DNA of 42,790 nt. Source: Anaerolineae bacterium. GTDB lineage: Bacteria; Chloroflexota; Anaerolineae; Anaerolineales; Anaerolineaceae. Both the position numbers and the translations under genes were made by a program. The notes beneath the pieces were generated by a model. The model made no database searches, was not told the origin of the DNA, and saw only the letters and a program-made list of their open reading frames with translations. This document shows positions 1 to 42,790 of the stretch, one piece after another. Where the stretch lies: NCBI GenBank assembly GCA_013177815.1, contig JABLXM010000008.1, positions 1 to 42,790 on the forward strand. Reading direction: 5' to 3'. The stretch's first letter is position 1. The number at the start of each line of letters is the position of its first letter.

Positions 1-366
1 CGCACGCCCACCCGCACCCTCTCGCGCACTCCCACCGGCGGCAAGACCCCCACACCCACCCGCACCGTCACCAAGACAAAAGTGCCGGCGAAGACCAGCA
101 CCCGCACGATGACGCGCACCATCACCCAAACTCGCACTATGACCGTTACCTGGACGCCGGTCAACTCGTTCACGCCCACCAACACTGGCACCATCACGCA
201 GACCCCCATCATCACCGAGACGCCGACCGAAACGCTGGTGCCGACCCCCACCGAAACCCTGGTGCCCACCGGCACCAACACTCCTGATCTGACTGCCACC
301 CATAATGCTCAGCAGACCGTCATCGCCTGCCAGGCGACGCTCGATGCTGGCGGGGTATGTGAATAA
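1..366 (+). CDS. Thr/Pro-rich low-complexity protein, C-terminal part (partial)
   Basis: The reading frame is open from the first base and stops at 364-366, so this is the end of a gene that starts outside the window. It is almost entirely Thr, Pro and Arg/Lys repeats of the TPT/TRT type, ending in a short ordinary stretch with two cysteines (IACQATLDAGGVCE). The GTG at 82 used by the ORF track is only an internal codon. Such Thr/Pro linkers are common in exported or lipid-anchored Chloroflexota proteins, so a surface protein is plausible, but no domain is visible and no function can be given. Confidence 0.6.
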   Translation, partial: RTPTRTLSRTPTGGKTPTPTRTVTKTKVPAKTSTRTMTRTITQTRTMTVTWTPVNSFTPTNTGTITQTPIITETPTETLVPTPTETLVPTGTNTPDLTATHNAQQTVIACQATLDAGGVCE

Positions 367-384
367 ACCAGTATAATCAACGGT

Positions 385-705
385 ATGACCGACCATATCG
401 ACCCCCAGACCTTCGAGCGCCTGGTTCAGTTAGCCGCGCTCGAACTCGACCTTGCCGAAGCAGAATACCTGCGGCGTGAATTGAACAACCAGTTGAATGT
501 CATCGATGAGATGGCTGCCATCCCGTTGCGCGGCGATGAACCGCTTGCCGCGCGCGGTGTGCCTTACCCGCCGGAAAACAGCCCGCCGCTGCGTGGGGAT
601 GATTGGCAGCCGGATGCGCCGCCCGCGGATATCCTGGCGCAGGCGCCCCAGGTGGATGACGGCTATATCATTGTCCCCGATATCCCCCACACCGACCTGG
701 AATGA
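385..705 (+). CDS. gatC: Asp-tRNA(Asn)/Glu-tRNA(Gln) amidotransferase subunit C
   Basis: GatC is the small clamp subunit of the GatCAB transamidosome, which converts Glu-tRNA(Gln) and/or Asp-tRNA(Asn) to the amidated forms in the cytoplasm. The 106-residue product has the family layout: an N-terminal helical pair (FERLVQLAALELDLAEAEYL, then LNNQLNVIDEMAAIP) followed by an extended acidic/proline tail ending in YIIVPDIPHTDLE. The ATG at 385 gives the usual family N-terminus. gatA starts 4 bases after the stop, so the two are almost certainly co-transcribed and translationally coupled. gatB is not in the window. Confidence 0.9.
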   Translation: MTDHIDPQTFERLVQLAALELDLAEAEYLRRELNNQLNVIDEMAAIPLRGDEPLAARGVPYPPENSPPLRGDDWQPDAPPADILAQAPQVDDGYIIVPDIPHTDLE

Positions 706-709
706 TGCC

Positions 710-2284
710 ATGCTGTGCGACCTGCCTGCCCACGAATTGACCCGTTTGTTGAAAGCGCGCCAGGTTTCGGCGCTGGAGATCCTGGAAGATAGCCTGAAGC
801 GCATCGATCAAGTGGATGGTCGTCCGGGTACGCTGACGCCGGGTGAGATCACCGCCGAAGACCAATGCAAGGTGCACGCCTTCATCACATTGACGGCGGA
901 GCGCGCCCGCGCCCAAGCGCAAGCTGTGGATGACAAGATCGCTGCCGGCGAAGACCCCGGTGCGCTGGCGGGCGCCCCGGTCACCATCAAGGATATCTTC
1001 ACCGTCGCCGGTGTGCCCTCCACCGCCGCCTCGCGCATCCTGGCGAACTTCATTGCTCCCTATAGCGCCACCCCGGTTGTCCGTATGGAGCAAGCCGGCG
1101 CGCTGGTGCTTGGCAAGGTCAACCTGGATGAATTCACCTACGGCTCCTCGACCGAATCTTCGGCTTTCCAACCTTCCACCCGCAACCCCTGGAACACCGA
1201 ACGCGTCCCGGGTGGCTCCTCCGGCGGCAGCGCCGCCGCGGTGGCTGCCGGCGAAGGTGCCCTCTCGCTGGGCACCGATACCGCCGGTTCCATCCGCCAG
1301 CCAGCCGCCTTTTGCGGTGTAGTTGGCATGAAGCCCACCTACGGGCGCGTCTCGCGCTATGGGCTGATTGCCTTTGGCTCCTCGTTGGATTGTCCCGGTC
1401 CGCTGGCGCGCAACGTGCGCGATGCCGCCCAGATGCTGCAAGTCATCGCCGGGCGTGACCGGCGCGACAGCACCAGCGCCAACCGCCCGGTGGAGGATTA
1501 CCTGGCGGGCTTGGAGGGCGGCGTCAAGGGGCTGCGCATCGGGCTTTCGCCGGATTACTTCCGGATCACCTTTCCAGACCCCGCCAACGGCGAATACATC
1601 CAACAGCCGCTGCCGCAGGAGATCGAAGCCGCCGTCCTGCGCGCCGCCCAGGTCTATGCCAGCCTGGGCGCCGAGATCGTCGAGGACGTGCCCATGCCCA
1701 ACACCCGCTATGGCATCCCCGCGTATTTCGTCATCAGCCGGGTGGAGGCTGCCTCCAACCTGCACCGCTACGATGGCGTCAAGTATGGCTACCGCACCCC
1801 CAAGCCGCAAACCGACCTGCGCCAGTTGTACCGTGCCAGCCGCGCGGAGGGCTTCGGGCGCCAGCCCAAACTGCGCATCCTGATGGGCATGTACGTCAGC
1901 GCCGCGCAATACAGTGCCCAGTACTACCAGCGCGCCTTGCGCGTGCGCACCCTCATCCGGAGCGATTTCGAGCAGGCGTTCGATTCCGCCAACCCCAGGC
2001 GCATTGACCTGCTGCTCACCCCCACCACCCCCACCACTGCCTTTCCGATGGGCGCGGTCTACGGCGACAGCGTGCTGATGCAATACGCCGACCAATTGAC
2101 CGTGCCCGCCAACCATGCCGGCACGCCGGGGCTTTCCATCCCCGCCGGGCTGGCAGCCGATGGTTTGCCGCTCGGCATCCAACTGTTGGGTGCCGATTTC
2201 AGCGAGGCGCTGCTGCTGCGCGCTGCCCGCGCCTACGAAGCCGCCACCGCGAGTCAACCTTCGGAAGGTTATAAGAAGAAATAA
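710..2284 (+). CDS. gatA: Asp-tRNA(Asn)/Glu-tRNA(Gln) amidotransferase subunit A (amidase)
   Basis: This is the glutaminase/amidase subunit of GatCAB. The ORF-track start at 497 overlaps gatC; the ATG at 710 restores a normal N-terminus (MLCDLPAHELTRLL). The amidase-signature triad is visible as Lys94 in VTIKD, Ser170 in PGGSSGGSAA and Ser194 in DTAGSIRQPA. The Gly usually before GS in the last motif is Ala here. The 524-residue length is normal to slightly long. The last residues (SQPSEGYKKK) are encoded by a REP-like palindrome that also borders the transposase gene downstream, so the natural C-terminus seems to have been replaced or extended by that repeat. The ordinary gatA ending is a few residues earlier in the family. 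Confidence 0.93.
   Translation: MLCDLPAHELTRLLKARQVSALEILEDSLKRIDQVDGRPGTLTPGEITAEDQCKVHAFITLTAERARAQAQAVDDKIAAGEDPGALAGAPVTIKDIFTVAGVPSTAASRILANFIAPYSATPVVRMEQAGALVLGKVNLDEFTYGSSTESSAFQPSTRNPWNTERVPGGSSGGSAAAVAAGEGALSLGTDTAGSIRQPAAFCGVVGMKPTYGRVSRYGLIAFGSSLDCPGPLARNVRDAAQMLQVIAGRDRRDSTSANRPVEDYLAGLEGGVKGLRIGLSPDYFRITFPDPANGEYIQQPLPQEIEAAVLRAAQVYASLGAEIVEDVPMPNTRYGIPAYFVISRVEAASNLHRYDGVKYGYRTPKPQTDLRQLYRASRAEGFGRQPKLRILMGMYVSAAQYSAQYYQRALRVRTLIRSDFEQAFDSANPRRIDLLLTPTTPTTAFPMGAVYGDSVLMQYADQLTVPANHAGTPGLSIPAGLAADGLPLGIQLLGADFSEALLLRAARAYEAATASQPSEGYKKK
2256..2270. repeat. REP-like palindrome, left copy
   Basis: AACCTT-CGG-AAGGTT is a perfect 6-bp inverted repeat with a 3-base loop. It lies inside the last codons of gatA and recurs, slightly longer, just after the transposase gene at 2851-2867. 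Palindromes of this kind next to a RAYT gene are the typical substrate of that transposase. Confidence 0.75.
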
Positions 2285-2289
2285 TTATC

Positions 2290-2826
2290 ATGGATGCATC
2301 AGGCGTTCATTTGGAATTCGGGAAGATTTTCATTCACGCTTTCAATCGTGGGATAGATCGCAGGCAAATATTCAAGAATTCAGCCAACTATCGCTATTTT
2401 CTCGCTACCATGACCGAAAATCTGAACAAGCATCCTGTCCGGATCGTGGCTTATTGTTTGATGCTGACCCATTATCATATCCTTGCCAGGGTTGATGTAC
2501 CACAGGCGCTGTCGAAGTTGATCCAAAATGCCTTGAACCGGTATGTGCAAGCCTATAACAAACAAGAAGGTAGAAGCGGACCGCTTTTCGATGGCAAGGT
2601 CAAGTACCGTTTGGTTGAGAACGCGCAAGACGTATTCCAGATCGCAAGGTATATCCATCTCAACCCGGTCACGGCTGGGATGGTCGAACGCCCACAGGAT
2701 TGGGAATTTAGCAATTATCGTGAATGGATTGACTTCAGATCAGGTCAGTTGGTTGATCGTGCATTGATTGATGAGTTTTTTGACGCGCATGGTTACGAGG
2801 CATATGTCTTGGAAGCGCGTGAGTGA
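2290..2826 (+). CDS. REP-associated tyrosine transposase (RAYT, Y1/IS200-like)
   Basis: The 178-residue protein belongs to the Y1_Tnp/RAYT family of HUH single-strand DNA transposases. The HUH motif is seen as LTHYHILAR (His-Tyr-His). The candidate catalytic tyrosine lies in the helix NRYVQAYNKQEGRSGPLF, and the family C-terminal block IARYIHLNPVTAGMV is present. The start sequence HLEFGKIFIHAFNRGIDRR matches the usual opening of such proteins. The gene has full family length and appears intact. It sits between REP-like palindromes at 2256-2270 and 2831-2869, which supports RAYT over a classical IS200 element. It has no accessory tnpB/IscB gene. It is less GC-rich than gatA, consistent with horizontal arrival. 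Confidence 0.88.
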   Translation: MDASGVHLEFGKIFIHAFNRGIDRRQIFKNSANYRYFLATMTENLNKHPVRIVAYCLMLTHYHILARVDVPQALSKLIQNALNRYVQAYNKQEGRSGPLFDGKVKYRLVENAQDVFQIARYIHLNPVTAGMVERPQDWEFSNYREWIDFRSGQLVDRALIDEFFDAHGYEAYVLEARE

Positions 2827-2830
2827 TTGA

Positions 2831-2869
2831 CGAAACCTTCCGAAGGTTCCAAACCTTCGGAAGGTTTCG
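2831..2869. repeat. REP-like double palindrome, right copy
   Basis: Two short inverted repeats sit side by side: AACCTT-CCG-AAGGTT (2834-2848) and AAACCTT-CGG-AAGGTTT (2851-2867). The second is the same as the palindrome in the end of gatA. The two units are inverted relative to each other, so the whole 39 bases form a near-palindrome, like a REP doublet. It immediately follows the transposase stop and precedes the ribosome-binding site of the WD40 gene. Confidence 0.78.
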
Positions 2870-2887
2870 TCTGGCAGGAGCATTGTT

Positions 2888-4993
2888 ATGAAAACTACCT
2901 TTGCCCGGAATGGGATTTTCCTCGCCCTTTTGGTTCTCACTTCCTGCGTGCCCCATGCCACACTTGCCCCGACCGCTGTGCAAGAGTCCGCCACCCCGCC
3001 GCCGACCGCGACCGTTCACCCCACCAACACACCCACGCCGACCGAGGTGCTCTATTCCGGCGCAGATTACATGCTCCCCACCATCCCGCTGGGGCAAGCC
3101 CATCCCTTCAGCTTGAATGGCGAGGACTTCACCCTCACGGTCGAGAGCGTGCTCACCGGGCAGGCGGCGCAGGGGCAAATCGAGACCACCCCGCCGCCCG
3201 GAACGACCTGGCTGGTGATCGACCTGGTGCTAGCCCGCGCGCCGGGCGGGTCGAACGAGCCGCTCCAACCGCTGGCGGATGAGATGTTCACCATCATCAC
3301 CAACGGGCACATTGGTCCGTCCCAGCCGTCCCTCGTGGACCCGCCGGCGCCTTCCCCGGCGCAGGCGGCGCTGCTGCCGGGCGAGACCCGCCCGGCTCGC
3401 CTGGTGTACCTGGTCTATGCCGACGACTCAGCCCCGGTGCTGCGCTTCGCGGCGGAGAGCGGGGTTGTCTACTTCGATTTGTTGGGCGCCGGCGACCTGC
3501 TTCTTTCGCCGCAGGAGAAGAATTTCGTCCCGCAGAACGAAACCTACCCCGAAGGTTCGCCGCTGCCGTTGGGGGCGGCTGCCTTCGTAGAGCGCGGCGG
3601 GGAGATCTTGCGGGTGCAGGTTCACAAGGTGTTGCGGGGTGAGCGCGCCGCCAGGATGCTGCGGGAAGTGCTTGGCTACAGTGACCAGCCGCCGGCGGGG
3701 CAGGAATACCTCCTGCCGTACCTGTCGCTCACAGCCGCCTATACCGCTGAGGATGTCGTCGAACTGCCGCCCGCTCTGTTCACAAGTTTCACCCACGGGC
3801 AGGAATACCCCAGCCTGGCGCTGTCGCCCTGTCCGCTGCCCTGTTTGCAGAGCGCCGAACTGCTGCCGGACGGGACTGCCGCCGGCTGGCTGCCGCTGCT
3901 GGTGAATGTAGATGACGCCGAACCGCGCTTGGTTTTCGACCATGATGTGTTCCTGAGCCTCGCCGCTGATGGGCAGGCGGCTTTCACCTATGCGCCGCCG
4001 GCGGGTGGGGATGTCATCGGCTATGGGAACCGCAAGTATATTGCCAATACCCTCACCCTCTCTCAGACCGGACCGGTCTATGCCGTGGCGTTCTCGCCGG
4101 ATGGGGCGCTCCTCGCCAGCGGCGGTGATGACCGCCCGGTGCATGTTTGGGATGCCGCTTCGGGCGAAGAGGTTGTCGCCCTCGCCGGGCTGTCCATCCG
4201 CCCACGCGGCATCGATTTTTCGCCCGATGGCGCCATGCTGGCAGCCCTCAGCGCCAGCAACGAGCTGATCCTCTGGGATACGTCCGATTGGCGGGTGTTG
4301 TTCTCCGCGACCGGGCAGGGCAACGGTCTGGCGTTGAAGTTCCTGCCGGATGATCGCTTGGTCAGCGTGAGTTCGGATGGCACCATCACCCTGTGGGATC
4401 TGATCAGTTTTACCCGCTACAGGGAAGAGCGTGTTCCCCGACCGGTGGATGAGGCGTGCAGGAATGCAGTCGTCTTTTCGTTCGATGCGGATGTCTCGGG
4501 CAGCGTCTTCGCCGCATCCTTTTCCTGCGGTTATGCTGTCATCTGGAACGCGGGTGAAGCGCAAGCTTCATACATTGTTTACAACCAGCAGGTCGACCTG
4601 CCCAGGGTTCGTTACAAACCAAAGTCGAGCAGTGTATCCTTGTCGCCGGATGGCGCCATCGCGACCTACGGCATGGTCTATTACCCTTCCCTGTATTTGA
4701 TGACCCTGGATGTGATCGACGTGGTGAACCAAACCAGGGTCGCCGCACTTTCCCCCATGGACCCGCACCTGATGTCCTCCATCATCGCGCCCAACAATGA
4801 CCTGATGTTCGCTGGTGTGGGCAACCGCTTGACCTATTGGTGGCACGAAGGCGGTCGCTGGGATGTGAACGATTTCATTCAACTGGATGGGCATTCCGGC
4901 TTGATCACCGCCATCGATATCTCGGATGATGGCGCCCTGCTGGCATCCGCCGATTACAGCGGCAATGTTCTGATCTGGCAGGTGGTCAGGTGA
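2888..4993 (+). CDS. WD40-repeat lipoprotein with N-terminal DUF4352-like region
   Basis: A lipoprotein signal peptide is clear (LALLVLTSC, lipid Cys about residue 20), followed by a Thr/Pro linker to about residue 55. Residues ~58-380 hold one or two beta-rich regions resembling DUF4352 (FTLTVESVLTG, TTWLVIDLVLAR). Residues ~391-700 carry WD40-type repeats, for example VYAVAFSPDGALLASGG, GTITLWDL and LITAIDISDDGALLASAD ending VLIWQV. The start is fixed by GGCAGGAG about 8 bases before ATG 2888. WD40 propellers on a lipoprotein imply an extracytoplasmic protein-binding role; no enzymatic motif is seen. The next gene starts 33 bases downstream. Confidence 0.82.
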   Translation: MKTTFARNGIFLALLVLTSCVPHATLAPTAVQESATPPPTATVHPTNTPTPTEVLYSGADYMLPTIPLGQAHPFSLNGEDFTLTVESVLTGQAAQGQIETTPPPGTTWLVIDLVLARAPGGSNEPLQPLADEMFTIITNGHIGPSQPSLVDPPAPSPAQAALLPGETRPARLVYLVYADDSAPVLRFAAESGVVYFDLLGAGDLLLSPQEKNFVPQNETYPEGSPLPLGAAAFVERGGEILRVQVHKVLRGERAARMLREVLGYSDQPPAGQEYLLPYLSLTAAYTAEDVVELPPALFTSFTHGQEYPSLALSPCPLPCLQSAELLPDGTAAGWLPLLVNVDDAEPRLVFDHDVFLSLAADGQAAFTYAPPAGGDVIGYGNRKYIANTLTLSQTGPVYAVAFSPDGALLASGGDDRPVHVWDAASGEEVVALAGLSIRPRGIDFSPDGAMLAALSASNELILWDTSDWRVLFSATGQGNGLALKFLPDDRLVSVSSDGTITLWDLISFTRYREERVPRPVDEACRNAVVFSFDADVSGSVFAASFSCGYAVIWNAGEAQASYIVYNQQVDLPRVRYKPKSSSVSLSPDGAIATYGMVYYPSLYLMTLDVIDVVNQTRVAALSPMDPHLMSSIIAPNNDLMFAGVGNRLTYWWHEGGRWDVNDFIQLDGHSGLITAIDISDDGALLASADYSGNVLIWQVVR

Positions 4994-5026
4994 TCCATCG
5001 CCAACCGGGGTTACCTGGGGCAAGCT

Positions 5027-5905
5027 ATGATCGGTGACCCGATCCTAACCTCCGACCGTATCACCGCCGCAGTCGGGCACCTGGGACTGCTGGTGCTGTC
5101 CAGCTTCGGCTTCATTGTGCCGCTGTTGTTGCGCGACCGGCAACGCGAACCCGGCGGCTGGTTGGATTTCCAACTGTTGCAGGCGGTCGCCTGGAACGTG
5201 CTGCAACCGGTTTACTTCCTGCTGGTCATCTTGTTGGAGGGCATTGGGCTGGTGGTTGCCCTGTTGCTGCTCTCCGCCCGCCCGGGTGGTCTAACTGTGC
5301 CGCAAATCGGTTGGGCGGTGGCGGTGTTCGCCGCCATCTTTGCCCTTGCCGGGCTGCTCTACGCGCTGGCGGCTGTGTGTGGGGTGCTCGCCTGCCTGTT
5401 GGGTCGCAATTTCCATTACCCCTGGTTGGGGGGACGGTTGCAGCGTTACCTGACCGCTGAAGGCGAGACCGAAACGCGCATTGCCCGTTTGCTGGCGGCG
5501 ATGGCGCACGCTGCCATCCTCATCCCGCTGACCGGCATGCTGCTGCCGCTGTGGAACCTGCTGCAGCGCGCCGGGCGCAGCGCCTGGTCCCGCTTTCAGG
5601 CATTGCAGACGCTGCTCTACCAGGGCATCGGGTTGGCGGTCGGGCTTCTGCTGATCGCAACCGCATGGCTGGCGGCGCTGCCGGTCATCATCTTTGCCGG
5701 AGAGATCACAACCGCCTACAAGCTGGGGACATTGTCCTTTCAACAATTTTTGGTCTTCGTACCGTTGTTCCTTTACTTATTGCTGGCGGGTGCAGCCCTT
5801 CTCCTGGCGCCGCTCTACCAGACGCTGGGGCTGGTGGCAGCCGTGCGTGTGTTGCGCGGCAAAGAGTACCGCTACCCGCTGATCGGGTGCTGGTTGGCGC
5901 GCTGA
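5027..5905 (+). CDS. Multi-pass membrane protein with two DUF4870-like halves
   Basis: The 292-residue protein is very hydrophobic. It appears to be an internal duplication: the first half begins AAVGHLGLLVLSSFGFIVPLLL and ends FHYPWLGGRL, and the second begins AAMAHAAILIPLTGMLLPLW and ends YRYPLIGCWLA. Each half has the DUF4870 (Tic20-like fold) pattern: a first helix with an AxxxH-type start, a basic/tryptophan loop before a phenylalanine-containing helix (WLDFQLLQAV; WSRFQALQTL), then one or two long helices. The function of DUF4870 proteins is unknown. It may be co-transcribed with the WD40 lipoprotein upstream. Confidence 0.72.
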   Translation: MIGDPILTSDRITAAVGHLGLLVLSSFGFIVPLLLRDRQREPGGWLDFQLLQAVAWNVLQPVYFLLVILLEGIGLVVALLLLSARPGGLTVPQIGWAVAVFAAIFALAGLLYALAAVCGVLACLLGRNFHYPWLGGRLQRYLTAEGETETRIARLLAAMAHAAILIPLTGMLLPLWNLLQRAGRSAWSRFQALQTLLYQGIGLAVGLLLIATAWLAALPVIIFAGEITTAYKLGTLSFQQFLVFVPLFLYLLLAGAALLLAPLYQTLGLVAAVRVLRGKEYRYPLIGCWLAR

Positions 5906-5933
5906 ACGATTGCTGCCCACGCCGCGAGAGACG

Positions 5934-5950
5934 CCGGCGCCATGCGCCGG
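5934..5950. terminator. Hairpin between convergent genes
   Basis: CCGGCGC-CAT-GCGCCGG is a perfect 7-bp GC stem with a 3-base loop in the 53-bp gap between two convergent genes. There is no T-run on either side, so termination is inferred only from position. Confidence 0.4.
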
Positions 5951-5958
5951 AGACCAGG

Positions 5959-6939
5959 CTATGCCGTGGTCGATGGTTTGGCGGCAGTCAGTGTCAGGCT
6001 GGAGATTGCAACATCGAACACATCGCCGGAGTGCGCGCGCTTCTGGACCTGCGGGTCAGAAAACCCCGCCTGCCGCAGCAGCGCCAGGTATTCGCCTTCT
6101 GGTATGGCGCCAAAGATGCAATCGCCCCAGCGCGAAGGGTCGGCGCTGACTTCGCCGGGAAACGAACCACTGGCAACAATATCGCTGATCTCCAGTCTAC
6201 CGCCGGGCTTCAGCACGCGGAAGGCTTCGTTGAACACCTGCCCCTTGTCCTCGCACAGGTTGATGACGCAGTTGGACATCACCACATCCGCGCTGCCGTC
6301 CGGTAGCGGGAGCGCCTCGGCGGTCCCTTTGCGAAATTCCACATTGGCAATGCCCATGCGCCGCGCCGCCTGTCGCGCGCGACCCAGCATGACCGGGGTC
6401 ATGTCCACGCCGATGACCTTCCCCTTCTCCCCCACCTGGCGGGATGCCAGAAAACAGTCCAACCCGCCCCCGCTGCCGATGTCCACCACCACCTCGCCCG
6501 GCTGGAGCAAAGCCAGGGCGGTCGGGTTGCCGCAGCCCAACGCCATGCCAGCCGCTTCTTCCGGGATCACCGTCGTGTCGATCGCGGCATAGTCCGGTTG
6601 GATGTTTACGCCTTCGCTATCTGGATTGTCGGGGGAAGCGCAGCAGATGTTCACTCCGCTGCCGCTGCCGCAGCAAGCCGCGCCGGTGCGGGCGCGCGCA
6701 GCATACTGTTCCTGAACGTGTTCGCGCGCGCCATTGACCCGCTTGGTGCCGACTGCGGCGAACACGCTGATGCGAGCCTGCTCGTTTGGCTCGTCTGCCC
6801 CTGTATCGCCTGCATGCGTCGCGCAGCAGTCTTCACCGGTGCAATCCACCAGGCGGTTCACCAGCCCGGCTTGTTCGAACCAATCCAGCACCTGGCGGCG
6901 CTCGAACCCAAGCCATTCGTCTGCCATCTCAGCCTTCAT
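5959..6939 (-). CDS. arsM: Arsenite S-adenosylmethionine methyltransferase (ArsM), with extra N-terminal segment
   Basis: ArsM methylates trivalent arsenic using SAM. The Rossmann core starts at VVDIGSGGGLDCFLAS and contains the family motif SNCVINLCEDK with the As-binding cysteine, and a further conserved cysteine in WGDCIFGAIP. The usual ArsM N-terminus is seen as AREHVQEQYAARA followed by cysteine clusters (ACCGSGSG, NICCASP). Upstream of this, residues 1-~55 (MADEWLGFERRQVLDWFEQA...ISVFAAVGTKR) are not ArsM. They match the C-terminal part of the methyltransferase encoded just upstream in another frame. The ancestral gene was therefore either a two-domain fusion or two closely coupled genes, now broken by a one-base frameshift near 6965. 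The ArsM domain itself is complete. Confidence 0.87.
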   Translation of the reverse strand: MKAEMADEWLGFERRQVLDWFEQAGLVNRLVDCTGEDCCATHAGDTGADEPNEQARISVFAAVGTKRVNGAREHVQEQYAARARTGAACCGSGSGVNICCASPDNPDSEGVNIQPDYAAIDTTVIPEEAAGMALGCGNPTALALLQPGEVVVDIGSGGGLDCFLASRQVGEKGKVIGVDMTPVMLGRARQAARRMGIANVEFRKGTAEALPLPDGSADVVMSNCVINLCEDKGQVFNEAFRVLKPGGRLEISDIVASGSFPGEVSADPSRWGDCIFGAIPEGEYLALLRQAGFSDPQVQKRAHSGDVFDVAISSLTLTAAKPSTTA

Positions 6940-7385
6940 CCAAACATGCTCGTGCGTGTCCAGGCGGTCAATATCGTCCGCCCGCCGGGCGCCAGCACGC
7001 GCGCCATCTCGCGAATTGCAGCGAGCGGATCAGGGCAGTGGTGCAGGTACATGTTGGCGAAGACGGCGTCCAGGCTGTCATCCGGAAAGGGCAAAGCCAG
7101 CCCGTCCGCCAGCTCGAAGACCACATTCGCCATGCCGGAGAGGTTCTGGCGAGCCACTGCCAGCATCTCCGCCGAGCCATCCACCAGGTGGACACGCCTG
7201 ACCAGTGGCGCCAGGGCGGCGGCGATGAACCCGGTGCCACCGCCGATATCTGCGACTGCCATTTCCGGGCGCAGGTGCGCCCGCTGGATGGCTGCCTGGC
7301 GCACCCGCTCGGGGAAAAACCCCTCGCGCAGTGCATCCCATTCGCCGGCGACCTGTTTGAAATAAGAGGAAGTATTGGATTTCAT
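6936..7385 (-). pseudogene. SAM-dependent methyltransferase of ars operon, frameshifted
   Basis: The 149-residue ORF has the class I methyltransferase start: motif I ADIGGGTGFIAAAL, acidic strand HLVDGS, and PDDSLDAVFANMYLHHC. It ends abruptly after GGRTILTAWTRTSMFG. In the neighbouring frame the DNA reads DRLDTHEHVWMKAEMADEWL, which is the natural continuation of this family (LTDLDTHEH then WLGF). A single missing base near 6965 (ACCG-CCTG in place of an ACC GAC CTG-type sequence) explains the break. The lost C-terminal part is read as the N-terminus of the ArsM ORF. This could be a true inactivating mutation or an assembly error. Such methyltransferases often accompany ArsR regulators. Confidence 0.75.
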
Positions 7386-7409
7386 GATCGTGTTACCATC
7401 CTTGTCATT

Positions 7410-7425
7410 ATCGTAAAAATACGAT
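7410..7425. promoter_or_regulatory. ArsR operator, inside the ars operon
   Basis: ATCGTA-AAAA-TACGAT is a perfect inverted repeat with a 4-base spacer, 25 bases before the methyltransferase start. The same half-sites and spacing occur in front of arsR at 7754-7775, so this is very likely a second binding site of the same regulator. Confidence 0.78.
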
Positions 7426-7442
7426 GATCTAACCTAAAAAAA

Positions 7443-7748
7443 TCACTGGCAGCACTCGCTGAGCCAGTTGCCGATCTGATTCTTGAGCCAGCGTACCCCT
7501 TCCGTGTCGAGGCAATAGCAGGTTGCGGGTCCCTCGTACTCTCCCTGGATCAAACCCGCATCCCGCAGCACCTTGAGGTGCTGGCTGATGGTGGATTGCG
7601 CCAGCGGCGTGCTCTGCACGATGTCATTGGTGATGCAAGTTTGGTGTTCCGCCAGAAATTGGATGATGCGGAAACGCACCGGGTTGCCAAGCGCTTTGAG
7701 CATCCTCGCCAGGCGCTGCTGATCTTGAGAGAGGGCAATGGTATCCAT
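7443..7748 (-). CDS. arsR: ArsR-family metalloregulator
   Basis: This is a 101-residue winged-helix repressor of the ArsR/SmtB family. The core shows LARMLKALGNPVRFRIIQFL, the recognition helix QSTISQHLKVLRDAGL, and the wing GEYEGPATCYCL. Candidate As(III) ligands are Cys in QTCITND, the CYC pair in the wing and the terminal ECC. The classic ELCVCDL motif is absent, so the sensor site differs from the E. coli type. An inverted repeat sits 7 bases upstream of the start codon, suggesting autoregulation. The methyltransferase and arsM genes follow on the same strand. Confidence 0.88.
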   Translation of the reverse strand: MDTIALSQDQQRLARMLKALGNPVRFRIIQFLAEHQTCITNDIVQSTPLAQSTISQHLKVLRDAGLIQGEYEGPATCYCLDTEGVRWLKNQIGNWLSECCQ

Positions 7749-7753
7749 ATCGT

Positions 7754-7775
7754 TATATCGTAATTATACGATATA
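7754..7775. promoter_or_regulatory. ArsR operator in front of arsR
   Basis: TATATCGTA-ATTA-TACGATATA is a perfect 9-bp inverted repeat with a 4-base spacer. It ends just upstream of the arsR ATG and shares the ATCGTA-N4-TACGAT core with the site at 7410-7425. Confidence 0.82.
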
Positions 7776-7825
7776 GTCTCGCCCTGTCAAGGATTTGTGA
7801 TCAAAAACGGCGGAGAGCAGGCTGC

Positions 7826-8944
7826 TCAATCCCCCAGGCAGGTGCCCACCTTGCGCGCCGATTCGACCCACGGGTGGTCGGACGGGACCGTGCGTCGCTT
7901 GCCGACCACTTGCGCCAGCGGCACTGCCTTGGTGCCTTCCCCCCGCACTGCCACCATCACCCCATATTTGTCGTCCGCAATCAACCCGGCTGCCGCCGTG
8001 CCCAGCCGCGTTGCCAGCAGCCGGTCGTAGGCTGAGGGCGTGCCGCCGCGTTGCAGGTGTCCCAGGATGGTGATGCGTGATTCCAGCCCGGTCAATTCCT
8101 CCAACCGCGCCGCCAGTTGCAGCGTGCGGATGCTGCCTGGCATGGATTCTGGGCTGAGTCGCGGCACAGAAGCCACTTCCGTTCCACCTTTCTTCTTTCC
8201 TTTGCCGTTGCTCCCCTGCTCGTCCGCCTTGAAGTCCTCCTGGGTCATTGCGCCTTCCGCCACCGCCACGATGCTGAAGCGTTTGCCGGTGCGGTTGCGT
8301 TGCAGGATGGCTTCTGCCACGATGTTGATGTCGTAGGGGATCTCAGGGATCAGGATGACATCTGCGCCGCCGGCGATGCCGGCGCCCAGCGCCAGCCAGC
8401 CGGCATTATGCCCCATGATCTCCACCACGATGATGCGGTGATGGCTGTGGGCGGTGGAGTGCAGCCGGTCGATGGCTTCGGTGGCGATGCTGAGCGCGGT
8501 GTCGAACCCGAAGGACTGGTCGGTCATGGCGATGTCGTTGTCGATGGTCTTGGGCAGCGTGATGATGTTGAGCCCCCGTTCCGCCAGGTGAAAGGCGCTC
8601 TTCTGCGTCCCGCCGCCGCCCAGGCACACCAGCACGTCCAGGTGATGGCGCTTGTAGGTGTCGATCATGGCATCGGTCATATCCAGCCATTGCCCGCCCA
8701 CCGGCATCGATTTGGGTTTGTCGCGGCTGGTGCCCAGGATGGTCCCCCCCAGCGTCAGGATGCCGGAGAGGTTGTCGCCATCCAGCCGCAGGTTGCGGTC
8801 CTGCATCAACCCACGAAAGCCATCGAAGAAACCGATGATCTGGAAGCCGTAAGTGTCCAGCGCGGCCTTGCCCATGCCGCGCAAGGCGGCGTTTAAACCG
8901 GGGGTATCCCCGCCTGCGGTCAATACACCGATGTACTTTGTCAT
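7826..8944 (-). CDS. pfkA: 6-phosphofructokinase, atypical (Gly-rich nucleotide loop, Lys124-type)
   Basis: The enzyme phosphorylates fructose 6-phosphate in glycolysis. The 372-residue protein has the PfkA-family blocks: [14 protein letters not shown] at the start, PKTIDNDI around the catalytic Asp135, [10 protein letters not shown], and [15 protein letters not shown]. At positions equivalent to E. coli 103-104 it reads GGGGT instead of GGDGS, so Asp103 is replaced by Gly111. Position 104 is Gly112 and position 124 is Lys132. Gly104 usually goes with ATP and Lys124 with the PPi or mixed groups, so the phosphoryl donor cannot be assigned from sequence. A Lys/Gly-rich insert ([11 protein letters not shown]) precedes the substrate-binding region. 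It lies upstream of arsR on the same strand, with a 77-bp gap. Confidence 0.88.
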
Positions 8945-9169
8945 TTGCCTGCCCTGAATGTGGATTTTCTACCCATTATGATACACCAACCCGCCGGATT
9001 TGAACGAAAAGCTCCAAAGATCGGAAACAAGTAGCAGCTATTCACCCGGGCGTCCGCCAGCGATCTATCTACTCAAAACCGCCAAAAATGATTATGATAT
9101 AGGCAGATAGTGATCACGGGTTATGGGCGCACGATGCGCCCGCTCCCTGGTCGATCGGAGGGATCCACC

Positions 9170-10135
9170 ATGCAAAAGAAAGTTGTATTCATTGCCATCA
9201 TCGCTTTGCTCGTCGCCGGCTTTGTCCTGACCCCCGTCCTGGCGGCGGCGCCGCCCGCAGCCACGTCCGCAGATGGTTGCGGCGATACGTACGTCATCCA
9301 GCCTGGCGACTACCTTGACAAGATCGCCCGCCGCTGCGGCACCACCGTCGCCAGCATCCTGTCGTTGAATCCGCAGATCTTCAACCCCAACGTCATCTAC
9401 ACCGGCAACATCCTGCGTCTGACGGACAATGCCCCGGTGACTTACGTGTCGCCCTACCCGTATAATTATTACCCCTATTATTCCAACGCGCCCTACGGTA
9501 ATGTAAATTACGGCTCCAACAAGGTCAGCCTTTCCACCACCTGGGCGCGCGAGGGCGACGTGGTGACGGTCTTCGTCAACGGCTTCCCGCCCAACGCCGA
9601 GATCGATTATCGCGTGGGTGAGTACGGCGAGGCGTACGTCATTGCCTATGACGGCAACATCGATGCCTACGGCACCGCTTCCCAAACCGTTGCGATCCCG
9701 CCCGGCGCCGACGCCGGCGAATACTGGGTGGTGCGCGTCATGACCACCAGCCAGGCGGATGTGGTGGATGTCAATTCGCCCCTCATTTATATCTCCGGCG
9801 ATTACCAATCCTACACCCCCTATTATCCCAATCAGCCCTACGCCGGGTCTGGACGGGTCACGCTTTCGAAGACCAGCGCCAGTGATGGCGACTCGATCAC
9901 CGTGTACGTCTCAGGCTTCCCTGCCAATGCCGAGATCGACTACCGGCTCGGCAAGCGCGGCGAGTCGTACAGCGTCGTCTATGATGGCAAAATTGCCGCC
10001 GACGGCACCGCCAGCCAGAACGTGACCATCCCGCCCGGCACCAACGCCGGCGAGCACTGGGTGGTATGGGTCATGACCACCAGCCAGGCGGATATCGTCG
10101 AGGTCAGTTCGCCGCTGATCTACATCACCGACTGA
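9170..10135 (+). CDS. Secreted LysM protein with two tandem beta repeats
   Basis: The ATG at 9170 has a strong ribosome-binding site (GGAGGG, 8 bases away) and gives a classical signal peptide (MQKKVVFIAIIALLVAGFV...VLAAAP). The upstream ATG used by the ORF track has no such support. A LysM motif follows (YVIQPGDYLDKIARRCG... ending GNILRL, residues ~43-85), then a Tyr/Pro-rich spacer. Two ~90-residue repeats follow, each with the pattern GD-ITVYVSGFPANAEIDYR, YDG, GTASQ, IPPG and HWVVWVMTTSQAD, probably Ig-like. LysM suggests binding to peptidoglycan or another glycan at the cell surface. A GGGCGC/GCGCCC hairpin lies in the leader at 9125-9141. The following gene is convergent with only 2 bases between stops. 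Confidence 0.83.
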   Translation: MQKKVVFIAIIALLVAGFVLTPVLAAAPPAATSADGCGDTYVIQPGDYLDKIARRCGTTVASILSLNPQIFNPNVIYTGNILRLTDNAPVTYVSPYPYNYYPYYSNAPYGNVNYGSNKVSLSTTWAREGDVVTVFVNGFPPNAEIDYRVGEYGEAYVIAYDGNIDAYGTASQTVAIPPGADAGEYWVVRVMTTSQADVVDVNSPLIYISGDYQSYTPYYPNQPYAGSGRVTLSKTSASDGDSITVYVSGFPANAEIDYRLGKRGESYSVVYDGKIAADGTASQNVTIPPGTNAGEHWVVWVMTTSQADIVEVSSPLIYITD

Positions 10136-10137
10136 AA

Positions 10138-11163
10138 CTACCTGCGCGGCAGCCCGCACTCGAAGGCATCCAGCCCGCCCCGCAACTGCGGCAGTTCACC
10201 GCGCGCCATCTGACCGTTCATCTGCAGGATCTGCGATTGGAAATCGCCGCCTGCGCCCGCCAGCCCGTGCAGGTTCAACCCTGCCCCGGCGTTGACGCCT
10301 AACTGTGCGATATTCTGGAACTCCGCCAGTGAGATCTTCTGGTCGCCCAGCGCCTCGCGCATGGTGGTGATGTAGGTCTGCGCATCCGCCAGCGCGGCAA
10401 GGCGGTTGCCAGCCACGTTGGTGGGTTGCACAGCAGCGAGATAGTCCTCCAACCGCTGTTGCTCGCCGCGGTTCACCTCCAGCCAGTTTTGTGATCCTTC
10501 CTGCGCCGCCTGGATGTTGGCAGCCGTCTCGCCCGCCTTTTGCTGCAACTGATCGAGCGCGGCGTTGGCGGCATCGGCGCCCTGCGCCAGCAGGTCGGTC
10601 ATCTCTGTCAGGTTGTCGCTGATATCGGTCAGGTCCTCCTCGATTGCCGTCAAAAGCGCCACTGTATCCACCAGCAGTTCGCCGTAGATATCTTCGTAGA
10701 TGTACAGCGCCTCTTCTGCCAACGCCAGAGCCTCCTCGGCTGCCTGGTAATACAGGTCCAGGTAGTACAACTCCTCTTCGCTCAGCGTGCCGTCATCGAC
10801 GTAATAGATCGTGGCGGCGCTGGCATCCTCCGAAGCCGCCAGCGCGTCCGTCACCGCTTGGTCGATCAACGCATTCAGCTCATCTTCGGTCAGTGTGTAA
10901 TAATCCACCGCCGGCGCCGGGGTGGGCGTGCCCGCCGGCGGTGGCGGCGGCGTGGGCATGGCGGTGACCGTGCCGCTGACCGCTGAATCGATGGTGGCTT
11001 GCACCACCGTGGCAACCGCCAGCGTGGCATCGACCGCGGCTTGCGCCGTAGCAGGAATATCCACCGTTGGGGAGGGCTCACTCACCGGCGTGGGAGCGGC
11101 GCAACCCGCCAGCAGCGTCAGCGCGGTGAACATCATCAGAAAAGTCCGTGGGGATGATTTCAT
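10138..11163 (-). CDS. Lipoprotein with helical core, unknown function
   Basis: A lipobox is clear (TALTLLAGC, lipid Cys at residue 21) after a basic start, with GGAAG ahead of the ATG. It is followed by alternating Ala/Val/Thr helices, a PTPPPPPAGTPTP linker, and a long acidic helical region rich in Tyr, Ala and Glu (ALALAEEALYIYEDIY). A Leu/Ala heptad-like segment (ISDNLTEMTDLLAQGADAAN) suggests a coiled coil around residues 175-225. No enzymatic motif is recognised. It would be anchored on the outer face of the membrane. An inverted repeat lies just upstream. Confidence 0.7.
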   Translation of the reverse strand: MKSSPRTFLMMFTALTLLAGCAAPTPVSEPSPTVDIPATAQAAVDATLAVATVVQATIDSAVSGTVTAMPTPPPPPAGTPTPAPAVDYYTLTEDELNALIDQAVTDALAASEDASAATIYYVDDGTLSEEELYYLDLYYQAAEEALALAEEALYIYEDIYGELLVDTVALLTAIEEDLTDISDNLTEMTDLLAQGADAANAALDQLQQKAGETAANIQAAQEGSQNWLEVNRGEQQRLEDYLAAVQPTNVAGNRLAALADAQTYITTMREALGDQKISLAEFQNIAQLGVNAGAGLNLHGLAGAGGDFQSQILQMNGQMARGELPQLRGGLDAFECGLPRR

Positions 11164-11178
11164 TGTCTTCCTTTTGGT

Positions 11179-11210
11179 GTGTATATTTTGATGCTAAGCT
11201 TAATATACAC
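11179..11210. promoter_or_regulatory. Inverted repeat upstream of helical lipoprotein gene
   Basis: GTGTATATT and AATATACAC form a perfect 9-bp inverted repeat with a 14-base spacer, 16 bases upstream of the minus-strand lipoprotein start. The spacing fits an operator overlapping a promoter, but no regulator can be named. Confidence 0.4.
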
Positions 11211-11257
11211 GATTTCTGGCACACCGTTACATTTCCTTCAAAATTGTAAAACCTTGC

Positions 11258-11286
11258 TTGTCAAAGGTAACCGGACCTGCTATAAT
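11258..11286 (+). promoter_or_regulatory. Sigma70-type promoter of tRNA-Val
   Basis: TTGTCA at 11258-11263, a 17-base spacer and a perfect TATAAT at 11281-11286 lie 11 bases before the first tRNA nucleotide. Position and spacing fit a strong housekeeping promoter for the tRNA gene. Confidence 0.82.
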
Positions 11287-11297
11287 CAAAAACCTCA

Positions 11298-11352
<55 letters not shown>

Positions 11353-11372
<20 letters not shown>

Positions 11373-11484
11373 CTATTTATTTAACCTACCGACCAGGTTC
11401 GGGTGTCCCCGCAGGGGGATGATATTCGAGCCCCTCCGCGCCCACTATTTATTCAACCTACCGACCGGGTTTGGGCGTCTCTGC
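11353..11484 (+). repeat. Tandem duplication of tRNA-Val 3' end plus trailer (72-bp period)
   Basis: A stretch of about 60 bases starting at TTCGAG in the T-loop (11353-11412) is repeated at 11425-11484 with about nine mismatches. The second copy contains the last 20 tRNA bases and the ACTATTTATT trailer but no 5' half, so it cannot make a tRNA. The first copy also contains TCCCC-GCA-GGGGA, a small hairpin that could end the transcript. The rest of 11485-11596 shows nothing clear. Confidence 0.8.
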
Positions 11485-11596
11485 CATGCTTCTCATCAGC
11501 CTTTTTCTTTTTACTCAACTGAATTTACTTTGCCGCGGTTAAAAGACTTCTTCCAACCATGCAGGAGACTTCCCTCCAGCCCAGCCTATACGCTCA

Positions 11597-12184
11597 TCAC
11601 GGGTGGCGTTCTTCACCCCCGTCGTCGCCGCCATCCCCACCATCCCCCGGGTCGCCGCCGGAAGAAGCCGCCGGTTTGTAGAATACCCACACCGCCGAGG
11701 ACGCCAACACCCTGCCGCGGCTATCCAGCGCCAGGACCTGCCAGGTGAAATCGCCGCCCCACGGCAGCGATTCGGCGTAGCGCTCGTGCCGGGTGCCGAA
11801 TTCGGTGAAGCTGACGGTGGCGCCTTTGGGGTTGGTGAAATCGATGCGGTAGCCGGAAGCGCCAGTGTATGGTTCCCAATCGAAGGTTAGCAAACCTGCC
11901 CCGGCGAGTTCGCTGCCGTCCGGCGGGGCGAGCAGGTGCACGCCGCTGGATGTCGCCGTGGCAGTGATGGTGGGAATGGGCGTGACGTGCGCAGTTGCCA
12001 TTACGGCATCAAAGGGTGTTTGCGTCGGCAGCGCAGTGTCTGTGGCGTTGGGCACATCGCCGGACTGTGTGGGTTTCACCCCTGACCCGCCCAGCGGCAG
12101 ACTGCACGCCAACATCATCCCGCCCATGAAAGCGATGAGCGCTAATTTCGATGCCCTTTCCCGCCTGATTTCAACTTTCATCAT
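11597..12184 (-). CDS. Lipoprotein with Ig/fibronectin-like C-terminal domain
   Basis: The ORF track starts at 12262, but the signal peptide begins at the MM pair (12184 or 12181): MMKVEIRRERASKLALIAF followed by the lipobox GMMLACS. A Thr/Pro linker leads into a beta-rich domain (VHLLAPPDGSELAGAGLLTFDWEP...YRIDFTNP...FTWQVLALD) typical of extracellular repeat domains that read L-x-P-P-D-G-S, W and Y at fixed spacing. The C-terminus is Gly/Asp-rich (GGDPGDGGDGGDDGG). It is probably surface-exposed with no enzymatic function visible. The 136-bp gap to the sigma gene on the opposite strand must hold both promoters. Confidence 0.7.
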   Translation of the reverse strand: MMKVEIRRERASKLALIAFMGGMMLACSLPLGGSGVKPTQSGDVPNATDTALPTQTPFDAVMATAHVTPIPTITATATSSGVHLLAPPDGSELAGAGLLTFDWEPYTGASGYRIDFTNPKGATVSFTEFGTRHERYAESLPWGGDFTWQVLALDSRGRVLASSAVWVFYKPAASSGGDPGDGGDGGDDGGEERHP

Positions 12185-12320
12185 CAAAATGAGTATACAG
12201 TTTTTTGCTACGGATACAAGCGTCCAGGGTGGGTGTCCCCGCCATCGGCTCCCGTTACCCACTCTCTTTTTCTTTGTGAAAAGATATAGTTAATAGAACT
12301 ATCACGATCGAGGAAAAAGC

Positions 12321-12896
12321 ATGGACGATCAAGATGCCATTACACGTATAAAACTGGGTGACCCGGCGGGATTGGAGCCCCTGGTCGAACGTTACCAGGT
12401 CAGAGCCGTCTCGGCGGCTTACCTGGTGCTGCAAGAGCGGGCGCCGGCGGAGGATGTCGTTCAAAGCGCCTTCCTCAAGGTGTTCGACCGTATTCACACT
12501 TTCGACGATGCGCTCCCCTTCGCGCCGTGGTTCTTCCGCATCGTGATCAATGACGCGGTCAAAAGCGCCCGCGAGCGTTCCCGCTTCAGCAGCCTGCCGG
12601 ATGGCAGTGATGAGGATGCCAGGGAATTGGCGGCGTGGCTGGTCGATCCCGGCGCCCTGCCGGAAGTTCAGGTGGAGCAGCGCGAGGAGCGCGATTGCTT
12701 GCGGCGGGCGTTGTTGCAGTTGGCGCCCGAGCACCGTGGCGCGGTCGTGATGCGCTACTATCTGGAGATGGATGCCGCTGAAATGGCAGTCGGAATGGAT
12801 CGACCGGTCAGCACGGTCAAGTGGTGGCTGCGGGCGGCGCGCAAACATTTGGGCGCGATACTCCATTCAGAAATACAGCCAAAGGAGAAAGAATAG
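12321..12896 (+). CDS. ECF-type RNA polymerase sigma factor
   Basis: The 191-residue protein has the two ECF regions. Sigma-2 is at residues ~10-85 (LVERYQVRAVSAAYLVLQ, APAEDVVQSAFLKVF, PFAPWFFRIVINDAVKSARE). Sigma-4 is at ~125-180 (RRALLQLAPEHRGAVVMRYYLEMDAAEMA, then STVKWWLRAARKHL). It directs RNA polymerase to a small set of promoters in response to an envelope or cytoplasmic signal. GAGGAAA precedes the ATG. The next gene, a single-pass membrane protein, starts 9 bases after the stop, the usual arrangement of an ECF factor with its controlling partner. Confidence 0.9.
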   Translation: MDDQDAITRIKLGDPAGLEPLVERYQVRAVSAAYLVLQERAPAEDVVQSAFLKVFDRIHTFDDALPFAPWFFRIVINDAVKSARERSRFSSLPDGSDEDARELAAWLVDPGALPEVQVEQREERDCLRRALLQLAPEHRGAVVMRYYLEMDAAEMAVGMDRPVSTVKWWLRAARKHLGAILHSEIQPKEKE

Positions 12897-12905
12897 GAGG
12901 TCGAA

Positions 12906-14756
12906 ATGAATGAACAGCATGTGCGCAGATTGATGCAGGATATGGTGGATGCGGCGTTCCAGCCGGGATCGATCGACCTGTGGTCCAGGCTCAAGACGCA
13001 GTTGCCGGCGACGCCTGCTTTGGAGCGGCAGCGCGGCACGGCGGGTGGCAATGCGCCAAAATCCCGCCGGCGAAGCGTGGGTTGGGCAGCGCTCGGTGCG
13101 TCGCTGGTTGCGATGGCAGCATTCGTGCTCATGACACCGCAAGGCAGGGTGCTGGCGCAGGAGGTGTTGAGCTTCTTCACCAGGAACACCACCAATCGCC
13201 AGCAGGTGCCGGTGATACAGGCGACCTTGCAGCCGCCGCCGACCGGGGTTGCAACCATCATCGAAACGGAAGCTCCCTCTGCCGAAGAGGAGGGCTGCGG
13301 CACGCCGCTTTCGCCGCGTTGCAGCCTGGAGGAAGTTGCAGCACAGGTGACGTTCCCGCTGCTCGCCCCCGATGCGTTGCCGGAGGGCACCACCTTCAGC
13401 GCAGCGACGCTGCTGCCGGAGGGCGCCTTGCTGAGGTATGAGGGGACGGCTGGCATGCTGCTGTTGGCGCAAACCGCCGCCAACGCGCAGGAATTGACCA
13501 CCTGGACGATCGCCCGGGACACCACCGTTGAAAGCGTGATGATCGGTGAGCAACCCGGTGAGTTCGTGCAGGGCTGGTGGGGCGGGTGGGATGCCTCGCT
13601 GGAGGGTATGCCGTGGGATGCCGACCTGCCCACCCGCGCGCTGCGCTGGCAAAGCGACGATATGCGCTACACCCTGGTCAACTTCCCCGCTCAGTCGCCA
13701 GATGGACCGCTGGGCTTGGACAAGGCGCAACTGGTCATGATTGCTGAAAGCATGAGCGCGCCAAACGCCGACCCTGTTGATGGGAGCGAAGCCCGGCGCA
13801 CCCTGGCGGAGGTGGAGCAGCAAGCCGGCTTTGCGTTCGTCGAACCGGCGTGGTTGCCTGCCGGGGTGACCTCGTACGATATCCGCTATGACAGCCAGCA
13901 CAACGCCATTTGCCAGTATTATCGGGCTTCGGCGGATGACGTGGCGACCACGCTGGTGATCGCCCAAAGCGGCTGGGCGCTGCCCGCGCCTGAAGACCTG
14001 TTGCGAAAGTTCTACTACGGTGATCAGGAGATTGCCATGGCAGTGCAGCAGGGCTGGCTGCCGATCGCTGGCGCTGACAACGAAAACGCAGCCTTCATCG
14101 AAAGCGGTCTGGCGGTGGAAGCCTACTGCGGTGGGGAGCAGACCTCTGTCCACCGCGCGCTGATGTGGATGAACGGCGACCGGGCATACATCATCTTTGC
14201 CTCGCTGGATGCCGGCGACGGCAGGGGCTTCGTCACCGTGCGGGAAATGCAAAGGCTTGCCGGGGTCCTCAACGGGATCGACCCACAGGCTGATGGCGAC
14301 GCCGCGCCCGACCCGGAACGCCTGCGCTCGCTGGAGCAGGCGGAAGCAGTGGCTGGTGAGGACGTGCGCTTCCCAACTGTGATGCTCTCCAACGTGCGTT
14401 TCGACCATATCGCCACTTGGATGGTTGGTGACGTCCCGGATAGGATAGCGACGTATTTCAACGGGCAGCCGGTCGGCGATGGGCGTACCTATGGCGTCGA
14501 CATCTTTCAGACGCCCAACTCCGAGCAGACGCTGGAAGATCTGGAGCAGTGGGGCGGCTACCGGCAAGTGAGCGTGCATGGCAACCCGGCGATCTACCAG
14601 GAATCCTGCTGGGATTCGACCACGCTGGCAGGTGGGATTGAGTGTCATCAGATCCTGACTTGGTTCGAGGACGGCGCGCAGTTCGACGTGACCACATACT
14701 TCCCGGCGCTGGTGCCGCAGGAGGTCATCCTGGCGATTGCGGAGAGTCTGGAATGA
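12906..14756 (+). CDS. Membrane protein partner of ECF sigma factor (anti-sigma-like, DUF4367-like)
   Basis: A short cytoplasmic N-terminus (MNEQHVRRLMQDMVDAAF, residues 1-~58) is followed by one membrane segment (VGWAALGASLVAMAAFVLM, ~60-80) and a large extracytoplasmic part of about 530 residues. Several repeats in the outer part resemble DUF4367 domains, for example YTLVNFPAQ...LVMIAESM and the C-terminal GNPAIYQESCWD...LAIAESLE. A canonical zinc-binding anti-sigma HxxxCxxC motif is not visible. The role as sigma regulator is inferred from the 9-bp spacing and topology. GGAGG lies upstream of the ATG. Confidence 0.75.
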   Translation: MNEQHVRRLMQDMVDAAFQPGSIDLWSRLKTQLPATPALERQRGTAGGNAPKSRRRSVGWAALGASLVAMAAFVLMTPQGRVLAQEVLSFFTRNTTNRQQVPVIQATLQPPPTGVATIIETEAPSAEEEGCGTPLSPRCSLEEVAAQVTFPLLAPDALPEGTTFSAATLLPEGALLRYEGTAGMLLLAQTAANAQELTTWTIARDTTVESVMIGEQPGEFVQGWWGGWDASLEGMPWDADLPTRALRWQSDDMRYTLVNFPAQSPDGPLGLDKAQLVMIAESMSAPNADPVDGSEARRTLAEVEQQAGFAFVEPAWLPAGVTSYDIRYDSQHNAICQYYRASADDVATTLVIAQSGWALPAPEDLLRKFYYGDQEIAMAVQQGWLPIAGADNENAAFIESGLAVEAYCGGEQTSVHRALMWMNGDRAYIIFASLDAGDGRGFVTVREMQRLAGVLNGIDPQADGDAAPDPERLRSLEQAEAVAGEDVRFPTVMLSNVRFDHIATWMVGDVPDRIATYFNGQPVGDGRTYGVDIFQTPNSEQTLEDLEQWGGYRQVSVHGNPAIYQESCWDSTTLAGGIECHQILTWFEDGAQFDVTTYFPALVPQEVILAIAESLE

Positions 14757-14820
14757 TGACAGGGGCTGGATAGCCCCGGCGACCATCACCCCGAATGAGG
14801 CGTGCAGCCGGTGCAGTGGA

Positions 14821-14854
14821 AAGCATCCCGCAGGGTAACACCTGCGGGATGCTT
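14821..14854. terminator. Strong hairpin between convergent genes
   Basis: AAGCATCCCGCAGG pairs perfectly with CCTGCGGGATGCTT across a 6-base loop, forming a 14-bp stem midway between two convergent genes. A/T bases at the stem ends allow it to act in both directions, though no long T-run follows. A smaller GGGGCT/AGCCCC hairpin is at 14762-14777. Confidence 0.65.
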
Positions 14855-14940
14855 CGTTGCATGTCTTGATCGGGTCGGTGCGCGGATGCGCATTGCCGGG
14901 AGTTCAGGGCAGGGCAATTTCGCCGTCCCAGCCGCCGGCT

Positions 14941-16869
14941 TCACCCCCGGCAGACCAACCCCGCCCACCACAGGACGCCGTAGCCGTTGATCACGATGGA
15001 CGCCAGAATGAGCAGCGCCAGCGGCACCCGAACGCGCTTGCCGGTCGCCACTGCCAGCAGCATGATCACCGGGATGATGAAATCCAACAGGTACTTGTAG
15101 CCGAACTGCCAGGCGCCGGTGTTGTAGTACAGCATCAGTGGCACCAGGGTGGAAAACACGCCCGCCCAGCAGCCCACCACCCACGGGGTGCGGCGAAAAC
15201 TGCCAACCAGCCACACCAACGCCGGTGTGACCAGGAAGATGCTCAACCCCTGCACGCTGGGCAGGTAGGATTGGCAGTACTCGCTCCACTTGGGCAGACC
15301 GAGCAGCATCAGCCGCAGGTTGCGCTCGATGAAGACCGGGTGGAAGGTGCCGTATTGCTTCAGGTCGCCTGCCATGAAGTCCGCCACGTTCTCGGTCAGG
15401 TAGCCGTAATCCAGCGGATTGTCGAAGCGCAGCCAGTTGTAGAACAACATGGTACCGCCCGCCAGCGCAACCGGGATAGCCATCGCCATGCCCCACTTGA
15501 TGAAGGCGCGCAGGTCGAAGCGCTCGCCGCGCTCCCGGCGGTGCTGGATGTGCAGCCCCAGCAGCAGCGGGAACGCCACCAGGATGTGCGGACGCGCCAG
15601 CATCGCCAGCGCCAGCACTGCTCCAGACCAGATCGGGCGGCGGTCTTCCAGCGCCAGCAACGCTGCCAACGCCAGGCAGGTGATGGTGATGGTCTGGCTG
15701 ATGAACCACATCACGCCGCCGATGCCGATGTACCACTGGGCGGTGCCGAAGGCGAACAGCGCCGTCAACCACAGCGCGCCGCCGGTGTCCAGCGAGATCC
15801 AGCGTCGGGCAGCTAGGCGCGCCAGCAGCAGGTAGACCAGCGCGGCGTTGGCGGCGCCGAACAGGATCGAGAACACCACCGTGTTCATCGCTTCGAGCCC
15901 GAACAGCGCAATCCAGGGCAGCATCAGCACCGCCGCCAGCGGCGGGTTGGCGACGTACCACTCGCCGCGGTAGAGCGTCAGGTCATGGGTTTGCGGCGGG
16001 TTCACCAGGTACAGCTTGCCGTGCAGCCAGGCGTCCGCCAGCGCGTCGAAGTAAGATTTGGCGGGCGTGTTGGGCTGGCTGACCACCAGCGAACTGAAGC
16101 GGTAGGCGATGAAGACGAAACAGAACACCAGCGCCGCGTTCAACAGCACGAGCAGAAAGGATTGCCCCTCCGGATCCGGCTTGCGCCAGCCCAGTTCAGC
16201 CCGGGCGAACCCGATCAGCGCTGCCAGCAGCATCATCACCGGGAGGAAGAGCAGGTGTTCCAGTTCGAACACCAACACCAGCGCCAGCAGCAGCAGGGCA
16301 GCTAGCAGGGTTGCGCCCAGCAGCGCCCGGGTGGCGTTTCGGGCGGCGGGCTGCGACCAAAATTGCCCGCGGGCGAAGTGCGGGCGGAAGTTCCACCACA
16401 ACCAGCCCAACGTTTGCAGGCAGATCAAGCCGAGCCACAGCCAGGCGAACTGCATGCGGCGGAATACCACCAGCAGCATCCCCAGGTCGGTGCCCAGTGG
16501 GGTGATGGTGAAGGCGGCGAATAGCAGCAGGCACGCCGGGATGAAGAGCAGCAGCAGGCTGAAGGCGGTCAACCGGTCCCGCTGGACGATGTGCGCATCC
16601 ACCCAGCGGTGCAGCCTGGCGCGCAGGGATGGTTTGGCGAGCATCAGCAGCGCCAGGGCGGTGAAGCCGAGCATCGCCAGCAGCAGCGCGGTGCCCACCG
16701 CCAGGCGCGGGGCGGAATAGCCCCACAACAGCGCGTTACGCGCCATCGAACGTTCATCGAAGATCGTCAGCAGCGGGAGGATGCCCTCCAGTGCGATCAG
16801 CGCGAACAGGAGCGCGGTGAGGTGATGATGGGGTGTTTTCACGTCGAGAGATACGTCGGTATGATTCAT
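14941..16869 (-). CDS. Multi-pass membrane protein, GT39/GT-C glycosyltransferase-like
   Basis: Starting at ATG 16869 (MNHTDVSLDVKTPHHHLTALL) the product has 642 residues and at least 12 hydrophobic segments. The ORF-track start at 16962 adds a polar, unlikely N-terminus. The segment TLYRGEWYVANPPLAAVLMLPWIALFG resembles the PMT/ArnT-type loop and helix (PPL followed by small residues and LFG) of GT-C transferases that use lipid-linked sugars. The acidic catalytic residues of the first outer loop are not certain. A role in transferring a sugar from a polyprenyl carrier to a surface target is a family-level inference. It is transcribed alone, away from the neighbouring genes. Confidence 0.7.
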   Translation of the reverse strand: MNHTDVSLDVKTPHHHLTALLFALIALEGILPLLTIFDERSMARNALLWGYSAPRLAVGTALLLAMLGFTALALLMLAKPSLRARLHRWVDAHIVQRDRLTAFSLLLLFIPACLLLFAAFTITPLGTDLGMLLVVFRRMQFAWLWLGLICLQTLGWLWWNFRPHFARGQFWSQPAARNATRALLGATLLAALLLLALVLVFELEHLLFLPVMMLLAALIGFARAELGWRKPDPEGQSFLLVLLNAALVFCFVFIAYRFSSLVVSQPNTPAKSYFDALADAWLHGKLYLVNPPQTHDLTLYRGEWYVANPPLAAVLMLPWIALFGLEAMNTVVFSILFGAANAALVYLLLARLAARRWISLDTGGALWLTALFAFGTAQWYIGIGGVMWFISQTITITCLALAALLALEDRRPIWSGAVLALAMLARPHILVAFPLLLGLHIQHRRERGERFDLRAFIKWGMAMAIPVALAGGTMLFYNWLRFDNPLDYGYLTENVADFMAGDLKQYGTFHPVFIERNLRLMLLGLPKWSEYCQSYLPSVQGLSIFLVTPALVWLVGSFRRTPWVVGCWAGVFSTLVPLMLYYNTGAWQFGYKYLLDFIIPVIMLLAVATGKRVRVPLALLILASIVINGYGVLWWAGLVCRG

Positions 16870-16986
16870 GGCAAACCCATTATAACGAGATTCCCATTGC
16901 GCATCTGGATGGATTGCCTGTGAGGGATACGAATATAATATAGACCACCGCAAATCGATCATTCACGACATCGAGGGTCATCATCA

Positions 16987-17166
16987 GTGAGTCGGGATAA
17001 GAAAAAGCCAAGCATAACGCCTGAAGAGGCTGCTCAACAGAAACGCCAGCTTGAGCGGAATTCCGACGCCGTGCTCCTCGGCAAGCTACCGAAAAATGCG
17101 ATCGATCATTCTGTTGTATCATTCAGAAGGGCAAAAGCAAAAATGAGATTATTCCTGACCGGGTGA
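16987..17166 (+). CDS. Small basic hypothetical protein (59 aa)
   Basis: A GTG at 16987, preceded by GAGGG about 9 bases upstream, opens a 59-codon frame that is too short for the ORF track. The product is highly charged (SRDKKKPSITPEEAAQQ, then KRQLERNSDAVLLGKLP) and ends in a basic hydrophobic tail. The amino-acid pattern looks protein-like, but no family is recognised and it may be a gene remnant. The remaining 17167-17351 holds only a weak TTG-start ORF and an imperfect hairpin around 17212-17233. Confidence 0.4.
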   Translation: MSRDKKKPSITPEEAAQQKRQLERNSDAVLLGKLPKNAIDHSVVSFRRAKAKMRLFLTG

Positions 17167-17351
17167 TCTTCATTGGAAAATAAGAAGTTCGTCGAAGCGG
17201 ATTGCCGGGTCGGACCACCGGTCCCGACGTCTGCCTTGACTGGTCAGGCGAACCTGAACTCAGTGTGTGAGGTGGTGGACTTTCTCACCTCCAGCGCTTT
17301 TATTGTGGCTCTATTGATAGTGAAATCCAAGATCCATCTTGCCAATACGTT

Positions 17352-17960
17352 ATGAACCTGACCGATCCAATCACTCTCTCCCCCGCCTTCTACGCCCGCG
17401 ACGTCGTTCAGGTCGCGCGTGCGCTGCTGGGCACACGCCTGGTGCGCCGACTGGATGGCGCGCGCATTGGCGGCACCATCATCGAAGCCGAAGCCTACCG
17501 TGGTGAAGAGGACCTCGCCTGCCACGCCCGCGCCGGGCGCACACCACGTACTGCTATCATGTACGGGCTGCCCGGGTGCGCTTACGTCTACTTCACCTAC
17601 GGCAACCACTGGATGCTCAACGCGGTGTGCATGGCGGAGGGTTTCCCTGCCGCTGTGCTCATCCGCGCCATTCGCCCTGAAGAGGGCGTGGACGTCATCG
17701 CCGCCCGCCGCGCCCCCATGCCGCAACGCATCTGGACCGACGGACCCGGCAAGCTCACCAAAGCGCTGGCGATCGACGGCGCCCTCAACGGCGTCGACCT
17801 CACCGACCTCGCCGGCGGGTTGTGGATCGAGCCGGGCGAGCCGGTGCCGGATGCGCTTGTCCTCGCCGGGCCGCGCGTCGGGCTGGGCGCCACCCCCGAG
17901 CCGTGGCTTTCGATGCCGTGGCGCTTTCGGCTGGTGGCAGGAAAAAATGCAGATGATTAG
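17352..17960 (+). CDS. mpg: 3-methyladenine DNA glycosylase (AAG/MPG family)
   Basis: The 202-residue protein is a full-length AAG-type glycosylase, which flips out and removes alkylated purines such as 3-methyladenine in base-excision repair. Family blocks are visible: ARALLGTRLVRR, the catalytic-glutamate motif IIEAEAYRGEEDLACH, the intercalation-loop region GLPGCAYVYFTYGNHWMLN, AVLIRAIRP, and DGPGKLTKALAI. The start at 17352 fits the family N-terminus. The last codons and the stop lie at the edge of a palindromic repeat patch, which may have set the C-terminus. Confidence 0.92.
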   Translation: MNLTDPITLSPAFYARDVVQVARALLGTRLVRRLDGARIGGTIIEAEAYRGEEDLACHARAGRTPRTAIMYGLPGCAYVYFTYGNHWMLNAVCMAEGFPAAVLIRAIRPEEGVDVIAARRAPMPQRIWTDGPGKLTKALAIDGALNGVDLTDLAGGLWIEPGEPVPDALVLAGPRVGLGATPEPWLSMPWRFRLVAGKNADD

Positions 17961-17963
17961 ATA

Positions 17964-18093
17964 ATTAGTCGATCAGTCGCGCGCGCATGTGACTGATCGA
18001 CTAATCAACTTGTCATCTGATCATCTAATCATCTAATCGACCAGTCAACTTTGTACTGATCGACTGCTCACTAACCAACTCATCGACTAATCA
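17964..18093. repeat. Palindromic patch with repeated ATCGACT-type motif
   Basis: A perfect 15-bp inverted repeat (ATTAGTCGATCAGTC with its complement at 17991-18005, 12-base loop) follows the mpg stop. It is followed by degenerate copies of the same words, such as CATCTAATCGACCAGTC, ACTGATCGACTGCTC and CATCGACTAATCATC. The patch lies between two convergent genes and is AT-rich relative to both. The first hairpin may serve as a terminator. Confidence 0.75.
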
Positions 18094-18102
18094 TCTCTGT
18101 GT

Positions 18103-19479
18103 CTATTCCCTATACTTCTGCCGCGGCAGGAACTTCCCGCCCGGTTGCTGCGCCGCCAGCGCGCCGTCTTCCACCACCACCTCGCCGCGCAGGATGGTCG
18201 CCGCCAGCCTGCCGCTGATCGGCAGCCCCTGCAGGATGGTGTGGTCGCCGGCGCCGTGCAGCCTGGCTGCTTCGAAGGCTGTCTCGCCCGCCGGGTCGTA
18301 CAGCGCGAAGTCGGCGTCCGAACCCTCGGCGATGACGCCCTTCTGTGGGTACAGGTTGAACAGTTTGGCGGGGTTAGTCGCCATCAATTCCACCATGCGC
18401 GTCAGCGCCAGTTTGCCCGCCTTCACGCCGTGGGTGAACACGAACGGCAGGCTGGTCTCGATGCCGCCCGCCCCGCCCGGCACGCCGCGGAAGTCGTCGC
18501 CCGCCTTCTGCTTTTGGGCGGTCGAATACGGGCAGTGGTCGGTCGCGATGGTTTGCAGGTCATCGTGTACCAGCGCCGCCCACAGCGCATCCTGGTCCGC
18601 CTGTTCGCGGATCACCGGCGCCAGGATGTAGTTGGCGGCTTCGGGCTTGCCGGATTTGTAGACCGCATCGGTGAAGCCCAGGTACTGCGGACAGGTTTCG
18701 CCTGTCACCCGCATGCCGGCTTTGTGCGCTGCGCCGATCATGGCAGCGCCGTCGGCGGTATTGACGTGCACGATGTGCACGCGCGCGCCCAGGTATTCCG
18801 CCAGGTCCAGCACCCGCCGGGTGGCGCTGGTATCCGCCATGCGTGGGTGCGCCAGCGGATAGTAGCGGATGGCGGTCTGCCCGGCTTTCTCCAACTCCGC
18901 GCTGGCAAAGTTGATCAGCAGCCCGTCCTCGGCGTGGAAGCAGGTCATGGCGCCCAACTGGTCGGCTTTCTGCAGCGCCCGCAGGATGGGTTCGTCCTCC
19001 AGCCGGAAGCCGGCGTAGGCGGTGTAGATCTTGAAGGTGGTGATGCCGCGCGCCACCGCCTGTTCCATCTCCGCCAGCGTCTCAGCGGTCACTTTTCTCA
19101 GAATGAAGTGGAAGGAGTAGTCGCAGCGCGCCGTCATACCGGCTTTGATCAGCTCCCTGTCCAGGAAGGGCAAAATGTGCCCGGATTCATCTGGAACAAT
19201 GTACTCGATGATGGTGGTGACGCCGCCGAAGACTGCCGCCGTGGTGCCGCTGGCGAAGTCATCGACCGAATCGAACGACGCCGAGGGCCAAGGCAGGTGC
19301 ACGTGTGTGTCGATCACCCCCGGCAGCAGCAACTTGCCGCCCGCCTCCAGCACCCGGTTGGCGTCCGCGTCGATCCCCGGCGCGATCCTGGCAATCTTGC
19401 CATCCGCCACCGCCACGTCCGCGCTGAACTCGCGTTCCGGATTGACGCAGTGGGCATTCTTGATCAAGAGTTGGTACAT
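18103..19479 (-). CDS. Dihydropyrimidinase/hydantoinase-type cyclic amidohydrolase
   Basis: This metal-dependent amidohydrolase opens a cyclic amide ring such as dihydrouracil, a hydantoin or allantoin. The binuclear metal set is complete: His59 and His61 in GVIDTHVHL, the carbamylated Lys150 in TTFKIYTAY, His182 in CFHAED, His238 in HIVHVN and Asp314 in ATDHCPYS. The segment DDFASGTTAAVFGGVTTIIEY is typical of dihydropyrimidinases and D-hydantoinases, but allantoinase cannot be excluded. The 458-residue length is normal. AAGGAGG precedes the ATG. It follows glycerate kinase and the enolase-like gene on the same strand after an 87-bp gap. The PreA-like gene of the opposite arm would supply a dihydropyrimidine substrate. 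Confidence 0.87.
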   Translation of the reverse strand: MYQLLIKNAHCVNPEREFSADVAVADGKIARIAPGIDADANRVLEAGGKLLLPGVIDTHVHLPWPSASFDSVDDFASGTTAAVFGGVTTIIEYIVPDESGHILPFLDRELIKAGMTARCDYSFHFILRKVTAETLAEMEQAVARGITTFKIYTAYAGFRLEDEPILRALQKADQLGAMTCFHAEDGLLINFASAELEKAGQTAIRYYPLAHPRMADTSATRRVLDLAEYLGARVHIVHVNTADGAAMIGAAHKAGMRVTGETCPQYLGFTDAVYKSGKPEAANYILAPVIREQADQDALWAALVHDDLQTIATDHCPYSTAQKQKAGDDFRGVPGGAGGIETSLPFVFTHGVKAGKLALTRMVELMATNPAKLFNLYPQKGVIAEGSDADFALYDPAGETAFEAARLHGAGDHTILQGLPISGRLAATILRGEVVVEDGALAAQQPGGKFLPRQKYRE

Positions 19480-19566
19480 GGGACCTCCTTTTCAACGGGA
19501 AAGGCGCATTGTTATTCTAGACCGTCCGCGCACGGCGGGCAAACCGGTTGTTGATGTGGCAGATAC

Positions 19567-20922
19567 TCACGCCGCCAGCAGCAGCTTGAGGTCGTTGATG
19601 TTGGTGCCGGTGTGTCCGGTGACGACGGCATCGCCCAGCCGCTCCAACGCTTCGAGCGTGTCGTGATCGCGCAGGCAGATATCGACGTTGATGCCCAGGC
19701 GCTCGGCTGTCTCCAGGGTGGCGTGGTCCACCATGCCGCCCGCCAGGTGGGTGGGACCATCGGTGCCGTCGGTATCCAGCGAGGCGACCAGCAAACCCGG
19801 CAGTCCGCTGATCTCGCGCGCGGCGGAGAGTGCGAACTCCTGGTTGGGACCGCCCATCCCGCGCTTGCCATCCTTAATGGTGACGGTATTCTCGCCGCCG
19901 GCGATGATGGCGCAGGGTGGCTGCATTGGTTGCCCGGAGTGGGCGATCTCACGCCCGATGGCGGCGAAGAAACCGCCCGAATCGCGCGCCTCACCCTTCA
20001 ACATGGTCGTCAGCAGCATGGGCTCGAAGCCCAGTTCGCGGCTGCGCTGCACCGCCGCCTGGCAGGCGACCACGCCGGGGACGAGGATGAAGGTGTGCAG
20101 CGGCTGCCCCTCGAAGGATTTAGGCGTCTCCTGTTCGGCGCCGCCCTCCCGCAGGTACGCCGCCGCAGCGGGTGGCAACTTATCCCACAGGTCGAATTCG
20201 TCCAGCACGTCGCGCGCATCCTCGAAGGTCGAAGTGTCCGCCACGGTGGGGTCGGTGATGTAATCCAGTGGGTCGCCGATGACGTCCGAGACGGTCAGGT
20301 TGACCAGCGTGGCAGGCAGCACGCGCTGCGCCAGCCAGCCGCCCTTGATGCGCGAGAGGTGCTTGCGTACGGCGTTGATCTGGGTGATGTCGGCGCCGCT
20401 CAACAACAGCAGTTCGTTGATGCGTTGTTTGTCCGCCAGCGAGACGCCCGCCACCGGCAGCGGCAACAGCGCTGAAGAGCCGCCGGTGATGGCGGCGATG
20501 ACCAGGTCCTTCTGGGTGCAGGTGCCGACAAGGTCGAACATGCGCTGCGCGCCGGCGTGCCCGTGCGTGTCCGGCAGCGGGTGGGCGCCGTGCACCACTT
20601 CGATGTGTGCGAGCTGCGCCGGGTAGCCGTGCTTCAGCACCACCAGCCCGCCGCTGATGCGCTCACCCAGGATCGACTCCAGCGCGGTGGCGATCGGTGC
20701 GGTGGCTTTGCCGGCGCCGATCACCAGCACCCGCTCGAAGCGCCGCAGGTCCAGCGCCAGCGCGCCGATGTGGAGCGTCTCGCCCTCCAGGTGGATCAGC
20801 CGCATGGCGGCGTGGTAGGGGTCGGCGGCTGCCAGTGCATGCTCGATGATATCCAGCGCCATGCGGCGCAGGCGGGCGTCGCCGTGATTGGTGAGGTCGT
20901 CCGCGTTCTGGATATGAGGCAT
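19567..20922 (-). CDS. Glycerate 2-kinase (DUF4147/MOFRL type)
   Basis: The enzyme phosphorylates D-glycerate, usually to 2-phosphoglycerate. The ATG at 20922 gives a 451-residue protein. The 575-residue ORF of the track reads through the enolase-like gene in a wrong frame. The N-terminal DUF4147 domain contains VLVIGAGKATAPIATALE and AAITGGSSALLPLP with VRKHLSRIKGGWLA. The C-terminal MOFRL domain contains AGGENTVTIKDGKRGMGGPNQEF and SLDTDGTDGPT. The start codon is 4 bases after the enolase-like stop, so they are one operon. 2-phosphoglycerate would be the classical enolase substrate, but the neighbouring enolase-like protein is atypical. Confidence 0.9.
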   Translation of the reverse strand: MPHIQNADDLTNHGDARLRRMALDIIEHALAAADPYHAAMRLIHLEGETLHIGALALDLRRFERVLVIGAGKATAPIATALESILGERISGGLVVLKHGYPAQLAHIEVVHGAHPLPDTHGHAGAQRMFDLVGTCTQKDLVIAAITGGSSALLPLPVAGVSLADKQRINELLLLSGADITQINAVRKHLSRIKGGWLAQRVLPATLVNLTVSDVIGDPLDYITDPTVADTSTFEDARDVLDEFDLWDKLPPAAAAYLREGGAEQETPKSFEGQPLHTFILVPGVVACQAAVQRSRELGFEPMLLTTMLKGEARDSGGFFAAIGREIAHSGQPMQPPCAIIAGGENTVTIKDGKRGMGGPNQEFALSAAREISGLPGLLVASLDTDGTDGPTHLAGGMVDHATLETAERLGINVDICLRDHDTLEALERLGDAVVTGHTGTNINDLKLLLAA

Positions 20923-20926
20923 GGTT

Positions 20927-22201
20927 TTACCCCACCGGGCGGCGGAAGTTGCGCCCGGGGTAGACGGCGGCATCGTCCAGTTCCTCGGCGATGCGCAGCA
21001 GTTGGTTGTATTTGGCAGTGCGCTCGGAGCGGGTGGTGCCGGTCTTGATCTGCCCGCAGTTGAGCGCCACGGCGAAATCGGCGATGGAGGTGTCCTCGGT
21101 CTCGCCGGAGCGTTCCGAAACCTGAACGCCGTAGCCGTTGCGGTAAGCCAGTTCGGCGGCGTCCAGCGCCTCGCTGAGCGTGCCGATCTGGTTGAACTTC
21201 CATAGCACGGCGTTGGCGGCGCCCATCGCCACGCCCTTCTGGATGAAGGTGGTGTTGGTGGTGAACAGGTCGTCGCCCACGATCTGCACGCCATCCAGCT
21301 TGCTGGTCAGCAGTGCCCAACCCTCGAAGTCGTCCTCCATCAGCGGGTCTTCGATGGAGGCGACCGGGTAGTCGCGGCACAGTTTGGCGTACATGGCGAT
21401 GACGTCGTCGCGGGTCATGTTCTCACCGTTGAAGACGTAATGACCCTGCTCCCAATCGTACCAATGGGAGGCGGCGGCATCGAAGCCGTACACGATGTGC
21501 TTGCTGTAGCCGCTGGCATCGACCGCGCTGGTGAGAATTTGCATGGGCTCATCCAGACCGCGCAGCGGGGGGGCGAAGCCGCCCTCATCGCCAACATTAC
21601 AGGCGATCTTGCCGAAGCGGTCGACCAGGATGTCGTGCAGGTGCAGGTTGATCTCGTAGCACATCTGCAACCCTTCCAACAGTGAGTTGGCGCCGACCGG
21701 CATCACGATGAACTCCTGAAATTCGAGATCGTTGGAGGTCAGTTTGCCGCCATTGATGAGGTTGACGAGCGGCACCGGCAGGATGTGGGCGTTGGTGTTG
21801 ATGTAGCGGTAGAGCGGCAGCTCGGCGGCGAAGGCGCCGGCGCGAATGGTAGCCAGCGAGACGCCCACGATGGCGTTGGCGCCCAATTTGGACTTGTCCG
21901 GTGTGCCGTCCAGTTGGCGCAGCGTTGCATCGATGGCGCGCTGGTCGCGCACGTCCATACCGACCACAGCCGGGGCGATGACCTGGTTGACGGTCTGCAC
22001 GGCTTTGGTGACGCGTTTACCGCCCCAGCGCGCGCCCCCATCGCGCAGTTCGACCGCCTCGCGTTGCCCGGTGGAGCGCCCGGCAGGCACCGGTGCGCGG
22101 GCAGCCAGGACGTCATCGACCCACAGGTCAACTTCGACGGTGGGGAACCCGCGGCAATCGATGATCTCGCGGGCGAAGACTTTACTAATTGTATAGTTCA
22201 T
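20927..22201 (-). CDS. Enolase-like protein with altered active site
   Basis: The 424-residue protein aligns along its whole length with enolase. Kept blocks include REIIDCRGFPTVEV, SKLGANAIVGVSLA, the general acid/base Glu in VGDEGGFAPP, SIEDP and GDDLF metal ligands, the catalytic lysine in WKFNQIGTL, RSGETEDTSIAD and GQIKTG. Two conserved ligand-contacting histidines are missing. The GGxHADNN-type loop reads GGKLTSND (Leu154), and SHRSGETED reads SERSGETED (Glu363). The mobile loop SGAST reads AGRST. So the dehydratase machinery is there, but substrate-phosphate contacts differ. It may be a paralog with another substrate rather than the glycolytic enzyme. AGAGGA precedes the ATG. It is the first gene of the minus-strand operon. 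Confidence 0.85.
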   Translation of the reverse strand: MNYTISKVFAREIIDCRGFPTVEVDLWVDDVLAARAPVPAGRSTGQREAVELRDGGARWGGKRVTKAVQTVNQVIAPAVVGMDVRDQRAIDATLRQLDGTPDKSKLGANAIVGVSLATIRAGAFAAELPLYRYINTNAHILPVPLVNLINGGKLTSNDLEFQEFIVMPVGANSLLEGLQMCYEINLHLHDILVDRFGKIACNVGDEGGFAPPLRGLDEPMQILTSAVDASGYSKHIVYGFDAAASHWYDWEQGHYVFNGENMTRDDVIAMYAKLCRDYPVASIEDPLMEDDFEGWALLTSKLDGVQIVGDDLFTTNTTFIQKGVAMGAANAVLWKFNQIGTLSEALDAAELAYRNGYGVQVSERSGETEDTSIADFAVALNCGQIKTGTTRSERTAKYNQLLRIAEELDDAAVYPGRNFRRPVG

Positions 22202-22268
22202 GCGGCATTCCTCTGGGTGATGGGAGTTGAATTGGTGGATGGACGCCAGGAACTGTGGATCCGGACTC

Positions 22269-22298
22269 ATTATAGCGCAAACGAGAGAGCAATGTCAA
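22269..22298 (-). promoter_or_regulatory. Consensus promoter for the enolase-like operon
   Basis: On the minus strand TTGACA (22293-22298) is followed by 18 bases and a perfect TATAAT (22269-22274). Both boxes are full consensus. The start codon of the enolase-like gene is about 60 bases from the expected transcription start. Confidence 0.82.
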
Positions 22299-22315
22299 CA
22301 ATCCTAATGTTGACA
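22293..22315. promoter_or_regulatory. Inverted-repeat operator between divergent arms
   Basis: TGTCAACA-N7-TGTTGACA is a perfect 8-bp inverted repeat. Each half contains the -35 hexamer of one of the two divergent promoters, so a protein bound here would block both. The adjacent GntR-family gene is the obvious candidate. Confidence 0.78.
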
Positions 22316-22338
22316 ATTGGTACATAATTTGCTAAACT
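22310..22338 (+). promoter_or_regulatory. Promoter for the GntR-preA-AOR arm
   Basis: TTGACA (22310-22315), a 17-base spacer and TAAACT (22333-22338) form a plausible sigma70-type promoter on the plus strand. The -10 matches consensus at four of six positions, so it looks weaker than the opposing promoter. Confidence 0.6.
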
Positions 22339-22381
22339 ATAATGCGAGGCGGTGATGCCTCGCTCCCATAATAAAGTATGA

Positions 22382-23062
22382 ATGGATGAGACCATGGTTG
22401 AGATATCCACTCAATTTAAGGTCGAACGACAATCGCTGGCGAGTGAGGTCGCCAAGCGCCTGAGCCGCCTGATCCAGGATGGCACCATCCCGCCGGGTAC
22501 GAGGCTGGTGGAAGCCGACCTGGCGAACCAGTTGGGCGTCAGCCGTGGACCGGTGCGCGAGGCGCTGCGCATTCTGGAAGCGACCGGGTTGGCTGAAGCC
22601 GTGCCGGGCAAAGGTAGTTACACCGCTACGCTCTCCAAGAAGGATGCTCAGGAAATCTACATGTTGCGCATCCTGCTGGAACAGGAAGCTGTGGTGCTGG
22701 CATGCCAGAACGCCAGCGCTGCGCAGTTGGAAGAGATGGAGAGCATCCTGGGCAATCTTTTCGAGGCTGCCGAGAATAAGGCATACAATGAGGTGGCGTA
22801 TCAGGATATCCGGCTGCATCGCAAGATTTGGGAGGCAGCCGGCAACCGGCGGCTCGAGCAGGTGCTGGACGGTTTGATCGTGCAGGCTCGGCGCTACCTC
22901 TCACTGCAAACCATGATGTATGAATCCACCATCGTGGGCGTGAGCGACCACCGCCTGATCATGGATGCGATCAAACAACGCGATTGCGCTGCCGCACGCG
23001 AAGTGATGCGGCAACACTTGGTGGAAGCCGCCGAAGCCGCCGCCAAGAACATCCACGATTGA
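22382..23062 (+). CDS. GntR-family regulator, FCD (FadR-like) subfamily
   Basis: Residues ~15-80 form the winged helix of GntR proteins (SEVAKRLSRLIQDGTIPPGTRLVEADLANQLGVSRGPVREALR). The rest is the all-helical FCD ligand domain, with the usual acidic/histidine positions in DIRLHRKIWEAAGN and VSDHRLIMDAIKQRD; these often bind a metal and a carboxylate ligand. The start may be 22382 or the internal ATG at 22394; neither has a strong ribosome-binding site. It stands first in the plus arm, next to an operator that covers both divergent promoters. It probably senses a substrate or intermediate of the pathway. Confidence 0.9.
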   Translation: MDETMVEISTQFKVERQSLASEVAKRLSRLIQDGTIPPGTRLVEADLANQLGVSRGPVREALRILEATGLAEAVPGKGSYTATLSKKDAQEIYMLRILLEQEAVVLACQNASAAQLEEMESILGNLFEAAENKAYNEVAYQDIRLHRKIWEAAGNRRLEQVLDGLIVQARRYLSLQTMMYESTIVGVSDHRLIMDAIKQRDCAAAREVMRQHLVEAAEAAAKNIHD

Positions 23063-23083
23063 TCTGTCATTGGAGAGCCTTCG

Positions 23084-24268
23084 ATGGCGAATTTAGAGAC
23101 GACTTTTACCGGTATTCACTTCCCCAATCCCTTCTTGGTATCGTCATCTCCATCCACCACCAACGCCCACATGATCAAGAAAGCCTTTCGCGCCGGCTGG
23201 GGCGGCGTGGTGCTCAAAACGGTTGGGCTGGAGCCAACCCCCAACCCCAGCCCGCGCATGCAGGTCGTTAAAGATGGGCGTGATAAGCGGGGTCTGGTGA
23301 ACATCGAATTGATCAGCGACCTGACGGCGTTGCAGTGGGTGGATGAGTTGAAGAGCATCCGCGATGAGTTCCCTGAGCGACCGCTGATCGCCAGCATCAT
23401 GGGCGGCGGCAGGGCTGAAGACTGGCAGGAGGTGGTTCACCTGCTGGAACCCCACGGCGTGAACGCTTTCGAAATGAACGTCTCGTGCCCGAACTTTGCC
23501 CACGGCGGGCGCGGCTCGCAACTGGGGCAGGACCCGGAATCGCTGGCATTGGCGATTGGCTGGGTGCGCCAGGCGACCAGCCTGCCGTTATGGGTCAAAC
23601 TGACACCCAACGTGGCGGACGTGACGCCGCTGGCACAGGTGGCGAAGGAGATGGGCGCGGATGCGGTCGTGGCGACCAACACACTTTCCGGCATGGCGGG
23701 TGTGGACCTGGAGTGCTTTGCCCCATTGCCAACCGTGGGTGGGATCGGCATCTTTGGTGGTTATAGTGGACCAGGTCTGAAGGCGGTGGCGCTACGCTGC
23801 GCCGCCAGCATTGGGCGCGCGGTCGATATCCCGCTGGCGGGCTGCGGCGGGATCAGCAAATGGCGCGATGCGGCGGAATACATGACGGTGGGCGCCAGCC
23901 TGGTGCAGGTGTGCACGGCGGTGATGTGGAACGGTTATGAGATCATCGCTAAGTTGACCAAAGGGTTGAACGATTACCTGGACCAACACGACCTTGCCAC
24001 GGTAAACGACCTGGTGGGCAAGGCGCTGCCGCAACTCAAGAATTATCCCGATATCGACCTGAACATCAAGCTGCTGGCATATGTCGATCCCAACAAATGC
24101 AACGGTTGCGGCTTGTGCGTGAGGGCGTGTGATGCGGGCGGGTTCGAAGCGCTGTTCATACAGGATAAGAAAGCGGTGGTGGATGTGCTGGTGTGCGATG
24201 GGTGCGGGTTGTGCATTGGCATGTGTCCGACGGATGGGATCAGCATGGTGGCGAAAGCCGCACCTTAG
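23084..24268 (+). CDS. preA: Dihydropyrimidine dehydrogenase PreA-like subunit (FMN, 2x4Fe-4S)
   Basis: The N-terminal ~300 residues form a dihydroorotate dehydrogenase-like FMN barrel (FTGIHFPNPFLVSSSP, the catalytic-cysteine motif MNVSCPNF at Cys135, WVKLTPNV, LAGCGGI, GASLVQVCTAVM). The C-terminus carries two ferredoxin-type motifs, CNGCGLCVRAC and CDGCGLCIGMCP. This layout is that of PreA, which with PreT interconverts uracil/thymine and their dihydro forms. No preT gene is seen here, so the electron donor may be ferredoxin or another partner, possibly the AOR-like protein encoded next. GGAG precedes the ATG. Confidence 0.9.
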   Translation: MANLETTFTGIHFPNPFLVSSSPSTTNAHMIKKAFRAGWGGVVLKTVGLEPTPNPSPRMQVVKDGRDKRGLVNIELISDLTALQWVDELKSIRDEFPERPLIASIMGGGRAEDWQEVVHLLEPHGVNAFEMNVSCPNFAHGGRGSQLGQDPESLALAIGWVRQATSLPLWVKLTPNVADVTPLAQVAKEMGADAVVATNTLSGMAGVDLECFAPLPTVGGIGIFGGYSGPGLKAVALRCAASIGRAVDIPLAGCGGISKWRDAAEYMTVGASLVQVCTAVMWNGYEIIAKLTKGLNDYLDQHDLATVNDLVGKALPQLKNYPDIDLNIKLLAYVDPNKCNGCGLCVRACDAGGFEALFIQDKKAVVDVLVCDGCGLCIGMCPTDGISMVAKAAP

Positions 24269-24285
24269 TGACCAGGAGTAATGTT

Positions 24286-26190
24286 GTGCACGACAATAAC
24301 AACGGTTATGCCGGGAAGATTCTGTGGGTAGACCTGGCTGACAGGTCATTCCGCGAGGAAGAGACTGATAATTACAGGGAATGGATCGGTGGGCGGGGAT
24401 TGGGCTTGGCGTTGCTGGCGCGATTGCCGGACCTGGCTGCGGATGATCCGGCGAAACAACCCATCGCCATAACCAGCGGACTGCTTTCGGGCAGCGCCAT
24501 ACCCATGTCATCGCGTGCGGCTGTCACCGGACGCAACCAGCTATCCAACGGGATTTATTATTCCAATGTCGGCGGAGACTTTGGCTTGCGCATGAAGACA
24601 GCCGGTTACGATGCTGTCGTTCTCCGCAACGCCAGTTCCAGTCCGGTTTACCTACTGCTGGGCGAAAACGGACCCGAACTCAAGTCGGCAGACTCATTGT
24701 GGGGATTGCGTATCTCAGAAATGCGAGAGCGGTTGACCCAAACCTACCCCGACCGACCGTTCAGCTTCATTGGCATTGGTCCGGCGGGCGAGAACCTGGT
24801 GCGCATCTCCTGCCTGATGGTAGACCGCGCTCATGCGGCGGGCTGGGGCGGCGGCGGGCTGGTCTTCGGGTCGAAGCAACTCAAAGCAGTTGTCGCCTGC
24901 GGATACAAGAAGGTCGTATTCAAATATCCGGCAGAACTAACCCAAAAAGCACACCAACTGGATGCCAACATCGGTGCCTCGCCTGCCATGCAAGTGCTGA
25001 AGCGCGGCGGTACCCACGCATCGGCAGCGGCGGGCGGATTTTCAGGGAAAGTGCCCACGGCGGTCAAGAATATGCGCAATGAATTTCTGTCTCCTGAAGA
25101 ATCGAAACCAATTCAGGAAGCAGCCGCGCGCCAATGGGAGATCAAACGCGCGGGCTGCCCCGGCTGCAATCTGCAATGTCTGCATGTTTACCGTTTACCC
25201 ACAGCCGCCCAGGGTGAGTTGGAGATCGAAGGCATGCACGCCAATTCGGTGCGGGGGTTGGGTTCCAACCTGGGGGTCGATGATATCGAGGCGATCCTGC
25301 GGATGCACTGGCTGGTGAACGAGTATGGCATGGATGTCGATGGCGTTTCGTCCTCCATGGCGTTTGCTTTGGAGTGCGCCGAGAACGAACTGCTGCCGGT
25401 CGAACAGCCCGGCGGCGTGCGCCTGGAATGGGGGGATGCTGCCTCCCTTGTTCGCTTGACGGAACAAATTGCTCGTCGGGAGGGCTTCGGCGCATTGTTG
25501 GGAGAAGGAGCGTACCGGGCTGCCCAACAGGTCGGACCGGAGAGCATGGAATATGCGATGACCACAAAGAAAGTGGGCATCAACGAACAGGGCATCCGTT
25601 CACATCGCGGATGGGCGCTCGGCATCATGACGTCCACCCGCGGCGGTGGTCACCTGGGTGGCGCCGTCCAGTCTGAGAATCGGCAAATCAGCGCTGAAGA
25701 AGGCGCACGTCTCTTTGATAACCCCCTGGCAGGGAATCCGCAGGCGTATGAGGGAAAAGGCAGGATGGTCGCCTACAGCGAGGGTCTGAAAGCCATCATC
25801 GATAGCCTTGGATTATGCTATTTTGCTTATGGCTGGTACGACCGGGAGATCGCCAATATGAACGACCTGGCGGATTTGTATTTCGCCGCCAGTGGTCATC
25901 ATATCAGCGGTGAAGACCTGCACCATCAGGGATTGAGAGTTCACACCCTGGAGCGCTACCTGACGCACGTTTTTGGCGGGTTCGACCGGCGCGACGATAT
26001 GGTGCCAAAGCGATTTTTTGAGATGCCGAACGCGGATGGTCCATATGAGGGGGCAAAGCTTGACCGGGAAGCGGTGCAGCAGCAGTTGGATGAATATTAT
26101 GCTTTCCTTGGTTGGAATTCGTCCTCCGGGTTGCCGGATGCGGACGCGATCCACTCATACGATTTGGATAATTGGGTCATATTCGATTAA
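24286..26190 (+). CDS. Aldehyde ferredoxin oxidoreductase family (tungsten/molybdopterin) protein
   Basis: AOR-family enzymes bind a bis-pterin tungsten (or Mo) cofactor and a 4Fe-4S cluster and typically interconvert aldehydes and carboxylic acids with ferredoxin. The GTG at 24286, with AGGAG 7 bases before it, is chosen because earlier codons overlap preA. Visible blocks are GKILWVDLADRSF, IGGRGLGLALL, YYSNVGGDFGLRMKTAGYDAVV, GPAGENLVRISCLMVDR and LVFGSKQLKAVV. The cluster ligands are Cys291, Cys294 and Cys298 in CPGCNLQC with Cys511 in DSLGLC. The usual GRGGxGAVMGSK appears as GWGGGGLVFGSK. Length 634 is normal. Linkage to preA makes a reductive role on a pyrimidine-derived compound, or ferredoxin supply to PreA, plausible. 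Confidence 0.9.
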   Translation: MHDNNNGYAGKILWVDLADRSFREEETDNYREWIGGRGLGLALLARLPDLAADDPAKQPIAITSGLLSGSAIPMSSRAAVTGRNQLSNGIYYSNVGGDFGLRMKTAGYDAVVLRNASSSPVYLLLGENGPELKSADSLWGLRISEMRERLTQTYPDRPFSFIGIGPAGENLVRISCLMVDRAHAAGWGGGGLVFGSKQLKAVVACGYKKVVFKYPAELTQKAHQLDANIGASPAMQVLKRGGTHASAAAGGFSGKVPTAVKNMRNEFLSPEESKPIQEAAARQWEIKRAGCPGCNLQCLHVYRLPTAAQGELEIEGMHANSVRGLGSNLGVDDIEAILRMHWLVNEYGMDVDGVSSSMAFALECAENELLPVEQPGGVRLEWGDAASLVRLTEQIARREGFGALLGEGAYRAAQQVGPESMEYAMTTKKVGINEQGIRSHRGWALGIMTSTRGGGHLGGAVQSENRQISAEEGARLFDNPLAGNPQAYEGKGRMVAYSEGLKAIIDSLGLCYFAYGWYDREIANMNDLADLYFAASGHHISGEDLHHQGLRVHTLERYLTHVFGGFDRRDDMVPKRFFEMPNADGPYEGAKLDREAVQQQLDEYYAFLGWNSSSGLPDADAIHSYDLDNWVIFD

Positions 26191-26308
26191 GAGAGGAGGT
26201 GGCGCTATTGGTGATATTTGTTACTAGTATTGAAATTTGTTAAATAGTATTCTCTATACGGTTTTTTAACAATCGACAACGTAAAAATCTCTAAAGAGGA
26301 AGAAAAAA

Positions 26309-27394
26309 ATGAAAAAGAATGCTGTTATTGCTCTCTTTTCGCTGTTGCTGGTGGGGGTGATGGTGCTCTCTGCCTGCGCACCGGCAGCGGAACCCACAGC
26401 AGCCGTTGAAACGGTGGTTGTGCAGGAAGTCGTTCAACAGACTGTGGTTGTGGAAGTGGAAAAAGTTGACCCGGCGGAAGGTTACAAACTCGCCAGCATC
26501 TACCCTGGCGTGATCACGGATGCAGACTACAACACCCTCGGGCACCTGGCTTCGACCGCCGTCCAATCTGACCTGGGTGTCGAGATGTCGTACTCGGAAG
26601 CGGTAGCCGTACCGGATGTGGACCGTGTGATGCGCGAGTACATCGATGGCGGCTATAACATCATCTTCGCCCACGGCGGTCAATTCCTGACCGCGGTCAT
26701 GGACCTGGCGCCCCAGTTCCCGGAAGTGGCGTTCATCTGTGAAGTGGATAACCCGGTGGAAAACCAGCCCGAAAACCTGTGGCTGATCGACCGCAACTTC
26801 CACACGCCTTTCTACGTCATCGGTTACATTGCAGCCAAGACCACCCAGACCGGCAAGATCGGTTATATCGGCGGGTTGAACATGCCTTTCACCTTCCAGG
26901 AACGACACGCCGTTGAACAGGCGATTGCTGATTCCGGTATGGATGTCGAATTCGTACATGAGGTAACCGGCGACTTCAACGACCCAACCAAGGGTCGCCA
27001 GGTGGCGGATACCATGATCGGTCAGGGCGTCGATGTCATCATCGGCTCAATGAACCTGGGCATGCTGGGCATCTTCGAGGGCGCCAAGGCAGCCAGCACG
27101 GAGACCGAGAAGGTGCTGGTGAGTGCCAAGTACATCGATAAGAAGAATTTTGCCCCCAACAATTACATGACCTCGGCGCTGTACGACTTCACCGACCCCT
27201 TGAAAGAGATCGTCACGAGGATCATGGAAGGTGAAATGGGCGGTTACTATAACCTGGAATTCGGCAAGGGCGTCAACATCCAGATGCCGCTGTCGAACGT
27301 TGACCCGGCGCTCGACGCTGAAGCTGCCCAGATCATCGATAAGATCCTTTCCGGCGAAATCGTTGTCGTCAAGGACTCTACGCCTTACGAATAA
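26309..27394 (+). CDS. BMP-family nucleoside-type ABC transporter lipoprotein
   Basis: This is a substrate-binding lipoprotein of the BMP (PnrA/TmpC) family, which mostly binds nucleosides. The signal peptide and lipobox are clear (MKKNAVIALFSLLLVGVMVLSAC). A Val/Glu-rich linker typical of Chloroflexota binding proteins follows, then the BMP fold (DYNTLGHLASTA, FAHGGQF, YVIGYIAAKTTQTGKIGYIGG, VDVIIGSMNLG). GAGGAAG precedes the ATG. The 118-bp AT-rich gap before it may hold its own promoter. ATPase and permease genes follow in order. Confidence 0.9.
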   Translation: MKKNAVIALFSLLLVGVMVLSACAPAAEPTAAVETVVVQEVVQQTVVVEVEKVDPAEGYKLASIYPGVITDADYNTLGHLASTAVQSDLGVEMSYSEAVAVPDVDRVMREYIDGGYNIIFAHGGQFLTAVMDLAPQFPEVAFICEVDNPVENQPENLWLIDRNFHTPFYVIGYIAAKTTQTGKIGYIGGLNMPFTFQERHAVEQAIADSGMDVEFVHEVTGDFNDPTKGRQVADTMIGQGVDVIIGSMNLGMLGIFEGAKAASTETEKVLVSAKYIDKKNFAPNNYMTSALYDFTDPLKEIVTRIMEGEMGGYYNLEFGKGVNIQMPLSNVDPALDAEAAQIIDKILSGEIVVVKDSTPYE

Positions 27395-27429
27395 ATCGGT
27401 CACGTTGGTAGCCTGACCCAATGATCATT

Positions 27430-27463
27430 TCTCCATCCCCCTGTCAGACCAGGGGGATGGAGA
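27430..27463 (+). terminator. Hairpin between binding-protein and ATPase genes
   Basis: TCTCCATCCCCCTG pairs perfectly with CAGGGGGATGGAGA across a 6-base loop (14-bp stem). A T-run starts only about 13 bases later, so it may be a partial terminator or a 3' stabiliser of the binding-protein message, allowing more binding protein than permease. Confidence 0.6.
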
Positions 27464-27537
27464 ACAACAGAAATCATTTTTTTTATTTTTCACGAAATGT
27501 AATGATCACTTATTAATCTATAGGAGGCTGACCATTG

Positions 27538-29085
27538 ATGGAGCAAAATGAAGTAATCCTCCAAATGGTCGACATCTGCAAAGCCTTTGACGGCAACCAG
27601 GCTTTGGACCATGTCAATTTTGAACTCGGTGCCCGTGAGATTCATGGCTTGCTGGGCGGCAATGGCGCCGGCAAGACCACGTTGATGAACGTGCTCTATG
27701 GTCTTTACAAGCAGGACAGCGGTGATATCCTGCTGAAGGGCAAGAAACTGCGCATCGCTTCGCCCCGAGATGCCATCCGCAACGGCATTGGCATGGTACA
27801 CCAGCACTTCCTTCAGATCAACAATTGGTCGGTGGTGCAGAATGTTGTGCTGGGATCTTCCGTACAAAATAAATGGACGATGAATCTGGCGCCGGAAGTA
27901 GCGAAGTTGCAGAAATTGTGCGACCGGTTTGCGATCGATATAGACCTGCAAGTGGAAGTGGGCGAACTGCCGATGGGCACCCGCCAGAAAGTGGAGATCC
28001 TCAAAGCGCTTTACCGCGGCGTCGATATCCTGATCCTGGATGAACCGACCACCAACCTGACGCCGCAAGAGGTGGATGCGCTGTTTGTATCCCTGAAGGT
28101 GATGGTCGACGAGGGTTTGAGCATCGTGTTCATCACGCACAAACTGCGTGAGGTTTTGAGCGTGTGCGACCGCATTACCTTGCTGCGAAACGGCAAGAAC
28201 GTCACCTGCATGCCACGCAGCGAAGCCAACGAAGAAACGCTGGTGCGCGGCATGGTGGGTGAAGACCTGAACGTCAAGGACAGCGTCATTTTCTCGAAGG
28301 AAATCCGCGAGGGAACCAAGATCGATGAGGTCGTCACGCCGGTGCTGGAGGTCAAGGGTTTGCGGCACGTGACCGAGCAAGGCATCGAACGGTTGAAGGA
28401 TGTCACCTTCAGCATCCACCCGGGCGAGATCTTCGGTATCGCCGGGGTGGCTGGCAACGGGCAGTTGGAGCTGGCGGAAACACTGGTGGGTGTGCAATCC
28501 AAGGCGGGTGGCACCATCAAGTACAACGGGCGTGAATTGAACATGGTCACGGCAGAATTGTTGCAGCAAGGGTTGACCTATATTCCCGAAGACCGTCTGG
28601 GCGATGGCTACCTGCCGAAAGTGAACGTGGCGCAAAACCTGATCCTGGGCGCGCAACACAAGCAGCCGTACAGCAAGAACGGTTTCATCGACTGGCGCAA
28701 GGTCTTCGAAGCTTCCTGGGAAATGATCAAGGAATACAACATTAAGACCAGTGGACCAAAGGATACGGCGGCGAACCTTTCCGGCGGCAATATCCAGCGC
28801 GTGATGATCGCGCGGGCGTTCTCGCATGTGGGGGATTCGCTGATGTTGGCGCACTGCCCAACGCGCGGGCTGGATATCCCATCGATGGATTTTGTATACA
28901 AGAAATTGCTGGCGCGCAAGATGCAAGGCTACGCCACGCTGCTCATCTCGGAAGACCTGGATGAATTGCTGCTGCTGTGCGACCGCATCGGCGTGATGTA
29001 CCGCGGTGAACTGGTGGGTATTCTTCACCGCAGCCAGTTCGATAAATATGAGATTGGGAGGATGATGAGCGGTGTCAAAAGCTAA
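27538..29085 (+). CDS. Nucleoside-type ABC transporter ATPase (two fused nucleotide-binding domains)
   Basis: The 515-residue protein has two ABC domains, as in NupO/RbsA-type ATPases. Domain 1 has Walker A GGNGAGKTT and Walker B ILILDEPT with a degenerate signature (LPMGTRQKVEI). Domain 2 lacks a true Walker A (GVAGNGQLELAE) but has signature NLSGGNIQRVMIARA and a Walker B without the catalytic Glu (LMLAHCPTRGLD). This asymmetry is normal for the family. AGGAGG lies 10 bases before ATG 27538; a TTG three bases... that is, one codon... upstream at 27535 is an alternative. It energises uptake by the two permeases that follow. Confidence 0.9.
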   Translation: MEQNEVILQMVDICKAFDGNQALDHVNFELGAREIHGLLGGNGAGKTTLMNVLYGLYKQDSGDILLKGKKLRIASPRDAIRNGIGMVHQHFLQINNWSVVQNVVLGSSVQNKWTMNLAPEVAKLQKLCDRFAIDIDLQVEVGELPMGTRQKVEILKALYRGVDILILDEPTTNLTPQEVDALFVSLKVMVDEGLSIVFITHKLREVLSVCDRITLLRNGKNVTCMPRSEANEETLVRGMVGEDLNVKDSVIFSKEIREGTKIDEVVTPVLEVKGLRHVTEQGIERLKDVTFSIHPGEIFGIAGVAGNGQLELAETLVGVQSKAGGTIKYNGRELNMVTAELLQQGLTYIPEDRLGDGYLPKVNVAQNLILGAQHKQPYSKNGFIDWRKVFEASWEMIKEYNIKTSGPKDTAANLSGGNIQRVMIARAFSHVGDSLMLAHCPTRGLDIPSMDFVYKKLLARKMQGYATLLISEDLDELLLLCDRIGVMYRGELVGILHRSQFDKYEIGRMMSGVKS

Positions 29086-30124
29086 TCAGACCCCGGAAAA
29101 TAAGTTTTCGGTCAGGAAGTTGTTGAGCCACCCGGTGATGTCCTATTTGCTGGCGATCCTGGCGGCATTCGTGGCATCCGGCATCTTCATCGCTTTGATG
29201 GGTTATGACCCGTTCAAAGCCTTCCAGACCATCTTGGTGACATCATTCCGGACACCAAACGGTTTTATCCAAACATTGCTCAAATGGGTGCCGCTGACGT
29301 TACTGGCGCTGGCTTTCACCGTGCCATATGCGACCATGAAGTTCAACATCGGTGGTGAAGGGCAACTGTTGATGGGCGCCATCGGTGCGACCATCGCCGG
29401 CATCCTGCTCAAAGGATTGCCGCCAATACTGATGGTGCCAGCGGTGCTGCTGGCTGGCACGCTGGCGGGCGCCATCTGGGGGTTTATTCCCGGCTGGTTG
29501 CTGTACCGCTATAAGATCAACGAGATCCTGACGACCGTACTGCTCAACTTTGTCACCTTCGCGCTGGTCAACTATATCGCCACCGAGGTCTACCCGAATC
29601 CGGAAGTCGGTCACCCCACCACCATCCGCATCGCAACCGAAGGCTGGCTGCCGATGCTGGTGGATAATCCACCCCTGCACTCCGGATTGATTTTGATGGT
29701 CATGGTTGCAATCGGCGTATATGCTTTCACCAATCGCTCGACGCGCGGTTACGAACTGGTGGCAACCGGCGCCAACCCGCGCGCGGCAGGGGTGTTCGGC
29801 ATCAACGTGCCGGTGATGTTCATGATGGGGCTGGTGATCGGCGGCGCGTTGGCGGGTCTGGCTGGCGGCATCGAGGTCGCCGGTATCCAACACCACCTGA
29901 TAGAAGGCATGCATTCCAACTTCAAGATCCTGGGCATTATCATCGGGCTGATCGCCAAGGGTAGCAGCCTGGCGGTGCCTTTTGTGGCGTTCTTCATCGC
30001 GGTGATGGAAGTGGGTGCCAGTGCCATGCAGCGTACCTTGAACATTCCGATCGAGATGGTCTACATCGTGGAAGCCCTGATCTTGCTGTTTGTGCTGCTG
30101 GTGGATGTGGTCAGAAGGAAATAA
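29072..30124 (+). CDS. Nucleoside-type ABC transporter permease (NupP/YufP-like)
   Basis: The 350-residue membrane protein has about nine or ten hydrophobic segments and the BPD_transp_2 family pattern, including FNIGGEGQLLMGAIGATIAG, the loop INEILTTVLLNFV, and TGANPRAAGVFGINV followed by GGALAGLAGGIEVAG. It starts with GTG at 29072, overlapping the ATPase gene by 14 bases, with GGGAGGA upstream. It would form a heterodimeric channel with the next permease. Confidence 0.9.
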   Translation: MSKANQTPENKFSVRKLLSHPVMSYLLAILAAFVASGIFIALMGYDPFKAFQTILVTSFRTPNGFIQTLLKWVPLTLLALAFTVPYATMKFNIGGEGQLLMGAIGATIAGILLKGLPPILMVPAVLLAGTLAGAIWGFIPGWLLYRYKINEILTTVLLNFVTFALVNYIATEVYPNPEVGHPTTIRIATEGWLPMLVDNPPLHSGLILMVMVAIGVYAFTNRSTRGYELVATGANPRAAGVFGINVPVMFMMGLVIGGALAGLAGGIEVAGIQHHLIEGMHSNFKILGIIIGLIAKGSSLAVPFVAFFIAVMEVGASAMQRTLNIPIEMVYIVEALILLFVLLVDVVRRK

Positions 30125-30128
30125 GATT

Positions 30129-31070
30129 ATGGACCAAATACTTCACGAAGTCGCTTTCTTTCTAAAACAAATGATGCTGACGATGGTGCCGTTCATCCTG
30201 GCAGCGCAGGGTACCATGCTGGCGGGGCGGACGGGGGTATTCAATGTTGCTACCGAAGGCATCATGCTAACCACCGCTTCGGTCGGATTTATCATTGCAT
30301 TCCAGTCCAATAGCATTCTCTTAGGCATGGTTGCTGCCATGCTGGTGGGCGGGTTATTTGGTCTGGTCATGGCGTACATGACAACTTCATTGAAGTTGAA
30401 TCAGTTTGTCATCGGGCTGGCGTTCTTCTTTTTGGGCACCGGCATTTCGACCCTCATTCCCAAGTTGATCTTTGGTGTTTCGCTGGTTCAACCGGTCATC
30501 CCGACCTTACAAAACCTGCCCATCCCGCTGTTGAGCAAGATCCCATTCCTTGGGGATATCTTCTTCAACCAGAATATCCTGGTGTATGTCTCGGTGCTGG
30601 TTTCGCTTCTCCTATATTACTTCCTGTACCGCACCAGTTTTGGGTTGGAGATGCGCTCGGTGGGTGAAAACCCCAAAATGGCGGATAGCCTGGGTATCAA
30701 CGTTTTTCGTCAACGCTACGTAGCGATCATCATCGGATGCATGCTGATTGGGCTGGCTGGCGTCTACCTGCCGATGGTTTACACCGGCACGTTCACTGAA
30801 CAGATAACCAAGGGGCGCGGTTGGCTGGCGAGCGCGCTGTGCTTCTTCGGCGGCTGGCGACCGCTCCCAATTCTGTATGGCTCACTGTTCTTTGCAGGCA
30901 TCGAGGTGTTGGCGTACCGGGTGCAGATCGGTACATCGGCAATTCCATACCAGTTCTTGATCATGCTGCCATATGTTGCCACCATCGTGGTGATGGTGCT
31001 GACTTTCAAACGCTCGACCACGCCGAAATTCCTGGGCAGCAATTACGACCGGGAGAAACGTACGTTGTAG
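30129..31070 (+). CDS. Nucleoside-type ABC transporter permease (NupQ/YufQ-like)
   Basis: The ATG at 30129 follows AAGGAAAT and lies 4 bases after the first permease stop; the earlier ORF-track start overlaps that gene. The 313-residue product shows family blocks AGRTGVFNVATEGIMLTTASVGF, SLKLNQFVIGLAFFFLGTG, and EMRSVGENPKMADSLGINV with IGLAGVYLPM. It completes a BMP-ATPase-permease-permease importer set. Confidence 0.9.
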   Translation: MDQILHEVAFFLKQMMLTMVPFILAAQGTMLAGRTGVFNVATEGIMLTTASVGFIIAFQSNSILLGMVAAMLVGGLFGLVMAYMTTSLKLNQFVIGLAFFFLGTGISTLIPKLIFGVSLVQPVIPTLQNLPIPLLSKIPFLGDIFFNQNILVYVSVLVSLLLYYFLYRTSFGLEMRSVGENPKMADSLGINVFRQRYVAIIIGCMLIGLAGVYLPMVYTGTFTEQITKGRGWLASALCFFGGWRPLPILYGSLFFAGIEVLAYRVQIGTSAIPYQFLIMLPYVATIVVMVLTFKRSTTPKFLGSNYDREKRTL

Positions 31071-31122
31071 CGGGGAATCGAGCGGGGATATTGGATCACC
31101 CCGCGATCGATGGTTGTATTAT

Positions 31123-31150
31123 GCCGCCCGGTCAACCAGACCCGGGCGGC
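31123..31150 (+). terminator. Hairpin after the transporter operon
   Basis: GCCGCCCGG pairs with CCGGGCGGC (9 bp, 10-base loop) and is followed by a mildly T-rich stretch. A second stem, GCGGGG/CCCCGC, lies at 31082-31104. Together they probably end the transporter transcript. Nothing else is evident in 31151-31322. Confidence 0.5.
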
Positions 31151-31322
31151 TTCGGTCTTCTTGCGTGCAAGTTCCCGCTTGAAAACACCCGTGGGCAGGA
31201 ACAGCAGTGTGGTTGACGAACCGGTGGATGAACCATCGGGAAAGAACGGTTTTCGATGCCCCTGAATGGATGACGTTTTTACGCTATACTGGGGTTAATC
31301 TTTGATCCTCAGGGACCAACCA

Positions 31323-31850
31323 GTGATATTCAACGATGTGGTAGCTGCCGGTGTGCTGATCTTTATGTCGATCGGATTGGGAGTAGTCTTCACCTTGTAC
31401 CGGCGGGTCAGCGGACACAGCGCCGAAGCGTTGGCGCAAATTCCGGCAAAGCGTCTTTATTGGCTGGCAGCCATATTGATGACCGGCGCAGCCGCGCTGG
31501 GCGGGTTGCTGACGATTCAGACGATTTTGCAGGCGCCGGAGGATATCGTAGCACGCCTGTCGCACGCGCTGGTGGCGCTGGCTCTATGGCTGCTGGCGGC
31601 GTTGTTCATCCCCTTCTTTATCGTGTACCGTTCCAGTCAACCGCGGCTGGCGCTGGCGGCGCTGGTGGGTGGCGCGGTTTCGCTCTCCCTGGCGACTCAC
31701 CTGACACAATATCGAACTTACATGGACCTGATGGGGATGTTGCCGGTCGAATTGCCGCTGGTGGTTGGTATGTTGGTCTACTTGGGATGCCTGGGGCTGT
31801 TGTTGCTGGTCTTGCGCTGGTTGCAGCGGGCAGAACGGGAGATGTGGTAA
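31323..31850 (+). CDS. Hypothetical membrane protein (4-5 helices)
   Basis: The GTG at 31323 has AGGGA 7 bases upstream and is preferred to the TTG of the ORF track. The product of about 175 residues has four or five membrane segments (VVAAGVLIFMSIGLGVVF, LYWLAAILMTGAAALGGLL, ALVALALWLLAALFIPFFIVY, LPLVVGMLVYLGCLGLLLLV). No family motif is recognised. It is probably co-transcribed with the small lipoprotein 6 bases downstream. Confidence 0.6.
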   Translation: MIFNDVVAAGVLIFMSIGLGVVFTLYRRVSGHSAEALAQIPAKRLYWLAAILMTGAAALGGLLTIQTILQAPEDIVARLSHALVALALWLLAALFIPFFIVYRSSQPRLALAALVGGAVSLSLATHLTQYRTYMDLMGMLPVELPLVVGMLVYLGCLGLLLLVLRWLQRAEREMW

Positions 31851-31856
31851 GGAGGC

Positions 31857-32360
31857 ATGATGGCAGCAGAGAAGCATTGCGTGTTCAAGGCAGGCGTTCG
31901 TTACGCTATGGTCAAACGTCTGGTGGTAGACCTGGTGCTGATTGCTTTGATGACCGGTTGCAGTGGCGCCGGAACCGGGACCGTTGCGCCGCCAGCGACC
32001 GGGGAGAGTCCAGCCGCTGCGCCGGCGACACTCACTTACCAGGTGGGCGAGTGTGACCAGAGCGCTGTGCTGGAGATGGTGGAAAAAGTCGAGATCACCG
32101 TCACCGACGGCGTGGCACAGATCGAGCAGGATGCGCGCTACGTCTGCTGCGCGGAGTTCGTTTTGACCCTTGAGCAGGAGGATGGAACGCTCAAACTGAT
32201 TGAGACCAATACCGGTGAAGTGTGTCGCTGTTTTTGCGCTTACCACATCTCGGCGCAGATCAGTGATATACCCGAAAATGTACGGGCGTTGCAGGTTTGG
32301 GGTATCTATTTTCCGGAGATGCACCCGCTGGAATTGCTGGGCGAGACGGTGCTGCCTTAG
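31857..32360 (+). CDS. Small cysteine-rich lipoprotein, unknown function
   Basis: AAGGAGG lies just before the ATG at 31857, so this start is kept although it gives a long n-region. An internal Met at 31908 would give a more typical signal peptide (MVKRLVVDLVLIALMTGC). The mature part after the lipid cysteine carries unusual cysteine groups, YVCCAEF and EVCRCFCAYH, which may form disulfides or bind a metal on the outer face. No known domain is recognised. Confidence 0.62.
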   Translation: MMAAEKHCVFKAGVRYAMVKRLVVDLVLIALMTGCSGAGTGTVAPPATGESPAAAPATLTYQVGECDQSAVLEMVEKVEITVTDGVAQIEQDARYVCCAEFVLTLEQEDGTLKLIETNTGEVCRCFCAYHISAQISDIPENVRALQVWGIYFPEMHPLELLGETVLP

Positions 32361-32384
32361 CGTAAATCTAAAGGTTAGCCGCGG

Positions 32385-33545
32385 TCACGGCGTTGCCGGG
32401 GGCGAGCCGACGTCTGTGCCGGTTTGCGATTGGGTCGGCTGATAGGTGTGGGTTGCCCAGGGGGTGAGCGTGGCGCCGTCTTCCAGCGGCGGCAGGTAGG
32501 GTGCGTTCGGCGAGGGGCTGACCAACGGCGCCTGGGTGACCGCAGCGGTGCCCGGTAGCACCGTCAACACGGCGGGTGGAGAGCCGGTCGCCGTTTCCTG
32601 CAGGATCGGGCGTGTGCCCGACCACAACCAACCCAGATAAGCCAACAAAGCAACGAAGCAAAATACCACGGCACCGATGACAGCAACCACTGCCATGCGC
32701 AGGAGCGAGCGTTTGGGTTTGGCGGGCAATAGCGGTTGTGAGGGACTTTCGATGGCGATGACGGTGATGTTGTCATGCCCGCCGCGCTGATTGGCGAGTT
32801 CTATCAACCCATCCACCGCCGGCTGCATGTCTGGCTGTTGAAAAGCTTCGAGCATCTCCACCGGCGTCACCAGGTCACTGAGACCGTCGCTGCACAACAG
32901 CAGGCGGTCACCCTCCTGTAATTCGAACCCCTGGTTGGCGGTTGCCTGGTCATCATCCTCTTCGCCGGTCAGGTAGAGGCGGAAATCGACTTCCGGGTCG
33001 ATGGGCGCACCCAGGTAACGACGGATGACATGCGTGTTGGGGTGGTCGATGGCTTCTTCCGGTGTGATCAGACCGGCTTCCATGGCTTCCTGAACCCAGG
33101 TGTGGTCTTTGGTGATCTGGCGTATGACGCCCGCGTGCATCAGGTAGATGCGCGAGTCGCCCACGGTTGCGGTGTAGACCTGCCGACCGATGATCCATGC
33201 GATGGCGCAGGTTGCGCCCATGCCGTAGCGCTGTGCATCGGCGCGGGATTGGCGGAATATTTCCTGGCTGGCGTGGGTGATGGCGGTGTTGAGGATGGCT
33301 TGCGGCTGGGAACCGTCGGATTCGGCGATGGCGTGGGTGATGGCGTTGACGGCGATCTCGGCGGCGACCTCGCCGGCGCGGTGACCGCCGATGCCGTCGG
33401 AAAGGATCGCCAGCAGGTTTGGTGTCCGTTCCTCGCCCGGCAGCAGGAATGTGTTGACGGCGTAACGATCCTCATTGTTCTTGCCGCTCATGCCCGGATG
33501 GGTGTTGGCAACCACCGGCAGGTGGGCGTTTTGAATGCGCTTCAT
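32385..33545 (-). CDS. PP2C-type Ser/Thr protein phosphatase with membrane anchor
   Basis: The ATG at 33545 gives 386 residues; upstream codons overlap the FHA gene. The cytoplasmic PP2C domain (residues ~10-250) has the metal-binding blocks GKNNEDRY, AILSDGIGGHRAGEVAA, YTATVGDSRIYL, LLLCSDGLSDLV and GGHDNITVIAI. A membrane segment (MAVVAVIGAVVFCFVALLAYLGWLW) and a Pro/Thr-rich outer tail follow. It overlaps the upstream FHA protein gene by ATGA, so the two are translationally coupled. It likely reverses Ser/Thr phosphorylation read by that FHA domain; no kinase is in the window. Confidence 0.9.
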   Translation of the reverse strand: MKRIQNAHLPVVANTHPGMSGKNNEDRYAVNTFLLPGEERTPNLLAILSDGIGGHRAGEVAAEIAVNAITHAIAESDGSQPQAILNTAITHASQEIFRQSRADAQRYGMGATCAIAWIIGRQVYTATVGDSRIYLMHAGVIRQITKDHTWVQEAMEAGLITPEEAIDHPNTHVIRRYLGAPIDPEVDFRLYLTGEEDDDQATANQGFELQEGDRLLLCSDGLSDLVTPVEMLEAFQQPDMQPAVDGLIELANQRGGHDNITVIAIESPSQPLLPAKPKRSLLRMAVVAVIGAVVFCFVALLAYLGWLWSGTRPILQETATGSPPAVLTVLPGTAAVTQAPLVSPSPNAPYLPPLEDGATLTPWATHTYQPTQSQTGTDVGSPPATP

Positions 33546-35455
33546 GGTTCGTCCTCCTCGAATGGCGAGACGACCGGGCGGCGGTTGGGCGGGGTGGCGA
33601 GTTCGAAGCGGAATGCCAGGCGCCCGATATGTAACAGGTCGCCATGCGCCAGTGGGCGGCTGTCTCTCGTGAGTTGCTCGTAGTTGATCCAGGTACCGGC
33701 GGCAGACCCTAAGTCCATGATGCTGATCCTGCCATTGGGTGACCATGTGATCCGGCAGTGTTGCGGGTGAACAGAAGGATGGGTGAGCACAGGGTTGGCG
33801 CGCCCGGGGTCGCTGCCGAGGATGATGTCGTTGTGGTTCAGCGGCACGGTGTTTTCGATCATTGGGGCGCCGGTCTCGCTTAGCGGCACCAGGCGCGCCA
33901 GGGCAGAAACTGGCGCCGACGTCCCGGCTTCAGAGATGGGGGGGGTGTTGGCGCTGGGACGTGTCTTGGCAGGCTTGACCTGGCGAATGGCAACCGGTTG
34001 GGTGACGGGGTCGCGCCGGGCGCGCGAAGAAAGCGCTTTTTTCCGATTGCCCGAAAGGAGCAGCACCACCACCAGGATGACAGCAGCCAGCAACAGCGCG
34101 CCGGCGATCAAACTGCGCTCGAGGGTGACGATATCCCCCCAAAATCGTTGCGGTTCGTGCGCCACGACGATTTCAACCGGGACTTCGATGCTGCGGGCGG
34201 ACAACCCGAGCGAATCGATCACCTCGACTTGCAGCAGCAGCGATGTGTCGGAAGTGTAGGAGTCCAGCGGCAGGTTGAAGCTATCGAACGGCGCAGCGGA
34301 GTTCTCGGCGACCGCCACGCCATTGGCATACAGGGTGGCGCTTTGCAGTGGACGGGTGTGTCCATCCGGGAACTCGACCAACATCTGGATGGTTTGGCTG
34401 CCGGGCATCAACTGGCGTTCCCCACTGCGGTTGGCAGGTTCGCTCCAGCCTCGGTTGATGGTCACCGGCGGCGAGAGGAAGATTGGGTTGGGTGGCTGGA
34501 CATCAATATCGATGGTGGCGGTCTGGCTGGTTAGCGGCAACTCCTGGCTGAGCAACTGCACTTGCAGCGTGTGTTGCCCGGATATATTGACCCGCGAGGT
34601 ATAGGATGCCTGGTATTGGTAACGCAGCGGCTGGAGGGCAGCTTCCAGGTTGGGCAGGGTTTCTGTGCCGGTGTAGACGAAGAAAGCGCCGCCGGTGCGT
34701 TCTGCCAGCCGGATGAGTGGTTCGGAAGTTTGCAGCGGCACCTGGGCAGAGTTGGTGACCGCGATGACATTGACGCGCACGCCCAGGGACTCAGCCAGGT
34801 CGGATAGACCTTCCAGCGAGGTCAGGGCGTTGGCGGGCGGCAGGGCGGTGACGTAGAAGATGACCTGGCGCTGCCCCGGTTGGGCGCTGGGGTCCGCCGC
34901 CAGGTCGAGCGCTTGGCTGAGGCTCACCAGGGTGGTTTGGGCTTGCAGCAGGTCAGGTTGATAGGCGGAAAGCGCTTCAACCCACAGGTTGGGGTCTTTG
35001 AGGCGGATAGCCAGCATACCGGTCGAGGTGGCAATGCTGAACTCATCGGGGGAATCCTCCGGCTGGCTCTGCGCCCAGGCGATGAAGTGGTTCTTGAGGG
35101 TTTCGATTATGGTAACACCGCCGACCTTATCGGCAAAGATTGGGGCAGGCGCAAAGGTGGTGATGATCTGCATGCCGGGCTGGACGATCTGCAAATCGTC
35201 CAGCGCCTGGGGGGCGCCGTCCTCGATGACTTGCACATCGGCGAAGGTCAGATCAGATACGAACTGACCTTCAGCGCCAAACACTCCCATGCGAAAGGCG
35301 ATGGTGGGGAAGCCGGTAGTATCGATGTTGGAAACGGTCAATTCGCCCGCCGGTGGTTGTTGGGAAAATGCAGGCGCCGAGAGGCACAGCAGCAGCGCTG
35401 CCATCAGGGTCAAAGCGGCGGTCCGTTTAAGGAAGGATGATTGTGAGGGATACAT
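33542..35455 (-). CDS. Transmembrane VWA-like / FHA-domain protein
   Basis: A signal peptide (LMAALLLCLSAPAFS) leads into an extracytoplasmic region with a VWA-like part (residues ~60-290: VIFYVTALPPANALTSLEGL, VNVIAVTNSAQ, LAERTGGAFFVYTG). Beta domains follow to ~440, then one membrane helix (LIAGALLLAAVILVVVLLL, ~455-475). The cytoplasmic tail ends in an FHA domain (IILGSDPGRANPVLTHPSVHPQHC, IMDLGSAAGTWIN), which normally binds phosphothreonine. The usual Arg of the GR-S motif is Ser here (LGSDP), so binding could be altered. The VWA metal site (DxSxS) is not clear. It is coupled to the PP2C gene. Confidence 0.82.
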   Translation of the reverse strand: MYPSQSSFLKRTAALTLMAALLLCLSAPAFSQQPPAGELTVSNIDTTGFPTIAFRMGVFGAEGQFVSDLTFADVQVIEDGAPQALDDLQIVQPGMQIITTFAPAPIFADKVGGVTIIETLKNHFIAWAQSQPEDSPDEFSIATSTGMLAIRLKDPNLWVEALSAYQPDLLQAQTTLVSLSQALDLAADPSAQPGQRQVIFYVTALPPANALTSLEGLSDLAESLGVRVNVIAVTNSAQVPLQTSEPLIRLAERTGGAFFVYTGTETLPNLEAALQPLRYQYQASYTSRVNISGQHTLQVQLLSQELPLTSQTATIDIDVQPPNPIFLSPPVTINRGWSEPANRSGERQLMPGSQTIQMLVEFPDGHTRPLQSATLYANGVAVAENSAAPFDSFNLPLDSYTSDTSLLLQVEVIDSLGLSARSIEVPVEIVVAHEPQRFWGDIVTLERSLIAGALLLAAVILVVVLLLSGNRKKALSSRARRDPVTQPVAIRQVKPAKTRPSANTPPISEAGTSAPVSALARLVPLSETGAPMIENTVPLNHNDIILGSDPGRANPVLTHPSVHPQHCRITWSPNGRISIMDLGSAAGTWINYEQLTRDSRPLAHGDLLHIGRLAFRFELATPPNRRPVVSPFEEDEP

Positions 35456-35617
35456 CGCCCTAATTTTAAGCTATCTTTCCGGTTTTTGCGGGCAAGCGAG
35501 GGTTGGATTATTTTGTATAATAAGAGTGCTTGCTTTCCCAAAAGCTGGGTGCATTGTCTGGCTGGCAGGTTTAGCCGGAGAATTGCCTGATCTTGACCCG
35601 CAAAGGAGGATGTAGCC

Positions 35618-36061
35618 ATGTTGACCGTTCGTGATCTGTTGCGCATCAAAGGAGCCGATGTGTGGTCGGTGACCCCCAGCACCAACCTTCTGGATATGTT
35701 GCGCATGTTGGGCGAGAAGGATGTTGGCGCGCTGGTGGTGATGGAGGATGAAAAACTGGTGGGGATCATCTCCGAGCGCGACTTTGCCCGCCTGATCGGC
35801 AAGAGTGGCTGCGTGCCGTTGAACGGGCAGGTCGAAATGATCATGACCAGGGAAGTCTTCCACGTCGATCCCAGCCAGACCATCGAACAGGTGATGCAGT
35901 TGATGTCCGCCAAACACATCCGCCACCTGCCGGTGATCGAAGACGGAAAATTGGCAGGGTTGATCTCGATCGGGGATGTGGTCAAGGCGATCATTTCTGA
36001 TCAACAAAGCCTGATCCGCAACCTGGAGGATTACATCGAGGGCAGCGGGTATGTTCGTTGA
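35618..36061 (+). CDS. Two-CBS-domain protein
   Basis: The 147-residue protein consists of a pair of CBS domains and little else. Domain 1 has NLLDMLRMLGEKDVGALVVMEDEKLVGIISERDFAR and domain 2 has QTIEQVMQLMSAKHIRHLPVIEDGKLAGLISIGDVV. CBS pairs bind adenine nucleotides or SAM and act as cytoplasmic energy sensors. AAAGGAGG precedes the ATG. It is divergent from the FHA gene and stands alone. Confidence 0.92.
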   Translation: MLTVRDLLRIKGADVWSVTPSTNLLDMLRMLGEKDVGALVVMEDEKLVGIISERDFARLIGKSGCVPLNGQVEMIMTREVFHVDPSQTIEQVMQLMSAKHIRHLPVIEDGKLAGLISIGDVVKAIISDQQSLIRNLEDYIEGSGYVR

Positions 36062-36107
36062 CCGAGCGACAATTTAATTGACGCAGGTTGCTGCCTGCTC
36101 TCGTAGG

Positions 36108-36180
36108 TTGGGTTGAGGCGCGCTCATCGATCCTGTCACCGACTCACATCGCACCCCATCACTTAGCCGCTTCAACCCAA
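36108..36180. repeat. Inverted repeat, possible small dispersed element
   Basis: TTGGGTTGA (36108-36116) and TCAACCCAA (36172-36180) are perfect complements 55 bases apart, with similar flanking bases (AGG/GAGGCG against CGCTT/TCT). Repeats of this general wording are scattered in many bacterial intergenic regions. Only one copy pair is in this window. Confidence 0.45.
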
Positions 36181-36259
36181 TCTAAACGTATTGTATGGAC
36201 GCCCTTTGGGGACATAGACCGTCCAATTCGATAAAAATTCGCCATCCATAAAACAAATA

Positions 36260-36294
36260 TGACATATGTCACCCTGTAATTAGACAAATGTCAC
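36260..36294. promoter_or_regulatory. Tandem regulator sites upstream of the PocR gene and hydrogenase cluster
   Basis: GACATATGTCAC at 36261 and GACAAATGTCAC at 36283 are near-identical, each a GACA-N2-TGTC palindrome, spaced 22 bp (two helical turns). The first extends to the perfect palindrome TGACATATGTCA. An AT-rich possible -10 (TACTAT) follows around 36330. The arrangement fits cooperative binding by a dimeric regulator. Confidence 0.62.
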
Positions 36295-36410
36295 TAATGA
36301 GCATTAATAAAAAGTGAGAGAATACTATTGCAAACTATTGCAATCCCATGCAAATAGAAGTAAACAACAACATCAATCGCGGGTCGAAGACCCATCGGGA
36401 TCAGCCTTTC

Positions 36411-37169
36411 ATGGACACATTGTTGACGGCGAAACAAGTACAGGAACTATTGAACGTCGATCGCACGACCATCTACCGTATGCTGAAGGACGGCAGGTTG
36501 GCAGGCGTGAAGGTTGGGCAGCATTGGCGCTTCCGCGCGCACGAGGTGGAGGAATTGATGCAAGGTGGCAGCGCCAGCCGGATGGAATCAGACCGGGTGG
36601 ATGTGAGCGTGCTGCCGCTGCATTGCATGCAGCCGGTGCAGGATGTGTTCGGCGAGATCGCCGAGGTCGGCTCCGTCACGACGAATACCAATGGTGAGCC
36701 ATTGACGCGCATCAGCAACTGTAGCGACTTTTGCAAACTGATCATGGGCAGCGCCGAGGGGCGCGCGGCGTGCATGTCTGCCTGGCGCAGCCTGGTCGAG
36801 CGCCGGCAGGCGGTCACAGAGTTCGTGACTTGTCACGCCGGGTTGCAATATGCCAGCGCGCCGATCGAGGTGCAGGGAGAACTGGTTGCCATTCTGGTGG
36901 CGGGGCAGTTCTTCACGAGCCAACCAGATCCGGAGGAAGAGGCGCAGCGCATTCAGACGTTGGCGAAGAAATTCGATGTGGACCCGCAACTGCTGGCGCA
37001 GGCTGCCGGACATCTTTCGGTATTGGATGAGCGCAAGGTTTCCCAGATCGGACAATGGTTGCAGCGCGTGGCGCTGACTTTCAACCAGATCAGCAGTGAA
37101 CGCGCCGGTCTAATGCATCGTTTACGGCAAATTGCCGAAATGAGTGATATCGAACTTACAAATCTATAG
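36411..37169 (+). CDS. Excisionase-type HTH plus PocR-domain regulator
   Basis: The start at 36411 gives MDTLLTAKQVQELLNVDRTT, the usual opening of an HTH_17 (MerR/Xis-like) domain; a longer reading from 36348 has no ribosome-binding site. Residues ~1-55 form the DNA-binding domain (TIYRMLKDGRLAGVKVGQHWRF). Residues ~85-220 form a PocR sensory domain (RISNCSDFCKLIMGSAEGRAAC, FVTCHAGLQYASAPIEVQGELVAILVAGQFF) with its conserved cysteines and histidine. PocR domains sense small molecules or redox-active ligands. It ends 9 bases before tusA and probably controls the sulfur-carrier/hydrogenase cluster. Confidence 0.86.
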   Translation: MDTLLTAKQVQELLNVDRTTIYRMLKDGRLAGVKVGQHWRFRAHEVEELMQGGSASRMESDRVDVSVLPLHCMQPVQDVFGEIAEVGSVTTNTNGEPLTRISNCSDFCKLIMGSAEGRAACMSAWRSLVERRQAVTEFVTCHAGLQYASAPIEVQGELVAILVAGQFFTSQPDPEEEAQRIQTLAKKFDVDPQLLAQAAGHLSVLDERKVSQIGQWLQRVALTFNQISSERAGLMHRLRQIAEMSDIELTNL

Positions 37170-37178
37170 GAGGTAAAC

Positions 37179-37412
37179 ATGTCGGAGAAATTTGATCAGG
37201 AATTGGATTGCAGTGGTTTGGCTTGCCCGATGCCTATCTTGAAGACCAAGAAGGCAGTGGACGGATTGAATTCCGGAGAGGTGCTCAAGATGACTGCCAC
37301 CGACCCGGGCTCGTTGCCGGACGTGCAAGCCTGGACTGCCAAAACTGGTCACGAACTGGTCAGCCATGCGCAGGACGGCGACAAATTCATCTTCTACATC
37401 AAGAAGAAATAA
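37179..37412 (+). CDS. tusA: TusA-family sulfur carrier protein
   Basis: The 77-residue protein is a complete TusA/SirA fold with the active-site motif LDCSGLACPMPILKTKKAV. The cysteine in CPMP carries a persulfide in the family. A second cysteine (LDCSG) precedes it. AGGAGG lies just upstream of the ATG. It follows the regulator directly and is separated from dsrE2 by a hairpin. TusA next to DsrE and LbpA-like genes is typical of cytoplasmic sulfur-transfer pathways. Confidence 0.93.
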   Translation: MSEKFDQELDCSGLACPMPILKTKKAVDGLNSGEVLKMTATDPGSLPDVQAWTAKTGHELVSHAQDGDKFIFYIKKK

Positions 37413-37413
37413 C

Positions 37414-37442
37414 AGAAGGCTTACCTTTACGGTAAGCCTTCT
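37414..37442 (+). terminator. Hairpin after tusA
   Basis: AGAAGGCTTACC and GGTAAGCCTTCT form a perfect 12-bp stem with a 5-base loop, followed by an AT-rich tract without a solid T-run. It may reduce read-through, giving more tusA than downstream message; the AT-rich 37443-37480 could hold a second promoter. Confidence 0.62.
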
Positions 37443-37492
37443 AAATTAATCAATAACTATCTGAATTGTAAAAATAATAATTGGAGGAACCT

Positions 37493-37975
37493 ATGGAAGC
37501 AAAACGATTGGCAATCATCGCGGCGCACGGCTCGATGGATGCCGCTTACCCGCCGTTGATCCTTGCGACGGCAGCAGCAGCGATGGACATGGAGGTAGCC
37601 ATTTTCTTCACGTTCTTCGGCTTGGAGATCCTCAAGAAGGGCAAAGCCGATAAATTGCAGGTCGCGCCGATCGCTAACCCAGCCATGCCGCAACCGGTGC
37701 CCGGCATCTCGGTGCCCAACATCATTGGCGTGCTGCCCGGCATGACCGCCGTGGCGACCGGCATGATGAACGGTTGGATGAGCAAAGCCAATGTGGCAAA
37801 GTTGAGCGAATTGTTGGAGATGGCGGTCGAGATGAATGTGCGCTTGATTGCCTGCCAGATGACCATGGACGTGATGGGCATCAAAAAGGATGAACTGATC
37901 GACAGTATCGAGATCGGTGGGGCAGCGACCTTCCTGGAATATGCCAGCAAAGATGCCATCTCGCTGTCGTTCTAA
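37493..37975 (+). CDS. DsrE2-like sulfur-transfer protein
   Basis: ATG 37493 has TTGGAGG upstream; the TTG start of the ORF track lies inside that site. The 160-residue protein is of the DsrE/DsrF-like group often called DsrE2. It starts LAIIAAHGSMDAAYPPLILATAAAAMDMEVAIFFTFFGL and has the conserved cysteine motif IACQMTMDVMGI. Hydrophobic segments around residues 15-50 and 75-95 suggest membrane association. DsrE2 proteins accept or pass persulfide sulfur with TusA. Confidence 0.87.
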   Translation: MEAKRLAIIAAHGSMDAAYPPLILATAAAAMDMEVAIFFTFFGLEILKKGKADKLQVAPIANPAMPQPVPGISVPNIIGVLPGMTAVATGMMNGWMSKANVAKLSELLEMAVEMNVRLIACQMTMDVMGIKKDELIDSIEIGGAATFLEYASKDAISLSF

Positions 37976-38005
37976 GACCGATATTCCTTTGTAAAGGAGA
38001 TTTCT

Positions 38006-38365
38006 ATGGACTCAGTATTGATCGTTATGACCAGTGGACCGGATACCCCTCGCCGATGTGCGACGCCTTTCTTTTTTGCCACCCTGGCGGCTGCCATGGA
38101 ATATGAGGTGACGATGTTCTTCACCATCGACGGCACGCTGCTGCTGAAAAAGGGCATGGCAGAGACGGTTTACCCCAAAGCCGGCGGCAAACCGGTGAGC
38201 GATTTCATCCAGGATGCGCTGGACGCGGGCGTCAAGTTCACCGCCTGCACCGCCTCCACCGAACTGCACGACCTCAAACCCGAAGACCTGATCGACGGCA
38301 TCAAGATGGTGGGTGGGGCAGCCATGTGGCAGATGGCGGAAGACAGCAAAACGCTGACATTCTAG
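38006..38365 (+). CDS. DsrE-family protein
   Basis: The 119-residue protein is a single DsrE domain: VLIVMTSGPDTPRRCATPFFFATLAAAMEYEVTMFF, then the candidate active cysteine in FTACTASTELHDL and the closing GGAAMWQMAEDSKTLTF. Related DsrE proteins are sulfurtransferases forming homo- or hetero-multimers. AAAGGAGA precedes the ATG. It follows dsrE2 by 30 bases in the same direction. Confidence 0.85.
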   Translation: MDSVLIVMTSGPDTPRRCATPFFFATLAAAMEYEVTMFFTIDGTLLLKKGMAETVYPKAGGKPVSDFIQDALDAGVKFTACTASTELHDLKPEDLIDGIKMVGGAAMWQMAEDSKTLTF

Positions 38366-38386
38366 GGATTCGAAAGGAGCGAATAA

Positions 38387-38830
38387 ATGGCTAATGTGCG
38401 CGGATGTAACCTGCCCGAGGAGCTGTACTACAACATCGAGAAGCATGTTTGGGCAAAGTTGATGGACGATGGCACGGTGCGCGTTGGGATGACCGCGGTA
38501 GCCGCCAAACTGGCGGGCAGCAACCTGGCGGGTGTGACGGTGAAAGCCAAAGCCATCGGGCAGGAGGTGGCGCAGGGCAAGAGCGTTGCCACGGTGGAGA
38601 GCAGCAAGTTCGTTGGTCCGGTGCCGGCGCCGGTGACTGGTGTGCTGCTGCGTGGGAACGATAAGTTGGCTGGCGATCCCAACCTGGCATCGACCGACCC
38701 GTACGGAGAAGGCTGGATCGCAGAGATGAAGCCGTCCAACTGGGATGGTGAAAATGGTGTGCTGGTGACGGGCGCGGATGGCGTCGCGGCGTACCAGCAA
38801 AAACTGGAAGCGGACAATATTTCCTGTTAA
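38387..38830 (+). CDS. LbpA/GcvH-like lipoyl-carrier protein
   Basis: The 147-residue protein is a hammerhead lipoyl domain. The lipoylation lysine is Lys74 in VATVESSKFVGPVPAPVTG, and the flanks HVWAKLMDDGTVRVGMTAVA and DPYGEGWIAEM match the GcvH fold. Length, the GKSVATVE block and DPYGEGW resemble LbpA, the carrier of the sulfur-oxidising sHdr pathway, more than housekeeping GcvH, and there are no glycine-cleavage genes here. The neighbours are TusA/DsrE proteins and a hydrogenase with an HdrD-like subunit. It ends in a cysteine (NISC). AAAGGAGC precedes the ATG. Confidence 0.83.
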   Translation: MANVRGCNLPEELYYNIEKHVWAKLMDDGTVRVGMTAVAAKLAGSNLAGVTVKAKAIGQEVAQGKSVATVESSKFVGPVPAPVTGVLLRGNDKLAGDPNLASTDPYGEGWIAEMKPSNWDGENGVLVTGADGVAAYQQKLEADNISC

Positions 38831-38863
38831 CCCCTGAATTTATCCTTTCAAGGAGGAGACATC

Positions 38864-39985
38864 ATGGCGGAAGATAGTATCTATGAACGATTGAAACAGC
38901 AGGGTGTAACGCGGCGCGATTTCCTCAAGTTGTGCGGAGCGGTAGCCGGGGCGATCGGGCTCTCCGGTTTGCCGCCGGTGCAAGCCAGCGGGTTGCCGGT
39001 TACATTGGCGCGCTCCGGCTACAAGGCGCGTGACCAGGTGGCGCGTGTGCTGGAGACCAAATCGCGCCTGCCGGTCATCTGGCTGGAATTCCAGGATTGT
39101 GCCGGCTGCACCGAGGCGCTCTCGCGTTCGCATTCCCCCACGCTGGTCAATCTGGTGTTGAACGCCATCACGGTGGAATATCACGAGACGCTTTCGGCGG
39201 CGGCGGGTTTCCAGGCGGAGGGTGCCAAGCACAACGCAATGGAGAAATACGCCGGGCAATACGTGCTGGTGGTGGAAGGCAGCATCCCGATGGCGTTGGA
39301 TGGCGCCTACTGCACCATTGGCGGGCGTAGCGCGCTGGATATCCTCAAGGAATCGGCTGCCGGGGCGGCGGCGATCATCGCCACCGGCAACTGCGCTGCA
39401 TTCGGTGGGCTGCCGAAAGCCAAGCCCAACCCCACCGATGCGAAAGGCGTTTGGGAAATCGTGACCGATAAACCGGTGGTCAACATCCCCGGCTGCCCGG
39501 CGATCCCGGAGGTGTTCACTGCGGTGGTGGCGCACTTCCTGGTGTTTGGCGCGCTGCCGGAGTTGGACAGCCTGAACCGACCGAAGACGTTCTACGGCAA
39601 GACGATCCATGACCGCTGCCTGCGGCGACCGTTCTACGAGGCGGGCAAGTTTGCCCTTTCCTACGATGACGAGGGCGCCAAAGAAGGCTGGTGTCTGTAC
39701 AAACTGGGCTGCAAGGGTCCAACCACCTATAACGCCTGCGCCTCCCTCAAATGGGATGGCGGTCTGTCGTTTCCAATCCAAGCCGGTCACCCCTGCCTGG
39801 GTTGCTCGGAACCCGGCTTCTGGGATGGCGGCGGGTTCTACCAGGGTCAATCGGCACCGCTCAGTCGTCCTGACCTGACGGTGGTGGGCGCCGCTGCGGC
39901 TGCCGGTGCGGTTGCCGGCGTGGCAGTTGGCGCTGCCAACCAGGCGCAGAAGAAAGCCGCCAAAAAGGCGGAGAAAGCCAAATAG
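38864..39985 (+). CDS. hynS: [NiFe] hydrogenase small subunit, Tat-exported, membrane-anchored
   Basis: A Tat signal (TRRDFLKLCG, residues 16-25) places the enzyme outside the cytoplasmic membrane. The proximal cluster begins CAGCTEALSRS (Cys79, Cys82), then GNCAAFGG and PGCPAIPE. The distal and medial cluster regions are HDRCLRRPFYEAGKFA, GWCLYKLGCKGPTTYNAC and AGHPCLGCSEPGFWD. The two extra cysteines of oxygen-tolerant group 1d enzymes are not seen around the proximal motif. The C-terminus has a small-residue hydrophobic segment (VVGAAAAAGAVAGVAVGAA) and a Lys-rich tail. It belongs with isp1, isp2 and the large subunit as in group 1e Isp-type hydrogenases. AAGGAGG lies upstream. Confidence 0.92.
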   Translation: MAEDSIYERLKQQGVTRRDFLKLCGAVAGAIGLSGLPPVQASGLPVTLARSGYKARDQVARVLETKSRLPVIWLEFQDCAGCTEALSRSHSPTLVNLVLNAITVEYHETLSAAAGFQAEGAKHNAMEKYAGQYVLVVEGSIPMALDGAYCTIGGRSALDILKESAAGAAAIIATGNCAAFGGLPKAKPNPTDAKGVWEIVTDKPVVNIPGCPAIPEVFTAVVAHFLVFGALPELDSLNRPKTFYGKTIHDRCLRRPFYEAGKFALSYDDEGAKEGWCLYKLGCKGPTTYNACASLKWDGGLSFPIQAGHPCLGCSEPGFWDGGGFYQGQSAPLSRPDLTVVGAAAAAGAVAGVAVGAANQAQKKAAKKAEKAK

Positions 39986-39994
39986 GAGGAGCGC

Positions 39995-40672
39995 ATGAAC
40001 TGGACCGAAATCTTGGCATTTACCCGCGGACCATTGTTCCAGGTGGCGCTGGTCATCTTCGTGGCTGGTATGCTCTATCGCCTGGTGCGGGTGTTGATGT
40101 TGGGCTGGCAGAAGGATAAAGTGCCAGCCAAAGGCAGCAAAGCCGTCGGGGTGGTCAAGTCCTTTCTCAAGGGTCTCCTGATCTTCCCGTTCATCCCCTG
40201 GGTCAAACGTACTTTCACCAAAAACCCGGTCATTTACCTGGCGGGTGGGTTGTTCCACCTCTCGCTGTTCGTGGTCTTGATTTTGGGAGCGGCGCACATG
40301 CTGGTATGGAAGAGCCTGCTGGGCTTCGGCTGGTGGACGCTGCCGCTGCCGATCGTGGACTGGATGGCGGCGGTGGGCATCGTCGCGATGGTGGCTTTGT
40401 TCATCAACCGCCTGTTCAACCCGGTGTTGAAGCTGCTGACCGGACCGGCAGAGTGGTTGAACCTGGCGTTCGTCTTCTTGCCGATGGTGAGCGGTTACAT
40501 GCTGACCCACCATCTGTTCTTCCGCTACGAGGTGATGTTCAGCATCCACATGCTGACGGTGGACTTCCTGTTGATCTGGATCCCGTTGAGCCGCATCTCG
40601 CACTTCATGTTCTATTTCTTCTCGCGGGCGATCCACGGGCAGGAATTTGGCAAACGCGCCGTAAATCCATAG
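39995..40672 (+). CDS. isp1: Isp1-like membrane cytochrome b subunit
   Basis: The 225-residue protein has about five membrane segments in the NarI/DsrM/HdrE style. Histidines sit at likely heme-b positions: LFHLSLFVVL, GAAHMLVW, MLTHHLFF, SIHMLTV and ISHFMFYFF. In Isp hydrogenases this subunit carries electrons between the outer hydrogenase dimer and the cytoplasmic Isp2. The gene lies between the small subunit (9-base gap) and isp2 (10-base gap) with AGGAG in front of the ATG. Confidence 0.87.
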   Translation: MNWTEILAFTRGPLFQVALVIFVAGMLYRLVRVLMLGWQKDKVPAKGSKAVGVVKSFLKGLLIFPFIPWVKRTFTKNPVIYLAGGLFHLSLFVVLILGAAHMLVWKSLLGFGWWTLPLPIVDWMAAVGIVAMVALFINRLFNPVLKLLTGPAEWLNLAFVFLPMVSGYMLTHHLFFRYEVMFSIHMLTVDFLLIWIPLSRISHFMFYFFSRAIHGQEFGKRAVNP

Positions 40673-40682
40673 GAGGCACAGG

Positions 40683-41942
40683 ATGAAATCAGTCGAAGCA
40701 ATGAACACATTCGTACAGGATACCGGCGGTTGGGTGGCTTCGCAGTTGGAAGCCTGCACCCGCTGCGGAATGTGCGCCGAAGCCTGCCACTTCTACCAGG
40801 CGAGCGGTGTACCGGAGTACGCGCCGGTTTGGAAGATGGAACTGCTGCGCCGGGCGTACGAGCAAAAGTTCACTTTGATCGGCAAGGTCAAGGTCGCACT
40901 GGGCGTTGACAAAGCCGTCAGCGACCAGGATCTGGAAGAATGGAGTAAGTACCTCTACTACGCCTGCACAGTTTGCAATAAGTGTTCGATGGTCTGCCCG
41001 ATGGGCATCGATATCGGCTCGCTGATCGCAGAAGTGCGCGCCGGTATGGCGGCGGCGGGGGTGGTGCCGGATGATCTGATGGCAGCCGTCAACAAGCAGG
41101 TCGAAGAAGGCAGCCCGCTGGGCGTCACCGATGACGTGTTCGAATCGCGCATGGAGTGGGTGGCGGACGAGTGGGAAGAAGACCTGCCGATGGACAAGAA
41201 AGGCGCCGATACGCTGGTGGTCTTCTCGTCCATCGAGATCATGAAGTTCCCCACCAATATCGCCGCCATTGCCAAGATCCTCAACAAAGCCGGCGAGAAC
41301 TGGACCTTGAGCAGCAAGGCGCGCGAGATCGTCAACTTCGGTTTCTACGAGGGCAGCCACGAGCATACCAAAATGTTCCTGGAACGCGTCTTCGACGGGG
41401 CGAAGGAACTGGGCGTCAAGAAGATCGTAGTGACCGAGTGCGGTCACGCCTATGATGCCATCCGCTGGCACGCCCACAACATGATGGACGTACCGGATAT
41501 GGAGATCACGCACATTGTTGGCTTGATCGGCGAATACGTCGATAGCGGGCGCATCAAGCTGAAGGCGGGTGCGCTGGATAACGGCAAGACCTACACCTTC
41601 CATGACGCCTGCAAGATCCAGCGCAAAGGCGGGCACATCAATGAACCCCGCCAGGTGATGAAGATCCTGGCGCCTAAGAGCTTCAAGGAAATGAGCCCGA
41701 ACCGCGAAGAAGCCATCTGCTGTGGTGGCGGTGGCGGTGTGATTGCCATCAAGGACGCCGATGCGCTGCGCTACCAGACCTTCGAGTTGAAGGTGGCGCA
41801 GGTGAATCAGGTTGGCGCCGATACGGTGGTCATGTCGTGTTCGAACTGCCGCTTGCAGTACACCGACTGCGTGGAACATTTCAATTTGGATTGGAAGGTG
41901 GCTGGTTTGAGTCAACTGGTCGCCGATTCGATCATGGATTAG
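40683..41942 (+). CDS. isp2: Isp2-like HdrD/CCG-domain iron-sulfur protein
   Basis: The 419-residue protein has two 4Fe-4S motifs: CTRCGMCAEAC (Cys25-35) and CTVCNKCSMVCPMG (Cys95-105). CCG-type segments follow. The first is reduced to VVTECGHAYDA; the second is full (FHDACKIQR, ICCGGGGG, MSCSNCRLQ) and would bind a non-cubane 4Fe-4S cluster as in HdrB/HdrD and DsrK. Such a site handles disulfide or persulfide chemistry. There is no signal peptide, so it is cytoplasmic, docked to Isp1. ATAGGAGG precedes the ATG. Confidence 0.9.
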   Translation: MKSVEAMNTFVQDTGGWVASQLEACTRCGMCAEACHFYQASGVPEYAPVWKMELLRRAYEQKFTLIGKVKVALGVDKAVSDQDLEEWSKYLYYACTVCNKCSMVCPMGIDIGSLIAEVRAGMAAAGVVPDDLMAAVNKQVEEGSPLGVTDDVFESRMEWVADEWEEDLPMDKKGADTLVVFSSIEIMKFPTNIAAIAKILNKAGENWTLSSKAREIVNFGFYEGSHEHTKMFLERVFDGAKELGVKKIVVTECGHAYDAIRWHAHNMMDVPDMEITHIVGLIGEYVDSGRIKLKAGALDNGKTYTFHDACKIQRKGGHINEPRQVMKILAPKSFKEMSPNREEAICCGGGGGVIAIKDADALRYQTFELKVAQVNQVGADTVVMSCSNCRLQYTDCVEHFNLDWKVAGLSQLVADSIMD

Positions 41943-41952
41943 GAGGTGAAAA

Positions 41953-42273
41953 ATGTCAGCCTTCACGATCACACCGGTTGAAAAAGGGATCATGCGTTGC
42001 CAGCACACTGCTCCGATGTCCCACGAGGATGTACGAGCCTTGGCGGCTTTCCTGCACGATTACCGCGGTAAATTGTTAGTGGACCTTCTCGGTACGACCG
42101 GCGAAGAATGTATGCAGAACTTGAAGAATTTTCGCCCGATGATGCCCACTACCGCCATCTTCGGGGTCAAGATCGGCGCTACGGCGCTGGATGTCCCTGA
42201 GAGTTACTATACCCATGAGGTGCGCGCCTTCGATACCGAAGAGGAAGCGTTAACCTGGTTGCGCAACCAATAG
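41953..42273 (+). CDS. Small SpoIIAA-like/STAS-like protein inside the hydrogenase operon
   Basis: The 106-residue protein has alternating strands and helices (SHEDVRALAAFLHDYRGKLLVDLLG...EECMQNLKNF) and a C-terminal FDTEEEALTWLRNQ, which closely resembles the end of SpoIIAA-like/STAS-like domains. It has no metal or heme motif. It lies exactly between isp2 and the large subunit, each 9-10 bases away with its own AGGAGG, so it is part of the operon. Its role is unknown; assembly, regulation or docking are possible. Confidence 0.7.
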   Translation: MSAFTITPVEKGIMRCQHTAPMSHEDVRALAAFLHDYRGKLLVDLLGTTGEECMQNLKNFRPMMPTTAIFGVKIGATALDVPESYYTHEVRAFDTEEEALTWLRNQ

Positions 42274-42282
42274 GAGGAAAGC

Positions 42283-42790
42283 ATGGCAGAAAGAATAGTC
42301 GTTGATCCAATCACCCGCATCGAAGGGCATTTGCGCATCGAGGCTGAACTGGGCGCTGATAGCACCATCCAGCAAGCCTATTCCTCCGGAACCATGGTGC
42401 GCGGCATCGAGATCATCCTCAAAGGGCGGGACCCACGCGAAGCGTGGGCGTTCGCCCAGCGCGCCTGCGGGGTGTGCACCACGGTGCACTCGTTCGCGTC
42501 GATCCGCTCGGTGGAAGACGCCCTAAAGATACAGATACCCAAGGCAGCCAACCTGATGCGCAACATGATGATCGCGCAGCAGTACGTGCACGACCACGTG
42601 ATGCACTTCTACCACCTGCATGCGCTGGATTGGGTGGACGTGGTCTCGGCGTTGAGCGCCGACCCGGCGGAAACCGCCCGCATCCAGCAATCGATCTCGC
42701 CCTGGCAGAACGCCTCACCGGGCTACTTCAGCGATATCCGCAACAAGGTGCAGGCAATCGTCGATAGCGGGCAATTGTCGATCTTCGCCA
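42283..42790 (+). CDS. hynL: [NiFe] hydrogenase large subunit (partial, 5' end)
   Basis: The gene runs off the right edge of the window after 169 codons. It starts MAERIVVDPITRIEGHLRIE, the standard opening, and has the L1 motif RACGVCTTVHS with two of the four cysteines that hold the NiFe site. HDHVMHFYHLHALDWVDVVSAL is typical of group 1 uptake enzymes. The L2 motif and the C-terminal processing site are outside the window. AGGAGG lies 7 bases before the ATG. Confidence 0.94.
   Translation, partial: MAERIVVDPITRIEGHLRIEAELGADSTIQQAYSSGTMVRGIEIILKGRDPREAWAFAQRACGVCTTVHSFASIRSVEDALKIQIPKAANLMRNMMIAQQYVHDHVMHFYHLHALDWVDVVSALSADPAETARIQQSISPWQNASPGYFSDIRNKVQAIVDSGQLSIFA

Follow-up and report, generated by a model that had tools for sequence, protein, structure and literature searches.

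In PMC6067878 and PMC10332631, LbpA-type lipoyl carriers are described solely as part of the sHdr system of sulfur oxidation. Their hallmarks, as given by Cao et al. (2018, PMC6067878), are a lipoylation lysine and a pair of conserved cysteines, one close to each end of the protein, which are absent from the glycine-cleavage H protein GcvH, and the sHdr carriers have TusA/DsrE neighbours and dedicated lipoate attachment genes nearby. The Isp-type (group 1e) hydrogenases of Thiocapsa and Acidithiobacillus ferrooxidans are encoded in the order hydS-isp1-isp2-hydL or hynS-isp1-isp2-hynL, with a b-type cytochrome, an HdrD-like Isp2 subunit and a link to sulfur. In the DsrMK-DsrC system of sulfate and sulfite reducers, a membrane cytochrome and a CCG protein act on a protein-bound sulfur carrier. 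The locus analysed here shares features with each of these systems, and we propose that its LbpA-family carrier is probably part of a module built around an Isp-type (group 1e-like) [NiFe] hydrogenase and devoted to sulfur, in which H2 would reduce carrier-bound sulfur.

The window, i.e., the whole stretch of DNA that was analysed, comprises 42,790 nucleotides of an Anaerolineae bacterium (assembly GCA_013177815.1, contig JABLXM010000008.1). The carrier is encoded on the forward strand at 38387-38830 by an ORF with an ATG start and 147 residues, and the protein matches Pfam GCV_H in a profile search (E 6e-28). An earlier note on this DNA had called it an LbpA-type carrier and pointed to the VESSKFVG motif, which indeed places the lipoylation lysine at residue 74. 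K74 and the hallmark cysteines C7 and C147 are invariant in an alignment of 31 sequences (the window carrier and 30 homologues of 59-83% identity), a conservation far beyond chance by which the ORF is judged to be real. All three residues are found in 32 of 32 hydrogenase-linked carriers, and an equivalent of K74 is also present in the LbpAs of sHdr clusters; the cysteines are missing in all five GcvH sequences aligned. Since K74, C7 and C147 match the hallmarks of PMC6067878, the carrier is by its sequence an LbpA. The terminal Cys147, which had been noted as unusual, is instead to be expected because a C-terminal cysteine is a defining feature of LbpA (PMC6067878). The DPYGEGW motif is also present in the carrier, but it is not diagnostic of LbpA as had been suggested, as DPYG is common to GcvH proteins. 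The AlphaFold model is confident (mean pLDDT 93) and has the H-protein fold, with 1onl as the best structural match (Foldseek, TM 0.80/0.92), while a PDB sequence search with the carrier returned GcvH entries only and no LbpA structure.

Fold (TM about 0.8) and lysine position are thus what the carrier shares with GcvH, whereas its LbpA cysteines, tree position and genome context differ. It is 52% identical to the LbpA of an Acididesulfobacter sHdr cluster (locus L036) and 34% identical over 110 residues to the GcvH of its own genome, a housekeeping protein encoded on contig C133 directly before gcvPA/gcvPB. In a tree of 77 rows, where few alignment columns leave the inner forks weak, a branch supported at 100/96 separates the GcvH rows and three orphan rows from the others. 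The hydrogenase-linked carriers form one group (98/99), which also takes in five orphan LbpA-like proteins and is nested among the LbpAs of sHdr clusters. Forcing the group onto GcvH was rejected by the AU test (p-AU 0.003), so the comparison with GcvH and LbpA sequences that the earlier note had recommended gave no clustering with housekeeping GcvH. In agreement with that note, no gcvP, gcvT or sHdr gene was found in the carrier's neighbourhood within the window; none of sHdrA, B1, B2, C1 and C2 lies in the window, and sHdrA was not found in the organism's own genome at E<=1e-40 (assembly 89% complete). Linkage to shdr genes, the setting of every LbpA described to date, characterizes the pathway more than the protein itself. 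By its residues and phylogenetic position the carrier is of the LbpA type and not GcvH. A housekeeping GcvH is ruled out by the separate gcvP-linked GcvH, the tree, the AU test and the LbpA cysteines.

The carrier lies within a cluster of genes on the forward strand which begins with a regulator combining HTH_17 and PocR sensory domains (36348-37169; Pfam PocR 8e-32, HTH_17 4e-15), the first cluster gene in most relatives. It is followed by a 77-residue TusA sulfur carrier (37179-37412; Pfam TusA 1.3e-25) whose CPMP cysteine C16 is invariant (27/27), a DsrE2-like sulfurtransferase (37481-37975; DrsE_2 2.5e-49, NF047629 under cut-off) with C125 invariant (28/28), and a DsrE-like sulfurtransferase (38006-38365; DsrE 8.7e-17) with C18 and C81 invariant (31/31). 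These TusA and DsrE genes just upstream had been left out when the carrier was described in the earlier note. Downstream follow the [NiFe] hydrogenase small subunit HydS (38864-39985; TIGR00391 9e-129), which carries a twin-arginine (TAT) signal scoring 25.6 bits, and the TmcC/HmcE-like membrane b-type cytochrome Isp1 (39995-40672), with five predicted transmembrane segments, six histidines invariant in 30 of 30 and a seventh in 29 of 30. The DsrK/HdrD-like Isp2 (40683-41942; CCG 2e-13) combines a pair of [4Fe-4S] motifs with a single complete CCG motif in its C-terminal part (C310, C346, C347, C386, C389); DsrK is the nearest model in the profile search, at 240 bits and under the cut-off of 400. 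Isp2 is the sole CCG-domain protein found near the carrier, as had been stated before. Between isp2 and hydL lies a small STAS-like protein (41953-42273) which had no family match in profile searches and is present in about a third of relatives.

The gene for HydL is cut by the contig end after its first 169 residues (42283-42789). Its C-terminal part is found on the reverse strand of contig C86 (7788-8915), with about 34 residues missing between the two parts; next on the same strand come HyaD (7186-7698) and a lipoate ligase of the two-domain LplA type (6105-7157). That C86 continues the window cluster we infer from matching gene order in relatives and not from overlapping sequence. The [NiFe]-binding cysteine motifs of HydL are divided between the two contigs, with RACGVC lying in the window and DPCMAC on C86. 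Across relatives, conservation extends to most cysteines of TusA, DsrE, HydS and Isp2, including all of those in predicted active-site or metal-binding motifs. By its HydS-Isp1-Isp2-HydL order and the predicted Tat export of HydS, together with these motifs, the hydrogenase would be of the Isp type and group 1e-like.

When GTDB genomes were scanned, 30 loci with this gene arrangement were obtained, mostly from Chloroflexota MAGs and with one each from Aminicenantota and Acidobacteriota, among which L025/L026 and L029/L030 are near-duplicates; genome searches added L056, L090 and L091. Nearly all genomes with the cluster are MAGs. The recurring order, with some losses, is PocR regulator, TusA, two to three DsrE, LbpA, HydS, Isp1, Isp2, (STAS-like), HydL, HyaD, lipoate ligase and HypA/B. 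As this order is found in about 34 loci, mostly of Chloroflexota MAGs, a chance neighbour or a misassembly is ruled out. In 298 genomes of the class, the ten closest LbpA matches (at least 275 bits) and the ten best Isp2 matches (at least 778 bits) share the same ten contigs, where the two genes are spaced by 1.85-2.30 kb. A Fisher test on this co-occurrence was not counted as evidence because related genomes are not independent samples. LbpAs scoring 145-185 bits are mostly found on contigs with sHdrA, and one genome (G089) has both the hydrogenase-linked and the sHdr system, on separate contigs. At the level of gene order, the association between LbpA and the hydrogenase is robust. The earlier idea of a lipoyl arm serving a hydrogenase, new in kind, therefore holds as far as the link itself is concerned, which recurs in these loci, but the carrier family is known and only the partner is new.

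The lipoate attachment genes vary between clusters. The LplA-type ligase is found in 22 cluster loci in addition to the own genome; the ligase here is mostly a two-domain LplA and not, as beside sHdr LbpA, sLpl with LipS1/S2. The exceptions are G089 (locus L077), where sLpl-LipS1 follows the hydrogenase genes, and G352 (locus L091), where sLpl-LipS1-LipS2 does and a weak LplA match is found too. Two distinct lipoate-attachment gene sets beside one module argue that lipoylation matters there. As a point against the proposed module, the in-cluster two-domain LplA scores 133.8 bits, below the NCBI equivalog cut-off of 280, whereas previously tested LbpAs were unmodified by the canonical E. coli or B. 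subtilis machineries and modified only by the sLpl ligases of sulfur oxidizers (PMC6067878). Canonical LipA (contig C150) and a LipB-like protein (C119) are encoded in the own genome. The search for lipoate assembly genes that the earlier note had proposed found a ligase in the same cluster, on C86 and thus outside the DNA on which that note was based. A LipS2 query, in a search with no positive control, had no match in the own genome.

Some loci contain parts of the cluster only. L057, a single case, has HydS-Isp1-Isp2-HydL-HyaD-HypA-HypB with TusA, DsrE, LbpA and the ligase all absent; the sulfur-lipoyl genes are therefore missing as one block. Conversely, L053-L055 have the order TusA-DsrE-DsrE-DsrM-like-DsrK-like-LbpA without a hydrogenase or sHdr, and LbpA therefore pairs with a DsrK-type protein independently of the hydrogenase. 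A DsrMK-type complex is in these loci paired with a lipoyl carrier. In three other loci, a transporter gene of the SLAC1/TDT family separates hydL from hyaD (L005:13376-14527, L006:13389-14495, L088); this family includes sulfite exporters.

The proposed function builds on the position of the carrier between the sulfurtransferases TusA/DsrE and HydS-Isp1-Isp2-HydL, with a lipoate-protein ligase in the same cluster. The in-cluster ligase would lipoylate K74, and TusA/DsrE would load sulfane sulfur onto the dihydrolipoyl arm and/or C7 and C147. H2 would be oxidized by HydSL outside the membrane, and the electrons would cross the membrane via the b-hemes of Isp1 to Isp2, whose non-cubane cluster (single CCG site) might act on the cytoplasmic side and reduce a persulfide, trisulfide or disulfide bound to the lipoyl arm. 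H2S would then be released and energy conserved. This would be analogous to DsrMK acting on DsrC, but with H2 as donor through HydSL, lipoyl-LbpA instead of DsrC as the sulfur-bearing substrate, and no DsrAB in the cluster. We infer lipoylation, substrate, partner contact and direction from gene content and conserved residues. The reductive direction was chosen because H2 is the stronger reductant and Isp-type hydrogenases are tied to sulfur reduction. Group 1e hydrogenases are linked to sulfur respiration (PMC7735108), and H2-dependent sulfur reduction is described for the Thiocapsa enzyme (PMC10892978). In its most specific form, the proposal is an additional type of energy metabolism that depends on lipoate: HydSL-Isp1-Isp2 would be a membrane-bound H2:lipoyl-sulfur oxidoreductase and reduce LbpA-carried sulfur directly, allowing Chloroflexota and a few other bacteria to respire sulfane sulfur with H2 through a lipoyl arm attached to a protein; on this form our opinion is evenly balanced.

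The main rival is that the module runs in reverse, with LbpA-bound sulfane sulfur or thiols oxidized at Isp2 and the electrons leaving as H2, or with the hydrogenase venting excess reductant. The standard potentials of H+/H2 (about -414 mV), lipoamide (about -290 mV) and S0/H2S (about -270 mV) make H2 formation from lipoamide or sulfide donors uphill, and neither sHdr nor another sulfite-forming enzyme is found in the cluster. The direction could still be reversed because the links made to date tie LbpA to sulfur oxidation, where its role is established (PMC6067878, PMC10332631), and group 1e enzymes are described as bidirectional (PMC7735108). The SLAC1/TDT transporter of some clusters (L005/L006) would fit an oxidative product, and the own genome has an operon of SQR-like and DsrC-like proteins under a PocR paralogue. 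On balance, we consider reverse running unlikely. A further explanation would make LbpA a redox or sulfur-delivery factor that helps to make or protect the hydrogenase, by supplying Fe-S sulfur or a thiol reductant, rather than a substrate of energy metabolism. TusA/DsrE-type proteins can serve biosynthesis, which would suit such a role, and HyaD, HypA and HypB are also found in the hydrogenase cluster. However, the same carriers stand beside DsrMK-like proteins without a hydrogenase in L053-L055 as well as with sHdr, and the Isp hydrogenase of L057 has HyaD/HypAB and no LbpA, which makes a maturation factor distinctly improbable.

That the carrier is a spare glycine-cleavage H protein or a GcvH-like octanoyl relay, placed beside the hydrogenase by chance, could be argued from its GCV_H fold and family match, but a separate GcvH adjoins gcvPA/gcvPB, the carrier position is fixed in about 34 loci, and tree, AU test and LbpA cysteines contradict it; we give this explanation very little weight. 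The SirTM/LplA2 operons for lipoylation-dependent ADP-ribosylation in Gram-positive pathogens likewise contain a GcvH-like protein (GcvH-L) with a neighbouring lipoate ligase, an arrangement also seen here. No sirtuin or macrodomain gene was seen among the recurrent neighbours, though, and the GcvH-L structure 5a35 matches the carrier model much more weakly than GcvH does, so that a GcvH-L-like carrier is scarcely credible.

With H2-dependent reduction of carrier-bound sulfur as the preferred reading, the carrier family at this locus is known, and what is new is its enzyme partner. Unlike the sHdr LbpAs, the carrier has its own clade in the tree, no sHdrABC beside it and an Isp-type hydrogenase as partner. 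The available descriptions of the Thiocapsa and A. ferrooxidans operons mention no lipoyl carrier, TusA, DsrE or lipoate ligase, which are fixed parts here, a comparison made by description only. In the open-access literature, as far as its text was available, we found no description of LbpA together with a hydrogenase operon, and such a link may be described elsewhere; the word "hydrogenase" occurs once each in PMC6067878 and PMC10332631, in the reference lists only. A fixed partnership of LbpA and an Isp-type hydrogenase would bring lipoate into hydrogen metabolism. A candidate for the natural substrate would then be at hand for Isp2 (the HdrD-like subunit of group 1e hydrogenases), whose sulfur link in purple bacteria still awaits confirmation according to PMC10892978, and the partnership would suggest a way in which uncultured Chloroflexota respire sulfur. 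Much of this is testable with purified proteins because the carrier, the ligase and the sulfurtransferases are small.

Other sulfur genes were observed in the same genome. On contig C140 (L086, 2-2790), an operon led by a second PocR-HTH regulator encodes an SQR/FCSD-like flavoprotein, a DsrC/TusE-like protein with a single cysteine and DsrE2, which suggests that this PocR type regulates sulfur genes. With a DsrC/TusE-like protein on C140, the idea that LbpA replaces an absent DsrC is ruled out. Elsewhere in the window, a dihydropyrimidine-dehydrogenase (PreA)-like ferredoxin protein lies beside an apparent aldehyde:ferredoxin oxidoreductase (23084-26190, by eye), and the next genes appear to encode a BMP-type ABC transporter (26309-31070, by eye). 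In an actinomycetotal locus (L038:3-9647), three LbpA-like proteins are found with LipS1/LipS2, a DsrE-like protein and an 811-residue cytochrome-CCG fusion, and no sHdr lies within that stretch. Finally, the orphan LbpA-like proteins of L058-L062 mostly have LysM/L,D-transpeptidase or sugar-kinase genes, identified by eye, as their neighbours, and three of them have lost both cysteines together while the lysine is kept.
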